Below are positions 1 through 64,000 of a stretch of 64,000 nt of DNA, piece by piece. The notes beneath the pieces were generated by a model, which did not search any database, was not told where the DNA came from, and was given only the letters and a program-made list of their open reading frames with translations. Numbering within the stretch: position 1 is the first letter of the stretch; every line of letters begins with the position of its first letter. Source of the stretch: Pontibacter sp. G13 (GTDB lineage: Bacteria > Bacteroidota > Bacteroidia > J057). Where the stretch lies: positions 3,988,501 to 4,052,500 of the forward strand of contig NZ_CP134696.1 of NCBI RefSeq assembly GCF_031851795.1, given 5' to 3'. A program made the translations under genes and the position numbers.

Positions 1-1478
1 TCTAGGCCTGACTGGTAGAAGTAGTCATCGTAGTCGAGCGCTTGCTTGTAGGCTGCTCTAGCGAGGTCGAACTCATTGGCCTCGCGATGAATTTCCCCCC
101 TGTAATAGCATGAATACGCCTGCATGTATCGAGTTTCCTCGGTACTGGGCATTCGTACACAAGCTTGATAGGCTCCCTTGGCTTCCTCAATTTTCCCTTG
201 AGAATGATAGATGCGTCCAAGCCGGTATTGAATTTCCTGTTGCTTATGCTGTGGGATATTGGGGAATTGGTTCTGGATTTCTGATAGCAATGTGATTGCC
301 TCAGGATAATAGCCACCGTCAAAGAAATTACGTGCCCTGAAAATCTGAATCTCCAGCGGAGAAGGAGGCGTTTCCAGGAATTTGGCTGCCATGAACTGTG
401 CGTATTCGTCCTGATCAAATCCATTCCCCTTTTTGTTGGAAACGACTTTGAATAAAGGCAATGCGGCTTTGTAATTGCCGTGGATCGTCAAGCAGATTCC
501 CAGCCGATAGGTAGCATCGTTTTTGAATAGCTGGCCTTGGTAGGCCTGCAGGAACGTCGCCAAGTATCTTTGGGCAAGAATGTGTTGATTCTGAAAGTAA
601 TAGGTCTTTCCCAGCAATAAGTCCCAAAACGGGATGAAGAAGGATCCGTCATTGAGATACACATGTCTATCCTCAAGGATTTCCAGGGCTTTGTCGCTAT
701 TTTTTAAGGATAGCCAAGCTGATGCTTCAAAATAATCGGTGAGGATATTGCGGGGGGTTTTGAGCTTTTTTCTTTTGAAAGCGATCTCTTCCAGCAATTC
801 TTCGGTTTGATTGAGCATGGTGCGTTTTACGTACCAAAGCAAAATTTGCGATTCTTGCTTGAGGAGTGTTCCCCGATTATTGGCATCCTGAAGTTGTTCA
901 AGCCCTCGGTCGATGTTTCCTGAGAATCCCAACAGTTGAGTAAGCCATTGGTACTTTTGAGGGACTGCCCCCAACATGACGTTGATGATGCCCAAAGATT
1001 TCCGTTGGTCTACCTGGTCAGGCCACCGCTTGGCATTTTTGCGGATGAGGTTTCGACCACTTCTCGCCAGTCGAACTGCTGTCAAGTAGTTGTGACTCAT
1101 GAATTCAGCAGCAGCTCTCTTGCCGTACATCTCTCCAATAATGACACGTTTGAGCGGGTCAGAATCAGGCGCGTGCTCGGCAAGCTCCAGCCAATCATCC
1201 CAATTTTTTCTAATCTCACGAAGGTAAACTTCATCTTGAGTGGCTAGAAACTGATAGCTGTGAAGGGTAGTGGCGTAATATGCCTTGATCGGGGAATTGG
1301 ACAACCTATCTATTTCTTGCTGCGCAGCTTCCAGCTTAAACTGGCTCAATGCATCCTCAATGGTGGGAGATTGGACAATTTGTTCATTCGTCTTGGCCGC
1401 TATGGTGTTGATTTGGCCAATCCAAAGCGAATGTAGGAGTATTAGCTGTACAAGAAATCGGAGGTCGAAAACAGGCAT
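1..1478 (-). CDS. Tetratricopeptide-repeat secreted protein (3' end beyond window)
   Basis: An uninterrupted minus-strand frame runs from an ATG at 1478 to the window edge, 492 codons with no stop, so the C-terminus is missing. The N-terminus is hydrophobic (residues about 5-25) and fits a signal peptide or anchor. The rest is helical and shows TPR-like pairs, clearest near the visible end, where YRLGRIYHSQGKIEEAKGAY and YYRGEIHREANEFDLARAAY repeat. Proteins of this kind are common in Bacteroidota envelopes and give no specific function. It follows the 1645-1682 hairpin, is read away from it, and appears to start its own unit. The role is unknown; the TPR call is firm, the localisation inferred. 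Confidence 0.8.
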   Translation of the reverse strand, partial: MPVFDLRFLVQLILLHSLWIGQINTIAAKTNEQIVQSPTIEDALSQFKLEAAQQEIDRLSNSPIKAYYATTLHSYQFLATQDEVYLREIRKNWDDWLELAEHAPDSDPLKRVIIGEMYGKRAAAEFMSHNYLTAVRLARSGRNLIRKNAKRWPDQVDQRKSLGIINVMLGAVPQKYQWLTQLLGFSGNIDRGLEQLQDANNRGTLLKQESQILLWYVKRTMLNQTEELLEEIAFKRKKLKTPRNILTDYFEASAWLSLKNSDKALEILEDRHVYLNDGSFFIPFWDLLLGKTYYFQNQHILAQRYLATFLQAYQGQLFKNDATYRLGICLTIHGNYKAALPLFKVVSNKKGNGFDQDEYAQFMAAKFLETPPSPLEIQIFRARNFFDGGYYPEAITLLSEIQNQFPNIPQHKQQEIQYRLGRIYHSQGKIEEAKGAYQACVRMPSTEETRYMQAYSCYYRGEIHREANEFDLARAAYKQALDYDDYFYQSGL

Positions 1479-1644
1479 GAATGGGAAATTGTAACAGGGT
1501 TCCCCTAGATGGGAAAAATGCTGTGTCGGCAAAAGTTGACTGAACTCTTTAAAAATAAGAAATTTATCTGTGGGAGGTCAGATGATCTATTCCAAATGTG
1601 TGAGCAGGAGTGTATTTCATGCTGAATGACTGATCGGTCTACAT

Positions 1645-1682
1645 AAAAAAAGCAGGCAATCTGTTTAGATTGCCTGCTTTTT
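1645..1682 (-). terminator. Bidirectional intrinsic terminator
   Basis: A perfect hairpin has arms AGCAGGCAATCT and AGATTGCCTGCT around a 4-base loop, with A and T tracts on either side. It lies just past the stop of the zinc-ribbon gene and ends the rimP-to-zinc-ribbon block. It would work on both strands. Confidence 0.85.
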
Positions 1683-1699
1683 GATGGTGGAAAGTCTCG

Positions 1700-2467
1700 T
1701 TAGGCGCTCTCCTTGGTAGATAGCTCTTCCTTGACTTCGTCAAAGAAACCTTCATCTACCAGAATTCTACCGCAGTTTTCGCAGTGAATCAGGCGAGTTC
1801 TACGCTTCAATTCGATATGAATCTGTGGAGGAATGACAGAGAAGCACCCACCACAAGCTGTACGGTCAGTGGAAACTACCGCCAAACCATTACGCATATT
1901 CAATCGAATCTTGCGATATCCATTCAGGATACGGCCTTCGATTCCTTTAGAAGCTTCTTCGATTTTCTCAAGCAATCTTTTTTCCTCTTGCTTGGTGTCC
2001 TCGATGATTACTTCCAATTCTTTCTTCTTCTCTTCCAGTTCGTTGTGCTTATCATCTACCAATGCAGTAGTGCGAGTAAGCTGATCCTGGCGTTGTTCGA
2101 TCTGCTCGTTGAACTGGCGGATCTTCTTCTCGGAGGTGAGAATCTCCAAGTTAGCATATTCGATTTCCTTGCGAAGCGCCTCGTATTCACGATTGTTTTT
2201 CACATTCATCTGCTGCTCTTCGTAGCGTTTGATGTGAGCTCCGAACTCTTCGATTTTGGCTTTACGCTCGTTGATATCAGATTTCAATTGTTGAATTTCC
2301 TCCTCAACGCGAGCCTTACGAGTCTCCAATCCCTCCAAGTCGTCCTCTAGATCGCTGACTTCTTCAGGAAGGCTACCGCGAAGCCGGTGGATTTCATCTA
2401 ATTTGGAATCCAGTACCTGCAACATGGTAAGCGCGTGCAATCTCTCCGTAACAGGATTGTTCTCCAT
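1700..2467 (-). CDS. C4-type zinc-ribbon coiled-coil protein (COG1579)
   Basis: The 255-residue product begins with a long charged coiled coil (about residues 15-185) and ends in a four-cysteine zinc ribbon, CGGC near residue 206 and CENC about 22 residues later. This is the COG1579 architecture, a family implicated in RNA or ribosome-associated roles but without an agreed biochemical function. It starts 21 bases after the Nif3-like stop, so the two are very likely cotranscribed; this pairing is common in Bacteroidota. Length and domain order match the family. The four cysteines are intact, so zinc binding is expected. Confidence 0.88.
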   Translation of the reverse strand: MENNPVTERLHALTMLQVLDSKLDEIHRLRGSLPEEVSDLEDDLEGLETRKARVEEEIQQLKSDINERKAKIEEFGAHIKRYEEQQMNVKNNREYEALRKEIEYANLEILTSEKKIRQFNEQIEQRQDQLTRTTALVDDKHNELEEKKKELEVIIEDTKQEEKRLLEKIEEASKGIEGRILNGYRKIRLNMRNGLAVVSTDRTACGGCFSVIPPQIHIELKRRTRLIHCENCGRILVDEGFFDEVKEELSTKESA

Positions 2468-2488
2468 ATAGTTTCGGTTTAGTAGGAA

Positions 2489-3280
2489 TTAATGGTAACG
2501 GACGGGGTTGGTATGGGTATCCGACAATTGAACGGCAAAGTTAACAAATTTTTGAGACAAAAATTCATAGAGCAAATTACTGGTAAATTGCTCTGATTCA
2601 TAGTGCCCAATGTCGAGAAGTAAGATTTTCTCTTCGTTGTCGAAAAATTTGTGGTAGGTGATGTCAGCGGTGACAAAAGCATCGGCTCCAAGTGCCAAAG
2701 CCGCTTGAGTCAAAAAGCTTCCAGAACCCCCACATACAGCTACGGTCTCAATCTGATCAAGTGGAGCATCTGCATACCGAATTCCACCGGATTGAAAAGC
2801 GGATTTGATATGATCCAGAAACTCAACTTTAGTCATCGGCTGCGATAACTTTCCGATCATTCCTGATCCCAAAGCCCCTTCACTCGCGGGTTTGGGCTGC
2901 AAAAATCGGACCTCATCAAGACCGATTTGGTCGCAAATTCGCTGATTGACGCCCGTACGGACATTATCTAGATTGGTGTGGATAGCATAGAGGGCGATGT
3001 CATGTTTGACTGCCTTCATGATTGTGCGACTCACATAATCCTCTCCATTCAGTCGATTTCGCTTGCCGAACCAGATTGGATGGTGGGCAACTACCATGTT
3101 TAGGCCCTTGGCAATTGCTTCATCTACTACAGCCTCGGTCATGTCTAGGTTGATCAATACTCCGGTGACCTCCATATCTGGTAGGCCAACCAATAGACCG
3201 ACGTTGTCATACCCTTCAGCTGCACTGGGATGTGCCCAGGCTTCCAGTTCTTGTGCAATTTCTTGAACTGTCATACTCAA
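2489..3280 (-). CDS. Nif3-like dinuclear metal-centre protein
   Basis: The 263-residue product belongs to the Nif3/DUF34 family (sometimes annotated as GTP cyclohydrolase I type 2-like), hexameric proteins with a two-metal site. Visible ligand motifs are the paired histidines in AHHPIWFG, HTNLDN in the middle, and the C-terminal GHYESEQF. The length is that of the short form without the PII-like insert seen in about 365-residue relatives. It lies between infB and the zinc-ribbon gene on the same strand and is separated from infB by a terminator, so it probably has its own promoter in the 3281-3376 gap. The substrate is unknown for the family. Confidence 0.9.
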   Translation of the reverse strand: MSMTVQEIAQELEAWAHPSAAEGYDNVGLLVGLPDMEVTGVLINLDMTEAVVDEAIAKGLNMVVAHHPIWFGKRNRLNGEDYVSRTIMKAVKHDIALYAIHTNLDNVRTGVNQRICDQIGLDEVRFLQPKPASEGALGSGMIGKLSQPMTKVEFLDHIKSAFQSGGIRYADAPLDQIETVAVCGGSGSFLTQAALALGADAFVTADITYHKFFDNEEKILLLDIGHYESEQFTSNLLYEFLSQKFVNFAVQLSDTHTNPVRYH

Positions 3281-3314
3281 ACTCCTGATCTTCAGTGATT
3301 AGGATGAAATGGGG

Positions 3315-3350
3315 AAAAACCGCCAATCCCGTAAGGAACTGGCGGTTTTT
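3315..3350 (-). terminator. Terminator after infB
   Basis: Arms AAAAACCGCCA and TGGCGGTTTTT flank a 14-base loop, giving a T-tailed hairpin on both strands 27 bases past the infB stop. It separates the rimP-nusA-infB unit from the Nif3-like pair. Confidence 0.8.
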
Positions 3351-3376
3351 GTTGATATATCGAGGAAAACTGAATG

Positions 3377-6300
3377 TTACAGTTTCCGCTTGATCTCGTT
3401 TACGCGGTAACATTCGATGATGTCGCCAGGCTGTACATCGTTGTAGTTCGCTGCCATGAAACCAAATTCTTGGCCGCTGACTACCTCTTTTGCATCGTCT
3501 TTGAAGCGTTTCAAAGAGGTCAACTTGGTGTCCATGATTACAACGCTGTCGCGAATAACCCGAATCGGCTCGTTGCGAAGGATTTTTCCGCTGGTAACCA
3601 AAGCACCTGCAACCATTCCAATTTTGGAGATTTTGAAGGCTTCTCTGACTTCTGCAGTACCTGTCATTTCCTCCTTGAGTTCCGGAGACAACAGGCCTTC
3701 CAAGGCGTCTTTCACATCGTCAATTGCATCGTAGATGACCGAGTAAGTTCGGATATCTACTTTCTCGCGTTGTGCGAGGCTTCTTGCTTGCGCATTCGGA
3801 CGAACGTTAAACGCAATCACGATGGCGTCAGAAGCAATTGCCAGGTTGATATCGGCCTCAGAAATGGCACCGACAGCTTTCTGGATGATGTTGACTTGAA
3901 CCTCTTCGGTGGAGAGCTTCAACAAAGAACCAGAGAGTGCTTCTACGGAACCATCCACATCGCCTCGAATGATGATGTTGAGTTCTTCGAAGTTTCCAAG
4001 CGCACGACGACGAGCAATTTCGTCCAATGTCAGGCGGTTGGTCTGACGCATTTGTTGCTCACGATAGAGCTCGCTTCGTTTCTGAGCGATCTCCTTGGCT
4101 TTTCCATCCTCTTTGAAGATGTAGAAGCTATCACCGGCAGCAGGTTGTCCGTTGATACCGAGTACCTGTACAGGCATGGACGGTCCGGCTTCTTGAAGGC
4201 GCTCACCGTTTTGGTTGATGAGGGCACGAACTTTTCCGTAGTGGATACCCGCTACCATTTCGTCCCCAACTCTCAGGGTACCAGTTTGAACCAGCATGGT
4301 AACAACATTACCACGACCGCGGTCAAGGCGAGATTCAATCACGGTTCCTTTGGCAGATCGAGTCGGATCGGCTTTCAGTTCCTTCAAATCGGCTTCCAGA
4401 ATCACCTTCTCCAGAAGATCATCCACATTTGTACCCTTGAGGGCCGAAATTTCTTGGGACTGGTAAGTACCTCCCCAATCTTCGACCAGCAAGTTCATCT
4501 CGGCAAGCTGGCCTTTGATCCGTTCTGGATCAGCCCCAGGCTTGTCAATTTTGTTGATGGCGAATACCATGGTTACCTCAGCAGCCTGAGCATGGTTGAT
4601 GGCCTCCTTGGTCTGTGGCATGACCGCATCGTCTGCAGCAATCACAATGATTGCGACGTCAGTTGCTTGCGCACCACGAGCACGCATTGCCGTAAAGGCT
4701 TCGTGACCCGGAGTATCCAAGAAGGTAACATGCTTGCCTGATTCAAGTGCCACAGAGTAAGCACCGATGTGTTGGGTGATACCCCCTGCCTCTCCAGCGG
4801 TAACGTTGGTTTTACGCAAGTGGTCCAGCAAGGTGGTTTTACCGTGGTCAACGTGTCCCATTACAGTGATAATCGGCGCACGTGGTACTTGCAATTCTGG
4901 GTTGTCCTCCTCTTCAGCAATTTCGATTTCCGTCTCTTTGACATCTACGAAATTGACTTTGAATCCGAATTCTTCACCAATAATAGAAAGCAAGTCGGCG
5001 TCCAGACGCTGGTTGATGGAAATCATCCGACCAAGCATGAAGGACTGGGTGATGATGGTATTCACCGGCACGTTGATCAAGTTGGCAAACTCGTTGGCCG
5101 TGATGAATTCCGTTACATCGATGATTTTTGCATCCTCGAGACGTTGTGCGTCGATCAGTTCTTGGTTACGACGAACCTCATCCCGCTTTTTACGACGATA
5201 TTTCTGGCGATCCCTAGATGGGGCTTTACCCATCCGGTTGAAGGTATTCTTGATAGATTGTCCGACCTCTTTTTGAGATGGGGCTTCTTTTCTACCTCTT
5301 CCGCCACCTGAGGAATTATTTCCTCCTCTGTTGGATGACTGGTTATTAGATCTTGAAGCGTTGTTGGAATTCGCATTGTTCCCGGAGGCAGCTCCCTCGG
5401 TAGGCTTGCGTTTTCTTTTTCTTCTCCGCTTCTTTTTCTTTTTGTCTGGATCGTCTCCAGCGGCATCCGTTTTGGCCTGAGGACCTTTGTTCCCAGGGCG
5501 GTTCTTGTTGGCGCCATTGGAGCCGCCAGCATTTGACTTCTTCTTGGAGCGCTCGGAAGGCAATTCAATTTTACCCATGACCTTGAGGCCACGCAGGCTA
5601 GGGGCACGATCTTCGGCCCGTATCACCTGTTCTTTTTCCTGCTCCTTAGAGGGTTCTTTTTGGAGATTTTGGATCGGGGTTTTGACCATATTGTCGTCTG
5701 GTGATACGGACAAGATCTTTTGATCCTTCCGTTTATCAGAAGCTATTTTATCCTCCTTTTTCTGGACAGGAGGTTGCTTTGGCTTTTCAGTAGGTGTCTT
5801 CGCTATGATAGTGGGTTGTTGCTTGGGCTGTTTGGGAGTTTCAGGCTTGGGCGCTACAGGCTCAGCCTTAGGAGGCTCCACTTTTTTCGGGGGTTCCACA
5901 TTAGCCGGTTTTTCCTGCTTGGCCACAGGTTTGGGTTCCGGTGCAGGAGTTTTAGGCGGAGTGGGGGGAGTAACTTTTTCGGGAGTGGCCTTGCTTTCCG
6001 TTTTCTTCGGTTTGGCTTTACCCTTATTGAATTGATCGAGATCAATCTTGCCTACAACTTTGAATTTAGGCGCCTCGGGTTTTGAATCAGCGACTGGTGC
6101 TTCCGGAGCTTTTGGTGCTTCTTCCTTTTGAGGAGCACTTGTTTTTTCGGCTACGGATTTTTGCGGAGTAATGGTCGGGGATTCAACGGGAGGGGTGGAG
6201 GTTGATTTGGATCTCGCTGCCTTTTTGATAGGCTTGATCTCGTTTTCTGGAGCTTTAGCTTCGGGAGACGCTTCTTCTCCAGAAGCTCCTTTTTTGGTTG

Positions 6301-6544
6301 TCGTCGTGGATTGAATGCGTTCCTCGTTGCGTTTTACGGTCAGCTTGTCAGCTTTTTCCTTCATCAACTTTTCGGAAGCAAACTCTTTGAGCAGTAGGGT
6401 ATACTTCTCTTCGTCGAGCTTGGTGTTGGGCGAATTGGTCACTTCATGCCCCTTCCCTTGCAGATGCTCTACGAGGAGATTGGTGCCTACATTCAGTTCT
6501 TTTGCTACTTTGAATAGCCTGTAATATTGCTTCTTTCCCGCCAT
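3377..6544 (-). CDS. infB: Translation initiation factor IF-2
   Basis: The 1055-residue product is IF-2, the GTPase that brings initiator tRNA to the 30S subunit. The N-terminus carries an IF2_N-like helical domain (about residues 1-55) followed by some 350 residues rich in Lys, Pro, Ala and Glu and then a basic, Asn/Ser/Gly-rich stretch. The G domain has [17 protein letters not shown] and NKIDKPG, followed by the beta-barrel and IF2 C-terminal domains. The long low-complexity linker is usual in Bacteroidota. It is the last gene of a rimP-nusA-infB cluster, separated from nusA by 216 bases that hold a terminator-like hairpin. Confidence 0.98.
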
Positions 6545-6624
6545 TCTAATGTGTTAAATCCACAAAAAAGTTCCGCCGCTGATTAGTGGTTTTCCAAAGA
6601 GTACGTGAATATACAACTATTCAC

Positions 6625-6662
6625 AAAAAATAAGAACTAGGGAGAGTTGTTACCCGCCCTAG
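6625..6662 (-). terminator. Terminator-like hairpin between nusA and infB
   Basis: On the minus strand CTAGGG and CCCTAG (6637-6662) form a hairpin with a 14-base loop, followed by a T-rich tail containing six Ts. It sits inside the operon, so it may cause partial termination or attenuation rather than a full stop. A second small hairpin, GTGAATA/TATTCAC at 6605-6624, follows it on the way to infB. Confidence 0.5.
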
Positions 6663-6760
6663 AGAAACGTGTTGTGCATTGATGCAGAGAAAATTAAACC
6701 TTATGAGTATGGTTCGACTATCTCATGATGGTCATTTTGGTGTAAGAGAAAGGGTGGTAC

Positions 6761-8032
6761 TTACGCATCTCCTTCATCCTCCTCAAACTCTGCATTCAGT
6801 ACAGCAAGCACATTTTCAAGGGTCTCGACGTCCAAATCAGTTCTACGAACCAATTCTTCCATAGACAATTCCAATACATCCTTGGCGGTATCGCAACCAA
6901 TGCGGTTGAATTCCTCCAAGATCCACTGATCAATTTCGTCGGTGAATTGGTCAAGGTCAATATCCTCTTCCTCTCCATCGGTCTCGCGATAAACATCAAT
7001 CTGATAATTACAAAGCTTTGAAGCTAGCTTGATGTTCAATCCATTCTTACCGATCGCCAATGAAATCTGGTCTGGATTCAGGAAAACTTCCGCAGCGCGG
7101 TCGCCTTCGTTGATGTCAATTCTTGTGATTTTTGCGGGACTCAATGCACGCTGAATGTACAGCTGGTCATTGGTCGTAAAGCTAATCACATCAATATTTT
7201 CATTCCGCAGCTCTCTAACGATGCCGTGGATCCGGCTTCCCTTCATACCCACACAAGCTCCCACAGGGTCCACTCGGTCATCATAGCTTTCTACGGCCAC
7301 TTTGGCACGCTCACCCGGCTCACGAACAATTCCGCGAATATTGATGAGACCATCGTGGATTTCTGGTACTTCTTGCTCAAACAGTTTCTCCAAGAATAAT
7401 GGCGCAGCACGAGAAATGATGATTCGTGGATTGCCATTCTTGGTTTGGACATCAGTAATGACCGCACGAATCGTGTCGCCTTTTCTGAAGCGGTCTTTAG
7501 GGATTTGCTCTCCCTTCGGAAGTACAAGCTCGGTTCCTTCGTGAGAAACCAAGATTTCGTTTCGCCATACTTGGTAGATCTCGCCAATGATCACAGTACC
7601 TACCATATCCTCATATTGAGCAATGGTGGCCGCTTTTTCCAAATCGCGGATCTTCTGAGTCAAGGTTTGCTTGGCAGTTTGGACAATCTTTCTTCCGAAA
7701 GAGAAGAAATTGATTTCCTCCGCCAAATCATCGCCGACCTCATAGTCAGGATCGATTGTCAACGCCTCACTCAACGGAATTTGGCGCATCTCATCTTCCA
7801 ATTCAAAATCTTCTACAACCTCGCGTTCGCGGAATCCCTGAATGTCTCCTTTGTCGACATTGACAATGATCTCAAAGTTTTCATCAGAACCGTATTCCTT
7901 ACGGATCATCGTGCGAAAAACTTCTTCGAGGACACCCATGAGTGTTGCCCGGTCGATATTCTTATTCCGGGAAAACTCGGTGAACGCGTCTATCAGGTTG
8001 ACCTGTGGTTCGGCTGATTTCCTGCGTGCCAT
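6761..8032 (-). CDS. nusA: Transcription termination/antitermination factor NusA
   Basis: The 423-residue product has the NusA order: N-terminal RNA-polymerase-binding domain (about 1-140), S1 domain (about 145-210), then KH1 and KH2. In the KH region GACVGMKGSRI and LAIGKNGLNIKLA carry the RNA-binding GxxG loops. It ends with a single helical AR-like repeat (LEEFNRIGCDTAKDVLEL) and an acidic tail. It modulates pausing, termination and antitermination. It lies 50 bases after rimP in the conserved rimP-nusA-infB arrangement. Confidence 0.97.
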   Translation of the reverse strand: MARRKSAEPQVNLIDAFTEFSRNKNIDRATLMGVLEEVFRTMIRKEYGSDENFEIIVNVDKGDIQGFREREVVEDFELEDEMRQIPLSEALTIDPDYEVGDDLAEEINFFSFGRKIVQTAKQTLTQKIRDLEKAATIAQYEDMVGTVIIGEIYQVWRNEILVSHEGTELVLPKGEQIPKDRFRKGDTIRAVITDVQTKNGNPRIIISRAAPLFLEKLFEQEVPEIHDGLINIRGIVREPGERAKVAVESYDDRVDPVGACVGMKGSRIHGIVRELRNENIDVISFTTNDQLYIQRALSPAKITRIDINEGDRAAEVFLNPDQISLAIGKNGLNIKLASKLCNYQIDVYRETDGEEEDIDLDQFTDEIDQWILEEFNRIGCDTAKDVLELSMEELVRRTDLDVETLENVLAVLNAEFEEDEGDA

Positions 8033-8082
8033 GCAATACCAATGCTTAGTTGTTCAGAATGGCAGCCCCAAAAAGGGTTGCG

Positions 8083-8571
8083 TTAAAATACGACGATTAC
8101 TTTTGCTTCTTTGATGCCAGAAAACTCAACGGTGATATTCTCTGGTCCATCGGGATTCTCCTTCTGCCGTGCTTTTTTAGATTTACTCTTTGACAAAATG
8201 GGTTCCAAAACCATGTGGTCTTCTTCAACCGCGATCAATTTGCCTTTATGCACAGCGCCGTCAAGTAAGGTGACCTGAAGGTGGCGACCAATATTCTTGA
8301 CATATTGACGATGCAGAACAAGTGGAGAACCTATCCCTGGAGAAGAAACCTCCAAGCGGAACGGAATGTTGATCATCTCCTCTTCTTCCATCTGCCTGCC
8401 GAGTTTGCGACTGATCTTCGCACACTCAGACATGCTGATTCCCGCATCCGTATCCACTTTGATATCCAAGACATGTTGCTTGGCTTGATAGAATCGGATG
8501 CTCACCAGAAATACGTCTGGAAACTCCTCCTCAATAATTTGCAGGAGCATATCCCGCACGGCATCTTCCAT
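8083..8571 (-). CDS. rimP: Ribosome maturation factor RimP
   Basis: The 162-residue product has the RimP two-domain layout: an N-terminal alpha/beta domain with VDTDAGISMSEC and LEVSSPGIGSPL, and a C-terminal SH3-like barrel. RimP assists late 30S maturation. Length and the SSPG motif are typical. It opens the rimP-nusA-infB operon, with a promoter at 8633-8664 and a hairpin in the leader directly before the start codon. Confidence 0.95.
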   Translation of the reverse strand: MEDAVRDMLLQIIEEEFPDVFLVSIRFYQAKQHVLDIKVDTDAGISMSECAKISRKLGRQMEEEEMINIPFRLEVSSPGIGSPLVLHRQYVKNIGRHLQVTLLDGAVHKGKLIAVEEDHMVLEPILSKSKSKKARQKENPDGPENITVEFSGIKEAKVIVVF

Positions 8572-8585
8572 ATGGATATAAAAAT

Positions 8586-8604
8586 AAGGGAGAAAAACTC
8601 CCTT
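8586..8604 (-). promoter_or_regulatory. Leader hairpin before rimP
   Basis: AAGGGAG and CTCCCTT form a perfect 7-base-pair stem with a 5-base T loop on the transcript, ending 14 bases before the rimP ATG and followed by a T-rich stretch. It could act as an attenuator or shield the ribosome entry region. Its function is inferred from position only. Confidence 0.45.
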
Positions 8605-8632
8605 CGCTTAGAAGATTGAATCTTACAACAGG

Positions 8633-8664
8633 CAAAAGTAAAGGGTTTCTAGATTAAAAACAAA
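8633..8664 (-). promoter_or_regulatory. Promoter for rimP-nusA-infB
   Basis: On the minus strand TTTG (8664-8661) is followed after 20 bases by TACTTTTG (8640-8633), an exact match to the Bacteroidota TAnnTTTG element. Transcription would start about 50-60 bases before rimP. Confidence 0.65.
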
Positions 8665-8872
8665 CACCAATCGTTCCGCCTGACATTCATCTCTTTAACA
8701 GAGAGAAGACATTTCCCACATATCTTGCTTTTTTTGACTGAAAACGTAACCCGATTGTTTGGGATTCGTTTGCGACCTTTGTTTACATGAATTGCTTACT
8801 CCCTTCATCGTCGTATGCCCCATACTTGCGATGCAGGGGGTATTTTTTTAAAATCTAAATCAGGATCGGACT
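8665..8872. other. Intergenic region before MATE gene
   Basis: This is the gene-free part of the 8572-8872 gap between rimP and the divergent MATE gene, beyond the rimP promoter. A CCCC/GGGG pairing with a short CAT/ATG extension near 8817-8840, followed by seven Ts, resembles a weak terminator in the MATE leader. No open frame or clear promoter for the MATE gene was found. Confidence 0.4.
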
Positions 8873-10246
8873 TTGTTACGCACGCAAACATACGAAAGGC
8901 ATATATCCGAAACCCTCAAGCTGTCTTTTCCTGTCATCATTGGACAGCTCGGGCATGTTTTGATGGGGGTGATTGATAATATGATGATTGGTCAATTAGG
9001 GGCAGGATACTTGTCTGCCGCATCATTGGCCAATGGAATGTTCTTTGTCCTTACCGTAATCGGGATCGGAATCACATTCGCGATTTCTCCGCTTGTGGCC
9101 GAAGCAGATGCTGCCAAAAAGGTAGAGGAAGCTGGACACTATTTGAGACAGGGCTTCTGGACAGCACTCGGGGTGGGAGTGGTGTTGGGAGCCATGGTAT
9201 ATGGTGGTTCATTTTTGCTATCCCACATGGATCAGCCTGAATCTGATGTGAAATTGGCGTTTAGCTATACACAAATCATTAGTTTTTCTGCCATTCCCAT
9301 GATGTTGTTCTTGGTATTCAAGCAATTTGCGGATGGATTATCCCTCACCAAGCCAGCGATGTATATCACAATGGTTGGTCTGGTATTCAACGTGGTTGCC
9401 AACTGGATCCTCATCTATGGACATTTTGGATTCCCTCGGCTAGAATTGGACGGGGCGGGTTATGGTACGCTCAGTAGTCGTATATTCATGCTGATCATGA
9501 TGGCTGGGTACGTGATGTGGAATAAGCGTTTCGCGATGTACAAGCTGTGGCAAGGTTGGTGGCAATTGAAAGGGGAACACATTAAGAAGATTCTGGCCAT
9601 TGGATTCCCTTCAGGATTGCAATACTTTTTCGAAGTAGGGGCATTCATCGGAGCCGTTGTGATGATCGGATGGATGGATGAACACCCTGTAGAAAATAGA
9701 GCCGCACATCAAATTGCCATCCAGATTGCCGCAATCACCTACATGATTGTAAGCGGAATTTCTGCTGGAGCTACCATTCGGGTGGGAAATGCAAAAGGAC
9801 GAATGGACTTTGCCGAAGTCCGTCAAGCTGGAATTGCCGGCTTGGTACTTGGTGCAGGCTTCATGGCACTTTCTGCGATTGGTTTTATCCTATTCCGGGA
9901 GTCCTTGCCTAAGCTTTTCGTCAATGGTCAGGAAGAAATTTATGTATTGACCTTGGCCTCGAAATTGATGATCGTTGCGGCGTTTTTCCAACTTTTCGAT
10001 GGAATTCAGGCAGTGGGCTTGGGAATTTTGAGAGGGATTCAAGATGTGAATATTCCCACGGCTATTACGTTTTTTTCTTATTGGGTGATCGCTATCCCTT
10101 TAGGTTACGTGCTATGTTTTCCTATGAATCTTGGAGTTGAGGGAATCTGGTATGCATTTTTGGTCAGTTTAATCGTGGCCTCTTTACTATTGACCACTCG
10201 ATTTATGTACCTGACCCGTAAAGAAGCTTTGTCAACTGCGGTATAA
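8873..10246 (+). CDS. MATE-family multidrug/cation antiporter
   Basis: The 457-residue product is a 12-helix MATE (NorM-like) exporter, which expels cationic drugs or metabolites using a Na+ or H+ gradient. Seen: the N-terminal pattern LSFPVIIGQLGHVLMGVID, duplicated six-helix halves, and family-typical length. The frame has a TAA at 8849 and the first start codon after it is TTG at 8873; the next in-frame Met lies inside the first helix, so TTG is preferred. Substrate cannot be told from sequence. Confidence 0.93.
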   Translation: MLRTQTYERHISETLKLSFPVIIGQLGHVLMGVIDNMMIGQLGAGYLSAASLANGMFFVLTVIGIGITFAISPLVAEADAAKKVEEAGHYLRQGFWTALGVGVVLGAMVYGGSFLLSHMDQPESDVKLAFSYTQIISFSAIPMMLFLVFKQFADGLSLTKPAMYITMVGLVFNVVANWILIYGHFGFPRLELDGAGYGTLSSRIFMLIMMAGYVMWNKRFAMYKLWQGWWQLKGEHIKKILAIGFPSGLQYFFEVGAFIGAVVMIGWMDEHPVENRAAHQIAIQIAAITYMIVSGISAGATIRVGNAKGRMDFAEVRQAGIAGLVLGAGFMALSAIGFILFRESLPKLFVNGQEEIYVLTLASKLMIVAAFFQLFDGIQAVGLGILRGIQDVNIPTAITFFSYWVIAIPLGYVLCFPMNLGVEGIWYAFLVSLIVASLLLTTRFMYLTRKEALSTAV

Positions 10247-10366
10247 CTTTGTGAGCGCATTTGGTGAATGAACTGAATGTCCGTAACATCGCAAGTTAGG
10301 CCTATGACTGGCTGAGACAAAAGTCCGAATAGATTTCTTGGAGAACGCTCTCCACAATAAATAGTC

Positions 10367-11131
10367 ATGCAAATATCTGCTGTAGAAGGTTGGATGGAAA
10401 GGCGCCTGATGATTCATTATCGGGTCGATGCCGGCGTGCTTAAGGCAATGCTTCCTGCTCCATTCCGACCTCGCTTAGTGGATGGATATGGCATTGCTGG
10501 AGTGGATTTGATCCGTCAAAGGCAAATGAGAATCAAAGGGTTCCCGCGCAAGGTCGGCATGAACTCCGATCTTGCGCTACATCGATTTTCGGTGGAGTGG
10601 AGCGAAATGGGGCGGACTCGAACTGGGGTCTACATTCCCCGGAGAGAAACTTCATTGCCCATTCATGTGATTGCGGGAGGACGCCTCTATCCAGGGATTT
10701 ACCATCTAGCCAAATTCCGGTCACGTGAAAAAAACGGCAAGTACGCGATCAAGATGAGTGGAAATAGCGATACCTCGGTGGCGATTCAAGCCAAGGTGTC
10801 GGATTATTTCCCTTTTGAATCCGTCTTTAGAGAAGTGGAATATGCATCTACCTTTTTTAGAAAGGAAGCCATTGGATATACGCCACGGTACCAATTGAGC
10901 ATATTTGACGGGCTCAGACTACACATGCCTAGATGGCAAGTAACCCCAATGCATGTCAGCCAAGTGAAGGTGAGCTTTTTCGAGAATCCTGCCATTTTTC
11001 CTCCGGGCTCGATCTATTTTGATCATGCCTTGTTGGTGGAAAATGTGGAGTACGAATGGAGGAGAGTGGATCAGTTGATTGCGCCTAGGCCTATTATTTG
11101 GGAGAGATTGGTGGGTGATCAGCTGGTATAG
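10367..11131 (+). CDS. DUF2071 (YqjF-like) family protein
   Basis: The 254-residue product resembles DUF2071/YqjF proteins, a family related in fold to acetoacetate decarboxylase but without an established reaction. The N-terminal block VLKAMLPAPFRPRLVDGYG and the following GVDLIR are the recognisable part. No signal peptide or membrane segment is seen, so it is probably cytoplasmic. It sits alone between the MATE gene and a convergent lipoprotein gene whose stop is 9 bases away. Confidence 0.75.
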   Translation: MQISAVEGWMERRLMIHYRVDAGVLKAMLPAPFRPRLVDGYGIAGVDLIRQRQMRIKGFPRKVGMNSDLALHRFSVEWSEMGRTRTGVYIPRRETSLPIHVIAGGRLYPGIYHLAKFRSREKNGKYAIKMSGNSDTSVAIQAKVSDYFPFESVFREVEYASTFFRKEAIGYTPRYQLSIFDGLRLHMPRWQVTPMHVSQVKVSFFENPAIFPPGSIYFDHALLVENVEYEWRRVDQLIAPRPIIWERLVGDQLV

Positions 11132-11139
11132 ATGTTCCT

Positions 11140-12012
11140 TTATTGACAAAGCTCAACCTGGGCCAATTCCAAATCCCTTTTGAAATAGTAGCATGAGTCC
11201 TCCGTGGATAGAAGGATCTGGTCTTTGCCAAATGGGGAAATCGTGAATTTTACCAAGTCTTGGGTCGAGCCTTTGGCGAATTGGTAGGTATCTAGATTTT
11301 GCCCTGCCATGAAATCTCGACTCTTGATGGTCCCTTTGAGCTTGTCGAATTCGTAGATAATACTCCGGTCGTTGTCGACATACCAGGTGACTTGGTGGTC
11401 AAAGAATTTGATCCGCTCCACCAGCACTGGATCGGCAAAATATCTAGGATTACCTTTGATATCGAGGGTGACCTGTCCCGAATATGGATTGATGGCGTAT
11501 TTGGCTAATCCTACCAAGCCAAATTGAGGCGAAATCACCCACACAGATCTTTCTCTTTTGCTCTTCATCCCAATTCTAGTTCTTCTGAGCAGGTAAAAGA
11601 GTTCCTCGTTGGGATCGTCTAGCTCCTTGCGGTCAATCAGGAGATGATAATGAAAAGGGGAAAACTTGAAGATCGTGTCGCCTGGCAAGGCCTCCAAATT
11701 CAATAATGTGGCTTGATCCTTAATGGACTGGGTTTCGTCAAAGGTGAAGATCTTCTTGTCTGTACTCGTCAAAAACCCATCAAATGATTCTCCGAATAGC
11801 TTGTAAGAAAAGGGGAAGGCATGGACACCAGACTTGAGCTCGGCCTCTGGATGGATATAAAACCAATCGTCTACATCCAACCTTACGGTATCTGAGACCA
11901 TCTGGAAAGGAGGATCATGATGAAAAGACTCCTCACACCCAATGCTCAGGAAGCTGAGGGATAGCATCCAGAATATGGCAAGGGCCCAGAAATGGGAGTG
12001 AAGGTTTGACAT
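11140..12012 (-). CDS. Predicted lipoprotein, function unknown
   Basis: Two adjacent ATGs (12015, 12012) precede a hydrophobic stretch ending in LSIGC, a lipobox, so the start is placed here rather than at a farther upstream ATG (12093) that would lie across the promoter. The mature protein (about 270 residues) is rich in beta-prone segments and ends with several short motifs resembling a propeller or sandwich (YAINPYSGQVTLDIKG, FDKLKGTIKSRDF). No family is recognised. It is expected at the inner face of the outer membrane or on the cell surface. A palindrome overlaps the transcription start, suggesting repressor control. Confidence 0.75.
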   Translation of the reverse strand: MSNLHSHFWALAIFWMLSLSFLSIGCEESFHHDPPFQMVSDTVRLDVDDWFYIHPEAELKSGVHAFPFSYKLFGESFDGFLTSTDKKIFTFDETQSIKDQATLLNLEALPGDTIFKFSPFHYHLLIDRKELDDPNEELFYLLRRTRIGMKSKRERSVWVISPQFGLVGLAKYAINPYSGQVTLDIKGNPRYFADPVLVERIKFFDHQVTWYVDNDRSIIYEFDKLKGTIKSRDFMAGQNLDTYQFAKGSTQDLVKFTISPFGKDQILLSTEDSCYYFKRDLELAQVELCQ

Positions 12013-12027
12013 CATACAATAGAGCAG

Positions 12028-12050
12028 AAGTTTACGGTGTTCGTAAACTT
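12028..12050. promoter_or_regulatory. Operator-like palindrome
   Basis: Perfect 9-base arms AAGTTTACG and CGTAAACTT are separated by 5 bases. It lies immediately downstream of the promoter of the lipoprotein gene, where a bound repressor would block initiation. A half-site CGTAAA recurs at 12052-12057. Confidence 0.55.
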
Positions 12051-12053
12051 TCG

Positions 12054-12086
12054 TAAAAATAAGCGAAGATTCGAGGATTGCCAAAA
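12054..12086 (-). promoter_or_regulatory. Promoter for the 11140-12012 lipoprotein gene
   Basis: On the minus strand TTTTG (12086-12082) is followed after 20 bases by TATTTTTA (12061-12054), which matches TAnnTTTG at 7 of 8 positions. Confidence 0.5.
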
Positions 12087-12190
12087 TGGACAACCTCCTG
12101 ATAAAGGAATTCCTGAAGCCTTTTGTATCTTACCTTCAAGATATCAAAATTCTTCTAGCCTATATCGCCATCATCTGAAACTATTGCCTT

Positions 12191-12895
12191 ATGGAACCAG
12201 TCATCCAGCTATCAAACATTCGCAAGACTTACCAAATGGGTGCCGAGCGTATCCACGCCCTGCGCGATGTCTCTCTTGAAATTTATCGAAATCAATATCT
12301 GGCTATTATGGGCCCTTCTGGCTCCGGAAAGTCGACGTTGATGAACATGCTGGGATGTTTGGATTCTCCCTCTGGAGGTACCTATATGCTAAACGGGACG
12401 GATGTGAGTAACATGAAAGATGCCGACCTCGCCTACATTCGCAACAAAGAGATCGGATTTGTATTCCAGACTTTCAATCTTCTAAATCGCTCTAGCGCAT
12501 TGGATAATGTCGCTCTTCCGTTGGTGTATGCAGGTCTTGGAAAAGCTGCCAGGAGAGACCGTGCTAAGCATGTGCTGGAAAGCGTAGATCTGGGAGATCG
12601 AATCCATCACAAGCCCAATGAGCTTTCAGGCGGACAACGCCAGCGGGTGGCTATCGCTAGAGCGCTAGTCAACAGCCCTTCTATCATCTTGGCGGATGAG
12701 CCTACCGGGAACCTCGATACCAAAACTTCCCATGAGATCATGTCTCTTTTCGATGAACTCCACAAGGCCGGAAATACGATTATCCTCGTTACTCACGAAG
12801 AAGATATCGCCGAATTTGCGCAGACAGTCGTGAGACTCAGAGATGGCAATATTGAATCCATTCAGGAAAATGCCGTCCGTCGTACAGTCAACTAA
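12191..12895 (+). CDS. ABC transporter ATP-binding protein (LolD/MacB type)
   Basis: The 234-residue ATPase has Walker [10 protein letters not shown] (residues 41-49), signature [14 protein letters not shown], Walker [11 protein letters not shown] and the H-loop THE. The sequence type, with the GxLD-type switch into [18 protein letters not shown], is that of LolD, MacB and FtsE-like ATPases that serve lipoprotein release or macrolide/peptide export. No permease gene lies next to it; the neighbours are a divergent lipoprotein gene and a convergent mgtE. The transported substrate therefore cannot be assigned. Confidence 0.9.
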
Positions 12896-12903
12896 CCAAG
12901 CAT

Positions 12904-12930
12904 AAGGAGGCAGAAACCTTCTCCTTTTTC
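12904..12930 (+). terminator. Terminator after the ABC ATPase
   Basis: AAGGAG and CTCCTT pair around an 11-base loop and are followed by a short T run, 9 bases past the stop codon. Confidence 0.5.
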
Positions 12931-12937
12931 TTCCTTC

Positions 12938-14353
12938 TCAAAATGGACTAATGAAATTCATGCCTGCATCGTGCAATGGGTTCACGATGGGGAGCAAAAA
13001 GTGCGACCCTAATCCAAATAGCAGCAGATACCCTATGATGTCGGTAAAAGCTGTAATGAGGATGGAAGATGCCACAGCCGGGTCTTGACCAAGGCGCTCA
13101 AGCATGATCGGAATAAATGAACCTGCAAATCCTGCCAACACCAAATTCCCAAACATCGCGAGATATACTACCACGCCAAGCATCAATACAAACTCGGTAG
13201 GAAATTGAGGATTGACAATAGATGCTGCCATGGAGACGATGGCACCGAGCATCAATCCATTGATGGCGCCAACGGATAGCTCCTTGAGAATTACGCCGGG
13301 GGCTTTTCTCCGCGGAATGCCGTCAGTTGAAATTCTCCTGATCGTTACTGCCAACGCTTGAGTCGCTCCATTGCCAGAAACTCCCGCGATAATGGGCATG
13401 AGCGAAGTCAAAATCACCAGTCGCTCAATCGTAGAATCAAATTGAGAAATGGTATAGGCTGCAATAGAAGCGGTGCAGAGGTTGATGAGCAACCATGGGA
13501 TTCGGCTCTTGACTGCATTGGCCCATCCTCCTCGGAGGTTTTCTCCATCTGATACCCCCGCAAAGTTCAAGATGTCTTCTGTATTCTCCTCTTCGATGAC
13601 GTCCATGATATCATCGAAAGTAATTCGTCCAAGCAGATGGTTCTGGGCATCTACAACAGGAAGGGTTGGAAGGTTGTATTTGGCCATGACTTTGGCCACC
13701 TCTTCCTGATCCTGGGTGTCGGAAACAGAAATGATGTCCCGGTCCATGATATTGCGGACCAAAGCACTATTCTTCGCGATGAACAGAGAGCGGAAGGTCA
13801 AAAAGCCTCTGAGCCGATGCTCGCGATCAACGACATAGATGGTATAGAATTCATCCATCTCCTCAGATTGCTCCACAACTGCCCTCAAAGCCTCTAGCTT
13901 GGTCATATTTTCCTGAACAACCACTACGTCAGGATTCATCAAGCCACCGCCTGTGTCTTCATCGTATTCCAGCAGGTGTTGAATGACTTCTGAGTCATCC
14001 TGAGGCATATGGTACAAGATTTTGTCCTTGTACGCTTGGGGGATTTGGGCGAGTAGGTCAGTCGCGTCGTCTGGCGCGAGAGATTTGATCAGGCCGGCTG
14101 CGATTTCGGGATGTAGGTAGGTGAGGAGTCTGCCAGGTTTGGTTTCCTCATCCATTTCTGAGATGGCTTCGGAAATCAAATCCCCGGGCAATTCCTTTAT
14201 GATCCGCTCTTGGATTTCAGGTGGACTATCCTCAAGAACCAATGCTACTTCAGCAGGGTGCAGGACTCCGAGTAGAGCCCGTACATGCGCATTGGGAGAT
14301 TTCAGCAGGCGCCTAACCCGATCAATCCGCTTTTTGGTGGCTTCCATTTCCAT
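12938..14353 (-). CDS. mgtE: Magnesium transporter MgtE
   Basis: The 471-residue product is MgtE, a gated Mg2+ channel of the inner membrane. Domain order: N-terminal superhelical MgtE_N domain (about 20-135), two CBS domains (about 140-260) that sense Mg2+, and five C-terminal membrane helices (about 290-465). The pore region shows the family motif with SLMPIIAGVSGNGATQAL and the second helix hairpin. Length is normal. A hairpin lies between a possible promoter box and the start codon. It is convergent with the ABC ATPase gene. Confidence 0.95.
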   Translation of the reverse strand: MEMEATKKRIDRVRRLLKSPNAHVRALLGVLHPAEVALVLEDSPPEIQERIIKELPGDLISEAISEMDEETKPGRLLTYLHPEIAAGLIKSLAPDDATDLLAQIPQAYKDKILYHMPQDDSEVIQHLLEYDEDTGGGLMNPDVVVVQENMTKLEALRAVVEQSEEMDEFYTIYVVDREHRLRGFLTFRSLFIAKNSALVRNIMDRDIISVSDTQDQEEVAKVMAKYNLPTLPVVDAQNHLLGRITFDDIMDVIEEENTEDILNFAGVSDGENLRGGWANAVKSRIPWLLINLCTASIAAYTISQFDSTIERLVILTSLMPIIAGVSGNGATQALAVTIRRISTDGIPRRKAPGVILKELSVGAINGLMLGAIVSMAASIVNPQFPTEFVLMLGVVVYLAMFGNLVLAGFAGSFIPIMLERLGQDPAVASSILITAFTDIIGYLLLFGLGSHFLLPIVNPLHDAGMNFISPF

Positions 14354-14387
14354 AGCCAGTACGCCATTTGGGTCGGATTATCTGAAA

Positions 14388-14423
14388 AGATTCATCTATT
14401 CAATGAATCTTCTCGCAAAAGTA
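14388..14423 (-). promoter_or_regulatory. mgtE promoter box and leader hairpin
   Basis: TACTTTTG on the minus strand (14423-14416) matches TAnnTTTG, though no good TTG lies upstream. Just after it the transcript would carry a hairpin with 8-base arms AGATTCAT/ATGAATCT (14388-14410), 34 bases before the ATG. Confidence 0.45.
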
Positions 14424-14530
14424 AGACTTTACGGTGAGCGTACCACTGCCTTGGTGCCCCAAATGCCGAGGAATTTGGTTCACTGGAGTAAGAATCAATT
14501 GGATTTCACCTAAGATGGTTGAAAACCTGT

Positions 14531-14695
14531 TTATCGCAACAGTACTTTGATGATGTAAGCGGTAACCGCGATAAAGAACATCAGCAAGGAAATGCGATTG
14601 ATGCCATGCATGACCTTGAGATTGAAGGAGGAAGGTGCGTCAGGATCTGCTTTTTTGAAGGTGATGTACCCCCAGATTTTTTTCCAGACTTCCAT
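14531..14695 (-). CDS. Small single-helix membrane protein (DUF6728-like)
   Basis: A 54-residue frame starts at ATG 14695 with MEVWKKIWGYITF and ends in one membrane helix, RISLLMFFIAVTAYIIKVLL. The frame is open further upstream, but that part has a Cys-rich, unlikely composition, so the internal Met is chosen. The pattern, a short amphipathic start, a DPDAP-type turn, then NLKVMHGIN and a helix, recalls the small Bacteroidota family DUF6728 as I remember it; no function is known. It lies upstream of mgtE on the same strand with 177 bases between them. Confidence 0.6.
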   Translation of the reverse strand: MEVWKKIWGYITFKKADPDAPSSFNLKVMHGINRISLLMFFIAVTAYIIKVLLR

Positions 14696-15089
14696 CGGGT
14701 AGAGATTTAAAGAAATGACAATCAAATGTCCCGCTGTGAATGGACTTTCAATTTCGCAGCAAATTAGGAATAATCCTCGACAAACCGTGAATGCCCTCGC
14801 TGTGCAGGGTTCCTGCATAGCCCAATACGAAGGCTCGACTACTGAGTGAAAATGAATCGCAGATTGCAAATGATGTGCGATTTTTCGATTGAATGCTGGA
14901 TATCCGGCCGATTGTTGGAGGTAATTCCGACAAAATCCTGCCTAAGGCCGGCAGTTCGCGATTTGCGGACCTACTATTGGAGCGTAATTCTTTCATCAAA
15001 ATGGTTTAGGTAAACAAATCCGGAAATTGAATCGTTTAGTAGGGCAAATTCTGCTTAGCCTTGTCTAGATACTCTCAATCGTAGCCTTT
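14696..15089. other. Intergenic region without a convincing gene
   Basis: This 394-base gap separates divergent small genes. A minus-strand frame at 14748-14999 has a Ser/Arg-rich composition unlike its neighbours and is not accepted. No clear promoter, hairpin or RNA gene was found. Confidence 0.5.
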
Positions 15090-15365
15090 ATGGATAATGC
15101 GAATACTTCCCCCCTCTCTTGGCAAACGGGTGTCCTGACCTTTCGGAATAAATCCATCTCCGAGGTCAAGCAGTTGTTGGAAAGCCGCTATGGTACCCAT
15201 GTCCCCATGTATCACGAACGGCGGAACAGTTGGAGCCCTGACTGGGAAATTCCCTCCCCAAATTTTTCAAAAAAGGAAGAAGAGCTCCGGTTGATTCTTT
15301 TCCTCAACTACAACCCAGATACTGAAGCAATGCATGTCAGAGGAATCCACCTAGGCGCGCAATAG
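15090..15365 (+). CDS. Small protein resembling the FecR C-terminal domain (DUF4974-like)
   Basis: The 91-residue product consists of one domain. Its first half, SWQTGVLTFRNKSISEVKQL then LESRYGTHVPM, matches the pattern of the DUF4974 secretin/TonB-like domain at the C-terminus of Bacteroidota FecR anti-sigma factors (W-x-TGVL-F-N, SEV, YG-hydrophobic). The second half (EEELRLILFLNYNPDTEAMHVRGIHL) fits the family's second helix and final strands. There is no signal peptide, membrane helix, FecR domain, sigma factor or SusCD pair beside it. So it is a stand-alone domain; the assignment is by pattern only and the role unknown. Confidence 0.55.
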   Translation: MDNANTSPLSWQTGVLTFRNKSISEVKQLLESRYGTHVPMYHERRNSWSPDWEIPSPNFSKKEEELRLILFLNYNPDTEAMHVRGIHLGAQ

Positions 15366-15398
15366 CATCCTTCGGTAATTCCATGACATAAAACTGTG

Positions 15399-15430
15399 CT
15401 CGATTCGTAATTCTCAAATTACGAATCGAG
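15399..15430 (+). terminator. Strong inverted repeat, probable terminator
   Basis: Perfect 14-base arms CTCGATTCGTAATT and AATTACGAATCGAG are separated by CTCA. The following bases are only moderately T-rich. Position after the 91-residue gene suggests termination. Confidence 0.55.
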
Positions 15431-15513
15431 TTCTGTTATTATAGACAAAGGTTGGCATCTTGTATTATTGAGGCTCTATTTCTTATATTCGCCTTGGATA
15501 TTACAAGTTTACC

Positions 15514-16086
15514 ATGCTACGGATTCTGCTTATCGTACTGTTTTCGGGATCAGTCCTTTCTGGATTTTCCCAAGTTGCCGACTCCGCGATGGTTTCTCGC
15601 GGGATGGCCATCAACCCCGAGGCTCCAACGCCTTCAATGCCTATGCTGAGTGCCCGCCAGCTAGATAATGCCGTCTGGTATTACAGCATGGACGAGGCCA
15701 TGAGAGAGCCCGAGAAAGTCGTTAAGCTTTCCCTAAAGAAGAAACACCTCAAGCGATTCCCTCAGGAATTGAGCAGATTCCCCAATTTGCAAGTGCTCAA
15801 TCTTTCCCACAACAAGATCAAGGAGTTGCCAAATGACATCTCACAATTCCACAATCTCCAAGTGTTGATCTTGAGCCACAACAAAATCAGATCCCTCCCT
15901 GATGCATTCAGAGATATGGACAATCTGAAGGAGCTATACCTTGGCTTCAACCGCTTGATGGCGGTTCCGGCGTGGGTAGGAGGCCTCTCCAAAATTGAGC
16001 ACATCGATTTGACTAGGAATAATATTACCACCTACGAGATCGAAAGGCTCAAAGCCAAATTGCCAACCTGTGAAATCACCCACTAA
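15514..16086 (+). CDS. Secreted leucine-rich-repeat protein
   Basis: The 190-residue product starts with a signal peptide (cut near residue 20, GFSQ). From about residue 70 it has four or five LRR units with the LxxLxLSxNxIxxLP pattern, for example LQVLNLSHNKIKELP and LQVLILSHNKIRSLP. LRR domains bind proteins or ligands; a short secreted one of this kind has no fixed function. A strong terminator follows the stop. It is probably monocistronic. Confidence 0.85.
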   Translation: MLRILLIVLFSGSVLSGFSQVADSAMVSRGMAINPEAPTPSMPMLSARQLDNAVWYYSMDEAMREPEKVVKLSLKKKHLKRFPQELSRFPNLQVLNLSHNKIKELPNDISQFHNLQVLILSHNKIRSLPDAFRDMDNLKELYLGFNRLMAVPAWVGGLSKIEHIDLTRNNITTYEIERLKAKLPTCEITH

Positions 16087-16106
16087 TTCGGGGATTTTCA
16101 TCCTTA

Positions 16107-16145
16107 CAGCCGCCAATTGTTTCGACAGTTGGCGGCTGATTTGTT
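16107..16145 (+). terminator. Terminator after the LRR gene
   Basis: Arms CAGCCGCCAA and TTGGCGGCTG surround a 12-base loop and are followed by ATTTGTTTC. Confidence 0.75.
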
Positions 16146-16178
16146 TCTGGCTGGAAATTCATACCGCTCCAAATTCTG

Positions 16179-16186
16179 TATCTTTG
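16179..16186 (+). promoter_or_regulatory. TAnnTTTG element directly before a start codon
   Basis: TATCTTTG is an exact match and ends 3 bases before the ATG at 16190. If it is active, the transcript would begin at or very near the start codon. No good upstream TTG element is seen. Confidence 0.4.
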
Positions 16187-16189
16187 AGG

Positions 16190-16684
16190 ATGAATGAACT
16201 GACCCTGACATATACCTGTCCGCATTGCCTGACGCAACAGCCATTTGCTGAACAAAGATGTCGTGAATGTGGACTTAATATGTTGAGCAATCAGGCCTTT
16301 TCTGCTGCTCAGGACCGAATTGTGCCGAATTTGGCTCGTATTCGCCAATTGCGATCCGATATGGAATCTGGCAAGTCTGCCGTCAAAATCATCCCTGAGA
16401 TACAACGAATCTGGGAGGAGACGGAACCTTATGTCAAGCAAGTAGATGGATTCAATGAGATCTGGGAAGACGAACGGAAGGCCATCGGTCCATATGCAAT
16501 GGCTTATGTGAGATTCAACCGCACGATTAAGCTGCATACCATGATTGGTGTATTTCTGCTCATTGCTCCGCTGATGGGATTCATGCTCTACAAAGATTGG
16601 ATGGTGGTTGGACTGTTGATGTTGCCAGCGCTTGGTTGGGGGTATTTAGGAATCTGGAAATTGATTCAATCAGCAAAGGGATGA
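16190..16684 (+). CDS. Zinc-ribbon membrane protein, function unknown
   Basis: The 164-residue product begins with a zinc ribbon (CPHC then CREC, residues 10-27), continues with a helical region (about 40-105) and ends with two membrane helices (about 115-157). The frame is open upstream of 16190 but that part overlaps the terminator of the LRR gene, so the ATG directly before the zinc ribbon is chosen. Its stop overlaps the ATG of the next gene (ATGA), which points to translational coupling. No family is recognised. Confidence 0.75.
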   Translation: MNELTLTYTCPHCLTQQPFAEQRCRECGLNMLSNQAFSAAQDRIVPNLARIRQLRSDMESGKSAVKIIPEIQRIWEETEPYVKQVDGFNEIWEDERKAIGPYAMAYVRFNRTIKLHTMIGVFLLIAPLMGFMLYKDWMVVGLLMLPALGWGYLGIWKLIQSAKG

Positions 16685-17166
16685 AGTATGTCGGATGGGT
16701 CATAGGATGGTTGTGCTGGTCTGTTGGATTGTATGCCCAATCCAGTCAGGAAGAGGTGGCAAAAGAGCTGTTCGAATCTTTTCGAAATGAATTTCCTGAG
16801 CCTTATCTCTCATTCGCAGCGCAACAACCAGATCCTTGGATCCCCCATTTGAAGATTGATTCAACTGGAACGAAATCCATGCTGATGTATAGCCCGGATG
16901 TGAAATTCCAGCGTCTGGGAAAAGGTGTTTTCAGCCGTACCATTACCCTAAAGTTTGAAATTCAAGATTCCCTCATCCAGACTCGTACTTACACCTTCAC
17001 GGATGAAGTACAAAGGGAGTCCATGAAAAGCCTACGGAAACAGAGTGCCGAGTCACTCGCAGGGAATGATCCCACCCTATTTGGAAATTGGGGAAGACCC
17101 ATCATTTTGATTGGAACCAGCGTGGCAGGGATTGTCGCGTTGTTTTTGGTTCGAAGTGAGGGCTAA
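16681..17166 (+). CDS. Secreted/anchored protein coupled to the zinc-ribbon gene
   Basis: The 161-residue product has a signal peptide (cut near LYAQ, residue 20), a soluble region of beta-prone sequence and a C-terminal membrane helix (IILIGTSVAGIVALFLV). The ATG at 16681 overlaps the previous stop by the ATGA arrangement; an in-frame start 84 bases upstream is less likely because the signal peptide would be buried. Position suggests joint function with the zinc-ribbon membrane protein and perhaps the lipoprotein 23 bases downstream. Function unknown. Confidence 0.75.
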   Translation: MKYVGWVIGWLCWSVGLYAQSSQEEVAKELFESFRNEFPEPYLSFAAQQPDPWIPHLKIDSTGTKSMLMYSPDVKFQRLGKGVFSRTITLKFEIQDSLIQTRTYTFTDEVQRESMKSLRKQSAESLAGNDPTLFGNWGRPIILIGTSVAGIVALFLVRSEG

Positions 17167-17189
17167 CAGAATTATATACTAGCTTCAAG

Positions 17190-18932
17190 ATGAATAAGCA
17201 ATCATTCGCCCTGATCATGGTCTCGATGGCCTTCTGGGTGATATTGGGAGGAGGATGCGCCCAGCAATTGACCCCCCAAGGAGGACCGAAAGATGTAGAT
17301 CCGCCTATAATCGTCAAGACCACTCCAGATAGTGCACAGCTTCGATATGTGACCCCAAAAGTTCGATTCGTATTTGACGAACCGATCCGAAAGCCCACGA
17401 TGGATCGGGAGATATTCATTTCCCCATTTGTGCGTTCTCCCAAGGTGATATTGAGCGATAACGCCAAGAAAGTCTCCATTCAATTTCGCGATGAGCTTAG
17501 ACCTCAGACTACCTACATCGTGACTTTGACGGATATTCAGGATTCCCATGAAGGGAATAAACTAGAAAGCTCTTATTCATTGGCATTCAGTACGGGGGAT
17601 GTATTGGATAGCATGGAGATTCGCGGACGTATCCAAAGCCCGGTGATTGGTCAGCCTGAAAAGGAAATGACCATATTGCTATTTGATCCAGATACCGTTG
17701 CAGACAACGATTTCGTCCGAGTAAGGCCTGCTTATTTGACCAAAACTGACGAGTCTGGCGAATTTTCATTCAAGTATCTCCGCAATACCCCATTCCGAAT
17801 TCTAGGCGTCAAAGACGAAGATCAATCCAACTCTTTCAGTGGCTCGAATGAATGGGTCGCGATCTCCCCCGATTCTCTGGTAACGTTTTCGGATTCCCTG
17901 GGCAACTTGGCGACTGTGGTGCTGTATTCATTTCTTATGGATAATGACGTGCCGCGAGTTAAGAGTTACAAGTGGATTCAAAATCAAACCCTCTCCGTAA
18001 CGCTCAGCAAAAATATCAAGCTGGACAGCGCTCAGGTCTGGTATTCTGACACACTGGGCAATGACTCTGTACCTCTACCACATTTGACTCTAATTGAAGG
18101 GACTGATCCGGAGCTCTTGATAAATGTTCCGACTGGGAGATTTGTCGAGGGATTGATTCACTTTGAAGGCATTGCCGATAGCCTTGGTTTTGCTCTCGAT
18201 TCGACCCTGAGAGTCAATGGAAGTCGATTCAAGGCATTTGATTCACCGCTGATCGCCAAACCCAAGCTCAATCCACATATTGCGAAGTGGGAATTGATCG
18301 CTCCGAAATTCCTTGATTCAGATGAGCTTTCGGCATTGGTAGTGACAGACACGAGCAAATATGATTCGCTCCGAAAAGAGATTCCTCTGGAGATATCCCA
18401 ATCAGGATTCAAGGTCCAATTTGCGCCTGCGGCCGCCCCAGATTCCGCAGTCCCATATATTCTCAATGTACCTGGTGCATGGTCCCAAGATTCGGCTTTG
18501 TTGGATAGTACATTTAGGCTTTCCCTCAAATGGGAAGACCCCAAAATATATGGAAGCGTGGAGGGGGCTTTGAAGATGGACAGTACCTATTCTGGCCCGT
18601 TTGTGTTGGAGATGCTAGATGATAAAGGGAAACTGGTCAGAAGTACGACGGATACCACATTTACCTTCGAGCGACTGAAAGCGGGTTCCTACACCTTTCG
18701 CATCATTTTGGATGAAGATGGAAATGGAGTGTGGACACCCGGCACGCTCGACCCACCTACTTTGCCAGAAAAGATCTGGCAGGACCCCACTCCCTTAAGT
18801 ATTCGGGAAAACTGGGTCTTCGAAGAATATTTGATAGAAGTGAATCTTTCGGGCGGGACTGCCTCAGCAGCTGCTTTGCAAAATGAGGATGAAGATGCTC
18901 AAACGGATGGTCCTCCCGAAAAGAAGGAGTGA
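17190..18932 (+). CDS. Ig-like domain lipoprotein (Big_5 type)
   Basis: The 580-residue product carries a lipobox (LGGGC, Cys23), then the TPQGGPKDVDPP segment typical of Bacteroidota Ig-like lipoproteins. An N-terminal Big_5-type beta sandwich follows (about 35-135, with VRFVFDEPI and TYIVTLTD), then further beta-rich domains and an acidic tail. Such proteins are outer-membrane or surface lipoproteins found in nearly every genome of the phylum, of unsettled function. It is 23 bases downstream of the 161-residue gene and closes this three-gene run with a strong terminator. Confidence 0.85.
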   Translation: MNKQSFALIMVSMAFWVILGGGCAQQLTPQGGPKDVDPPIIVKTTPDSAQLRYVTPKVRFVFDEPIRKPTMDREIFISPFVRSPKVILSDNAKKVSIQFRDELRPQTTYIVTLTDIQDSHEGNKLESSYSLAFSTGDVLDSMEIRGRIQSPVIGQPEKEMTILLFDPDTVADNDFVRVRPAYLTKTDESGEFSFKYLRNTPFRILGVKDEDQSNSFSGSNEWVAISPDSLVTFSDSLGNLATVVLYSFLMDNDVPRVKSYKWIQNQTLSVTLSKNIKLDSAQVWYSDTLGNDSVPLPHLTLIEGTDPELLINVPTGRFVEGLIHFEGIADSLGFALDSTLRVNGSRFKAFDSPLIAKPKLNPHIAKWELIAPKFLDSDELSALVVTDTSKYDSLRKEIPLEISQSGFKVQFAPAAAPDSAVPYILNVPGAWSQDSALLDSTFRLSLKWEDPKIYGSVEGALKMDSTYSGPFVLEMLDDKGKLVRSTTDTTFTFERLKAGSYTFRIILDEDGNGVWTPGTLDPPTLPEKIWQDPTPLSIRENWVFEEYLIEVNLSGGTASAAALQNEDEDAQTDGPPEKKE

Positions 18933-18947
18933 TCTGAAAATCCTTAC

Positions 18948-18991
18948 AACCCCTCGGCAAAAGTGACGATTTGCCGAGGGGTTTTCGTTTT
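18948..18991 (+). terminator. Terminator after the Ig-like lipoprotein
   Basis: Perfect 14-base arms AACCCCTCGGCAAA and TTTGCCGAGGGGTT flank an 8-base loop and are followed by a T-rich tail. It insulates the helicase gene downstream. Confidence 0.9.
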
Positions 18992-19073
18992 ATTCGGGCT
19001 GTGCGGGTATTTGCACCGGGGCAATAATTTGTAACTTAACCACCACGGCATCCTTTTCCCAAAATTAGCCAGT

Positions 19074-22000
19074 ATGCGTCAGATTCTGCATGCCTATAAA
19101 ATGCGACTCACCAATTTGAGTCAGGGCAACCGATCTCTCAGGCTTAATCGTCTCTCCAAACGCCGCGACATGGACCTCAAAGATTTGGGGTATCTTGAGT
19201 CGGCAGCTCCCGAAGATTTGCTCCGGAAAATCATTGCGGGAAAGCACATCCCCCTCATTTCCCAGCTGGACCCCCGGCACGAACCCACCAATCTGGCCGA
19301 CCAGCGCCTCAGCCACATTTACCGAACCGTCAACACGCTGTTCGAAGAATCAGGTTCCTATGACCTATTTGTTGGATACCCATTCGTAGAAGGGAAGTTT
19401 GCCGATGGAACAATCGCCCGATGTCCCGTGCTGCTTTTCCCGGTACGACTCGTTCGCAATTTGAAATCGAGGCCTCGATGGAAGCTCGAAATTGTCCCTG
19501 ATGAGCCTGTGACCTTCAACAAGACCTTTTTCTTGGCTTTTGAGCAGTATCAGCAGTTGAGGTTGGATGCGGAGTTTTGGGAAGAGGAAATCGATCCAAA
19601 CAAGGATTGGCAGATCTGGATACAACAGCTTTACGCCAAAATAAAGGATTACGAACTAGGCCTCAATTTCAACTCGGAACTGTTCTCGCTTCAGCTGGAG
19701 CGATTCATGGATGAAACGAAAGGTTCCATGGAAGGCTGGAGAAATGGCGTACTGAAGTTCAAACCTCAGGCGGTGTTGGGCATATTTCCCCAATCCGATT
19801 CTGCGCTGTTGAGGGATTACGAGATCATTGAAAAATCAGAAGAAGATTACGATCTAGAGGGGTTGTTCGGGAAACGCGAATACCGACCCGTATCTCAGGA
19901 GATTGGCTACATCAAGGAGGAGGACCGGTATTTTGTTACGGAAGTAGACCAGTCTCAAGAGGATGCGCTGATACAAATCAAAGGAGGGAGATCGATCGTT
20001 GTCCACGGTCCACCCGGTACAGGCAAGTCTCAGGTCATTGTGAACATCATTGCCGATGCAATGGCCCACGGGAAAAAGGTCCTGATGGTCTCGCAAAAGC
20101 GAGCCGCATTAGATGTGGTTCACAAACGATTGAGTGGATTGGGATTGGGAAGATTCTCCGTTTTGGTGCATGACTACAGACATGATCGCTCGGCCATTTT
20201 CCAGAAAATCCGAAAGCTCATTGATGATATCCCGGTGTTTCAGCAAGAGATTCAGGATCTGAATATCACCAAATGGGAGCACGAGTATCAATTGCTCTCC
20301 CGGCAGACTGACCAATTCAATCGCACGTTTGACGAGTTGTACAAGGCTCTGGTCAAGCCCCTCGATGCTGGAGTAAGTGCACATGAATTGTATTTGCTTT
20401 CTGATCCCAAGGAGGATCTGCTTCCGATGCAGGAGATTTCTCGGAAATGGAATCTCGATCAATTGATGGTATTCACGGATAAACTCAGGTCGCTCGGAGA
20501 CTACGCAGATTTATTGGAGGAATCTCACCCGTGGGCGGATCGTCTTTCCTTCAGGCATTATGGCTATGAAGATCGAGATCGGATTTCTCATGCGTTGGAA
20601 CAAGTTCCCGACCAATTGAACCAGCTCAATGAGATCTTTCTGAATCTGTCAAAGAAGCTCGGGAATCAGATTTTGAACAAGGATCGCAATTCGCAAAGAG
20701 TCGCCAAATTTCGTGAGATGGAGCGTCTGCTTCAGCGGCCGGATTTTCGAGCTGACCTAGAAGCCATTCATTTGGCACAAGGGACTCCAGATGATTTTGA
20801 GGCTGAATTGGCCAAATTCGAGCATGCCATTGATGGCCTTTCAGAGCGTCAGATTTTGGGAGACGAGCACTGGGTCTATTATGAAACCCTGCTCAAGCAT
20901 GTCCGGGTGTATCAAAAACGATCAGGGCAAATCCTCAAGTGGGTATCCATCCCTTTTCTACAGGCCAAATGGTTCTTCGAAAAGGTTTTGGAAAAGCACA
21001 AGATGAAACTCGATGACAAATCCTTTGAGGTCATTCGGGAAGAGGTTCGAGCTTTCAGGGAAATGCACCGAGTGTATTCGCAGCAATTGGAGCAACCATT
21101 TCTGGCTGATTTTCCGCTGCTCAATGGCCAGTCTGAAAAGGATGATTGGTTGGAGCGAAAGCGCAAGCATCTCGCTGGCTATCGAACGTTTACCAAACTC
21201 ACCTTTTTTCCCGGTTTGAGCCCTCGATTTAAAGGGGGAGGATTCGATACACAGCATTGGACCCAGTCTCTCCGGCAAATCGATTCACTCGAAGATTTTA
21301 CGCATGAACTTGAGAGCTTCGAACGAGGATTGGAATCTTGGCTGAGTCCTTCCCAAGCCAGCAAATTGGTGGCGAGCGTTTCTGCTCCTGAAGAAATCCA
21401 AGGCTGGCTAGAAGCTCTAAAGGAGGCTTTTGACAAGGATTTCGATGACCTTCGGAATTTGGATCAGATGCTCGCCAATTACACCCCAGCTGAAATGGAG
21501 GCCCAGCAAATCGTTCGAGATCGATTTGGTGCCCAATGGGATGAAAAGATGGTCGTGGAGGCTGTACAGAACTCCTTGTACTGTTTCTGGCTAGAATGGG
21601 CCGAGCGTGTAGATCCTGTCTTGGCGGAGGTTTCAGGAAGATCTTGGAACAGAAAATCTCAAGAGTTTTCGGACAAACTCCAAGAGCGAAGAAAGCGGGT
21701 GGTGGAGTTGATTCTCCGAAAAATCAAGGAGAAGATCTCTAGCATCATTCAATACAATCGCCTCAACAATCCCACCACGTTCCGCACGGTGCATCACCAA
21801 GTGAGTAAAAAGCGCCGTCTCTGGTCAGTCAGAAAACTGGTCGCCGAGACTTGGGACGAAGGGTTGAAGGAATTGACCCCGTGCTGGATGGCCTCGCCTG
21901 AATCTGTCGCGGCGATATTTCCGATGAAGCCTGATTTCTTCGATGTCGTGATTTTTGATGAGGCTTCCCAATGCTTTGTAGAGCGTGCACTTCCGGTCAT

Positions 22001-23237
22001 TCTTCGCGGCAAACAAGCGGTGATTGCTGGAGATGACAAACAGCTTCCTCCGACGGATTTGTATAGCGTGCGGTATGAAGATGCCGATGAAGAATTTGTC
22101 GAAACCGAAGTTGCGCTTGAGGTGGAAAGCGTCCTAGACCTCGCCAAAACCTCCTTTCCAGAAACGCGACTGCTTTGGCACTATCGCTCCAAAGAGGAGG
22201 CTTTGATCAATTTCTCGAATTATGCCTTTTACGATGGCGCCCTGCAAGTCATTCCACCCGCCCAGTCTGAGTTGCGAGACATTCCTCCATTGGAATGGGT
22301 AGAAGCTTCCGGTCAATGGATTCAGAATCGAAATTCCGTAGAGGCTGATCTCATTCTGGATTTGATTTTGGAGTTGGTGGATCGGCCCGACAAGCCTTCT
22401 GTGGGGATTGTGACCTTCAATTATCATCAGCAGGAATTGATCCGTGATGCGATAGATCAGAAGTTGCAAGATCTGGCAGATGCAGATGATCCAAAGTTCT
22501 ATCAATTACAAGGGTTGATGGATTTGGAGGAAAGTGGAGAATTCCAGGGATTGTTCGTCAAGAACATCGAGAATGTCCAAGGAGATGAGCGAGACATCAT
22601 CATTTTTTCGGTAGGCTATGCGCCCAACGAAAAGGGTAAACTCTCCACGAACTTTGGACTGTTGAATCAACGAGGCGGTGAGAACCGTCTCAATGTGGCC
22701 ATTACGCGTGCTCGGAAGAAAATTTATGTGGTCTGTTCTTTCTTTCCAGAATCGCTTCAAGTGGAAGATGCCACACACGCTGGACCTAGATATTTTCGAG
22801 ATTTTTTGATGTATGCACGAGCTGTGAGCCGAGGCCGCAAGGAAGAGGCTATGCTATTGCTCAACAAGCAAGACGACCAGCAAGTGCTCATGCCCCCTCC
22901 TCCTAATGCCTTGTCTGACTGGATTGCCCAAGAGCTCGAAGACCAAGGATGGGTGGTAGATCGGAACATTGGAGACACTCGCTACAAACTGGATTTGGCC
23001 GTGAAAGCTAGACGTGATGATGAAGGCTATTTACTGGGAATCGAATGTGAGGGACCCTTCTATTTTCAAGGCCGGAGTAGCAAGGAGCGGGAGGTATATC
23101 GAAGCCGTTTGTTGAAGAATCGAGGATGGGAGCTACACCGAGTTTGGGGGCGAAATTTTTGGAAGGACAAACAAAAAGAGATGAGTGCTATTCTGGATCG
23201 GTTATCTCAGTTGCGTGCAAAGTCTGCCAATCTGTAA
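19074..23237 (+). CDS. Superfamily 1 helicase fused to a Vsr/MTES_1575-like nuclease
   Basis: The 1387-residue product is a COG1112-type SF1 helicase. The first 300 residues resemble the DUF4011-like N-terminal region (RLTNLSQGNRSLRL). Helicase motifs: Walker A GPPGTGKS (312-319), motif II FDEAS (961-965), motif III AGDDKQLPPT, an HYRS motif, NVQGDERD and the C-terminal NVAITRARKKIYV; a long helical insert lies between Walker A and motif II. The last 110 residues fit a PD-(D/E)xK nuclease of the MTES_1575/Vsr type: LDLAV (Asp1307), GIECEG (Glu1324, Glu1326), then an Arg-rich helix and GWELHRVWG. Such fusions occur in anti-phage helicases. It stands alone between two terminators, with no methylase or partner. 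Confidence 0.88.
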   Translation: MRQILHAYKMRLTNLSQGNRSLRLNRLSKRRDMDLKDLGYLESAAPEDLLRKIIAGKHIPLISQLDPRHEPTNLADQRLSHIYRTVNTLFEESGSYDLFVGYPFVEGKFADGTIARCPVLLFPVRLVRNLKSRPRWKLEIVPDEPVTFNKTFFLAFEQYQQLRLDAEFWEEEIDPNKDWQIWIQQLYAKIKDYELGLNFNSELFSLQLERFMDETKGSMEGWRNGVLKFKPQAVLGIFPQSDSALLRDYEIIEKSEEDYDLEGLFGKREYRPVSQEIGYIKEEDRYFVTEVDQSQEDALIQIKGGRSIVVHGPPGTGKSQVIVNIIADAMAHGKKVLMVSQKRAALDVVHKRLSGLGLGRFSVLVHDYRHDRSAIFQKIRKLIDDIPVFQQEIQDLNITKWEHEYQLLSRQTDQFNRTFDELYKALVKPLDAGVSAHELYLLSDPKEDLLPMQEISRKWNLDQLMVFTDKLRSLGDYADLLEESHPWADRLSFRHYGYEDRDRISHALEQVPDQLNQLNEIFLNLSKKLGNQILNKDRNSQRVAKFREMERLLQRPDFRADLEAIHLAQGTPDDFEAELAKFEHAIDGLSERQILGDEHWVYYETLLKHVRVYQKRSGQILKWVSIPFLQAKWFFEKVLEKHKMKLDDKSFEVIREEVRAFREMHRVYSQQLEQPFLADFPLLNGQSEKDDWLERKRKHLAGYRTFTKLTFFPGLSPRFKGGGFDTQHWTQSLRQIDSLEDFTHELESFERGLESWLSPSQASKLVASVSAPEEIQGWLEALKEAFDKDFDDLRNLDQMLANYTPAEMEAQQIVRDRFGAQWDEKMVVEAVQNSLYCFWLEWAERVDPVLAEVSGRSWNRKSQEFSDKLQERRKRVVELILRKIKEKISSIIQYNRLNNPTTFRTVHHQVSKKRRLWSVRKLVAETWDEGLKELTPCWMASPESVAAIFPMKPDFFDVVIFDEASQCFVERALPVILRGKQAVIAGDDKQLPPTDLYSVRYEDADEEFVETEVALEVESVLDLAKTSFPETRLLWHYRSKEEALINFSNYAFYDGALQVIPPAQSELRDIPPLEWVEASGQWIQNRNSVEADLILDLILELVDRPDKPSVGIVTFNYHQQELIRDAIDQKLQDLADADDPKFYQLQGLMDLEESGEFQGLFVKNIENVQGDERDIIIFSVGYAPNEKGKLSTNFGLLNQRGGENRLNVAITRARKKIYVVCSFFPESLQVEDATHAGPRYFRDFLMYARAVSRGRKEEAMLLLNKQDDQQVLMPPPPNALSDWIAQELEDQGWVVDRNIGDTRYKLDLAVKARRDDEGYLLGIECEGPFYFQGRSSKEREVYRSRLLKNRGWELHRVWGRNFWKDKQKEMSAILDRLSQLRAKSANL

Positions 23238-23252
23238 TATTCTCAAAAATAA

Positions 23253-23281
23253 ATGCCTTCCGGATGAAATCTGGAAGGCAT
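23253..23281 (+). terminator. Hairpin after the helicase-nuclease gene
   Basis: Arms ATGCCTTCC and GGAAGGCAT form a hairpin with an 11-base loop starting 16 bases past the stop. The T tail is weak. Confidence 0.55.
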
Positions 23282-23360
23282 AATCTAACAAGCTTAATCT
23301 TAATAAATGCGTTTCCTGCACTATTAATCCAAATGTAGCATAAATTTTTAAATATATCAG

Positions 23361-23403
23361 AAAAATGTCAGTCTAAAGTTAATTCGCCAAACGACATTTT
23401 TTT
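23361..23403 (-). terminator. AT-rich inverted repeat, probable terminator
   Basis: Arms AAAAATGTC and GACATTTTT are separated by 23 bases, with T tails on both strands. It lies about 25 bases past the stop of the minus-strand gene at 23428. Confidence 0.45.
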
Positions 23404-23427
23404 AAGTATGTGTGCATACCATTCAGG

Positions 23428-23973
23428 CTAAGGTTTTTGTGCTGGAAGGAGTATTTGAAGGTGGGCACGGGAGAATAGCCATTTTCCTTGAATGATCATT
23501 CCATCTATTGGATAGGTATAAATGATAGCATCTTTCTGATGGCTTAAACATTCATATCCCTTTAATTCACAGTTTTCGGGGAATAGATTTAAATGTGAGG
23601 GTCTTAGCTGGTCTTGAAATCGCAAATCTGGATTCAGATCAAACTCGTGTTTCCACTGGTCGAATTGGGTGAATTGTCTAGATGAATCGGGAAATTCCTC
23701 CAGTAAAAACGACACAGCTACTACGACGGCTTGTTCAAACTCGATTACAACTTTCCCCTTTCCGTTTAATCCTAGCTCCGAAGTGTAGGTAAGGAGGTGG
23801 GGCTTGAATTGATAGAGTTCGTACCCCTGATGATCCTGCCGTGCCAATGCCAATACGTCCCCGAGCGGCATACCGACATCTACATCGGAGATTTGGCCGA
23901 AAGCAGTTTGGTACGCTAGCATGAGACAACTGAAGAACAGGGCAAGGCGCCAAATTCCGATGGATTGGTTCAT
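23428..23973 (-). CDS. Secreted protein of unknown function
   Basis: The 181-residue product has a signal peptide (RLALFFSCLMLAYQTAFGQ) when started at ATG 23973; the frame is open to an ATG at 24030, which would put 19 polar residues before the signal and is not preferred. The mature part is a small alpha/beta domain with ISDVDVGMPLGDVLALA near its start, a layout that recalls SmpA/OmlA-like or BamE-like folds only loosely. Last gene of a minus-strand run after the symporter. No family assigned. Confidence 0.7.
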   Translation of the reverse strand: MNQSIGIWRLALFFSCLMLAYQTAFGQISDVDVGMPLGDVLALARQDHQGYELYQFKPHLLTYTSELGLNGKGKVVIEFEQAVVVAVSFLLEEFPDSSRQFTQFDQWKHEFDLNPDLRFQDQLRPSHLNLFPENCELKGYECLSHQKDAIIYTYPIDGMIIQGKWLFSRAHLQILLPAQKP

Positions 23974-24069
23974 CCGGGATGCTTCATACGTGAAGGAACG
24001 GGATATTATGATTATTCCCAATTCATTCACAAGGCGATTCCCTTCCTTCCTAACAGCAGTATCGAATCA

Positions 24070-25584
24070 TCAATCTTTGCGAGCATCCCAATCGGTAGCT
24101 AGTACCAATCCCGCTACAGTCAATAAGGCATTGACCAAAAGAATCTCGAATCCAAAGGTGTACCCAATGACGATTGGGGAGAAATGAGCGATTCCATAGC
24201 TCAGAATAGGAGCCAATACACATACCCACGGTATGGCATTGTCGCGGACCTTGAATTTGGTAAACATGCCGTAGGCGTAGAGTCCCAATAGGGGGCCATA
24301 GGTATAACCAGCGGCTTTGAACAATTCCCAAATGACTGCTTCGTTTTTGGCGGCATTGAAGATCAAAACGACGGCAAACAAGACCAATGCGTATCCGATA
24401 TGGACTTTGTATCGAATCTGTTGCTTTTCAGCTTCATCGGTACGTTCGGAGAAGTTGAGGATATCTACGCAAAATGCAGTGGTCAAAGCAGTAAGGGCGG
24501 AATCTGCACTTGAGTAGGCTGCTGCCACCACCCCAAGCAAAAATAATCCTCCCGCAACAGGGCCAAGGAAGTCTAGAGCCAATCGTGGGAACAGGCGGTC
24601 GGTTTCCACACAGGTATCAAAAGTGCCTGTATCTGGATTGAGGATATTCAGCTTGCAGCCTTCTTCGAATACGGTCTGGACCACCCCCATTTCTTCGCCG
24701 TAGAGGAACAAAAGTGCTCCGAGGGAAAGGAAGAGGAAATTGGCGATCACCAGCACAATGGAGAAACTGAAGATATTTTTCTGCGCTTCTTCAAGGTTTC
24801 GACAGGTCAAATTCTTCTGCATCATGTCTTGATCCAGCCCTGTCATGACCACCGCGATAGCAGCCCCACTCAAAAATTTCCACCCGAAGAAGGTAGACTG
24901 GCTTGGATCGGTGTAGAGAATTTGTGAGTAATCGCTATTCCAGATCTTGGAAGCCATATCACCCAAAGTCCATTCCAAGGCATCTCCAATCAGCCAGACC
25001 GTAACGCCCGCACTCACCAGCATGAAAGCCGTTTGTAGGGTGTCGGTCCATACCACAGTCTTGATTCCCCCCCGAAATGTGTAGACGAAAATTAACCCGA
25101 TGGAGATGGCGACCGTGATCCAAAATGGAATCCCCAAAGGATCGCATATCGCGATTTGAAGGACCAAAGCGACCAGATAGAGCCTCAAGCTGGCTCCAAT
25201 GATTCGCGAAAGCTGGAAAAATAGTGATCCCGTCTTGTAGGCAGCGATGCCATATCGCTCCTTGAGGTATTCGTAAATCGAGGTGAGATTGAGCCGGTAG
25301 TACATCGGCATCAAGACTAGCGCAATGATGGCGTACCCCAGCAGATACCCAAACACCATCTGCATGTATCCCCAATGGTCCTGTGCTACTGTGCCCGGAA
25401 TGGATATGAATGTTACCCCCGAAAGGCTGGCTCCAATCATACCGAATGCCACGACGTACCAAGGCGAATTGCGATTGGCCGTGAAGAAGGTTTGACCATC
25501 GGAATTCTTACCGGTGATGAGGGAAATCAAGAAGAGGAGGACAAAGTAGGCTAGCAGCAAATACACAGCAACATTCGGGTCCAT
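24070..25584 (-). CDS. Sodium:solute symporter (SSS family)
   Basis: The 504-residue product is a sodium:solute symporter of the LeuT-like fold with 13-14 membrane helices. Typical segments are the first-helix hairpin, GASLSGVTFISIPG and the sodium-site region AAAYSSADSALTALTTAFCVD. Relatives carry sugars, proline, pantothenate or sialic acid; this subgroup in Bacteroidota is unassigned. Its start is 76 bases after an unknown protein gene on the same strand and its stop is 96 bases before the small secreted protein, so the three may be one transcript. Confidence 0.92.
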   Translation of the reverse strand: MDPNVAVYLLLAYFVLLFLISLITGKNSDGQTFFTANRNSPWYVVAFGMIGASLSGVTFISIPGTVAQDHWGYMQMVFGYLLGYAIIALVLMPMYYRLNLTSIYEYLKERYGIAAYKTGSLFFQLSRIIGASLRLYLVALVLQIAICDPLGIPFWITVAISIGLIFVYTFRGGIKTVVWTDTLQTAFMLVSAGVTVWLIGDALEWTLGDMASKIWNSDYSQILYTDPSQSTFFGWKFLSGAAIAVVMTGLDQDMMQKNLTCRNLEEAQKNIFSFSIVLVIANFLFLSLGALLFLYGEEMGVVQTVFEEGCKLNILNPDTGTFDTCVETDRLFPRLALDFLGPVAGGLFLLGVVAAAYSSADSALTALTTAFCVDILNFSERTDEAEKQQIRYKVHIGYALVLFAVVLIFNAAKNEAVIWELFKAAGYTYGPLLGLYAYGMFTKFKVRDNAIPWVCVLAPILSYGIAHFSPIVIGYTFGFEILLVNALLTVAGLVLATDWDARKD

Positions 25585-25660
25585 AACGCAGGAATCATTG
25601 TGGGTAAGGCTCTAAGTTACGAAACCATTGCAACGCTCACCAACCCATCGTGGGAATGCA

Positions 25661-26488
25661 TCATCCGACGCCGCGATTGAGTTCCATTCGGGGGTACCAA
25701 AGTCGCTGAGTTTTCCAGCCGAGCGCCTTCACTCGTTTTTCAAGCATGGCCTGTGCCAGCCCCAAACTGATGGGCATATTGGGGAGCAAGAGTCTGCGTG
25801 AGAGATTGGTTCGCAGGAAAACCATCTTTCGGTTGGGGACCCGGACCATTGCCAGGCTTGGATTGTGGTTGAAGTCCGAGATCACGCGCATCATGATGAT
25901 GGCATCTTCGGGGTAAAGCCGCAACTCTGAGAGCACCCATACAGGACCTATCGCGAAAGGTAGAAGCTCATGCCAGTAGATGAAATCAAACATCTGGGCA
26001 TAGGATCGCAAATCGAGGATTTTTTGATCGCCAGATTCTTCGTCGAAAACCTGATACATCTTCTTGAGAGGAAGCAAATCCGGCTGAGGAGAAAAAATGC
26101 TCACCGGCATCAGCGTATTGGCATTGACAGGAAAAGTGCCTGTGTCTTCCCGAAGCACGTTTGACAGCCACATACCCAAGCGACGGCAAGCGGACTCGTC
26201 CTCTACAAAAGGGAAGTTTCGGATGTCAAATCTCGATTGCTGCCTCAATTGCCCCAATACCTGTAGGAATCGGTCTCGTTCACTGTGGGTGAGCCTCCCC
26301 GGATACTCATCATTGAATCCCGAAGTCAAGAATCGCTCGAAGAGATTCAAGGTATGGTCCCGATTGATGTGGAGTAGGGAGTGCTTGCTGATAAACAAGT
26401 TGATCAGCGCGAATTGAACTTCGAGGGAGGAGGTGTACGTCGGAACCTCCAGCAATCTCTTGATGTATTGCCGGACTCTACCAATCAT
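25661..26488 (-). CDS. Conserved-looking protein of unknown function
   Basis: The 275-residue product shows no signal peptide or membrane helix and no motif I recognise. It is mixed alpha/beta, with an all-helical first third (helices near residues 1-30 and 60-80) and a basic C-terminal third (NRKMVFLRTNLSRRLLLPN). It is probably cytoplasmic. It lies between the DUF2851 gene (188 bases upstream) and the symporter gene (76 bases downstream) on the same strand. Length, composition and codon pattern look like a real gene. Confidence 0.7.
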   Translation of the reverse strand: MIGRVRQYIKRLLEVPTYTSSLEVQFALINLFISKHSLLHINRDHTLNLFERFLTSGFNDEYPGRLTHSERDRFLQVLGQLRQQSRFDIRNFPFVEDESACRRLGMWLSNVLREDTGTFPVNANTLMPVSIFSPQPDLLPLKKMYQVFDEESGDQKILDLRSYAQMFDFIYWHELLPFAIGPVWVLSELRLYPEDAIIMMRVISDFNHNPSLAMVRVPNRKMVFLRTNLSRRLLLPNMPISLGLAQAMLEKRVKALGWKTQRLWYPRMELNRGVG

Positions 26489-26676
26489 GGAGTTGAACTT
26501 ACCGATGTTAGGGGTACTACACCGAATTCGGGAAAAGAGGTCAGTTTTGGATAATCACCGCAAGATGGAAGGGGAAATGATCCAAGCTCTGAATCCGAAT
26601 TGATCGGCAGTACTTTAGTGACAACCAGCTCGCGCGTGAATTGGTTGGGCTGCTGTTTGATCCCCGGGGATTTCGT

Positions 26677-27984
26677 TCAGCTTTTGCTCGGATTGGTACG
26701 CCTCAATAGTTGATGGCCGATCGCGCATTTGAGACAGTGCTTGGGGACGCAGTAAGACTTATACAATTGAATGGCACCTTGGGAAGAAAGGGCATCCGGA
26801 ATGTCAATTCCCAATTGTTTGAATTTGCGGGTGATCCGGTTGGATTCTGGCTGCAGAGTCGAATAGTTATCGACTGCCCAAGAACGGATATCAATTTCTC
26901 CTCGCCTTTCTTGGTAGATCAACATCATCGGCACCCATAGATTGATCCAAATCATCTGCTTCTTACAGGCTCCCAAATGCTTGTCCCGACTTTTGGAAGA
27001 TTTCCCAAACCTCGTATGCGCTTGCCAATAAGGACTTGCATGAATGACAGCTTGCTCCCATTCATGCTGAAATCCCATCGTAAGTCCATCTGACAATCGC
27101 GGGAAAAGGTGAATGATTGCCGCTAATTGCGATATGCGAATCGTTGGAAATTCAGCAGGCCGCATTCTCAGGTATTTCAAGGGAAATGGCTGGAATTCAG
27201 TAAACTCATGCTTGTGCTGAAGGAATGTCCAATTTCTCAGAAGCATCTCTTCATAATTCGAACTGGGGGTCAGGCCTCTACAAAATCCCATGCCTCCAAA
27301 GAGTAGAGCCTCCAAAATAATCTGGTCATGGGCATACTTTCGGACAATCTGATAGGGTAGCCACTGGGCCAAATGGAGGAATGCAGGACCATTTACGGGA
27401 CCTCCCATCAGGTAAGCCATCGATTCCCAGATGACTTGTTCCCAGTTGGTATGAGTGTCTGATAATCTCGCCTGGAACTTTCCCACTTTTTCAGACAGTC
27501 TCTCCACACCCATTCTAGTGAGCCATCCCTGAGTGATGGCAGTTGGAATTCGATTGAGTTGAGACGCACAAGCAATCTGAGATTCTGAAAGCGTGAGCCG
27601 ATCGAAATTGGTGACGAGATATGGATCTATCAGATGGCCGATGGCGACTTCTGGAATGGCTGTCAGGTCAGAGCGCATGACGGGTTTGCCATTCGTTTCC
27701 CATACGACATGAAGCACGGTATTGTCATAGTGGGGATCTTGATCGTGCCGATGGGCATACCAGTCTTGACTGGAAAGGTGGATCTCGACATGGCCGACCC
27801 ATTTCAAATGACCAATTTTCAATTCTGCATTCAGAAAGTCAGGGCCTTGATTGGGATTGGATTGCCCCGGCTGGTGAATGAAAATGGGGAGACCTGTGGT
27901 GGTTCTCAGTTTGCGAAGGTCGAAGCAGAGGTTTTTCCAAACCCAATGGAGGAAGTGCTCAGGAAGTTTTGCGGGTAAATTCAT
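26677..27984 (-). CDS. DUF2851 family protein
   Basis: The 435-residue product matches DUF2851, a Bacteroidota family of unknown function. Seen: FLHWVWKN at the start, NQGPDFLNAELKIG, HVEIHLSSQDWYAH, DPHYDNTVLHVVWE, and the C-terminal cysteine pair in CVPKHCLKCAIG. The central NAEL/HVEIH part looks like a PD-(D/E)xK-type nuclease core, which is inference. ATG 27984 is preferred over a TTG at 28017 because family members start a few residues before FLHW. Single gene, no partner evident. Confidence 0.88.
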   Translation of the reverse strand: MNLPAKLPEHFLHWVWKNLCFDLRKLRTTTGLPIFIHQPGQSNPNQGPDFLNAELKIGHLKWVGHVEIHLSSQDWYAHRHDQDPHYDNTVLHVVWETNGKPVMRSDLTAIPEVAIGHLIDPYLVTNFDRLTLSESQIACASQLNRIPTAITQGWLTRMGVERLSEKVGKFQARLSDTHTNWEQVIWESMAYLMGGPVNGPAFLHLAQWLPYQIVRKYAHDQIILEALLFGGMGFCRGLTPSSNYEEMLLRNWTFLQHKHEFTEFQPFPLKYLRMRPAEFPTIRISQLAAIIHLFPRLSDGLTMGFQHEWEQAVIHASPYWQAHTRFGKSSKSRDKHLGACKKQMIWINLWVPMMLIYQERRGEIDIRSWAVDNYSTLQPESNRITRKFKQLGIDIPDALSSQGAIQLYKSYCVPKHCLKCAIGHQLLRRTNPSKS

Positions 27985-28090
27985 GACCGAAGGTTTGACT
28001 GATTTGGGGGCAGCCAAGGTAATTCGGAAATCAAGAACTCACTCAAACTAATTGAAAAACAGGAGTTTATCTCCCTTTTCTCAAAATCTC

Positions 28091-28113
28091 AAAACCCCGT
28101 CATTTCTACGGGG
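28091..28113 (-). terminator. Terminator after the copper ATPase gene
   Basis: On the minus strand CCCCGT and ACGGGG form a hairpin with a 7-base loop and a TTTT tail. An extra CCCCCGT copy just before it (28128-28134) could pair alternatively. Confidence 0.6.
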
Positions 28114-28134
28114 GTACTGGTACAAATACGGGGG

Positions 28135-30567
28135 TTACGAAAGGCTAGTCCGTTGATTGTCAGTCTTCAAGGTGGCAAGTCTCATATACCCCCATCCAAA
28201 TAGAACGACAGAAAGCGAGGAGACGGGCATCAAGATCGCTGCAATCACGGGAGAAAGTAGACCCTGAACGGCGATGGTCAATCCAATAAGGTTGTAGGCA
28301 AGCGATATGAGGAAGCCGACCTTGACTCCACGGAAAGCCCATTGAGAGAGTTTGAGCATATTGGGGAAGTGCCCAATTTGGTCCGCCGAAAGAATGGCAT
28401 CGCAAGCCGGAGAAAAACCAGAGAGATGCTCACTCAGTGCGATTCCTACATCACTGGCTTGAAGCGCTCCGGCATCGTTGAGGCCATCTCCCATCATCAG
28501 TACTTTCTTGCCAGAGGCCTGCAAGGATTGGATATAGGCGAGCTTGGAGCTTGGCGATTGATTGAAGGCAAGGTCGCTTTGCTGTGGGAAAAGGGATTTC
28601 CACTTGGTTTCAGATTGATTCTGATCTCCTGATATCAGCGATAATTCATACGTCTCGCTCAAGGTTTGAAGCATGTTGTCTACCCCTGGACGGTGATTAG
28701 ATTCCCATTGGGCTTCTGCCACCAGCTCATCATCGATCCAAATTCCAGTAGTCGCCGCAGCAATGCCCGCTTCGGAAGTAGATGCGCGTTTTGCGATCTT
28801 GATGGCATGCCCGTCCACAGTTCCCTGAATTCCGGTACCTGTCATTTCCTCAAAGTCCTCGACTGGGCGCAAGCTTCCTGACTGATGGAGTTGCTGGTAG
28901 ATCGCCATGCTAATGGGGTGCTGGGAATTCCGGGCCAAACTGGCCACCCATTCCGACTGAACGGAATCCAATTCTCCCATCAAGGTGAGGCTCCCAGCGT
29001 CTTGCCTGTGGGTCAAAGTACCTGTCTTGTCAAATACGAGATGATCTAATTGAGCCATCTGCTCGACAGCATTCAGGTTTTTGGTGAATAATCCGCGCTT
29101 CCCCAGATAGTGTTGGGCCCAACCCATGATCACCGGGGTTGCCAGTGCCAATGCACAAGGACATGCGACAATGAGCACAGAAGTGGCTACCTGGGCTGCC
29201 ATGCCCCATCCATCAAGTAGCCACCAGATCAGTCCAGAGATGCCCGCGATACTCAAGATGGTGATGGTGAATTTGCGACTGATCTGGTCCACCCAGCTTT
29301 GGAGCTTGGCTTGCTTGGAAGTTGATTGGAACGCGTCATGATTCCAAAGACTTGTGAGATAGCTTTGGGAAACGGAGCTAGAAAGCTGAATTTCCACAGC
29401 TTGGCCCATCAATCTTCCGCCTGCATAGAGTTTATCGCCGACCTGCCTTTCCACGAGCCTAGATTCGCCTGTCACGAAACTGTAATCAAAGGAGGCTGAT
29501 TCCGAAAGTAATGTAGCATCCGCTGGAATCAAGGCTTCATTACGCAGGAGAATACGATCCCCAGACTGGAGATCCGTGATTGGAACATGTTGCTCCCCCG
29601 ATTCCCCGATCCGCAAGGCAGAAATGGGAAAATAAGCTGCATAGTCACGCTCAAATGACAAGGTCTCAAATGTACGTTGCTGAACCCATCGGCCGATTAG
29701 GAGAAAAAAGACCAACGCGGCCAATGAGTCCATATACCCAGATCCGATACCCGTGGTGATTTCAAATACGCTTCTAGAAAACAGCGTCAGAATCCCCAAG
29801 GAAATGGGAAGGTCGATATTGAGGAATTGTTCGCGGAGCCCTCGAAATGCGGATTCGAAGAATGGCCTCGCACTGTAGGCCAATACCGGAATGGCCAAGA
29901 TGATGTTGAGAAATCCGAAAAATGATCGGAAAGACTCTTCTTCCAAAGAAAGTCCCAAATACTCCGGAAAGCTCAACAGCATGATGTTCCCAAAACAAAA
30001 TCCAGCCACTGCCAATTGCAGAATCAAGGGAGAACGCTTCTTGGATGCAGGCTTCTGGGTTTGGGATAGTTGGATTTCAGGGGGATAGCCGATTCGATCC
30101 AGTAATTCCACCAATTCCCGAAGTGGGAGGGCTTCCGGTGAAAACAGGATGCGCGCCTCTTTTCGGAGAAATTGTACTCGCACCGATTTGACCCCTGGGT
30201 GCAGTTGATGCAAATGCTCCAATAGCCAAATGCAAGAACTACAGTGTATATCTGGGAGCCGCAACGTCAGTTGTGCCGAATATTCATCCTGAAAGTCGAG
30301 GATTTGATCCCGAATTTGAGGATGATCCAAATAGCCATAATCTGTCTCAGATCTTTTTTCCTGCTTGGTTCCCGGGAAAGATTCGATGGAATAGTAATTC
30401 CCCATCTGATGTTGGGACAACAACAAATAGATGGACTTGCAACTGTCGCAGCAAAATCGGTGAGAATCTTGCCAAATGTGGGTACTTCCGCAATCATTGC
30501 CACAGTGGTAACAGTGCGAAGGTGCTTCGGAAATATTGGGAATAGAAGGATCGGGCGAGATGGCCAT
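28135..30567 (-). CDS. ccoI: Copper-translocating P-type ATPase, CcoI/FixI type
   Basis: The 810-residue product is a P1B ATPase. The N-terminus has a Cys-rich metal-binding region (CYHCGNDC, FCCDSCKS) as in CcoI, then an HMA domain with DIHCSSCIW. Core motifs: TGES, CPCALA in the sixth helix, DKTGT phosphorylation site, HP in SQHPIS, and GDGLNDA. CcoI proteins deliver Cu to the binuclear centre of cbb3-type cytochrome c oxidase. It lies about 32 kb from the ccoG-fixH-safE cluster in this window, whereas in many genomes these genes adjoin. Role in oxidase assembly is inferred from the N-terminal type. Confidence 0.9.
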   Translation of the reverse strand: MAISPDPSIPNISEAPSHCYHCGNDCGSTHIWQDSHRFCCDSCKSIYLLLSQHQMGNYYSIESFPGTKQEKRSETDYGYLDHPQIRDQILDFQDEYSAQLTLRLPDIHCSSCIWLLEHLHQLHPGVKSVRVQFLRKEARILFSPEALPLRELVELLDRIGYPPEIQLSQTQKPASKKRSPLILQLAVAGFCFGNIMLLSFPEYLGLSLEEESFRSFFGFLNIILAIPVLAYSARPFFESAFRGLREQFLNIDLPISLGILTLFSRSVFEITTGIGSGYMDSLAALVFFLLIGRWVQQRTFETLSFERDYAAYFPISALRIGESGEQHVPITDLQSGDRILLRNEALIPADATLLSESASFDYSFVTGESRLVERQVGDKLYAGGRLMGQAVEIQLSSSVSQSYLTSLWNHDAFQSTSKQAKLQSWVDQISRKFTITILSIAGISGLIWWLLDGWGMAAQVATSVLIVACPCALALATPVIMGWAQHYLGKRGLFTKNLNAVEQMAQLDHLVFDKTGTLTHRQDAGSLTLMGELDSVQSEWVASLARNSQHPISMAIYQQLHQSGSLRPVEDFEEMTGTGIQGTVDGHAIKIAKRASTSEAGIAAATTGIWIDDELVAEAQWESNHRPGVDNMLQTLSETYELSLISGDQNQSETKWKSLFPQQSDLAFNQSPSSKLAYIQSLQASGKKVLMMGDGLNDAGALQASDVGIALSEHLSGFSPACDAILSADQIGHFPNMLKLSQWAFRGVKVGFLISLAYNLIGLTIAVQGLLSPVIAAILMPVSSLSVVLFGWGYMRLATLKTDNQRTSLS

Positions 30568-30775
30568 GACTTGATTGGATGATGAAAAATCTCCTCAAGA
30601 TAGCAGAACAGGCCACGGGGTATTGAAGTCAAATTTCCACCGAGGAAATGACTTTTGTCATCCCCGATCGGTCCCAAAAGCGTGGAACTACCCCACCTGA
30701 ATCATTCGGTTCCAACTGTCCCAGTCCTTATTTGTGTTCGAATTCATCGTCTTCATGCTCCAACCTCATAAGAAT

Positions 30776-31666
30776 ATGTCTACACAATCTACCAGTAACT
30801 CGGCTTCACAAGCACCTCGATTCCAAGACACGATCAACAATATCCTGTTCCCTACGGATTTTTCCGAGACTGCGGACCACGCCTTTTTGCATGCACTTCG
30901 GTTGTCCGTCTCTCTGGAAGCAAAATTGGTTTTATACCATGTTTACTATGATGCACCTGTTGCTGAAGGCGTAGTGCCTGAAGGAATCATGGAAGCCATG
31001 CGTGCGGAAAAGGTGGAGGATGCATTGGCACACTTTCGCGATTATGAAGTTCGCGCCAAAAAGTTCTTGAAGGAAGGAGTGGTCATTGAGCCTCGTGTGG
31101 AAGGCGGATATGTCACTGACCGTATCATCGAAGCCAGTAAAAAACTGGAGGCTGGACTGATCGTCATGGGAACGATGGGACAGCATAGTGATTCAGAATC
31201 CATTTTGGGAAGTATCACCTCACGGATTATCAATCACGTGGCTTGTCCGATTTTGGCTATTCCTGAATCTGCATCTACCAAGCCGTTCCAGCACTTGCTA
31301 TTTGCGACTGGCTTTGGAAGTGAAGAAATCCCGATGATTGAGGAAATGAATGACCTCAGTGATGTGTTGAATGCCAAGCTGTCTTGCATCCATGTCTCTC
31401 GCGGAGATGTTCCATATTCTGAACTGGAGCCCAGTATGCTTGAGCGAATCATGCATATCAAGGAACATGAAAAGGTGAGCATTTACACCGTCAACAATCC
31501 AGATATTGTGGGTGGTCTTCGCCACTTTATCAGTAGAAATGAGGTGGACATGCTGATCATTGCAGCACGTCCAAAAGATGTCGTAAACGAGACGATGAGG
31601 GAGACCTTGACTGCTCAGCTGGTTCTACACTCTGAGGTACCTCTTCTCGTGTATCACTTGTCGTAG
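30776..31666 (+). CDS. Tandem universal stress protein (UspA x2)
   Basis: The 296-residue product has two Usp domains. The first (about 20-160) has NNILFPTDFSETADHA and the glycine-rich nucleotide loop GTMGQHSDSESILGSIT; the second (about 170-295) starts HLLFATGFGSEE and has a weaker loop, suggesting it does not bind ATP. Usp proteins respond to starvation and redox stress. A GTG at 30734 would extend the frame, but the ATG at 30776 places a normal short lead before the first strand. Its 3' end overlaps the convergent TPR gene by 13 bases. Confidence 0.9.
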   Translation: MSTQSTSNSASQAPRFQDTINNILFPTDFSETADHAFLHALRLSVSLEAKLVLYHVYYDAPVAEGVVPEGIMEAMRAEKVEDALAHFRDYEVRAKKFLKEGVVIEPRVEGGYVTDRIIEASKKLEAGLIVMGTMGQHSDSESILGSITSRIINHVACPILAIPESASTKPFQHLLFATGFGSEEIPMIEEMNDLSDVLNAKLSCIHVSRGDVPYSELEPSMLERIMHIKEHEKVSIYTVNNPDIVGGLRHFISRNEVDMLIIAARPKDVVNETMRETLTAQLVLHSEVPLLVYHLS

Positions 31667-34600
31667 GTCTTCATCAACAGCTGGAATTTCGGGTGCTGAC
31701 GATAAGGTCTGAAAGCAGGATCATGCTCCAATTCGAGCGTAGGGTATCCATGCTTGAGCGCCATTTCCAAATGCTGGAAGAATAAATCTGTTTGACCTTG
31801 TCTTGCATAGATCTTGGTCAGAAAGCCCTGTCTGAGTCCGTTCTCAGGATCGATTTCAAGCGATCTCCGAACGTCGGGCAGGGCTTCGTCGTGTTTGCCC
31901 TGCAAGGCGAGGATGAAGCCTCTGTGATAATGCGCATCCTCCAAAAATGGATCGTACTCGATGGCGAGTGTGTAGTTTTCGATCGCCATTTGGTAGTCTC
32001 CCGCTTTTCGGGCCAGATCTCCACGGCTGTTGTAAGCCATTGCATTTCGAGGATTCAATTCGATCGCACGATCCAAATCTGCCAGTGAAAGGTCGAAATC
32101 CTCCGTCTGGAAGTACACATTTCCGCGGAGGTTGTATGCATCTGAAAAGTCAGGGTCCATATTGATGACGCGTTGCAAATCGATCAACGCATCTTCGTAT
32201 CGATCTGTCGAGGCGGACAAGGCAGCTCGATGATATAAAGCCAGACTCGATTGAGGATTAATCTCCAACGCTGTCTCGAAGTCTTCAGCTGCCTTGAGAT
32301 ATTGATTTCGAGTTTGGTGAATATTTCCTCGTTGGCAAAGCGCAGATACCGAGTTGGGCGACATTTCCAATACCTTGTCGATATCTCTGAGAGCATCTTC
32401 ATATTGGTTGAGTCGTGCAAGGATATGGCTTCTTTTCAGCAAAATGGTCGTGTCGGTCTCCCCAACCAGTTCTACCACGCGATTGAGGTCCAAGAGCGCT
32501 TTGTCAAATTGGCGGAAATGCTCGAAATAATTGGCTCTCCGCTTGAGAGGGGCAGGATCAAATGGAGCTCCCTTTACTGCAAGATCAAAGGCTTGGAGGG
32601 CTCTGTCAAAGGACCGTTGTTCGAAATAGATCTCTCCCAATCCCAAATTGGCCTCAGGAAGGGTAGTGCCCAGTTCGCTCGCACGTTGGAAATCCTTCAA
32701 TGCGGCAGATGAATTTCCATTGCCCAAATATGCAGAACCGCGGTATGCGAATGCGTCTGCCAACTTCGAATCAAAGGTGAGGGCTTTATTGAAATCTTTG
32801 AGTGCCCCGCTGTATTTCTTTTGTGCAAGGAGAATACGGCCGCGAGACATCCAAGCCTCGGCCATGTTGCCATCTTTGGAGATTGCCTTGGATACTTCGG
32901 CCAAAGCTTTGGAATATTCCCCTTGATTCATCAACAGCAGACCCTGATTGAAATATGCCTCAGGGCGATCGGGATCGATTCGAATGGCAGCAATAAAGGC
33001 CTGCTCTGCATTGGAGAGTTGGCCCATGAGCTTTTGGCACGCTCCAATTTGGATTCGATAATCATAGTCTTTAGGAAACTGTTCGGAGAGTTTCTCATAG
33101 TCTGCCAATGCCTGCTCATGCTCTCCAATGGCAAGGTTCATATCGGCACGATTTTCCCGAGCTTCCCGATGTTCTGGAGCCAATTTCAGTACTTGGTCGA
33201 GGTCTTGGATAGCTGTCGTGATCTCCCCGAGTTCTATGGCAATTTCGCTTTTGAGTAAATATAATTCTGGGTCCTGTTGGTAGCGAACTGCTTGGGAAAG
33301 ACTGTTGTAGGCCAAATCCCATCGTTTTTGCGATTTGTGAATTTGGAAGAGCAGAATCCAAGCTTGCGGGAAGTTGGGCTTCAATTTCAACGCCTCATGC
33401 ACCTCTGCCGGAACTCCCTCTTTCGGGTCGCGTTTGTAGGTGATTCGACCGAAACCAAGATATCCTTCAGCCAAAGCAGCATTCAAGTTGGTGGCCTTTC
33501 GATAGGCTCGCAAAGCGTCGAGTTCGTTCCCCAAAGCTTCATGAACCTTGCCGAGCTTGACATACAATGGCGCAAAATCCGGGTTCAATTGGATGGCTTG
33601 ATCCAGATCTTTTCGGGCAGCTGAAAAATGACCTGCACGAATCAGGATTTCACTCCTTCCCATCAATGCTTTCGCATTCTGCGGATCTAACTCCAATGCT
33701 TGGGAGAAATCTGCTTTTGCAAGCGTCGTATCTCCCAGGTTGACCCTCGCATTGGCTCTTGCGGTGTAGAGATCCGGCCAATTGGATTCAGCCTCGATTC
33801 TGGTATCAAAATATGCCAATGCCTCTTCGTGGCGATTAGCCATAAGGAAATTATCTGCAACGGCCTCATCGATCTCTGCCTGAAAAGCGAGAGAGGAAGG
33901 CTTGATCATCATCAGGTAATGTATTGCCGATTCGTAATTGCCCGAGCGGGTCGCCCAATGCGCCATGTCCCACAGCACATATTCACCTACCTTGTTGGTC
34001 AGCAGGTCCCGGTCTTCATAGAAATCCTCCATCGGCAATGAGGATTGAAGGACAGAGACCTGTGTGATATTCGGTAGATCGCTTTCAGGCTTGGCGATAT
34101 ATGAGATTTCGATTTGGGATTCTGATAGCTCATTTTCGATCACTCGCCCCCAAATGACCAAGTCCGCATGACATCCATCCATGGTTTGCTGAATGGCAGC
34201 GATCTCCCGGCAACTCGATGCCCCATGGTGCTTGACGTCCAAATGGATGTACGGGTCCTCGCTCCACTCTTCCAATTTCTGGATCGTGGATTGGGTCAAT
34301 CTATCCAAGGATTGCTGGCAGTTGTCTCCCTCGGTAAAATTGAGCACTAGTACATGGAAATTGGAGTCCGCTTCCGGAAATGGACAGCTTCTGGCATTGT
34401 TGGCGGCGCTATTGTTTGAAGGTAAAAATGGCAGTAGCTCCGGCGCAAAGTTCCAGATGGCAAGCCCGGCGATCAATATCGCAGCTATGGACCCTCCCGC
34501 GATCAACGGAATTCGATATTTGGAGGATTGGTCTTTCCTTTTTTTGGATTTTTTCCCTTTTCGCCCTCTCGACTGAAGCCGTTTTTGACGATTTCGATCT

Positions 34601-35346
34601 GAGGTTGCTTTGGGCTTTTGAGGACGTTGAGATTTGGGCTCCGGGGCAGGAGTAGCGGATGCCTCTCCTGTTGAGTTGTCTACCAATCTCCATTTTTGCG
34701 CCTCTTCGGAATTCGGATGGAGATGAAGGCCAGAGACCGCAGGAGTTTCGGGAGGAAGGATTTCCCCAGTGCCATCTTCTATTCGGTAGGCAAGAAGGGG
34801 ATAATCGTGTGGAAACTGGTTGGCAAGTGCCTGAAATGCCTGTCTGGTAGAAGTGCCTTGAATCAGGGATTGGTAAAAGGCCAAGTCATCTCCCCGTTTC
34901 CGCTGGTACTCCGTGAATTCGATGACTTGCGGAATGCCAGCCTGAATCAATAGCTGGGCAAGTCCGGGATGAGACATTCCCGTAAGCATGACCACCTTGA
35001 GTTTGGAGAATGCGCCAAGCAGTTCCGCAAACTCAGGAAGGGAAATATTGATATGCTGTCCAGAAACTGATCTGAAGGAAACTTCCTGCGAATCATCCAT
35101 CCCCTCAGAGACGAAGTGGGCAATCTGGATGCGATCTCGGGTATGCTTCTGAAAGAGGATATCCTCGGGAAATACGCGTGTGCCTTCCCGTGATTCCAAA
35201 ATCCGACAACCTTTCTGCTTGACAAGATCTGCCAAAAGCGCGGAGATGGATTGGACGTGAGTAATCGCTGCGGGTGACTGGGTGCCTGTTGCAGGATTCT
35301 CGGTGCAGGCAAGAAAAATGTACGGTAGTTGGGTGGGTCTTGACAT
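31654..35346 (-). CDS. Membrane TPR protein with an inactive CHAT-like domain
   Basis: The 1230-residue product has three parts. Residues about 5-175 follow the CHAT (caspase-like) pattern of Bacteroidota: IQIAHF, a central IxLxEFAELLG, VVMLTG, AGIPQVI, and LAFYQSLIQGTSTRQAF. Where CHAT proteases have the catalytic His (GHA) this has SEG (Glu81), and where they have Cys (NGC) it has TGM (Met124), so it should be inactive. A basic linker (240-277) precedes one membrane helix (about 279-302), predicting N-in, C-out. After a small domain (325-440) come about 19 TPR-like repeats to the end. Function unknown; signalling or scaffolding across the membrane is possible. Confidence 0.85.
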   Translation of the reverse strand: MSRPTQLPYIFLACTENPATGTQSPAAITHVQSISALLADLVKQKGCRILESREGTRVFPEDILFQKHTRDRIQIAHFVSEGMDDSQEVSFRSVSGQHINISLPEFAELLGAFSKLKVVMLTGMSHPGLAQLLIQAGIPQVIEFTEYQRKRGDDLAFYQSLIQGTSTRQAFQALANQFPHDYPLLAYRIEDGTGEILPPETPAVSGLHLHPNSEEAQKWRLVDNSTGEASATPAPEPKSQRPQKPKATSDRNRQKRLQSRGRKGKKSKKRKDQSSKYRIPLIAGGSIAAILIAGLAIWNFAPELLPFLPSNNSAANNARSCPFPEADSNFHVLVLNFTEGDNCQQSLDRLTQSTIQKLEEWSEDPYIHLDVKHHGASSCREIAAIQQTMDGCHADLVIWGRVIENELSESQIEISYIAKPESDLPNITQVSVLQSSLPMEDFYEDRDLLTNKVGEYVLWDMAHWATRSGNYESAIHYLMMIKPSSLAFQAEIDEAVADNFLMANRHEEALAYFDTRIEAESNWPDLYTARANARVNLGDTTLAKADFSQALELDPQNAKALMGRSEILIRAGHFSAARKDLDQAIQLNPDFAPLYVKLGKVHEALGNELDALRAYRKATNLNAALAEGYLGFGRITYKRDPKEGVPAEVHEALKLKPNFPQAWILLFQIHKSQKRWDLAYNSLSQAVRYQQDPELYLLKSEIAIELGEITTAIQDLDQVLKLAPEHREARENRADMNLAIGEHEQALADYEKLSEQFPKDYDYRIQIGACQKLMGQLSNAEQAFIAAIRIDPDRPEAYFNQGLLLMNQGEYSKALAEVSKAISKDGNMAEAWMSRGRILLAQKKYSGALKDFNKALTFDSKLADAFAYRGSAYLGNGNSSAALKDFQRASELGTTLPEANLGLGEIYFEQRSFDRALQAFDLAVKGAPFDPAPLKRRANYFEHFRQFDKALLDLNRVVELVGETDTTILLKRSHILARLNQYEDALRDIDKVLEMSPNSVSALCQRGNIHQTRNQYLKAAEDFETALEINPQSSLALYHRAALSASTDRYEDALIDLQRVINMDPDFSDAYNLRGNVYFQTEDFDLSLADLDRAIELNPRNAMAYNSRGDLARKAGDYQMAIENYTLAIEYDPFLEDAHYHRGFILALQGKHDEALPDVRRSLEIDPENGLRQGFLTKIYARQGQTDLFFQHLEMALKHGYPTLELEHDPAFRPYRQHPKFQLLMKTYDK

Positions 35347-35580
35347 GTGTCTATTCCGGAATTACCAATCGAGCAAATCTAACCATTATTTGGCCCTGCT
35401 CAATCCCTTGCAGTGCCAATGGTCAATCCGCCTGTAGAATGGATCTCTCAGCCTCGTGTTTGGTCACTTTTACGCTTCCCAATCCTCAAAAATAGGGACC
35501 CGAAAAATGACCAATCTATTTGGTAATCACTGGGAAAGTTCCGACAATTGCGCTCTTCAAAATTTTTAACCACACAATTC

Positions 35581-36540
35581 ATGATAAACAGAATTACCAT
35601 GATCACTCAACCTATGAAAACCATCTTGATTTCCGTGCTCTCCCTTGTGATGATGGGCGCTTGGACTTCCGCAGTTGCACAGGAGGTTACCGAAGAGGAG
35701 GCGGCTGCACTGGATTCCATGGTTCAGATGCAATTGATGTATCAGGTATTCATCGATTCCTTCGAAAAGGCCTTGGTATTTCACACAGATACCATCGACC
35801 TGAATGATGGGATGGCTAGTTTGATTGTCCCTGAAGGATACAAATACATCAACGGCGAGCAGACAAGTATGCTGCTCCAGATTTGGGGAAACCCTGAATC
35901 TGAATCTCTGGGAATGTTGCTCCTCGAATCTGAAGATCCGATGGATTCTACCTCCTATGTGATCGAGCTTTCCTATGAGGAAGAAGGATATGTCGATGAT
36001 GAAGATGCGGCAGATTTGGACTATGATGAACTGCTGGAATCCATGCAGGCCGATGCGGCAGAAGGATCCAAACTCCGTGTGGAAATGGGGTACGAGTCTG
36101 TCGAGTTGGTCGGCTGGGCTTCTGAACCATTTTATGACGCCGAGAATAAAAAACTTCACTGGGCGCAAGAGCTTAAGTTTGGTTCTTCTGAATCCCACAC
36201 CCTGAATTACAACATCCGCATCTTGGGTCGTCAGGGATACCTCGTGATGAATGTCATCGCTGAAATGGATCAGGTGGAAAATGTCAAAGCCAATGCAGAT
36301 CAATTTCTGGAAAGCGTCACCTTCAACGAGGGACACCAATATGACGATTTCAACCCGGAAATTGACAAGATCGCAGCCGTAGGCATCGGAGGTTTGATCG
36401 CAGGGAAAGTCCTCGCCAAAGCAGGACTTTTGGCCAAGCTGGGAGTGCTGCTGGCCAAGTTTTGGAAATTGATCCTGCTTGGCGGAGCTGGTCTGCTAGC
36501 GGGTATCAAGAAGTTTTTTGGAGGAAAGGAAGAGGCTTAA
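35581..36540 (+). CDS. DUF2167 family membrane protein
   Basis: The 319-residue product matches DUF2167, proteins with a signal peptide, an acidic periplasmic domain and a C-terminal membrane stretch. Seen: signal TILISVLSLVMMGAWTSAVAQ, EEEGYVDDEDAADLDYDELL, GWASEPFYD, KKLHWAQEL, LNYNIRILGRQGYL and a hydrophobic C-terminus with Lys-rich end. ATGs at 35581, 35599 and 35614 are all possible; the first is taken for its AT-rich lead, the third gives the tightest signal peptide. Function unknown. A bidirectional terminator follows. Confidence 0.85.
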   Translation: MINRITMITQPMKTILISVLSLVMMGAWTSAVAQEVTEEEAAALDSMVQMQLMYQVFIDSFEKALVFHTDTIDLNDGMASLIVPEGYKYINGEQTSMLLQIWGNPESESLGMLLLESEDPMDSTSYVIELSYEEEGYVDDEDAADLDYDELLESMQADAAEGSKLRVEMGYESVELVGWASEPFYDAENKKLHWAQELKFGSSESHTLNYNIRILGRQGYLVMNVIAEMDQVENVKANADQFLESVTFNEGHQYDDFNPEIDKIAAVGIGGLIAGKVLAKAGLLAKLGVLLAKFWKLILLGGAGLLAGIKKFFGGKEEA

Positions 36541-36561
36541 TCGCATTTTGCATCCTTCAAT

Positions 36562-36598
36562 AAAAAAGCCGCTCCGAGAGATTGGAGCGGCTTTTTTT
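36562..36598. terminator. Bidirectional terminator
   Basis: Arms AAAAAAGCCGCTCC and GGAGCGGCTTTTTT flank an 8-base loop. It ends both the DUF2167 gene and the convergent coiled-coil operon. Confidence 0.9.
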
Positions 36599-36617
36599 AT
36601 ATGTACACATGGCTCGA

Positions 36618-38639
36618 TTAGAATGCCTGTGCGCGATCCACAATGGATTGGACGTCTTGAGCAATCACTTCGGAGATATGCTTTCCTGTATGGTTTCTGA
36701 AAAGCTGACGCCGGCGACCTCCCACGGAGATCTTGATTTCGAAGTAACATTCCTCAACAGCAATTTCCACCCACTTTCCGTTTTGGCATTCCTCGGTAAT
36801 CGTGCAGGTGATATCGGCCACGATGGGATGCCTGTCCAGAATATCTCGGGCTTCGTTGCCTCCCGTGCGTGGAACTGGATAAGTTCCCGGAACCTCTGGA
36901 AATTCCGAGTTGATGAGTTCCTCCAAATCTCCCAGGACCTTTTTGGGATCAAGCTGATGAGGAACTCGCACGAATCCCAGAAGATAATCCTTGTGATACA
37001 GAATTCGACGGGTACGGGTATCGCCATTGGCACAGACGATGGCATCTAGTTGTTCATGGAGATTTGCAATCGGCGAACCACCAATCGGAGTGCCATCTGA
37101 TTCGACAGGGTATTTGTCGCAAAGCGCCTTGGCGGGTTCATAATTGCCTTGCTCGATGGCTTTTTCAGCAGCCTGAACATCGGCTTTCATGCCGTTGAGC
37201 TGGTCGACTACCTCGCTGAGATCGAGAGCTGGATTTGCGTTTTTCTTGTTGATGACCTTTTGACTAAGCGCATCCAACGCCTTTTTGACTTTTTCAAGGC
37301 AATCCTCTCCAAGTTTCTTATCGGCTCCTGCGCTGATCAATGAGTCTGCTTTTCCGATGAGGGTATTTGCATCATCAAATTCCAGATCTCCAAGCTTCCC
37401 GCCAGCTTCGGCTATGAGGGAATCTGCCTTGGCAAAATCCTTGCCTGAACCAGCGCCACCATCCACAGCAGTTCCTCCAGTCGCTTGGGTCCATTTGTCT
37501 TTGACACCTTCGAGCTTTTCTCGGCCTTCTTCGAGCATGGCTACATTGAATTCACAGATGTCTTCCATCGCAGAAAGCAACATGAGAGCCTGCATGAGAT
37601 CGACCAATTCCTCCTCGATTTTGCGGATATCTGCTTCGATTTGTGCGATGCGATCAGTCAATTGTTTTTCCTCGATTCTCAGCTGGTCGATAGCATCCTT
37701 GAGCTGTTGGGTGTTATCCCGGCATTCCTCCTCCAATTCCCGGAGCTCTTTCATTTCCTTGCGACGCTTGTTGAGTGCTTCCGAGAATTCATCAATTTGA
37801 CTCTCTGTCATGTTGACTGCTGCTCCCCCAAAATCTATGCTTCCCAGTTGGTTGACAACCGCATGCCCTTCGGCTGGAAGTGGGCCGTTGGGATCCCAAG
37901 GCTCGACCGTCGCGCCAATTTCATCCGCAATCTCCTGGGCAATCTCTTCCCGGCGGTCCTTGATGTCATTCTGGGCTCGTTCGCAATCCGCGATATCTTG
38001 TTGGTTCTGTAGAATCTGCCCCTGTACGACCGCTAATTCTTGATTTTTCTGGGTAAGGTTTTGTTCAGCCAGTGCCTTCTCGGACATGAGCGTATTCATC
38101 CGATCGACCAATTGCTTGATCAATTCGCTGATGTCTTTGCAATCTTGTTCGGTTGCAAGATCGGTCCGGCTGATAAAATTCTGGATGGTCTGGTTCCAAG
38201 GATATTGGAAGGTGAGGGTAGGGGAAAAGACAAAATTCAAGGTCGCATATTCAGACCAAGTGAAAGGGTCTCCTGCCGGAATTTCACCCGCAAACGCTTG
38301 GACTGCCCAGACGATGGTTCGGTTCTGAGCGGGGATGAATACTTCTGCAGGCCATGAGAGGCTAGTCCCGTACGTCCACACATCGATGATGGGATGATTG
38401 TTGCGAAGGGCATCTATCGGGCGTTGTCCGTGATAGACTTCCACGGCGATAAAGTGATACTGCATGGCGCCGGGAACAGGGCTCCAGAGGAAAACTGGGC
38501 GTACGCCAGATTGCTTGATCTCATGCCCATCGCGTGGCAGCATAGGTTGAGCCTGCCCCAATTGGCCATCGATTTGGGCAAAAAGACTGGGTATGGCCGA
38601 CATCCAGATGCCGAGCAGCAGAATGATGGATTTTTTCAT
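36618..38639 (-). CDS. Secreted coiled-coil protein, second gene of an operon
   Basis: The 673-residue product has a signal peptide (cut near FAQ, residue 22). A beta-rich, FN3-like domain follows (about 30-150, with PVFLWSPVPGAMQYHF). Then comes a long coiled coil (about 170-370) rich in Glu, Lys and Gln, a helical middle with repeated KADSLI units, and a small C-terminal Cys-containing beta domain. No family is recognised. Its ATG overlaps the stop of the barrel-like protein gene upstream (4 bases), so the two are coexpressed and may form a periplasmic-outer-membrane assembly. Confidence 0.8.
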   Translation of the reverse strand: MKKSIILLLGIWMSAIPSLFAQIDGQLGQAQPMLPRDGHEIKQSGVRPVFLWSPVPGAMQYHFIAVEVYHGQRPIDALRNNHPIIDVWTYGTSLSWPAEVFIPAQNRTIVWAVQAFAGEIPAGDPFTWSEYATLNFVFSPTLTFQYPWNQTIQNFISRTDLATEQDCKDISELIKQLVDRMNTLMSEKALAEQNLTQKNQELAVVQGQILQNQQDIADCERAQNDIKDRREEIAQEIADEIGATVEPWDPNGPLPAEGHAVVNQLGSIDFGGAAVNMTESQIDEFSEALNKRRKEMKELRELEEECRDNTQQLKDAIDQLRIEEKQLTDRIAQIEADIRKIEEELVDLMQALMLLSAMEDICEFNVAMLEEGREKLEGVKDKWTQATGGTAVDGGAGSGKDFAKADSLIAEAGGKLGDLEFDDANTLIGKADSLISAGADKKLGEDCLEKVKKALDALSQKVINKKNANPALDLSEVVDQLNGMKADVQAAEKAIEQGNYEPAKALCDKYPVESDGTPIGGSPIANLHEQLDAIVCANGDTRTRRILYHKDYLLGFVRVPHQLDPKKVLGDLEELINSEFPEVPGTYPVPRTGGNEARDILDRHPIVADITCTITEECQNGKWVEIAVEECYFEIKISVGGRRRQLFRNHTGKHISEVIAQDVQSIVDRAQAF

Positions 38640-40312
38640 CGGGTCGATTTAGCAGGTGAAGGAAGTCGGTATTGAAGCGTCGTGTAAAGTGTGAATTCGT
38701 TTTTTCGAGGTACACCGGGAACGGAGCGATAGGCGAAATTATGATTGCCCATTTGGATAGAACCGCTGAATTGTTTCCATCGATAGGTAGCCCCCAGATT
38801 CAGGAGGAGCTGCAATCCCGTGGCTGTTTGCATACTGCGAACATCCATGATCGTCAGGCTGGCAGTAGGCCTAAGTCCCTTGAGAATTTCATATTGGCCA
38901 TTGACGGTGATGGAATTGAGACCTGTTGACACGGAATCTTGAATTTGCTGGGTAGCAAGGGTAACCCCTCCGATCCATTGACTTTGAGTGGCTGAATACG
39001 CCAGTGCGATCTGGTTGGACGAGAATGTCTGATTCTGGCCAGTCGTGGTGTTCAAATCGTTGAATGCATCCAGTGAATAAGTCAATGTCCCACGGTGCAT
39101 GATCTCCCCAAACTGTTTGTAGATACTCGGTACGATCGAGAGGGAATTGGCGACAAGTTGGATGTGCTGGCCTTGGATGTCCGTGGTATTTCTGACCCCG
39201 AAATTTGCATACCCAAAACTGATATCCAGATAATCCGTCGGGCGAGCAAGGCCTGAGATATTGGCAAGTAGTTGTCGCGTAACCAGTCCCTGTTCAGAAA
39301 GACTCAGATTGTTGAGGCGAAGACCGACCGACCCAGAAAGAGAGAGTTTTCGATCGAAGAGATGCCCCCAGGGCGAAACCAGTACATCCAGTCTATCTGA
39401 AAGCCTTTGCGGAAAGGCCATCAATCGGTAGTCGTGGCCTATGTAAAGCAATTTGGCATCTCCTCCCCATGTGCCATTATTTAGGCCAATCTTCAATTTT
39501 CCAGCCATACCGCTCCGTTTGTAGAAATTGCCGGGAATGAGAGCATTGGCTATTCCAAACTCAGAAGTCGTATCCTGGATTTGCGAATTTGGCGCCCAAG
39601 AGCCTTGTCCCAGCTCGGCTTCGAATGATACTTGTTGATTCAATTGGCCTTTGACATCTACCGTGATCAATCCAGTCTGCTGAGGGAGAATCCCAAAGCC
39701 CGGATTCTCAACGCTTCCAATTTGATCCCTGAACCTAGCTAGATTTACTCCGACGGTAAATCGTTTTTGGATGGTCTGCTCAATTCGAAATGACCATTGA
39801 CTCCGACCAAATGAGAAGTTGGGAACAGCTGTTCTAGCCGTACCGACACTGGCCATGATCTTGTATTGACGGACTTGAAATTCACCTCCCAATCCGAAAA
39901 TCTGCTGATCTCCTACGGATAATTCGGATTGAATCGGAATATGCGAACCAATATGCCCTTGGAAGGATTTGTATCTGGGACCGAGGTAAATACGGTTGCC
40001 CGGATGGGCAATGTATTGCCAGAAATTGCTGTTTCCGAGTGGGCTGGGCTGTAGGGGACTGAAGTTGAGATTGTTGTTCAGTCGAATCTGAACCGGCAGG
40101 TAAAAATCATTGCCCCGCTTGAAAGCGGTCTGGGCCTGAAATCGTATGAGGTTGTTGGGCTGTCTTGGAAATTCGAATGGGATCGCACCAGCAGCCCTGT
40201 TATAGAAATAATGGGAGACTGATACTGTACCGCCCTGAAATTCGAGCGATTGACCCATTGCATACTCCAGCAGGCACCCCGCGATAGCGAGAAGGAGAAT
40301 GAATGATCTCAT
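38636..40312 (-). CDS. Probable outer-membrane beta-barrel protein
   Basis: The 558-residue product has a signal peptide (cut near YAMGQ) and then continuous alternating, Gly/aromatic-rich beta strands without any long helix, for example QWSFRIEQTIQKRFTVGVNL and TDYLDISFGYANFGVR. This is the look of a large outer-membrane barrel of 16 or more strands. The end is LYTTLQYRLPSPAKSTR, without the classical terminal Phe. It is the first gene of a two-gene operon with a promoter at 40386-40416. No specific family is recognised. Confidence 0.78.
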   Translation of the reverse strand: MRSFILLLAIAGCLLEYAMGQSLEFQGGTVSVSHYFYNRAAGAIPFEFPRQPNNLIRFQAQTAFKRGNDFYLPVQIRLNNNLNFSPLQPSPLGNSNFWQYIAHPGNRIYLGPRYKSFQGHIGSHIPIQSELSVGDQQIFGLGGEFQVRQYKIMASVGTARTAVPNFSFGRSQWSFRIEQTIQKRFTVGVNLARFRDQIGSVENPGFGILPQQTGLITVDVKGQLNQQVSFEAELGQGSWAPNSQIQDTTSEFGIANALIPGNFYKRSGMAGKLKIGLNNGTWGGDAKLLYIGHDYRLMAFPQRLSDRLDVLVSPWGHLFDRKLSLSGSVGLRLNNLSLSEQGLVTRQLLANISGLARPTDYLDISFGYANFGVRNTTDIQGQHIQLVANSLSIVPSIYKQFGEIMHRGTLTYSLDAFNDLNTTTGQNQTFSSNQIALAYSATQSQWIGGVTLATQQIQDSVSTGLNSITVNGQYEILKGLRPTASLTIMDVRSMQTATGLQLLLNLGATYRWKQFSGSIQMGNHNFAYRSVPGVPRKNEFTLYTTLQYRLPSPAKSTR

Positions 40313-40696
40313 CGTAAGTTTGTTGAGGAGAGTTGAATATCGGAAATATGAGAATTTGTAAAGGCAATTGGAATTTTTTCATCCGAAAATGTAAAATGAC
40401 ATCAATTTGATTCAAATCGTGTTAGTCTGCGAAGGTATGTCAATTGGTATGAGCATTAAGTAGCTCGAAAGGGGATAGCAACAGATTCTGTCGAAAATCG
40501 TACTTCCACCTCACGGATTCTGTTCCAAACTTTGTTAAATTGTTGGTGCAACCGGAATGTTTGTAAGGCCTTTCCAACCCAGTTTAGGAATGGCGCTCCC
40601 TGTTCTGATTCACGCAAATCTCCCTGCTGGTACATGATTCCTACCGGTTCAATGTAACTGGCATGCTTGGCAGAGATCCCAAACCGATTCGTTCGA
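40313..40696. other. Intergenic region between divergent operons
   Basis: This 384-base gap holds the minus-strand promoter at 40386-40416. A minus-strand frame (40456-40635, or from 40707) has protein-like composition, but no promoter, hydrophobic pattern or family supports it. No clear promoter for the AAA+ gene was found. Confidence 0.45.
40386..40416 (-). promoter_or_regulatory. Promoter for the barrel/coiled-coil operon
   Basis: On the minus strand TTTG (40416-40413) is followed after 19 bases by TACATTTT (40393-40386), 7 of 8 to TAnnTTTG. The start would be about 65-70 bases before the ATG at 40312. Confidence 0.55.
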
Positions 40697-42754
40697 ATGA
40701 GTTCCAATCAAGTTCCCCAAGACACACCCGGCACAGAAGTGCCTGTAGAAGTCACTCCCTCCGAAACCCCCACCCCCGTAGCGGAAACTCCCGCCAAACC
40801 CAAAGTGGAAGTTCCCGAATGGGCCCATGAGATCAAGCGAAAATATCTCTCGCAAAACGTATCTCAGTTCATCGTGCATGGCAACATCAATGACTATGTG
40901 CCCGTCAAGCGCGATGACACGATGACCTATTACCGTCTGCGCGACTTCCTGAATCAGGAAATGTTCAAGTACAAGGACACCGTGATCTACTACGATCGGG
41001 CAGCCGGCATCAAGTTCATCGACGATACCATTTTCGGAGGCGACGGTTCCATGCGGAAGGATTTCCTCTCTACGATGAAACTCTTCGACGAGCTGACGGA
41101 CAATAACTTCTCCGAACTCACTCGGAATCCCGCTCGGTCATTCTTCACGCTGGACACTTATTTCAATCTGCTTGTCAATCAGGAATTTTTGGATTCTTGG
41201 GTCAAGCAAGTAGAGCAGGCCTTGGTGAATGAAGAAAAGCCTGCGCCGGAGCAGCCCAAAAATGATGACGACGACATCATTGATCGCTTTATGCGAATGA
41301 CGCTCCCTGACTTCACGGAAAACAAGAAGGAAAACAAGGGAGTGACTTCCATGAAGCAGTTGAAAGAGCGTTTGGCTTCCTTCAAAAAACGTCTTTCCAA
41401 GCCTAGATCCGTTGCTTTTGTCATCGACTATGCGGAAACATTGATTCCGATGACGGATCAATCCAGCTATCGTCCTGACGAGCACATGCTGCTTGTATTC
41501 CTTCAGAAATGGGCCAGAGAACCCAAGTTTTTGGAGGCGGATTTCACGATTGTGACCTTGACTGAGAGCTTGAATTCGCTCAATGCACAGTACATCCGAA
41601 ATCCATATACCTATGACGTTTCGATCTCTTATCCAGATGACGATAGCCGTTTGGCTTTCATTGAAGATTACTTCAAACGCAATCCGGATGATTTGCAATA
41701 CTTCGAAATGCCCAAGAACGTCCTCGCCAAGAATACGGCAGGGCTTGGATTGGTGCACCTAGATACCATCATTTCCGAGGCGGTCAGAAACAAATTGCTC
41801 TACTCCAATGACGATTTGACCAAGCAAAAGAAGGAAATGATCGAGGCTGAGGCCGGCGGATTGCTGGAATTCATCCAGACCAAGTACAACTTGAAAGACG
41901 TTGCTGGACACGCCCAAGCCAAGAAGCACTTGACAGATGCCTCTCGCGCACTCAAAAATGGTCGTCCGGACGTGATGCCGATGGGATACTTGGTGTCCGG
42001 ACCTGTGGGTACAGGTAAAACCTACATGATTCGCTGCTTTGCCAATGATATTGGGGTACCGATGGTACTGCTGAAAAACTTCCGTGGGATGTACGTCGGC
42101 CAGTCCGAAGGAAACCTGCAGAAGGTGTTGAAAATCCTCAAGGCGATGGCACCGGTAGCGGTCATGATCGATGAAGCAGATGCCTATTTGGGTTCTCGTT
42201 CCGATGGAGGGGGATCTGGTGTCAATACACGGATTTTCTCCATGCTTGCGAGCTTCATGAGTGACACTGATAACCGTGGCCGAATCATCTGGTTCTTGGT
42301 GACCGCTCGTCCAGACTTGATGCCTGTCGACTTCAAGCGTCAGGGACGTGCAGAAGAACACATCGCATTGTTCTACCCGGAGACCTTGGAAGAAAAGCGG
42401 GAATTGCTGGAAGTCATGCTCAAGAAAACGGGCATCGACTACTTGGACATGGAGGATTTCGATGAAGAATTCTTCGAAGACATCACCGTGAAATCCGGCG
42501 CAGATATGGAGGCAGCACTCACTCGCGCCAAGTTCAAGGCCGCTACGCTGGGACTGGATCAAGTCAACGTCGACATTTTGGTGCAGGTCTTCAACGACTT
42601 CTTGCCACCAACCTATCCAGAGGAAATTGAACTGATGGAGTACTCCGCGGTGTTGGAGTGTACCTCCAAAGAGTTGCTTCCAAAGCGTTTCCGCAAATTG
42701 AGCCGCCAAGAAGTACTGGAAACCGTGCAGGATCTCAAAATGCGAATTCGATAG
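40697..42754 (+). CDS. Two-module AAA+ ATPase (Ycf46-like N-module)
   Basis: The 685-residue product has two AAA+-like halves. The first (about 50-370) begins with SQFIVHGNINDYV, a Ycf46-like start; it lacks a Walker A loop and has only a relic Walker B (VAFVIDYAE), so it cannot hydrolyse ATP. The second (about 400-640) has Walker A GPVGTGKT (435-442), Walker B VMIDEADA, sensor-1-like LVTARPD and RQGR near the Arg-finger position. It should be a remodelling ATPase. An upstream TTG (40667) is possible, but the ATG is preferred. It stands alone, so the client is unknown. Confidence 0.85.
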   Translation: MSSNQVPQDTPGTEVPVEVTPSETPTPVAETPAKPKVEVPEWAHEIKRKYLSQNVSQFIVHGNINDYVPVKRDDTMTYYRLRDFLNQEMFKYKDTVIYYDRAAGIKFIDDTIFGGDGSMRKDFLSTMKLFDELTDNNFSELTRNPARSFFTLDTYFNLLVNQEFLDSWVKQVEQALVNEEKPAPEQPKNDDDDIIDRFMRMTLPDFTENKKENKGVTSMKQLKERLASFKKRLSKPRSVAFVIDYAETLIPMTDQSSYRPDEHMLLVFLQKWAREPKFLEADFTIVTLTESLNSLNAQYIRNPYTYDVSISYPDDDSRLAFIEDYFKRNPDDLQYFEMPKNVLAKNTAGLGLVHLDTIISEAVRNKLLYSNDDLTKQKKEMIEAEAGGLLEFIQTKYNLKDVAGHAQAKKHLTDASRALKNGRPDVMPMGYLVSGPVGTGKTYMIRCFANDIGVPMVLLKNFRGMYVGQSEGNLQKVLKILKAMAPVAVMIDEADAYLGSRSDGGGSGVNTRIFSMLASFMSDTDNRGRIIWFLVTARPDLMPVDFKRQGRAEEHIALFYPETLEEKRELLEVMLKKTGIDYLDMEDFDEEFFEDITVKSGADMEAALTRAKFKAATLGLDQVNVDILVQVFNDFLPPTYPEEIELMEYSAVLECTSKELLPKRFRKLSRQEVLETVQDLKMRIR

Positions 42755-42794
42755 ATCTCGATTATTTCAAATAAGAATTGCGGATTGTCGCATG

Positions 42795-42829
42795 CCAGCC
42801 TTTTCCTATTGGGGAAGGCTGGTTTTCTT
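42795..42829 (+). terminator. Terminator between the AAA+ and glycosyltransferase genes
   Basis: CCAGCCTTTTCC (42795-42806) pairs with GGGGAAGGCTGG (42811-42822) around a 4-base loop, with two G-U pairs, followed by TTTTCTTT. It ends only 6 bases before the next ATG. Confidence 0.7.
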
Positions 42830-42835
42830 TGGGGT

Positions 42836-44212
42836 ATGTCTGAAACTCGCCAGCTAAATATCGTGGGCTTGGGCTCCATTCCCATTTATCTCGGGTTGCT
42901 ATACGCTACTCCGCGTTCTGATTTTGGAATTTGGATCATGGGCTGGGCAGCGCTCTTTTCAGGATATGTATGGCTTCTTCGCAGTTGGGGAATTTTGGAC
43001 GTCCCATGGAGGGAATCGCCATCAACAAGTACAGGGCCTTCTGTGCGTTCAATTGTAGGTTGGGGAATGCTCTTGAGATTTCTCGCGATGTGGGCCTTGC
43101 CGCAATTAAGCGATGACTATTTCAGGTTTATCTGGGATGGGTTGTTGCTTTCGCAGGGAGAGAATCCTTTTGCACTACTTCCCAGCGAATGGATGCAACA
43201 GCCTGATCGTGCAGCGGAGTTGGGGCTGAGAGAGGCGCTGTTTGAAGGCATGAATTCTCCTGATTACTTCACCATCTACCCACCGGTCCTACAGGCGATC
43301 TTTGGATTGGCAGCGTGGATGTTCCCTTCGAATACGCTTGCTGCGGTCTGGGTCATGAAGGGATTCATATTTGTGGCAGAGGGCCTGAGCCTTTTATTGC
43401 TCGTTCGGCTTTTGCGAATATGGAATATGCCGGTTAATTGGATAGCGATCTATGCGCTCAACCCATTGATTATCATTGAATTTTGTGGAAGTCTGCATTT
43501 TGAGGCGCTGATGATCTTGGGACTTTTGATGGTGCTATGGATGCTTGCCCAAGGCTGGAGTTGGGGGGCTATTTTGCCCTTTGCATTCGCAGTAGACGTC
43601 AAACTGCTTCCATTGATGCTGTTGCCTGTCATGGTCCGATATCTCGGCTGGCTACGAGCGATTCTATTTGGACTTGGAGTAATAGGGGTTTCTGTAGTCA
43701 TGTTTTTGCCACTTTTCGAATGGGAGACCTTCACGCATCTAGGCGAAAGCGTCGATCTATATTTCCAGTCGTTTGAGTTCAATGCCAGTTTGTACTATGT
43801 GGTGCGCGAGGTGGGATATGTGTGGAAAGGGTACAACATCATCGGTATCGCGGGGAGAATCCTTCCGATAATCGTGATCGCTGGAATCGCAATTCTCAGT
43901 TTGCGAAGAGAGGCGAAATCTCTAGCCTCTCTTCCGGTGGATTGGCTCGCGGTCTTCAGTCTTTATTTTGCGTTGGCCTCTATCGTTCATCCTTGGTATA
44001 GCGGGGTACTAGTGGCCTTGGCGAGCTTGGGACGATATCTATTCCCCATCATTTGGACCGTCCTGCTCCCGTTGACTTATGCTGCTTATCGCACTGATCA
44101 ATATGCCGAGGAGCTCTGGTTGGTGTTCATCGAATACGCTGTGGTTTATAGCTGGGCATGGTTGGAGTGGCGAAACCGCTCATTCGCAAAAGACGAATCG
44201 CAGGATGTTTGA
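42836..44212 (+). CDS. Integral-membrane glycosyltransferase (GT-C type)
   Basis: The 458-residue product has 11-13 membrane helices. Between helices 2 and 3 lies SDDYFRFIWDG followed by NPFALLP, the acidic extracellular-loop motif of GT-C enzymes such as GT87-type polyprenol-phosphate-mannose mannosyltransferases. These use a lipid-linked sugar donor at the outer face of the inner membrane. The acceptor is unknown. A TTG at 42785 would extend the frame into the terminator, so ATG 42836 is chosen. Only 6 bases separate the terminator from this start, so it must use a promoter within the AAA+ gene end or depend on read-through. Confidence 0.83.
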   Translation: MSETRQLNIVGLGSIPIYLGLLYATPRSDFGIWIMGWAALFSGYVWLLRSWGILDVPWRESPSTSTGPSVRSIVGWGMLLRFLAMWALPQLSDDYFRFIWDGLLLSQGENPFALLPSEWMQQPDRAAELGLREALFEGMNSPDYFTIYPPVLQAIFGLAAWMFPSNTLAAVWVMKGFIFVAEGLSLLLLVRLLRIWNMPVNWIAIYALNPLIIIEFCGSLHFEALMILGLLMVLWMLAQGWSWGAILPFAFAVDVKLLPLMLLPVMVRYLGWLRAILFGLGVIGVSVVMFLPLFEWETFTHLGESVDLYFQSFEFNASLYYVVREVGYVWKGYNIIGIAGRILPIIVIAGIAILSLRREAKSLASLPVDWLAVFSLYFALASIVHPWYSGVLVALASLGRYLFPIIWTVLLPLTYAAYRTDQYAEELWLVFIEYAVVYSWAWLEWRNRSFAKDESQDV

Positions 44213-44274
44213 CGATTTGGAACTAATTGGGCAATCCTCCATATTCGTTTTATGTATATGTTTCAAATTCCAAC

Positions 44275-44300
44275 TCAGGGAAGCGTTATCGATTCCCTGA
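44275..44300. repeat. Inverted repeat before the 277-residue protein gene
   Basis: Perfect 8-base arms TCAGGGAA and TTCCCTGA are separated by 10 bases. No T tail is present. It may be a weak terminator or an operator in the 112-base gap. Confidence 0.4.
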
Positions 44301-44324
44301 TCTGAATTTCGAATTCTCCTAAAT

Positions 44325-45158
44325 ATGGAAACAACCAGCACATCTAACCCTACCATCGGAAAACCCAAGAGAAAGAGTTATGTCCCGAAGCTGACGAGCA
44401 CGCTATCTCAAGAAATCAGCGATCATACAGGGATTATCCTTGAGGGATATCAATCTGATGAGTTGGCCGGGAAAATCAGCGATTTGATCTTCTTTCCACT
44501 CTATGTCCTCAAGTGGATCGGCTACTCTATTTTGGGAATGATCGGGTTGGATATCGCATTGATCTATTTCGAGGATGCTTGGACCATGATCATCATCTAT
44601 CTCACGTTGGGGATGGCGCTGGCATTGATCAATGGATTATTGGTGGGAATGCTGGTACTGATCTGGAGAATCCGATCAGATGTCCAAGCCATCATGCGAT
44701 TGTCCTTGGAACTGACCGCTCAGGTGATGGATGATTATCGAAAGAAATCCACCAAAGGCAAGGTTGCGCTGGCATTTCAACAAGTCTTTCGGGCAGTGGT
44801 ATTTGTGGTCATTGTACCGCTTGCGACCCAATCCATTGCCAAACGCCTACCTGTCATGGGGGGAATCTTCAGCCGAATCTTTGTGGGAATCATTGGTTTG
44901 ACCGTCAAAAAATCTAACCAACTCGTCGAAACCGCTTATTTGAAAGAACCTCAGAATCTCCCCGAAACACAATCGACCGCTTCGGAAATGGAGGCCGAGG
45001 AACTTCGCTCGGAAACCTCCCATAAAATCGAGCGAGGTTTTTCCAAAGTTATTGGGGTTTCCACCAGAATTGTAGCTTTGCCCATCTGGCTGATTTTCGG
45101 CCTTGTGTTAACCCTCTCAATTTTGCTGCTATCCATGTTCAACGCCATCTTGGGATAG
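44325..45158 (+). CDS. Membrane protein of unknown function
   Basis: The 277-residue product has a basic start, two closely spaced membrane helices (about 70-95 and 95-120), a further hydrophobic segment (about 155-195) and a last helix at the C-terminus (about 250-275). An amphipathic Glu-rich stretch lies before the last helix. No conserved motif is recognised. The next gene, a DUF3857 protein, begins 43 bases after its stop, so they may be cotranscribed. Confidence 0.75.
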   Translation: METTSTSNPTIGKPKRKSYVPKLTSTLSQEISDHTGIILEGYQSDELAGKISDLIFFPLYVLKWIGYSILGMIGLDIALIYFEDAWTMIIIYLTLGMALALINGLLVGMLVLIWRIRSDVQAIMRLSLELTAQVMDDYRKKSTKGKVALAFQQVFRAVVFVVIVPLATQSIAKRLPVMGGIFSRIFVGIIGLTVKKSNQLVETAYLKEPQNLPETQSTASEMEAEELRSETSHKIERGFSKVIGVSTRIVALPIWLIFGLVLTLSILLLSMFNAILG

Positions 45159-45201
45159 TTTTCAGCTTTATCATTCTGATTGGCATCACAACTCAGCACT
45201 C

Positions 45202-47118
45202 ATGAAAATTCACTTTTTGGCATTGATAGGGATCTATCTGTCGATGCTTCCTGCTTTCGGGCAGCGATCGCCTATATCGCCTGCCACTTTCAACATTCCC
45301 CGACAAATCGACCCTGAAGCGCATGCTGTGTATCTGTTTCGAGATGCAAAGGTCAATGTACCAGCCTCCGGCCCGCTTCAAATCGAACACCATGTGCGAA
45401 TTCTTATCTTGGACGATGCCGGTGCCGAGGAGCTTGGCGATTTGTCGATCAAATATTACGGGAAGAACGACTATCACGTACTTTCTCGATTTTCAGGGAA
45501 GGTCTATCATCGAACCCTAGAAGGAATCAAATCCTTTGAAGTGAAGGCCAAAGACCAATTTCGAGAGTCCCTCCCGGACGATTATGTTCGATTCAATACC
45601 ACATTTCCCCAAGTCCAGCCTGGCAGTATCATCGAGTATGTCTACACAGAGGAAATCAAGCAGAAGGTATACCTACGCTTCTTTTTTCAGCAACGCTATC
45701 CTGTTGTATCCTCTGTCTTTTCATTTTCAAACGCCCCGATTACTTCTTACAGCTTCCTGACGATGGGCGTGCACATGGACCAAATCAAACAGATCAAATT
45801 CGGCGTCTGGGAAGCTTCCAATCTTCCTGCCTTTGAGAACGAACACCTCGTCGAATGTCCAGAGGATTTCCGGGATCAGGTACGTGCTCAGATGGCTTCT
45901 CATGGGTACAATGGCTATGTGGAGGAGCTTTTAGGGGAATGGGAGGAGTTTGGCAAGCTCGCAAGCAATACCATCGTATTTGCAGATTTATGGAAAAGGC
46001 AGAAGAAATTCAAAGTTTTGGCATCTAACGCCTGTGAAGGGTTGACTGATCAAAACGAAATCATTCGCAGCGTGCGCAAATTGATCCAATCAAATGTGGT
46101 TTGGAATGGCGAAAACGCTCTGGGGACCAAAGACAATCTGTACAAGGTTTGGGAAAGTGGAGAAGCGAGTCGTGCCCAGATGAATTTCATCCTAATCGCC
46201 ATGCTACGGGAAATGGGGATAGAGGCCTATCCGATGTACATTTCCACCAAATCTCATGGAGTAGTGACTGAGCTTTGGCCTTTGGTATCACAGTTCAATA
46301 CTGCATTGGCCCATGTAAAAGGCGAAAACGGCGATTGGACCCTAGACGCCACAGATCCCTTCCTGCCGATGGAATTGCTGCCTTCGGAGGTAGCGGTACC
46401 TACAGGAATCGCCTTTGATCGCGCCAAGGGATGGTGGGTTCCAATTGCTCCCAATCAAGCTGATATCTCCCGATTGAATGTCTCCTACCACATTTCTGAA
46501 TCTGGCGAAATAGCTGGAACCATTGTCGGATATTTTTCTGGACAAGAAGGCGCCGAACTTCGAAAATACCTGAAATACAATACCGATGAGCAATCTATCA
46601 TCGAGTTCTTGGACCATATCGTTGACAATGATGCAGAGACTGTGGAATGGCTAGCTCCGATGGATGAGACTCCCGAGGATTTGAGGAAACCCGTCAAAAT
46701 CAAGGCAAATTTTGAATATGTAGAGGAGACTTCTCCGATCAATGGATTGGTGTATTTGACCCCCATCAAATTGCCATTTGACTTTGAATATGCCTTCAAT
46801 GCCCAGACTAGAGATCTCCCCATTCAATTTCCCTACAAGGAAAAAGTCACCATCACCGAGATGTTTCACTTACCTGCCAATTGGACGTCAGAAGAACTTC
46901 CCGAAGATAAACTCTTCAAGCTGGAAGGCGGAGGATTTACAGCCTCGAATCAGCATCAATTGCTGGGAAATCAATTGATGATCAGTCGAACCTACAGCTT
47001 ACAACAGACATATTTTGCGCCACAATCATTCCCAAAACTGAAGGGAATGATTGACCAGATCGGCCAAATTTCTGAAGCACCTTTGGTGTTTCGAGTTCCA
47101 GATTCAGAAGCACATTAA
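45202..47118 (+). CDS. DUF3857/transglutaminase-fold protein, catalytic residues replaced
   Basis: The 638-residue secreted protein has a signal peptide (cut near AFGQ, residue 21), a DUF3857 beta domain (about 35-200), a transglutaminase-like fold (about 280-385) and a C-terminal beta domain. At the position of the catalytic Cys in its neighbour paralogue it has Arg324 (EASRAQMNF), and at the His position Thr367 (QFNTALA), so it is not expected to have protease or transglutaminase activity. It is 26 bases before that paralogue and shares domain order with it. It is probably periplasmic or on the cell surface. Confidence 0.9.
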   Translation: MKIHFLALIGIYLSMLPAFGQRSPISPATFNIPRQIDPEAHAVYLFRDAKVNVPASGPLQIEHHVRILILDDAGAEELGDLSIKYYGKNDYHVLSRFSGKVYHRTLEGIKSFEVKAKDQFRESLPDDYVRFNTTFPQVQPGSIIEYVYTEEIKQKVYLRFFFQQRYPVVSSVFSFSNAPITSYSFLTMGVHMDQIKQIKFGVWEASNLPAFENEHLVECPEDFRDQVRAQMASHGYNGYVEELLGEWEEFGKLASNTIVFADLWKRQKKFKVLASNACEGLTDQNEIIRSVRKLIQSNVVWNGENALGTKDNLYKVWESGEASRAQMNFILIAMLREMGIEAYPMYISTKSHGVVTELWPLVSQFNTALAHVKGENGDWTLDATDPFLPMELLPSEVAVPTGIAFDRAKGWWVPIAPNQADISRLNVSYHISESGEIAGTIVGYFSGQEGAELRKYLKYNTDEQSIIEFLDHIVDNDAETVEWLAPMDETPEDLRKPVKIKANFEYVEETSPINGLVYLTPIKLPFDFEYAFNAQTRDLPIQFPYKEKVTITEMFHLPANWTSEELPEDKLFKLEGGGFTASNQHQLLGNQLMISRTYSLQQTYFAPQSFPKLKGMIDQIGQISEAPLVFRVPDSEAH

Positions 47119-47144
47119 CCAACAACACAACGCTACCATTTATC

Positions 47145-49103
47145 ATGAACAACCTATTGAGGCATAGCCGACTCTTTTTCGCTTCCCTATTGAGCATGAC
47201 AGTCATCATGGCATCCCTGATCGCTAGTCCCGTCAAGCCCAAACCGAAGTATCCTGTATCGGCAATTCCGCATGAACTGTTGGAAGGAGCAGATCAGATA
47301 GTTCGCCACGATCATTCAATCTTCGAGATTCTGGGTAAGAATAAAGTAATTGCCAAGCATCACATGGCAGTGACGATTCTCAACCAGCAAGCTGAAGATG
47401 TTGCGTTTATCAAGGTATTCTTCGATCAAAAGCTGAATCGAATCTCTGGGATGAAGGCAACCGTCTATGATAAATTCGGGGAGGAGGTCAAATCCATTTC
47501 CCAAAAGAAATTCAACACCAATGCGATTGGAGGAGGAGGGAACATCGCCACTACCATTCGAGTCTTGAACGCTGACTTGCGCCAAGCCAAATACCCCTAT
47601 ACTGTTGAGTACTCCTACACGGAGGAGTCGAGTTTCTCCTTCGGAAAGGACTGGTATGTACAAAATGGCCCTCGGATTGCCGTTGAATATGCCAAGTTGG
47701 AAGTATATGCCTTTGAAGATGAGGCGGTAGAAATCATTCCCCGTGAGATTGAGGAACAACCTACCCAAGTCACCTCCAAGCAAGGATTGGAGGGCAAGCA
47801 GTGGGAATTTGAGCATTTATCGGCGTTTACCTCGGAAGTGATGGCACCAAACCTGCGATATGCATTACCGAGATTTCACATCGTTCCACAAACGATTTAC
47901 GCAGATGGAATTGAAGGAAGCATGGCAAGTTGGGAGAGCTTTGGGCGATTTTACCATGACCTCAACGCTGGAAGGCAGGAATTACCCGAAGCGTTTAGAA
48001 CCAAGGTTCACAAAATGACTGCGGAGGTGGATGATCCCATGGAAAAGGCCCAAATCCTCTATCGATACATGCAGGACAATACGCGATATGTCAGCATCCA
48101 ACTTGGTATCGGAGGGTTTCAGACTTTTCCCGCAGAATCGGTTGCCAAAAACGGATATGGAGACTGCAAGGCATTGACCAATTTCATGCACGCCATGCTG
48201 AAAGAATTGGAGATCCCATCCTATCCCACCCTGATTGGCGCAGGCGTCAAAGCCTCCCCAGTCGATCCGAGTTTTACGTATGACCCATTCAACCACGCGA
48301 TCCTCTGTGTGCCCAACGGGCAGGATACGGTTTGGCTAGAATGTACTAGTAGTACAGCGCCTTTTGGGTATCTCGGAAACTTCACGGATAACCGATATGC
48401 ATTGGTTTGTACCCCAGACGGAGGAATCCTGCAGCTCACTCAGGAGACTCAATCTGCCGACAATATTCAGTATCAAACCTTTGAAGGGGAGCTGGATGAA
48501 TTGGGCAATATTGAGGCAATAGTCATCACAGAGGCTACAGGCTGGCAGCAAGATCGAATGCGCTATTTGCACAAATCTGCTTCTCCAACTGAGCAAAGAG
48601 AATATCTCGAAAAGCGCCGCTGGAATTTTAGTGGTTTGGAGCTCAAACAGTTTTCGTTTGAAGACTTGACGGATGAGTCGAATCCTCGCTATCGGATGAA
48701 TACCCAAATGGCCGTCAGGAAATGGGCCAAGAAATCCGGAAATAGGCTATTTGTGCCGCTCAACCGAATCAATGCCTTCTCCTCGGTACCTCGGCAAGTG
48801 GAAGACCGTGCACAGGAGTTTGTGCGATACCGTGCATATATCGATGTAGATTCTACTTGGATCCAATTGCCTGAAGATTATTCCATCGAGTCTTTGGACG
48901 AATCGCCTGTGAAGATTCAGACTGAATTTGGTAGCTACGAATCCCAAGCTACCCAGATCGCAGAGGATCGGGTCCTTTTTGTGCGTCGAATTCGAATGGA
49001 GAAAGGGATCTGGGAACCAGAAAAATATGCAGAATATCGAGAATTTGTCAGGACGATTGTCAAAGCTGATAAATCCAAAATGGTCCTGAATAAGGCGTCC
49101 TAG
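47145..49103 (+). CDS. DUF3857 and transglutaminase-like protein, catalytic triad present
   Basis: The 652-residue secreted protein has an N-terminal signal peptide (hydrophobic about 10-28), a DUF3857 domain (about 50-200), a transglutaminase-like core (about 280-400) and a C-terminal domain. The core keeps Cys341 in YGDCKAL, His384 in FNHAILCV and an acidic residue in VWLECTSS. The family acts as envelope peptidase or transglutaminase; substrates are unknown. It lies directly after its inactive paralogue. A strong terminator follows, closing a unit that may include the membrane protein at 44325. Confidence 0.92.
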   Translation: MNNLLRHSRLFFASLLSMTVIMASLIASPVKPKPKYPVSAIPHELLEGADQIVRHDHSIFEILGKNKVIAKHHMAVTILNQQAEDVAFIKVFFDQKLNRISGMKATVYDKFGEEVKSISQKKFNTNAIGGGGNIATTIRVLNADLRQAKYPYTVEYSYTEESSFSFGKDWYVQNGPRIAVEYAKLEVYAFEDEAVEIIPREIEEQPTQVTSKQGLEGKQWEFEHLSAFTSEVMAPNLRYALPRFHIVPQTIYADGIEGSMASWESFGRFYHDLNAGRQELPEAFRTKVHKMTAEVDDPMEKAQILYRYMQDNTRYVSIQLGIGGFQTFPAESVAKNGYGDCKALTNFMHAMLKELEIPSYPTLIGAGVKASPVDPSFTYDPFNHAILCVPNGQDTVWLECTSSTAPFGYLGNFTDNRYALVCTPDGGILQLTQETQSADNIQYQTFEGELDELGNIEAIVITEATGWQQDRMRYLHKSASPTEQREYLEKRRWNFSGLELKQFSFEDLTDESNPRYRMNTQMAVRKWAKKSGNRLFVPLNRINAFSSVPRQVEDRAQEFVRYRAYIDVDSTWIQLPEDYSIESLDESPVKIQTEFGSYESQATQIAEDRVLFVRRIRMEKGIWEPEKYAEYREFVRTIVKADKSKMVLNKAS

Positions 49104-49127
49104 TTATTGGGTTGCTTCACACTGATT

Positions 49128-49164
49128 AAGGAAGGCTGTCCACCGTGATGGCCTTCCTTTTTTT
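49128..49164 (+). terminator. Terminator after the DUF3857 pair
   Basis: Arms AAGGAAGGC and GCCTTCCTT enclose 14 bases and run into a T7 tail. Confidence 0.85.
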
Positions 49165-49278
49165 ATCAGAAATCCCCCCGAAAGAAAACGCCTCGGGAGA
49201 ACTCTAGCTTTCTCATGGAAAATGATCGTAACAAATGGTCATTTTCAGGGAAAACGAACAGCTCGCTGGCAGAATGGG

Positions 49279-49311
49279 TTTGCCATTTCTAATAGGCTGT
49301 TGCTACCTTTG
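49279..49311 (+). promoter_or_regulatory. Promoter for folD
   Basis: TTTG (49279-49282) is followed after 21 bases by TACCTTTG (49304-49311), an exact TAnnTTTG match. It sets the folD start downstream, which supports the TTG at 49351 and excludes the open frame upstream. Confidence 0.6.
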
Positions 49312-49350
49312 TGGCATTCCTGGAAGATCAGAAATTTTAATCAGATACCA

Positions 49351-50280
49351 TTGAGCGCTAATATACTCGACGGCAAAAAACTGTCTACGGATATCAAAAA
49401 TGAGATCCGAGCAGAGGTGAGCCAAATTACTCAATCCGGCAAGCGTGCCCCTCACTTGGTTGCCATCTTGGTGGGCGGTGATCCTGCTTCCCAATCCTAT
49501 GTCAGAAACAAGATGCGATCCTGCGAATACGTAGGATTCAGCTCAACGCTCAAGCGACTCCCCTCGACGGTGACTGAAGAGGAGCTGTTGGAGAAAGTCC
49601 GTAAATACAACGATGACCCAGATGTGGACGGAATCATCGTCCAAATGCCATTGCCAGAGCATATCACGCCTCAAAGAGTCACTCAGACGATTCTCCCCAC
49701 CAAGGATGTGGATGGATTCCACCCTGTGAATGTTGGCTTGATGACCTTGAATTTTCCTTGTCTCCTGCCGGCGACGCCTCAGGGAATTCTGGAGATGTTG
49801 GAGCGTTACAATATTCCGACCAAGGGCAAGCATTGTGTAGTGGTAGGAAGAAGTCGAATCGTTGGACGGCCTACCTCCATCATGATGTCTCGTGGAGGCC
49901 ATCCGGGCGAGGCGACCGTGACCATTACCCACAAATACACCCCTGCGGAGGAATTGAAGCGAATCTGCCCTCAAGGTGATATCGTGATTGTCGCAGTAGG
50001 GAAACCCGGTTTGATTACCGCTGAGATGATCAAACCCGGCGCTGTAGTGATTGATGTGGGAATCAACCGTGTAAAGGACGATTCCAAAAAGTCTGGCTAT
50101 GCTTTGAAGGGCGACGTGGACTTCGGACCCGTCTCTGAAAAGGCCAGCTTTATCACGCCTGTTCCCGGTGGAGTAGGGCCTATGACAGTTGCTATGCTCC
50201 TTCGCAATACCCTTCTGGCATACAAAATGTCTCATGGAATGGCCGAGATGGAGCAGATGACAAAGGATCTTTACGAGTAA
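49351..50280 (+). CDS. folD: Methylenetetrahydrofolate dehydrogenase/cyclohydrolase FolD
   Basis: The 309-residue product is FolD, which interconverts 5,10-methylene- and 10-formyl-tetrahydrofolate using NADP(H). Seen: ILDGKKLSTDI start, GGDPASQSYVRNK with the catalytic-site Tyr/Lys, DVDGIIVQMPLP, DVDGFHPVNVG, VVVGRSRIVGRP and TPVPGGVGPMTVAMLL. No ATG lies near the expected start; TTG 49351 gives the family N-terminus and a 40-base leader from the promoter box. The longer frame from 49222 would run across the promoter. Monocistronic, with a terminator after it. Confidence 0.95.
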   Translation: MSANILDGKKLSTDIKNEIRAEVSQITQSGKRAPHLVAILVGGDPASQSYVRNKMRSCEYVGFSSTLKRLPSTVTEEELLEKVRKYNDDPDVDGIIVQMPLPEHITPQRVTQTILPTKDVDGFHPVNVGLMTLNFPCLLPATPQGILEMLERYNIPTKGKHCVVVGRSRIVGRPTSIMMSRGGHPGEATVTITHKYTPAEELKRICPQGDIVIVAVGKPGLITAEMIKPGAVVIDVGINRVKDDSKKSGYALKGDVDFGPVSEKASFITPVPGGVGPMTVAMLLRNTLLAYKMSHGMAEMEQMTKDLYE

Positions 50281-50294
50281 ACAATTTCGATAAA

Positions 50295-50346
50295 CTGGGA
50301 GGAATGGCTGGTCTGAGGATCAGGTAGTTCCTCCCAGATTTTTTTT
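50295..50346 (+). terminator. Terminator after folD
   Basis: CTGGGAGGAA (50295-50304) pairs with TTCCTCCCAG (50328-50337) around a 23-base loop with a small inner stem, followed by eight Ts. Confidence 0.85.
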
Positions 50347-50350
50347 GTTG

Positions 50351-50358
50351 TATCTTTG
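50351..50358 (+). promoter_or_regulatory. TAnnTTTG element before queE
   Basis: TATCTTTG is an exact match ending 7 bases before the queE ATG, directly after the folD terminator. A start at the usual distance would give a leader of almost no length. Confidence 0.5.
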
Positions 50359-50365
50359 TGGGCCG

Positions 50366-51016
50366 ATGTTGAAAACGAAGAGACAAGAAATCGACCTGCT
50401 GCTGAAACGCGGCCAACAAGATCCCCTTCCGATCATGGAGCAGTTCTACACGCTTCAGGGCGAAGGGGCTTGGTCAGGTACAGCCTCCTGGTTTGTAAGA
50501 CTAGCAGGCTGCGATGTAGGATGTCACTGGTGTGACGTCAAAGAGTCTTGGACGCCTGCCGAGGATCAATATCAAAGTTGCGATTCCATCGTAGCCAAAG
50601 CCCTAGAAGCTGGTGCCAATCGTGTGGTGATTACAGGTGGCGAGCCTTCTATCTACAATTTGACCACCCTCACCCAGAAATTAAAGGAAGCTGGATTGGC
50701 GGTTCACATCGAGACTGCTGGCCCTCACCCACTCACCGGAACGTTTGACTGGGTGACCTTTTCTCCCAAAAAGTTCCTGCCTGCCAAAGATGAGTACTAC
50801 CAACGTGCCCATGAATTGAAGATCGTCATTTTCAATGAGCGCGATCTAGAGTGGGCAGAGGAACATGCTGCCAGATGTGCGGATCATGTGCAGCTTTATC
50901 TCCAGACGGAGTGGAGTCGCAGAGATCGCATTTCCCCGAAACTGGTTGAATACGTCAAGCAAAACCCCAAATGGCGCCTGTCTATCCAAACCCATAAGTA
51001 TATCGACATCCCCTAA
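50366..51016 (+). CDS. queE: 7-carboxy-7-deazaguanine synthase QueE
   Basis: The 216-residue product is a radical-SAM enzyme that converts carboxytetrahydropterin to 7-carboxy-7-deazaguanine in queuosine synthesis. Seen: EQFYTLQGEG, GCDVGCHWCD with the CX3CX2C cluster motif, VITGGEP and HIETAGPHP, and a short C-terminus LSIQTHKYIDIP. The length fits the compact Bacteroidota form. ATG 50366 is preferred to an upstream TTG, as that would overlap the promoter box. No other queuosine gene is in the window. Confidence 0.95.
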   Translation: MLKTKRQEIDLLLKRGQQDPLPIMEQFYTLQGEGAWSGTASWFVRLAGCDVGCHWCDVKESWTPAEDQYQSCDSIVAKALEAGANRVVITGGEPSIYNLTTLTQKLKEAGLAVHIETAGPHPLTGTFDWVTFSPKKFLPAKDEYYQRAHELKIVIFNERDLEWAEEHAARCADHVQLYLQTEWSRRDRISPKLVEYVKQNPKWRLSIQTHKYIDIP

Positions 51017-51036
51017 TGAAAGGCATTCAGTAGGGT

Positions 51037-51054
51037 AGGAGGGCTTTTCCTCCT
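51037..51054 (+). terminator. Weak hairpin after queE
   Basis: AGGAGG and CCTCCT pair around a 6-base loop 21 bases past the stop; no T run follows. Confidence 0.35.
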
Positions 51055-51159
51055 TCATTATTCAGTATGATCTCCAATGGGTACGTAACGTACCTGCATG
51101 GCTAGATCCCAGAAGGTGTGGGCAATTCCCTATCTTGAAAGCTGAATCAATCCTTATCT

Positions 51160-53118
51160 ATGAATGCTCGTTCGTTTTTTGCGGGATGCTTATGCATCAT
51201 GTTTGCCATTGGGCCCGCATTTGCTCAGAAGAAGCCCAAGCCAGCCGATTTTGGGATCAAATCCAAGAAGGCGTTGAAATACTACGAAGAGGGGCTCATG
51301 CAGGCGCAATATCGTGATCGCCAGAAAGCCATCGCCTTTTTTGAAGCTGCTTTGGAATTGGAGCCCGACTTCGCGCATGCACATTATGAGTTGGGAATCA
51401 ATGCAGCCGTAAAAAAGCAATACGATATAGCACTTCCACATTTGGAAGAGACGCTGCGAATCATGCCGGATGAATTTTCCAACCTGCCCTATTTCTTGGG
51501 GATTTCCTATTTCTACACAGAAGACTATGCCCCTGCCGCCCAATTCCTCGGGCAATACCTCGAATCCTCCAGACCCAATCGCCAGTTTGCCAAAGTCTCG
51601 AATCGGTTGCTTCCGCATGCCCAGTATGCCAAAATCGCAATCAAGGATTCGGTAGATTTTCGACCTGAGAATCTGGGCGAAAATATCAATACGCAGTATC
51701 AAGAATACTTGCCCGTCTTGACAGCTGACGATGGATACCTCCTTTTTACCTCTCGTCGTCCTGAGAGCACAGGCGGATACAATCGAATGGGAGGTGGATA
51801 TACGGAGGATTTCTTCTACAGCAACAGGGATGGTAATAGCTGGACGCTGGCAGAGAACTTGGGAGGCCCCATCAATACACCAGAAAATGAAGGTTCCGCT
51901 ACCCTCACTCAGGATGGCCAGATCATCATTTTTACGGCTTGTAATCAACCTGATGGATTCGGGAACTGTGACCTGTATTGGGCCAAAAAGGAAGGGGATC
52001 GCTGGGCAGAACCCGTCAATATGGGCGCTGAAGTCAATACCGACAGCTGGGAATCTCAACCCTGCCTTTCGCCAGATGGCCGATACTTGTACTTTTCCTC
52101 GTCAAGACCTGGAGGATTGGGGGGACGCGATATCTGGTATTGCGAGCGTCAAGAAAATGGCTGGTCCACGGCCGTCAATTTGGGCGAACCCATTAATTCT
52201 CCCGGAAATGAGGATAGCCCCTTTTTACATGCTGACGGCAAAACCATGTACTTTTCCTCCGATCATCATTTAGGTTTTGGAGGACAAGATTTGTTCAAGG
52301 CGGATCGGGTGAATAATGGCTGGGCACCTCCTGTCAATCTGGGGTACCCGATCAATTCTTCCGCGATTGAGGACAATATCTTTGTTTCTGCGAATGGTCG
52401 AGTGGCGTTCATCAATTCGGTCCGAGAAGGCGGATTTGGGATGAGCGACCTGTATACATTTGAAATGCCCGAAAGCGCTCAACCGAGGATGGCGACCTTC
52501 CTACGCGGATTTGTCAAGGACAGCATTTCCAGAAAACCCCTCACCGCTGAAATTTTGATTGTGGACGTCGAGACCAGAGATACGGTCCGTAAGGCGCTTT
52601 CAGATGTCTCCGGAAAATTCCTGATGAGCCTCCCGCTGGACCATGAATATGCCGCCTTTGTCGAATCCGCTGGCTATTTGTTCTACAGCCGAAACTTCTT
52701 CCTGAAGGATTTGGATGATGAGATTTATTTCGACCTGAATATTGATCTGGTTCCCTTGAGAAAAGATATGCACGTGGTGTTGGAGAACTTGTTTTTCGAT
52801 ACAGGCAAGTTTTCCATTCAAGCCAGATCTAAGGCCGAACTGGAATATGTAGCTAAGTTCTTGAAGGACAATCCAGGAATCATCATCGAGATTGAGGGGC
52901 ATACAGATGATGTAGGCTCTGATGCAGACAATTTACGACTGAGTCAGCAGCGTGCTGAAGAGGTGCAGAAGGCACTTGAGAATTTGGGGGTAGCTACCGG
53001 AAGAGTCTCTGCTAAAGGGTATGGAGAATCCAAGCCCGTGGCGGATAATGAAACCGAGGAAGGCCGCGCTCAAAATCGCCGCACGGAATTCCGGATTGTG
53101 GAGATTCGGACTCGATAG
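51160..53118 (+). CDS. OmpA-family protein with TPR and PD40 propeller (PorE-like)
   Basis: The 652-residue product has a signal peptide (cut near AFAQ), TPR repeats (about 35-130), a six-blade-like PD40/WD40 propeller (about 165-435, with DGRYLYFSSSRPGGLGGRDI), a carboxypeptidase-regulatory-like domain (about 445-530) and an OmpA peptidoglycan-binding domain (about 540-650, with TDDVGSDADNLRLSQQRA). This is the domain order of PorE, a T9SS component that links the secretion complex to peptidoglycan. Several paralogues are usual, so a specific role is inferred. A promoter box TATCTTGA lies at 51131-51138. Confidence 0.88.
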   Translation: MNARSFFAGCLCIMFAIGPAFAQKKPKPADFGIKSKKALKYYEEGLMQAQYRDRQKAIAFFEAALELEPDFAHAHYELGINAAVKKQYDIALPHLEETLRIMPDEFSNLPYFLGISYFYTEDYAPAAQFLGQYLESSRPNRQFAKVSNRLLPHAQYAKIAIKDSVDFRPENLGENINTQYQEYLPVLTADDGYLLFTSRRPESTGGYNRMGGGYTEDFFYSNRDGNSWTLAENLGGPINTPENEGSATLTQDGQIIIFTACNQPDGFGNCDLYWAKKEGDRWAEPVNMGAEVNTDSWESQPCLSPDGRYLYFSSSRPGGLGGRDIWYCERQENGWSTAVNLGEPINSPGNEDSPFLHADGKTMYFSSDHHLGFGGQDLFKADRVNNGWAPPVNLGYPINSSAIEDNIFVSANGRVAFINSVREGGFGMSDLYTFEMPESAQPRMATFLRGFVKDSISRKPLTAEILIVDVETRDTVRKALSDVSGKFLMSLPLDHEYAAFVESAGYLFYSRNFFLKDLDDEIYFDLNIDLVPLRKDMHVVLENLFFDTGKFSIQARSKAELEYVAKFLKDNPGIIIEIEGHTDDVGSDADNLRLSQQRAEEVQKALENLGVATGRVSAKGYGESKPVADNETEEGRAQNRRTEFRIVEIRTR

Positions 53119-53136
53119 ACCTCCAAGCTATTTAGC

Positions 53137-53174
53137 AAGCCGCATGGGAGCATTCCTGTGCGGCTTCTTTTTTT
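53137..53174 (+). terminator. Terminator after the PorE-like gene
   Basis: Arms AAGCCGCA and TGCGGCTT, with an inner GGA/TCC pair, are followed by CTTTTTTTT. Confidence 0.85.
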
Positions 53175-53225
53175 AGCTATTCAACCAGATGGTTAACTGA
53201 TTAATCCCGAAAAACAACCAAATAA

Positions 53226-53292
53226 GCTAACTTAATTAGCAAATTGTGCTCGATTATATTGTTAATGCTAAAAAATATAGTATTATTGCTAA
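53226..53292 (+). promoter_or_regulatory. AT-rich region with repeated GCTAA sites
   Basis: GCTAA occurs at 53226, 53267 and 53288, and its complement TTAGC at 53236, forming GCTAA-CTTAA-TTAGC. The last two copies, in the context ATGCTAAA and TTGCTAAA, are 21 bases apart. The block is the promoter region of the transglycosylase gene; binding by a regulator is inferred only. Confidence 0.35.
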
Positions 53293-53343
53293 AGAGAAAC
53301 CAATCAAGCGAGCCTCACCAACCTTACTCAACCACAGAAATTC

Positions 53344-54075
53344 ATGGGGAAACGAGTTACTTCGGCGCCAGTCCGTAGGTATGCCCCCTACGTGACCCTG
53401 ACTTTGCCGCGATGGCTTTTTGGCCGTTTCCGCTTATTCGGCGTTGGCGTCTTACTTGTTTTGGGCACAAATCTCTACTCCCATTGGGCGTTCAATCCCA
53501 GCTGGAGCAGTTATGAGTCGGGCGCGATTGCGTCCGAAGAGACCGAGGAAAGACCTTTGTATTTACGGGATAAGGCAGGGGTTCACATTTCAGACTTGAT
53601 GGGCTTTGAGGAAAAGGTCCGAGAAATCTCAGCGATGCTGGGAGTTCCGGCCAGCTGGCTCATGGCCGTCATGTATGCCGAATCCCGATTTGATCCCGGA
53701 ATAGCCAACCATCAGGGAAGTGGGGCGATTGGACTCATTCAGTTTATGCCAGAGACCGCCCGGAGCCTGCAAGTTTCTCCCGAAAGGTTGAAACGTATGG
53801 ATGGGATCCAGCAATTGGAATATGTGTATTTGTATCTGCAGCGCAATCGTGAGCGCTACGGCGATTACCTATCCTTGACAGATTTGTACTTGTCGATTTT
53901 GTACCCGAAAGCATTGGGGCAGGAACCATGCTATACCATGTATGCGAATCCGACCCGCGCCTATCGGCAAAATCGTGGATTAGATGAGAATCAAGATGGC
54001 CGAGTGACCGTGAGCGATATAGACCGCTTTTTGAAGCGGCGATTTCCAGAAGCTTACCGTACCGAACGGCCGTGA
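53344..54075 (+). CDS. Membrane-anchored lytic transglycosylase-like protein
   Basis: The 243-residue product has one N-terminal membrane helix (about 28-48) and an SLT lysozyme-like domain (about 80-200). AVMYAESRFDP supplies the catalytic Glu and SGAIGLIQFMPETA the substrate groove; YVYLYLQRNRERYG and LYPKALGQ complete it. The C-terminus has an EF-hand-like loop (GLDENQDGRVTVSDID) that may bind Ca2+. It would cleave peptidoglycan in the periplasm. The gene follows an AT-rich promoter region and precedes the intergenic GC-rich element. Confidence 0.85.
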   Translation: MGKRVTSAPVRRYAPYVTLTLPRWLFGRFRLFGVGVLLVLGTNLYSHWAFNPSWSSYESGAIASEETEERPLYLRDKAGVHISDLMGFEEKVREISAMLGVPASWLMAVMYAESRFDPGIANHQGSGAIGLIQFMPETARSLQVSPERLKRMDGIQQLEYVYLYLQRNRERYGDYLSLTDLYLSILYPKALGQEPCYTMYANPTRAYRQNRGLDENQDGRVTVSDIDRFLKRRFPEAYRTERP

Positions 54076-54120
54076 AGAATGTTGCAAGTCCGTATTTTGA
54101 TCAAGGATCACTGGGAGCCT

Positions 54121-54320
54121 CGGCCTTTTGGCTGGGGCTTTTTGGATGATTGGGGCGTGCCCCGGCGATGCTTGAGCAAGAATCTTCCTCCTGACACGCT
54201 TGTCGCCGGGTCGGCGTTTTCCGGACTCGCTAGCGCTCGGTCGGTGAGCTGATAGTAACCCCCCCATTAATACGATCCGATCTTATCGCAGGGCCGTTTC
54301 ACGATGATCCCTACCTCACC
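54121..54320 (+). repeat. GC-rich intergenic element, copy 1
   Basis: The block begins CTTTTGG, contains GGGGCGTGCCCCGG, later GTCGCCGGGTCGG and a GGACTCGC segment, and ends ATCCCTACCTCACC. The same ordered motifs occur inverted at 60178-60329. The base composition is unlike the flanking DNA and it has no convincing open frame. Several short stems are possible, so a structured RNA or a miniature mobile element is conceivable. Confidence 0.6.
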
Positions 54321-54384
54321 GACTGAATCCTCCAAGTGCCTCACGCCGCACTTGCCAGCCACACATTTTCATGAAGCCTTATTC

Positions 54385-54423
54385 AAAAAAGGAGAGGCCA
54401 TCCCAATGAAGGGATAGCCTCTC
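54385..54423 (-). terminator. Terminator after the acetyltransferase gene
   Basis: On the minus strand GAGAGGCTATCCC and GGGATGGCCTCTC pair around a 6-base loop, with a CTTTTTT tail. Confidence 0.85.
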
Positions 54424-54442
54424 TATGATTGATTCTGGTAGA

Positions 54443-54910
54443 TCATTCGAACGATTCTCGCTCCAACTTGGCTACCACCTCGTGATCAAGGGTGGGTTCG
54501 ATAGGAACAAAGCCCATCTGCCGGAAAAATTGAGATGCGGCATAATTCTGCTTGGCGTAGCTGGTGCGAATTTCGTGGCAAGCAGGATGTCCCTGCAACT
54601 GTGCCAACAACATCTCCAAGGCTGCTCGGCCGATTCCTTGCCGTTGGAATTTAACATCGATCAAAATGCGGTTGATCCAGCATATTCCGCCAAAGTTTCC
54701 ATAAGTGATCATGCCGACCATCTGTCCGGCATGTCTGATGCCGAATAGCTTCAATTGCTCGAATTGTGCTTGCGCCAACGTGTAGAGGACAGGAGGCACA
54801 AACTGAGCCTGCTGATCATCGATGGATACATCCAACACCAACTCCCAATTGTATCGGTCGAGTGGTTCAATCCGAGTTTCGGACCTTGCAAATTGTCTAG
54901 AATCGAACAT
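54443..54910 (-). CDS. GNAT-family N-acetyltransferase
   Basis: The 155-residue product is a GNAT acetyltransferase. The N-terminal half has VPPVLYTLAQAQF and the later RILIDVKFQRQGIGRAALE carries the acetyl-CoA-binding Q-x-x-G-x-G motif, followed by SYAKQNYAASQFFRQMGF. The layout recalls spermidine/spermine acetyltransferases (PaiA/SpeG), but the acceptor is unknown. ATG 54910 lies inside the last codons of the TonB receptor gene (14-base overlap in another frame), suggesting coexpression; a longer frame to 54943 is possible. Confidence 0.83.
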   Translation of the reverse strand: MFDSRQFARSETRIEPLDRYNWELVLDVSIDDQQAQFVPPVLYTLAQAQFEQLKLFGIRHAGQMVGMITYGNFGGICWINRILIDVKFQRQGIGRAALEMLLAQLQGHPACHEIRTSYAKQNYAASQFFRQMGFVPIEPTLDHEVVAKLERESFE

Positions 54911-57290
54911 GGTACTGCAAGGTAAACCGTCGTTGAGGGGCAAGCAAGCCCGGGATGATCATAAATTCCTCATTGAACGCATTATCCACCACCAAAGAGA
55001 TGGTATGATGATCATTGAGATCGTAGTTGGCAATCAAATCCAAGACGTGTTCACCATTGGGATGGTCCACTCGGAATGTGTTCAAATCCTGCACGATGAC
55101 AAACAGGAATTGATCAATACTCTCAATGAAGCTTCTGTATCGATAATTCGCAGAAAGGCTCGCGGGTCCATACCCCACAGAAACATTTCCTCGAATCAAC
55201 CACTTCGGGCGGTATTTGAGGACGGTGGGCGCATCCTGGATTTCGGGATTATTGATCTGTTCCTGAAGACGAATGAGGTCTACAATGGTAATATTGGCTG
55301 GGTCCCAAAAGGATAGATCCATTTGCAACGAATCTGGAACAGCATCTTGATTGACTGGATCCAGCCAAGTCACGCCCCCAGAGAGATTGAAGCTCCACTT
55401 GTTGATATCAAAGTGGTTCAGAGTTGTAAGCTCAATTCCGGTAATCTGTGCGTTGGCTACATTTCGGGTAGAAAACTCTCCCTGGAAAGTCGCCAAATTC
55501 AGGCCATCGATCCCAAATTCGACCATGTTGTCATAATCCATTTGGAACAAGGCCGCATCCAGATAGCCGATGAAGTTGATCCGAGAGTTGTCGATTTTGT
55601 AGCCTTGACGAGCGCCAAGCTCCAGACTATATCCAAATTCAGACTTGATATTTGGATTGGGCTCGATCAGCAAGCCTCCGCCAGTCGTACTCGTGAATCG
55701 CTCGGCCACAGTCGGTACACGGAATGCCTGTCCAAACGAAGCCCGAATGTTGGTCCCACGTCCGATTTTGTAGTTCAGACCGGCTCGGAAAATGGGCCGT
55801 GATTCACGAGGAATGGTGTCAATCTTGACAGTTTCGTACCGGAATCCCAAGGAAGCATTCAGACGACCGAATTTGGCATCTGCCTGTGCGTATGCACCAA
55901 ATGAATTTCCTTGGTGAATACCGCCATACAAACTATCGGCATTCGCTTGTGAGAAAGTGTAGGTACCTCCAGCGACGAGATTGATGTTTTTTGCCAAGGT
56001 TTTCTGGTAGAGAAAATCGTTGTAGGCAATGTAGTTCCGCGAGCCTTGCGCGGTCGTATTCTCCGCTTGGTTGTAGAGGAAGCGTCCGCGGTACCAAAAA
56101 AGATCCCCTTTGGAGGTCAGGTATTTCACCGTAGGGTCAAGGGCAAAGAAAGTGGTCAATTGGCGACGGAAAGCCCCAGCAGTTCTGTCTGGCACCAAAG
56201 CACCTCCCACAATGGAGTCTTGCCCATCTGAACCCATCAGCGTATCGGGGAAGTAAGAGCTCCAATAAAGGCTCTGCCCACTTGAGTCAATGCGAACTGT
56301 ACCATTCAGGCCGATCGTCAATCCCGGAACACTTTTCGGCGTGTATTTCGCTAGAATAAGTGCTCTAAATTGCTCGCGCTCTGTATCCTGACGGTACCCT
56401 TGATCTTGGATGTAGTTGATCTGGCCACTCAATCCGAAGTCACCGATTCTACGGCTGTGGTAAATGTGCGCAGAACCTGCCCAATTCCGATCCCCGGGAT
56501 TGTAAATCAAGGCTTTGTTTTTAGGATCGCCATAGATCGTGCCGCGCAATCGGATAGACGTAACGGGTTCTTCTGGAGCATCTGCTGTGATGACATTGAC
56601 GACCCCACCCAATGCAGAGGAACCATACAGGACGGAACTTGCCCCCTTCAATACCTCAACTTGGGCAATATTGTCCACGGGCAACATGTCAATCGCTGCG
56701 ATCCCTGCATCTCCGGTCAGCAATGGGAGCCCATCCAGAGAAACCATTACCCGTGAGCCGACTCCATACGCAAATCCAGAACTACCTCGAATATTGATCT
56801 GGCCATCTTGGTTGTCTACTCCCGGAATCTGGTTGATGACCCGGCTCATGTCGGGAGTCGCCTGTAGGTCGATAGATTGGGGTTTGACTACAGCAATGGA
56901 ACTCGTGACGTCTGATTGTTGCTGCTCAAATCCTTTGGTAGCAGTGATGACAACATCATCGGTTGAAAGCGCTTCCGGAATGAGTTTGATTTCCCGGACT
57001 CCCGAAAAGGATTCTGCGTCAACAGGAACGGTTATGCGTGAGTAGCCGGTGTAGGTCACGACCAACGAAATGGTGGTGCGGTTTCCGGGTTCAAATGTTA
57101 GGCTGAATGAGCCGTCATCCTTCGTATAGGTGCCAACATTGAGTTGAGGAATGATCAAAGTCGCACCGGGAAGCGGTTCCATGGTCTGTTCATCTACAAC
57201 AGTTCCACGGATGGTTTGCTGCTGAGACCACCCCAAGGACACGATTCCTGTGAGGAAAAGAAGTGCGAGTAACGTGGTTTTTAGAGACAT
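54897..57290 (-). CDS. TonB-dependent outer-membrane receptor
   Basis: The 797-residue product has a signal peptide (cut near LGWSQ), a carboxypeptidase-regulatory-like N-terminal domain (about 22-110, with VVDEQTMEPLPGATL), a plug (about 120-225, GASSVLYGSSALGGVVNVIT) and a 22-strand barrel ending FTLQYHVRF. It is a receptor for an iron complex, vitamin or other ligand, driven by TonB. No SusD, binding protein or ABC genes accompany it, so the ligand is unknown. The 57389 upstream start would place 33 residues before the signal, so ATG 57290 is chosen. Confidence 0.93.
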   Translation of the reverse strand: MSLKTTLLALLFLTGIVSLGWSQQQTIRGTVVDEQTMEPLPGATLIIPQLNVGTYTKDDGSFSLTFEPGNRTTISLVVTYTGYSRITVPVDAESFSGVREIKLIPEALSTDDVVITATKGFEQQQSDVTSSIAVVKPQSIDLQATPDMSRVINQIPGVDNQDGQINIRGSSGFAYGVGSRVMVSLDGLPLLTGDAGIAAIDMLPVDNIAQVEVLKGASSVLYGSSALGGVVNVITADAPEEPVTSIRLRGTIYGDPKNKALIYNPGDRNWAGSAHIYHSRRIGDFGLSGQINYIQDQGYRQDTEREQFRALILAKYTPKSVPGLTIGLNGTVRIDSSGQSLYWSSYFPDTLMGSDGQDSIVGGALVPDRTAGAFRRQLTTFFALDPTVKYLTSKGDLFWYRGRFLYNQAENTTAQGSRNYIAYNDFLYQKTLAKNINLVAGGTYTFSQANADSLYGGIHQGNSFGAYAQADAKFGRLNASLGFRYETVKIDTIPRESRPIFRAGLNYKIGRGTNIRASFGQAFRVPTVAERFTSTTGGGLLIEPNPNIKSEFGYSLELGARQGYKIDNSRINFIGYLDAALFQMDYDNMVEFGIDGLNLATFQGEFSTRNVANAQITGIELTTLNHFDINKWSFNLSGGVTWLDPVNQDAVPDSLQMDLSFWDPANITIVDLIRLQEQINNPEIQDAPTVLKYRPKWLIRGNVSVGYGPASLSANYRYRSFIESIDQFLFVIVQDLNTFRVDHPNGEHVLDLIANYDLNDHHTISLVVDNAFNEEFMIIPGLLAPQRRFTLQYHVRF

Positions 57291-57346
57291 AGGTTGGTAT
57301 TCACTCGAAAATAGCAGGAGATCAGATGCGGTCTGGTTGTTGTCAA

Positions 57347-57362
57347 GGTAATGAATATTACC
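57347..57362. promoter_or_regulatory. Palindrome upstream of the TonB receptor gene
   Basis: GGTAATGAATATTACC is a palindrome with 6-base arms and a 4-base spacer, 57 bases before the receptor ATG. Its position suits an operator for a metal or nutrient regulator, but no regulator is identified. Confidence 0.45.
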
Positions 57363-57377
57363 CAAATGCTGGGGCAA

Positions 57378-57412
57378 ATAAGCCCCCAAGGCTCAACGCT
57401 TTGGGGGCTTAT
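57378..57412 (-). terminator. Terminator after the T9SS cargo gene
   Basis: Arms ATAAGCCCCCAA and TTGGGGGCTTAT enclose 11 bases. It lies 57 bases past the stop at 57469 on the minus strand. Confidence 0.8.
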
Positions 57413-57468
57413 GATATTCCTGTCGCCCGTTTATTAGACAATCAGGGATAGATCGCTAGAAAATCTAC

Positions 57469-58278
57469 CTATTTGACGATCAATTTGCGTGTGATCATCT
57501 GAGAACCTTGCTCCAAGCTCATGTTTACCAAGTAGATACCAGAAGGCAACTGAGCGGTAGGCAAGCTGATACGATGCTCTCCCATAGACTGCATGCCACC
57601 TGCTTGAGCGAAGACGGTACGACCTGTGATATCCAAGATGGAAAGGTCTACGGTTACGGCTTCAGGCAATTGGTAAGACAAGAAAGCGGCCCCCTGTGTT
57701 GGGTTAGGATAAAGGCTTACCTGAAGGTCAGCTTCTGGGAACAGGTCGATTCCGACTGTGGAATCTTCTCCTACGATGAACTCGAAGGACTGGGACTGGC
57801 TCAACAAATCTGCTGGCAGTCCATCCAAAGGCGTACACCCGGTAGTAGGATCGTAAGAACCTGCTACGAATGAGAAATAGACAGTTACGGAATCATTCAC
57901 CGCGGAAGAGGTAGGAGTTCCAGAGATGACTACACATCCTCTATCTACTCCAGCATTCTCAGAGTGATCGATGGTCCAAGTAGAATCAGGCGTATTCGGG
58001 CTGATGGTCAAACCGTCTGGCAATCCTACGATTGAGTCTACCTTGTAGGAACAGAAGTCAGCTGCCAAAGGAAAACCGTTGAAGTCCACGATGGTATCCT
58101 TGAGGAAAACAAAGTGTACGGTGTGGCTATAAGGCTGATTCAAAAATGCCTGAGGAAGCGTGTCTGGGTAAAGACCTGGATCTGTGTACTGGGAGTCTGG
58201 CGTACACTGTGCAAATGTTTGGCTAGAGAAACCGAACACTACCAGTGCCATCATGGTCAATAGTCGAAATGGGTTCAT
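57469..58278 (-). CDS. Secreted protein with T9SS C-terminal sorting domain
   Basis: The 269-residue product has a signal peptide (cut near TFAQ, residue 24) and a beta-rich middle with GLPDGLTISPNTPDSTW, similar to putative Ig folds in Bacteroidota secreted proteins. The last 80 residues are a type A T9SS sorting domain: LYPNPTQGAAFLSYQLPEA, VDLSILDITGRTVF, then PSGIYLVNMS and RKLIVK. It is therefore exported through the outer membrane and probably anchored on the surface. Function of the middle domain is unknown. Confidence 0.9.
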   Translation of the reverse strand: MNPFRLLTMMALVVFGFSSQTFAQCTPDSQYTDPGLYPDTLPQAFLNQPYSHTVHFVFLKDTIVDFNGFPLAADFCSYKVDSIVGLPDGLTISPNTPDSTWTIDHSENAGVDRGCVVISGTPTSSAVNDSVTVYFSFVAGSYDPTTGCTPLDGLPADLLSQSQSFEFIVGEDSTVGIDLFPEADLQVSLYPNPTQGAAFLSYQLPEAVTVDLSILDITGRTVFAQAGGMQSMGEHRISLPTAQLPSGIYLVNMSLEQGSQMITRKLIVK

Positions 58279-58362
58279 AAATACAGGTTTTGGTAATTGA
58301 AACGAAAAGTTTTCGAATATAGGACGAAAATAAGGAATCGTTCGAAGTTTAGTAGTCTGTGT

Positions 58363-58370
58363 TATATTTG
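58363..58370 (+). promoter_or_regulatory. TAnnTTTG element upstream of the peroxiredoxin gene
   Basis: TATATTTG is an exact match 68 bases before the ATG at 58439. A GTTCG at 58340 is a weak upstream element at fitting distance. Confidence 0.5.
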
Positions 58371-58438
58371 AACAGCTTAAGTATAAGGTTCCCTACATAA
58401 TACAGTCTCGAACGCTGTTCAAATCTCAGATATTGCCC

Positions 58439-58912
58439 ATGTCCAAGCTCTCTATCGGCGATCAAGCCCCCGATTTTTCTCTCCTCAATCAGCAAGACCA
58501 ACTGGTCAAGTTGTCAGATTATCTGGGGAAAAAGCATGTCGTGCTCTATTTCTACCCCAAGGATGAAACTCCCGGTTGCACCAAAGAGGCTTGCGGTTTT
58601 CGGGACCGTTACGAAGCTTTCACGGATGCTGGTGCTGAAGTGATTGGGGTCAGTGCAGACTCGGTTGAATCTCATAAGCTCTTCGCATTGAATCGCCGAT
58701 TGCCCTTCCAATTGCTCTCCGATCCCAAGAATCAGGCGAGGAAATCCTATGGAGTTGCGGGGAGTTTGTTTGGGCTGCTGCCCGGCCGGGAAACCTTCAT
58801 CATTGACAAATCCGGCAAGGTCCGGTTTAAATTCGCCTCGCAGCTCAACATCGATCCCCATATCGACGAAGCCCTCAAAGTCATCGAAGGGCTCGCTTCC
58901 GAGGAAGAATGA
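58439..58912 (+). CDS. bcp: Thioredoxin-dependent peroxiredoxin (Bcp/PrxQ)
   Basis: The 157-residue product is a PrxQ/Bcp peroxiredoxin that reduces H2O2 and organic peroxides. GDQAPDF opens the fold, and TPGCTKEACGFRD holds the peroxidatic Cys and a resolving Cys five residues later, as in the atypical two-Cys class. The later SADSVESHKLFALNRRLPF and FIIDKSGKVRFKF are typical. A TTG six bases upstream in frame is not favoured. It precedes a DUF819 gene on the same strand by 74 bases. Confidence 0.95.
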   Translation: MSKLSIGDQAPDFSLLNQQDQLVKLSDYLGKKHVVLYFYPKDETPGCTKEACGFRDRYEAFTDAGAEVIGVSADSVESHKLFALNRRLPFQLLSDPKNQARKSYGVAGSLFGLLPGRETFIIDKSGKVRFKFASQLNIDPHIDEALKVIEGLASEEE

Positions 58913-58986
58913 CCCATTTCCGCTTTCTTGGATGCATGGAGGTAGCCGCGCCTGAGAATTTCATAACTTAGGCGCTCATTCTACCT

Positions 58987-60159
58987 ATGCTTATGGATTG
59001 GAGTATGCTGCTAGTTGTGGGAATCTGCTTCCTGCCTGCCTTGTTAAAATGGGCCGCGAAATACGTGAAGCTCATCGAATGGCTGAGTCCTGCCTTTTTC
59101 TGCTATGTATTGGGAATCGTACTGGGCAATGTCGTGGACATTCCCAAGGCATACTCCGACCTGATGCTGGAAGCCACCGTGGTATTGGCCATCCCCATGA
59201 TGCTTTTCTCTGCGGATGTGAAAAAGTGGTTTCGACTGGCGCGTCCCACAGCGATTTCGTTTGGGTTGTTTACCCTTTCCATCTGCACGGTGGCAGTATT
59301 GGCATCCATTGCTTTTGTGAAGCAGGGATGGATCGAACCGCTTACTGGGCATCAGGCCGCCTCCATGGCAAGTAGTGTCTGGACAGGCGGGACCCAAAAT
59401 ATGGGGGCTGTAAAAGTGGCCATTGGTGCTCCTGAATCCCTTTTTCTCAAAATGGTGCCCTCGGATCTGATGGTGAGCGGTGTCTTGTTGCTGGTCATCT
59501 TCGGGGTGGGGCAACGACTCGCGAAACTCGTACTCCCAGCTTTTCAGTCCACCGATACTGCTGCGAAGGAAAGCCTAGAAGAATCTTCCGCGAATCCATT
59601 CTTCCAATTGCCGCTAGGCAAGCAGGTGGTTCATGTCCTGATTTCGATTGGACTGGGACTACTGGCACTGGGAATCGTGGCAGGCTTGAGCATGCTTTTC
59701 CTCGGCTCTTTGGACCCTTCTTTTGTGATGATCGGTTTGACGCTCGCTGGGATGGGATTCTCAATGATCCCAAAAATCCGCCAATTGCCCGGTACCTACG
59801 AGACGGGCGAGTATACTTTCCTCATTTTCTGTGTGGTGATCGGCTCCTTGGTGCAAGTCCAGGAAATGATGACCGATAGCCTTTCTATCCTCGGATTCAT
59901 GGCGTGTGTGTGCTATGGATCGATTCTCCTGCATGTCCTACTTTCCCGATTTTTCAAGGTGGATGCCGATACGGCGATCATCACCATTGTGGCGGGAATC
60001 TGTAGTTCCCCCTTCATTGGGCCGGTTTCCAATTCCCTCAAAAATCGCGAGATTGTGATCTCGGGATTGACGATGAGTGCCATCAACATTGCGATGGGGA
60101 ACTTTGTCGGTTTGGGGATATACAAATTGCTGGATGTCTTGGGCCTCTTTCAGGTTTGA
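58987..60159 (+). CDS. DUF819 family membrane protein
   Basis: The 390-residue product has 10-12 membrane helices and matches DUF819 (YjcL-like), a family of unassigned transporters. The conserved VWTGGTQNMGAVK segment after helix 4, and its C-terminal counterpart CSSPFIGPVSNSL, support the duplicated fold. No substrate is known. It lies after the peroxiredoxin gene on the same strand and before the second copy of the GC-rich element. Starts at ATG 58987; a second ATG two codons later is equally good. Confidence 0.88.
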   Translation: MLMDWSMLLVVGICFLPALLKWAAKYVKLIEWLSPAFFCYVLGIVLGNVVDIPKAYSDLMLEATVVLAIPMMLFSADVKKWFRLARPTAISFGLFTLSICTVAVLASIAFVKQGWIEPLTGHQAASMASSVWTGGTQNMGAVKVAIGAPESLFLKMVPSDLMVSGVLLLVIFGVGQRLAKLVLPAFQSTDTAAKESLEESSANPFFQLPLGKQVVHVLISIGLGLLALGIVAGLSMLFLGSLDPSFVMIGLTLAGMGFSMIPKIRQLPGTYETGEYTFLIFCVVIGSLVQVQEMMTDSLSILGFMACVCYGSILLHVLLSRFFKVDADTAIITIVAGICSSPFIGPVSNSLKNREIVISGLTMSAINIAMGNFVGLGIYKLLDVLGLFQV

Positions 60160-60177
60160 GGTGCGGCTGGCAGGAGC

Positions 60178-60329
60178 GGGGTGAGGGATGGTAACGGTGC
60201 TCCCTTGGGAGCAGTCCGGAGCTCGCGGAGGACGGAGCGTCGCGAACCCGTGAACAGCCCGACGTGGCGACCCTTTTGCCGGGAAGAAGCTATCTGCCAG
60301 CACGCCACGGCACCCCCAAAATACCATTT
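60178..60329 (-). repeat. GC-rich intergenic element, copy 2 (inverted)
   Basis: Read on the minus strand it begins TTTTGGGGGTGCC, has GGCGTGC, then GTCGCCACGTCGG and GGGTTCGC, and ends ATCCCTCACC, the order seen in copy 1 at 54121-54320. A small self-complementary stem GGTGCTCCC/GGGAGCA sits near its end. It lies between a DUF819 gene and tRNA-Leu. Divergence is large but the end motifs and central GTCGCC-GTCGG are shared. Confidence 0.6.
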
Positions 60330-60360
60330 GCGTCAAAACCAAAACTGAAATCAGCCTCGG

Positions 60361-60404
60361 TAAAAAAGAAACAGGCCGTCTCACTTGTGTGAAACAGCCT
60401 GTTT
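60361..60404 (-). terminator. Terminator after tRNA-Leu
   Basis: On the minus strand AAACAGGC and GCCTGTTT close a long stem with an inner GTTTCAC/GTGAGAC pairing, ending in CTTTTTT. Confidence 0.8.
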
Positions 60405-60408
60405 GCAG

Positions 60409-60493
60409 TGCGGATGAGAGGACTCGAACCTCCACGGGATTATCTCCCACTAGAACCTGAATCTAGCGCGTCTACCAATTCCGCCACATCCGC
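60409..60493 (-). tRNA. tRNA-Leu (anticodon CAG)
   Basis: The 85-base minus-strand gene folds as a class II tRNA: acceptor GCGGATG/CATCCGC, the invariant GGTTCGAGTCC T arm, a long variable arm, and a 7-base anticodon loop TTCAGGT with CAG. The discriminator base is A and no CCA is encoded. A promoter at 60511-60542 and a terminator at 60361-60404 make it a single-gene unit. This codon-reading tRNA decodes CUG. Confidence 0.95.
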
Positions 60494-60510
60494 TTGAATG
60501 AATGCGGTTG

Positions 60511-60542
60511 CAAATATAGGAGAATATCTCCTTAATGAGCAA
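60511..60542 (-). promoter_or_regulatory. Promoter for tRNA-Leu
   Basis: On the minus strand TTG (60542-60540) is followed after 21 bases by TATATTTG (60518-60511), an exact element 17 bases before the tRNA 5' end. Confidence 0.65.
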
Positions 60543-60611
60543 GATTTTTTGGGAAATAGGTGGAATTCTTTATTCGGAAAATCGTTTTTTCAGGAATACG
60601 GAAAATGAATT

Positions 60612-61178
60612 ATGCGAATTCGGATCGCCATGTTTTTGGTTTGCATGGGCTTGGCCCTTCCTTGGGGTATGAGTCAGCAGACCCTGACCATTCGTCATGC
60701 GCGTAAGGGAAAGGAATTGACCTTTGCCTTAGGGGATTTCATCCGGATTCAAGGAAGGGACCGCGTGACCCGCTACTCTGGATACTTGGAGTCGTTGGAG
60801 GACACAGCGTTGATTCTATTTCGGAATGTGGAACAGCAAGAGCAAGATGCGTCAGATCGGATGTATCGAATTGCGATTCCCTATTCACAGATTCGTGCCA
60901 TCTACAATCCCAAGTCCACCAAATGGACCAAGTTCAAGCATCAATTCTCGGCTGGGACGATGGTGGCTGGTGGAACGATCATCGGGGGGACGGTGGTCAA
61001 TACGCTGGTATTTGAAAATCCTCCAGAACCTGTAGCATTGCTGCTTGCAACAGGCATACTCACCTGCGGATTCGTGGTGCGCTACATTGGCCGCGATAAA
61101 TACAAAATCGGGAAGAAGTGGAAATTGCAGGTGCGTGGCGAATCTCTCCCACTGGATTCGCTAGAGTCCAGTCGATAG
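60612..61178 (+). CDS. Secreted/membrane protein of unknown function
   Basis: The 188-residue product has a signal peptide (cut near GMSQQ, residue 21), a beta-rich domain (about 25-105, KELTFALGDFIRIQ) and a hydrophobic C-terminal part (about 110-160) with Gly-rich segments that could form one or two membrane helices. No family is recognised. It is convergent with the SafE-like gene, whose stop is only 3 bases away; no terminator separates them. Confidence 0.72.
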   Translation: MRIRIAMFLVCMGLALPWGMSQQTLTIRHARKGKELTFALGDFIRIQGRDRVTRYSGYLESLEDTALILFRNVEQQEQDASDRMYRIAIPYSQIRAIYNPKSTKWTKFKHQFSAGTMVAGGTIIGGTVVNTLVFENPPEPVALLLATGILTCGFVVRYIGRDKYKIGKKWKLQVRGESLPLDSLESSR

Positions 61179-61180
61179 GA

Positions 61181-61882
61181 TCAATTGCAATCCATGATTT
61201 GGTCGCTTTCCAAATTGACGGGCAGATCGGGACTTAGGTAAGGGATCCCCAAATCCATTCCACGGGCGATCAGCCAGACACCCATAACCAGCATAGAGAC
61301 TTGCATCAATCTGCCGCTGTATTGCCGCCATTTTTGGGGGATCTGGCTTCCCATGAGCGAAATGCCCCACATCATCGGCAATGTCCCCAACCCAAAACTC
61401 GCCATGAAGATCACCCCTTGCGTGAAATTCCCAGTAGTCAACGAGCCGGCCAAGGCGAGGTAGACAAATCCGCAAGGAAGCAAACCGTTGAGCATTCCCA
61501 ATTGAAATTGTCCAAGATAGGTAGTGGTTCCTAGCTTGCTTTGGAGCATGCTTTTGAGCTTCCAAAGCGGTTTGGCAATCATTGGAAGCTGTAGGAGCGC
61601 ATGTTCTGCATTGGCGGAAATGAACAGCGTCAAGAGCAGGGCGATTCCCAGTCCGATAGACAAGCCCTGCTGCGCTCCGGCCAATGACAGCCCCGCACCG
61701 AAGACCCCCAGAAAGGCCCCCATGCAGGCATAGGTGGCGATTCTGCCAAATTGATATAGCAGCCTTCCAAATGCGTGGTGGGAAAAGGCAGCATGCGCCG
61801 GAATGGCGAGCGCAATCGGCCCGCACATTCCCGCGCAATGTAGGCTACTTGTCAATCCCAATATGAAGGCTGACCAAATCAT
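61181..61882 (-). CDS. SafE/TauE-like (DsbD-core) membrane protein
   Basis: The 233-residue product has six membrane helices and the N-terminal GLTSSLHCAGMCGPIALA motif with a conserved Cys-x3-Cys, plus a second-half GLLPCGFVYLAL, typical of the SafE/CcoH-like family related to DsbD. These proteins work in cytochrome oxidase maturation or in copper/sulfur transport. Its ATG overlaps the fixH stop by 4 bases, placing it in the ccoP-ccoG-fixH-safE operon for cbb3 oxidase assembly. It was called TauE/SafE by resemblance; the substrate is unknown. Confidence 0.85.
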   Translation of the reverse strand: MIWSAFILGLTSSLHCAGMCGPIALAIPAHAAFSHHAFGRLLYQFGRIATYACMGAFLGVFGAGLSLAGAQQGLSIGLGIALLLTLFISANAEHALLQLPMIAKPLWKLKSMLQSKLGTTTYLGQFQLGMLNGLLPCGFVYLALAGSLTTGNFTQGVIFMASFGLGTLPMMWGISLMGSQIPQKWRQYSGRLMQVSMLVMGVWLIARGMDLGIPYLSPDLPVNLESDQIMDCN

Positions 61883-62325
61883 GGGGCTTGCGTACCTGGA
61901 ACGTAAATCCCTTTTTCATCGAAAAACGCCTGCCCATTGGATTCCCAGTAGACTTTGACTTCCCAGCGTCCGGGGATCAGTTGGTCGGTCGCAACGGTCT
62001 GGTGCTTGGCAGTGTTCAGGGCAATCTCCTGATCCAATCGAGCATCAGAAGCACGATAGAAGGTGACAGTTCCCTTGTCCACCAAGGCGGAGTTGGGAAA
62101 GGTCAGTTGCAACTGCCGATCTCTGGGGCTAAAAGCCATTTCCATCGGCGTATCTAAAGATTGAGCGGCTTGTTTCTGAGCAAGGCGCTCTGAATACAGG
62201 CCCTCTTCCGCGTAGTAGGAATCAGAGACCATGTGGAAATCCTGTCTCAGCGATCCTACCACGAGGGACAGGATCAGGACGACAAATCCACAGTAGAATA
62301 TGGCGATTTTCCAGCCCCAGTTCAT
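61879..62325 (-). CDS. fixH: FixH-family cbb3 oxidase assembly protein
   Basis: The 148-residue product has one N-terminal membrane helix (WKIAIFYCGFVVLILSLVVGS) and a periplasmic FixH domain with SDSYYAEEGLY and an all-beta C-terminal part ending GKVYWES-like (WEVKVYWESNGQAFF). FixH/CcoH is required for cbb3-type cytochrome c oxidase assembly. It lies 6 bases after ccoG and overlaps safE by 4 bases. Confidence 0.85.
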   Translation of the reverse strand: MNWGWKIAIFYCGFVVLILSLVVGSLRQDFHMVSDSYYAEEGLYSERLAQKQAAQSLDTPMEMAFSPRDRQLQLTFPNSALVDKGTVTFYRASDARLDQEIALNTAKHQTVATDQLIPGRWEVKVYWESNGQAFFDEKGIYVPGTQAP

Positions 62326-62330
62326 ATTGG

Positions 62331-63764
62331 TTATTTTTTGATGGGTCCAAAGAAATTGACCTTGGTGCGGTCGAGTAATTCATCCCCAGACCAGATCTCC
62401 ACCCGGACGAGATTTTTCTTGCCGTGAAGTTCGGATTCGGGAATTTCGATGAAGAGTACGCCTTTGGCAATCTCTTGCGCCTTGACAGTGATGGATTCAC
62501 CGACGAGCTTGATGCGCGCTGATTCAGGTTCCACGATTCGGATTTCCAGCGGGTACTCGTTTCGGGTTTTATTGATCAGTTGGATGTTGTAGAGATTGGA
62601 GATATATCCATCATCCTGACGCTGATACAACATGCCCGGAGTTCTGAGCAGAACCGTTTCCACATTGGCTCTGGTGGCAATGGAGTAGCTGACAAAGCTG
62701 AATAAAAACGCAAATACGATGGTATAGGCAATCACGCGCTTGTTGAAGAGATTGCGGATACCTGTTGAGATTCCCGCTTCGGAGTCATATCGGATCAACC
62801 CTCTTGGACGCTCCACCTTGTCCATGATTTCATCGCAGGCATCGATGCAAGCCGTACAATTGACACATTCCATCTGTGTCCCATTCCGAATATCGATCCC
62901 TGTCGGGCAGACTGCTACACAAGCATGACAATCGATACAATCTCCATGCGGCTTGCCTTCCTCTGCCAGTTTTTGCTGCTGTTTGAATTTGCCCCTTTCT
63001 TCCCCTCGGACATGATCATAGGCCACGACGATGGACTCTTGGGTGAGCAAAACGCCTTGCAAGCGACCATAGGGACAGACAACGATACAAGCCTGTTCCC
63101 GGAACCACGCAAACACGAAGAAGAAGATGACGGAGAATACCATCACGAAGGTGAATTTGCCCCAGTTGTCGTAGGGGGACTCGGTCACGATCTTGGAAAG
63201 CTCGTCTACGCCCACGACATAGGCCATGACGAGGTTGGCGATGAAAAAGGAGAGGACATAGAAGATGGTCCATTTCAGCGCCCGTTTTCTGATTTTGTCT
63301 CCGTTCCAAGGTGCTTTGGCGAGTTTGCGCTGTGCGACACTATCTCCTTCAATCCAGTACTCGATTTTGCGGAAAACCATTTCCATAAAGAGTGTCTGTG
63401 GGCAAGCCCAGCCACACCAGACACGCCCAAACACCACCGTAAACAGCACCACAAAAATGAAGAAGGTAATCAGTGCGAGTACAAACAGGTAGAAATCCTG
63501 TGGCCAGAAAGTAAGACTAAAGATGATAAACTTCCGCTCGATCAGATTGAACAGGAGCAAAGGCTCTCCATCCCATTTGAGGAAGGGTCCAATGAATAGG
63601 AGGGAGAGAAGCAGGATGCTCACCCAGGTTCGGGCATTGTAATATTTACCCTTGGGTTTCTTGGGGAATACCCATCGGCGGTTACCGGATTCATCGACGG
63701 TACCGATATGATCTCGAAATTCGTCGGGATCGAATGGGGCTTTGGGAGTAGCTGATCGCGCCAT
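62331..63764 (-). CDS. ccoG: cbb3 oxidase accessory protein CcoG
   Basis: The 477-residue product is CcoG (RdxA/FixG-type). It has five or six membrane helices with WCGWACPQTLFMEMVFRKIEYW-like cluster residues, two [4Fe-4S] ferredoxin motifs (CIDCHACVAVCP and CVNCTACIDACD) and a C-terminal Ig-like FixG_C domain (about 360-475). It is a copper-reducing electron-transfer protein needed for cbb3 oxidase maturation. It is read from the ccoP side and is followed by fixH and safE. Confidence 0.95.
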   Translation of the reverse strand: MARSATPKAPFDPDEFRDHIGTVDESGNRRWVFPKKPKGKYYNARTWVSILLLSLLFIGPFLKWDGEPLLLFNLIERKFIIFSLTFWPQDFYLFVLALITFFIFVVLFTVVFGRVWCGWACPQTLFMEMVFRKIEYWIEGDSVAQRKLAKAPWNGDKIRKRALKWTIFYVLSFFIANLVMAYVVGVDELSKIVTESPYDNWGKFTFVMVFSVIFFFVFAWFREQACIVVCPYGRLQGVLLTQESIVVAYDHVRGEERGKFKQQQKLAEEGKPHGDCIDCHACVAVCPTGIDIRNGTQMECVNCTACIDACDEIMDKVERPRGLIRYDSEAGISTGIRNLFNKRVIAYTIVFAFLFSFVSYSIATRANVETVLLRTPGMLYQRQDDGYISNLYNIQLINKTRNEYPLEIRIVEPESARIKLVGESITVKAQEIAKGVLFIEIPESELHGKKNLVRVEIWSGDELLDRTKVNFFGPIKK

Positions 63765-63787
63765 ATAGAAGGAGCTAAACCGGAAAA

Positions 63788-63810
63788 GGAGGCTCCATGT
63801 TGGAGCCTCC
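63788..63810 (-). terminator. Hairpin between ccoP and ccoG
   Basis: Perfect 10-base arms GGAGGCTCCA and TGGAGCCTCC have a 3-base loop, followed on the minus strand by TTTTCC. It may limit read-through from ccoP into ccoG. Confidence 0.6.
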
Positions 63811-63823
63811 CGTACCTATTACG

Positions 63824-64000
63824 CTATAGACTTGCTTGTACTTCTCCGGAAACCGCAGTGGAATCCGATTCTGGTTGTTCTTCGGGAACGTAGAGATCGC
63901 CCTGTGGGTCCTTGGCATTGGGTGGGTTCGTGCCTTTGAGAGAAAGCACATAACTCGCCACCTGTTGCATTTCTCCGGGAGAGAAAGTGGCTTCCCAAGC
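63824..64000 (-). CDS. ccoP: C-terminal end of cbb3 oxidase subunit III (CcoP), partial
   Basis: A minus-strand frame enters at the window edge and gives 58 residues to a TAG at 63824. It starts AWEATFSPGEMQQVASYVLS and continues with LKGTNPPNAKDPQGDLYVP, the end of a class I cytochrome c domain: axial Met before QQVASYV, then a disordered acidic tail. This matches the C-terminal cytochrome c domain of CcoP, and the ccoG gene next to it supports this. The heme CXXCH motifs lie outside the window. Confidence 0.8.
   Translation of the reverse strand, partial: AWEATFSPGEMQQVASYVLSLKGTNPPNAKDPQGDLYVPEEQPESDSTAVSGEVQASL

Follow-up and report, generated by a model that had tools for sequence, protein, structure and literature searches.

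Introduction

Active CHAT proteases, which belong to the caspase-type fold, carry a His-Cys dyad, and the protein described here shares fold and sequence profile with them (8tl0) while differing by the loss of that dyad. Craspase TPR-CHAT likewise combines a CHAT domain with TPRs (fold Z 8.4-8.7), but in the present protein the CHAT domain is N-terminal, and a transmembrane (TM) helix and a further domain precede the TPRs. To our knowledge, Craspase TPR-CHAT is without a membrane part.

Dead caspase-type domains are already known from bacteria. The work on inactive caspases fused to vWA domains is reportedly that of Kaur and colleagues. In MoxR-vWA conflict systems, caspase domains fused to vWA take the effector position, and about 70% of them are catalytically inactive; dominant-negative or peptide-binding roles have been suggested for them, so that a dead caspase acting as a binding module has a precedent (PMC7159879). 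Bacterial pseudo-orthocaspases also contain a dead caspase-type domain, but of the p20/orthocaspase type, and cFLIP and TbMC4 are examples of dead caspases that act with live relatives (PMC6426788). In the portions of these two papers drawn on here, no dead caspase is described that forms the inner part of a membrane-spanning protein with TPRs.

Two transmembrane regulators are also comparable. CadC, one of the ToxR-like one-component receptors, has a cytosolic output domain, one TM helix and a disulfide-bearing periplasmic part, in which, according to the section of the source consulted, the disulfide is a switch and supports the inactive state at pH 7.6 (PMC3096576). The output of CadC is a winged-helix DNA-binding domain, whereas that of the present protein is a CHAT fold. 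DdvA of Myxococcus xanthus (8rot, 8rw5) is a transmembrane anti-sigma factor with a domain of the same fold at 800-991, an arrangement taken from the entry titles and the chain range.

In the window, by which we mean the whole stretch of 64,000 nucleotides of Pontibacter sp. G13 DNA that was analysed, an earlier note had singled out a transmembrane TPR protein whose N-terminus resembled a CHAT domain without its catalytic residues. This observation is correct and cannot be put down to chance, and the interpretation given with it, a cytosolic binding module coupled across the membrane to a repeat scaffold, is right in outline, but it missed an outer domain, the paralogous groups and an intact copy. 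The layout had also been called undescribed. The open-licence PMC papers searched contain no published transmembrane pseudo-CHAT with outside TPRs, and the lineage is apparently undescribed in that literature, but two further paralogous groups and one intact protein (L015) share the layout.

Gene organization and relatives

The domains of the protein and the codons at the two catalytic columns are collected in Table 1.

Table 1. Features of the pseudo-CHAT gene and of the AAA ATPase gene, in window positions
Feature	Position	Strand	Basis or remark
Whole gene, 1230 aa, ATG start	31654..35346	(-)	pseudo-CHAT, linker, TM helix, outer alpha/beta domain, TPR array
Pseudo-CHAT domain, aa 8-223	34678..35325	(-)	AlphaFold, Foldseek, fold Z, profile, hhalign
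Glu81 codon, catalytic His column	35104..35106	(-)	alignments
Met124 codon, catalytic Cys column	34975..34977	(-)	alignments
R-x-[FY]-x-E-D-x-L, aa 57-64	35155..35178	(-)	mostly kept in group A
Basic linker, aa 224-278	34513..34677	(-)	length and composition differ widely among relatives
Single TM helix, aa 279-297	34456..34512	(-)	hydropathy and charge scan
Probable outer alpha/beta domain, aa 318-440, with C321, C343, C379, C392	34027..34395	(-)	AlphaFold, Cys-pair co-occurrence
TPR array, aa 524-1169	31840..33777	(-)	17 units from the scan; a degenerate pair at 626-692
AAA ATPase gene, three genes away from the pseudo-CHAT gene	40667..42754	(+)	orthologues adjoin the group A gene divergently in five other genomes

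The basic linker and one membrane helix of the earlier note were both recovered: a hydropathy scan of the window protein found a single segment with a mean Kyte-Doolittle value of at least 1.6 (2.31), with 13 K/R in the 25 aa before it and 1 after. The linker is short and basic in the window protein and reaches about 1200 aa, with 529 D/E and 62 K/R, in the G014 relative. Tandem 34-residue helix-turn-helix repeats were found by Pfam, AlphaFold and a repeat scan, and the 25 best of 41 Pfam matches of the whole protein were TPR and other, mostly helical-repeat, models, all in the repeat part. The repeat scan, a simple one that called five false units before aa 361, gave 17 units of 34 aa each; the 67 aa that it passed over fit two degenerate units, which agrees with the previous estimate of about 19 repeats, and up to three more degenerate repeats can be seen by eye in the flanks (456-523 and 1170-1226), for a total of about 19-22.

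Relatives of window aa 1-200 occur in 12 of 22 genomes of the order, all of them within the family of the window (13 genomes). A single-sequence scan of genome contigs found no relative, and a scan with a three-row alignment found two (G015:C805 and G011:C174). Group A comprises the window protein and those of G009, G010, G011, G014 and G015, which represent six genera, and its five other rows are 16-27% identical to the window protein over the CHAT region. The G010 protein is the weakest member of the group; its assignment draws equally on its locus, its outer domain and its CHAT region. Two further paralogous groups of the same taxonomic family have the layout of the window protein and are both degraded: group B (own genome, G009, G010, G014) and group C (own genome, G005, G009, G010, G011, G014). 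Group D is one 1183-aa protein of G005, whose gene adjoins the G005 group C gene and not the AAA gene.

In a class-wide search with a profile of the TM helix, outer domain and first TPRs, 151 of 395 genomes were matched. The following figures apply among the matches listed, with at most seven candidates scored per genome, and outer-domain proteins may have been missed because of that number. Nearly all matches outside the family begin no earlier than model column 113, where the TPRs lie. The outer domain is covered in six of the nine genomes sampled from the family, and also in G118, G224 and G078, where the N-termini of the proteins are not recognisably CHAT. Since matches elsewhere are thus mostly confined to the TPR end or joined to non-CHAT N-termini, the pseudo-CHAT receptor appears, on this sample of sequences, to be a trait of one family.

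Fold of the N-terminal domain

The CHAT assignment of the earlier note required proof, because Pfam gives no match at E <= 10 for window aa 1-200 alone. The own genome contains a relative (G000:C1:3188299-3188871) that barely passes the PF12770 cut-off (24.4 versus 24 bits) and aligns with window aa 5-194 at E 3.7e-11. A profile of 14 relatives, window protein included, matched the SAVED-CHAT structure 8tl0 at E 1.9e-11, and hhalign of group A (six rows) with 14 CHATs whose dyad is intact gave a probability of 99.8 (E 2e-27), against 0.1 (E 0.42) for the reversed alignment. Homology of the window N-terminus to CHAT proteases is therefore seen through the profile of its relatives and hhalign, whereas the Pfam model misses the window protein alone.

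Structure prediction of aa 1-230, with the window sequence and two relatives as input, gave a model with pLDDT 79.2 and pTM 0.83 (the five models span 79 to 57). Its top Foldseek match is 8tl0 (E 1.0e-6), followed at ranks 2-9 by unrelated cystathionine lyases, a desulfurase and formate dehydrogenase (E 3e-3 to 8e-3), with caspases lower still at about 1e-2. In VIA-align, 8tl0 is again the best solved match (Z 15.2 over 191 residues), followed by DdvA at Z 11.0 and by legumain-type enzymes, metacaspases, caspases and Craspase at about 8 to 11; the caspase-type rows are clear in VIA-align only, having ranked below unrelated enzymes in Foldseek. Because the relative, the profile, hhalign, the predicted model and both structural comparisons agree, the N-terminal domain of the window protein is, as modelled, a CHAT (caspase-type) fold, which bears out the earlier assignment.

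Loss of the catalytic dyad

The alignments place Glu81 in the column of the G-H-[AG] histidine and Met124 in that of the N-G-C cysteine, in agreement with the reading from the single sequence, so the window protein does not have the His-Cys dyad of an active CHAT. Both catalytic residues are absent in all six group A proteins, from six genera of one family, and pseudo-CHAT is on this account a more suitable label than CHAT protease. Written as His site/Cys site, the dyad positions of group A are E/M, E/I, T/M, D/T, P/S and S/V, those of group B E/G, E/A, E/G and D/N, those of group C F/S, F/C, F/C, Y/C, T/C and I/F, and that of group D D/A. Short CHAT-TM proteins show four H/C, one E/C and one P/C, with one more H/C read separately. 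A further 14 CHAT proteins from this family, some of them fused to kinases or other domains, are all H/C. One of these 14, L015 of G005, has the CHAT-TM-outer domain layout of the window protein with its dyad intact. An acid (E/D) occupies the His site in the window protein, the G014 and G009 members of group A, all four group B proteins, group D and one short copy. The dyad comparison covers matches whose locus was read; L025 stands outside its table, and L001 and L002 were judged by eye alone. Among 17 proteins with CHAT, TM and outer domain, a set that excludes the G010 group C protein (no outer domain) and in which the two halves of the G009 group A protein sit on separate contigs, 12 are without both residues, four are without the His only and one is intact.

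The earlier note had overweighted Glu81 and Met124 themselves. Across group A, the replacements read EETDPS and MIMTSV, and the two residues are not conserved as such, since the replacements differ while the positions of the fold stay; new conserved functional residues at these sites can thus be ruled out. It had also been considered that homologues with intact His and Cys might expose an alignment error. Such homologues do exist, but none is in group A, and the alignment is sound by hhalign.

Few columns of group A vary as much as those of His and Cys, while L64, P139, G164 and W219 are invariant and H77, L121, G123, V141 and Y158 deviate in one row each. As catalytic columns vary and fold positions are invariant or nearly so, selection on group A seems, judging from the alignment, to act on the fold and not on the chemistry. 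A stretch at aa 57-64 is mostly kept (R/K57 in 5/6, F/Y59 in 5/6, E61 in 4/6, D62 in 5/6, L64 in 6/6); the resulting R-x-[FY]-x-E-D-x-L is no motif of 20 other short, kinase and mixed rows, and the G010 protein is gapped there. The 'active' set of the conservation comparison consists of 18 rows. Two short rows without His were left out of it, which in part explains why neither catalytic column varies there, although the 14 kinase and other rows were taken irrespective of dyad.

These data bear on two other readings of the domain. That it is still an enzyme through other residues would agree with its intact fold and with nothing else found here; Met, Ile or Val occupies the nucleophile site in four of the six group A proteins and no common new catalytic set is visible in the group, which makes this reading hardly conceivable. 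Alternatively, the outer part could be functional and the cytosolic domain a decaying leftover anchor under relaxed selection, as the lack of order among the replacement residues and the range of the linker, from short and basic in the window protein to very long in G014, might suggest. However, the fold positions are kept across six genera, the predicted fold is good and the aa 57-64 motif is mostly kept, so decay is clearly unlikely.

Phylogeny and origin of the layout

A midpoint-rooted tree was built from 35 of 37 rows with the catalytic columns removed, the N-terminally cut kinase CHATs L016 and L024 being left out. It supports group B (100/99), the short group (99/96) and group A together with group D (95/97). 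Group A itself is not shown as a clean clade, because group D is placed inside it on a long branch. Four changes of the His and three of the Cys are needed on this tree. When the intact L015 protein was searched against the 22 genomes (E <= 1e-10), only group C proteins, beyond L015 itself, reached well into the outer domain. Catalysis was probably lost after the layout had arisen in a CHAT protease tethered to the membrane, and the window protein would probably descend from such a protease; we infer the intact dyad to be the ancestral state on a tree rooted at its midpoint only.

Outer domain and membrane topology

Between the TM helix and the TPRs lies a domain of about 120 aa that is absent from the domain parsing of the earlier note. 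The AlphaFold model of aa 305-560 (pLDDT 77.4) predicts a strand, a helix, a strand and a helix, and then strands. No Pfam family was found for the domain, with three weak single-member matches only; a sequence search against PDB gave nothing better than E 0.18, and no solved fold was matched by the outer domain itself. With two FlgO rows (PF17680), hhalign gave a probability of 13.8 and E 0.002 over 43 columns. Of 18 aligned rows, 14 have both C343 and C379 and four have neither, and eight have both C321 and C392 and ten have neither, with zero discordant rows for either pair. This co-occurrence is the pattern expected of two disulfides, though the rows are related and the counts are not to be read as a probability.

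The outer domain is probably outside, since one relative of it (L092) follows an apparent signal peptide and two others (L093, L095) follow another N-terminal part plus a helix. In addition, K/R before the helix outnumber those after it in 14 of 17 proteins, the exceptions being the G010 group B protein, the G005 group C protein and L015. A cytosolic N-terminus with the outer domain and TPRs in the periplasm is therefore what charge, Cys pairs and the signal-peptide relative suggest. Of the claim that a pseudo-protease is set across the membrane from a repeat scaffold, the layout is supported, and the sidedness is drawn from these three signs.

Among the many proteins matched by the TPR portion of the model is the periplasmic domain of CadC (3ly7-3ly9, Z 10.1-10.5). 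The resemblance to CadC consists of the layout, the Cys pairs and the TPR-like helices. A CadC-like fold of the outer domain was considered, and the alignment covered only TPR-like helices.

Genomic context

In five other genomes, an AAA ATPase gene lies directly beside the group A gene in divergent orientation, whereas three genes intervene in the window; on the side opposite the AAA gene, the genes differ between those genomes whose contig extends that far. Of the 22 genomes of the order, 21 have the AAA gene, in most cases with no group A gene next to it, and a group A gene stands at this locus in six of the 13 family genomes (the upstream side is off the contig in G016, and only about 2 kb of it is seen in G005). 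These frequencies weaken the AAA ATPase as an obligate partner, and the adjacency may reflect inheritance and not partnership, because the AAA gene is nearly universal and mostly lacks the neighbour. Group B is flanked by a DegT-type aminotransferase gene and guaB in two of four genomes (own genome and G010, guaB of G010 by eye); in G014 a DegT gene is nearby with one gene between, and in G009 the flanks are off the contig. For group C, the own genome and G010 have radC and an M1 peptidase gene as neighbours, G011 has an M1 peptidase gene, and G005, G009 and G014 show different flanks. Flanking gene names other than those from Pfam were given by eye. This pattern resembles vertical inheritance, most clearly in group A, and does not suggest a mobile island.

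An immunity context had been suggested on the ground that CHAT proteases often serve in immune or cell-death circuits. If the gene belonged to such a conflict or cell-death system, the dead protease would be a decoy or dominant-negative module, which would fit the high share of inactive vWA-fused caspases cited above, a family rich in CHAT proteins, kinase fusions included, and the match of the AAA protein to PADLOC IetA (4e-10). That match, however, is to the general AAA domain, and the NCBIfam IetA model reaches 38.7 bits with a cut-off of 510. The Pfam scan of the seven flanking window ORFs found no vWA, MoxR or EAD domain, and of the PADLOC-DB 2.0.0 defence models only PrimPol matched the pseudo-CHAT protein, in its TPR region (E 0.00097). 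Because the gene order is conserved beside housekeeping genes and no PADLOC match of the protein is relevant, immunity is not favoured, and we regard a conflict system as quite improbable.

Sigma-70/ECF-type genes were found directly beside the group A gene of G010 (L091 6435-7016), directly beside the short CHAT-TM gene of G009 (L050 7739-8308) and, in the own genome, some 4 kb away from the gene of group B (L040 2226-3059). With DdvA as the second-best fold match, they could indicate a transmembrane regulator of the DdvA kind, in which the pseudo-CHAT binds a sigma factor or its antagonist. Yet the DdvA match (167-168 residues aligned) is one of fold only at 11% identity, the sigma genes were noted at individual loci, and the Pfam scan revealed no sigma gene in the seven flanking window ORFs. 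The Pfam lists of the window protein (25 best of 41 and 25 best of 37) also contain no anti-sigma domain. This possibility is very improbable.

The search for active CHAT paralogues proposed in the earlier note was successful: the own genome has four PF12770 matches, each with a dyad readable by eye, in addition to three pseudo-CHAT membrane proteins. Moreover, in three genomes (own genome, G009, G010), and probably also in G015, a degraded group C gene adjoins a gene for a short CHAT-TM protein. The dyad of this short partner reads P/C in G010 and H/C in the other three. In G015, the visible rear of the neighbouring gene consists of TM, outer domain and TPRs, and its CHAT end is off the contig. 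Together with the precedent of cFLIP and TbMC4, these arrangements raise the reading that a pseudo-CHAT pairs or competes with an intact CHAT of the same cell, switching the protease on or off at the membrane. However, the gene in the window is without a CHAT neighbour and both members of the G010 pair lack an intact dyad, so the reading is possible but doubtful. A more specific form of it, a caspase-type signalling family of Bacteroidia in which the dead CHATs are transmembrane regulatory subunits of live CHAT proteases and envelope stress, sensed by the outer domain with its disulfides and by the TPR scaffold, makes the cytosolic pseudo-protease license proteolysis in trans, in parallel to cFLIP and caspase-8, is rather unlikely.

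Proposed role and significance

The reading that we prefer, tentatively and at slightly less than even confidence, is that of a single-pass inner-membrane receptor or adaptor without proteolysis, the pseudo-CHAT being its putative cytosolic binding module. Because the cutting residues have been lost and an outer domain with a repeat scaffold probably stands on the opposite side, the window protein probably relays or tethers through binding and not through cutting. In this receptor, the pseudo-CHAT would face the cytosol, and the outer domain and TPRs in the periplasm would bind an envelope protein or report the state of the envelope, possibly redox or acidity sensed through the disulfides. The change would travel via the TM helix to the pseudo-CHAT, which would then act by binding a cytosolic partner. 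Candidate partners include one of the cell's own intact CHAT proteases, the AAA ATPase that is encoded next door in relatives, a sigma factor, given the second rank of DdvA in the fold comparison and the sigma genes beside two relatives, or another protein.

Dead proteases with a kept fold may teach what caspase folds do besides cutting. In addition, the outer domain represents a family that no Pfam model recognises. Within one taxonomic family, three paralogous transmembrane groups, mostly dead, occur alongside live cousins and one intact example, and because dead groups, live cousins and an intact copy coexist, the steps by which catalysis was lost, and a binding role possibly gained, may be traced one after another, within one cell.

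Gene neighbourhood

In the window, the pseudo-CHAT gene and the AAA ATPase gene are kept apart by a DUF2167 gene and two adjacent genes of 673 and 558 aa, while the corresponding group A (the pseudo-CHAT gene of the window and its relatives at the AAA locus) and AAA genes directly adjoin in five other genomes. The starts of both adjacent genes resemble signal peptides, and a Pfam scan returned nothing above the cut-off for either. Sigma-70/ECF-type genes were found near three relatives of the pseudo-CHAT gene (Table).

Features in the window and in the loci compared
Feature	Locus (genome)	Position	Strand	Nearby gene
DUF2167 gene	window	35548		
673-aa and 558-aa genes	window	36618-40312	-	
Sigma-70/ECF-type gene	L091 (G010)	6435-7016		group A gene
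Sigma-70/ECF-type gene	L050 (G009)	7739-8308		short CHAT-TM gene
Sigma-70/ECF-type gene	L040 (own genome)	2226-3059		group B gene
Kinase-CHAT fusion	L041 (own genome)	5979-7637	-	
Outer domain-TPR protein	L092 (G118)	8772-10556		
Group A protein	L042 (G014)	9669-16796		

Domain arrangements

The own genome also encodes a Ser/Thr protein kinase fused to a CHAT domain with an intact dyad, the kinase part of which matched the PADLOC PD-T4-6 models. In G118, the outer domain follows an apparent signal peptide and a GNxNxQxGRDIxYN motif, and precedes the TPRs. FlgO-domain proteins at L150 (G078) and L151 (G043) carry, as judged by eye, a fused C14-type caspase domain, and lie next to a second FlgO-like protein.

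Within group A, the G014 protein reaches 2375 aa, and its linker between CHAT and TM spans about 1200 aa with 529 D/E and 62 K/R; EE-rich repeats occur in the inspected portion of this linker, and KEEKAEEPKAE-type repeats occupy the same position in the G009 protein.
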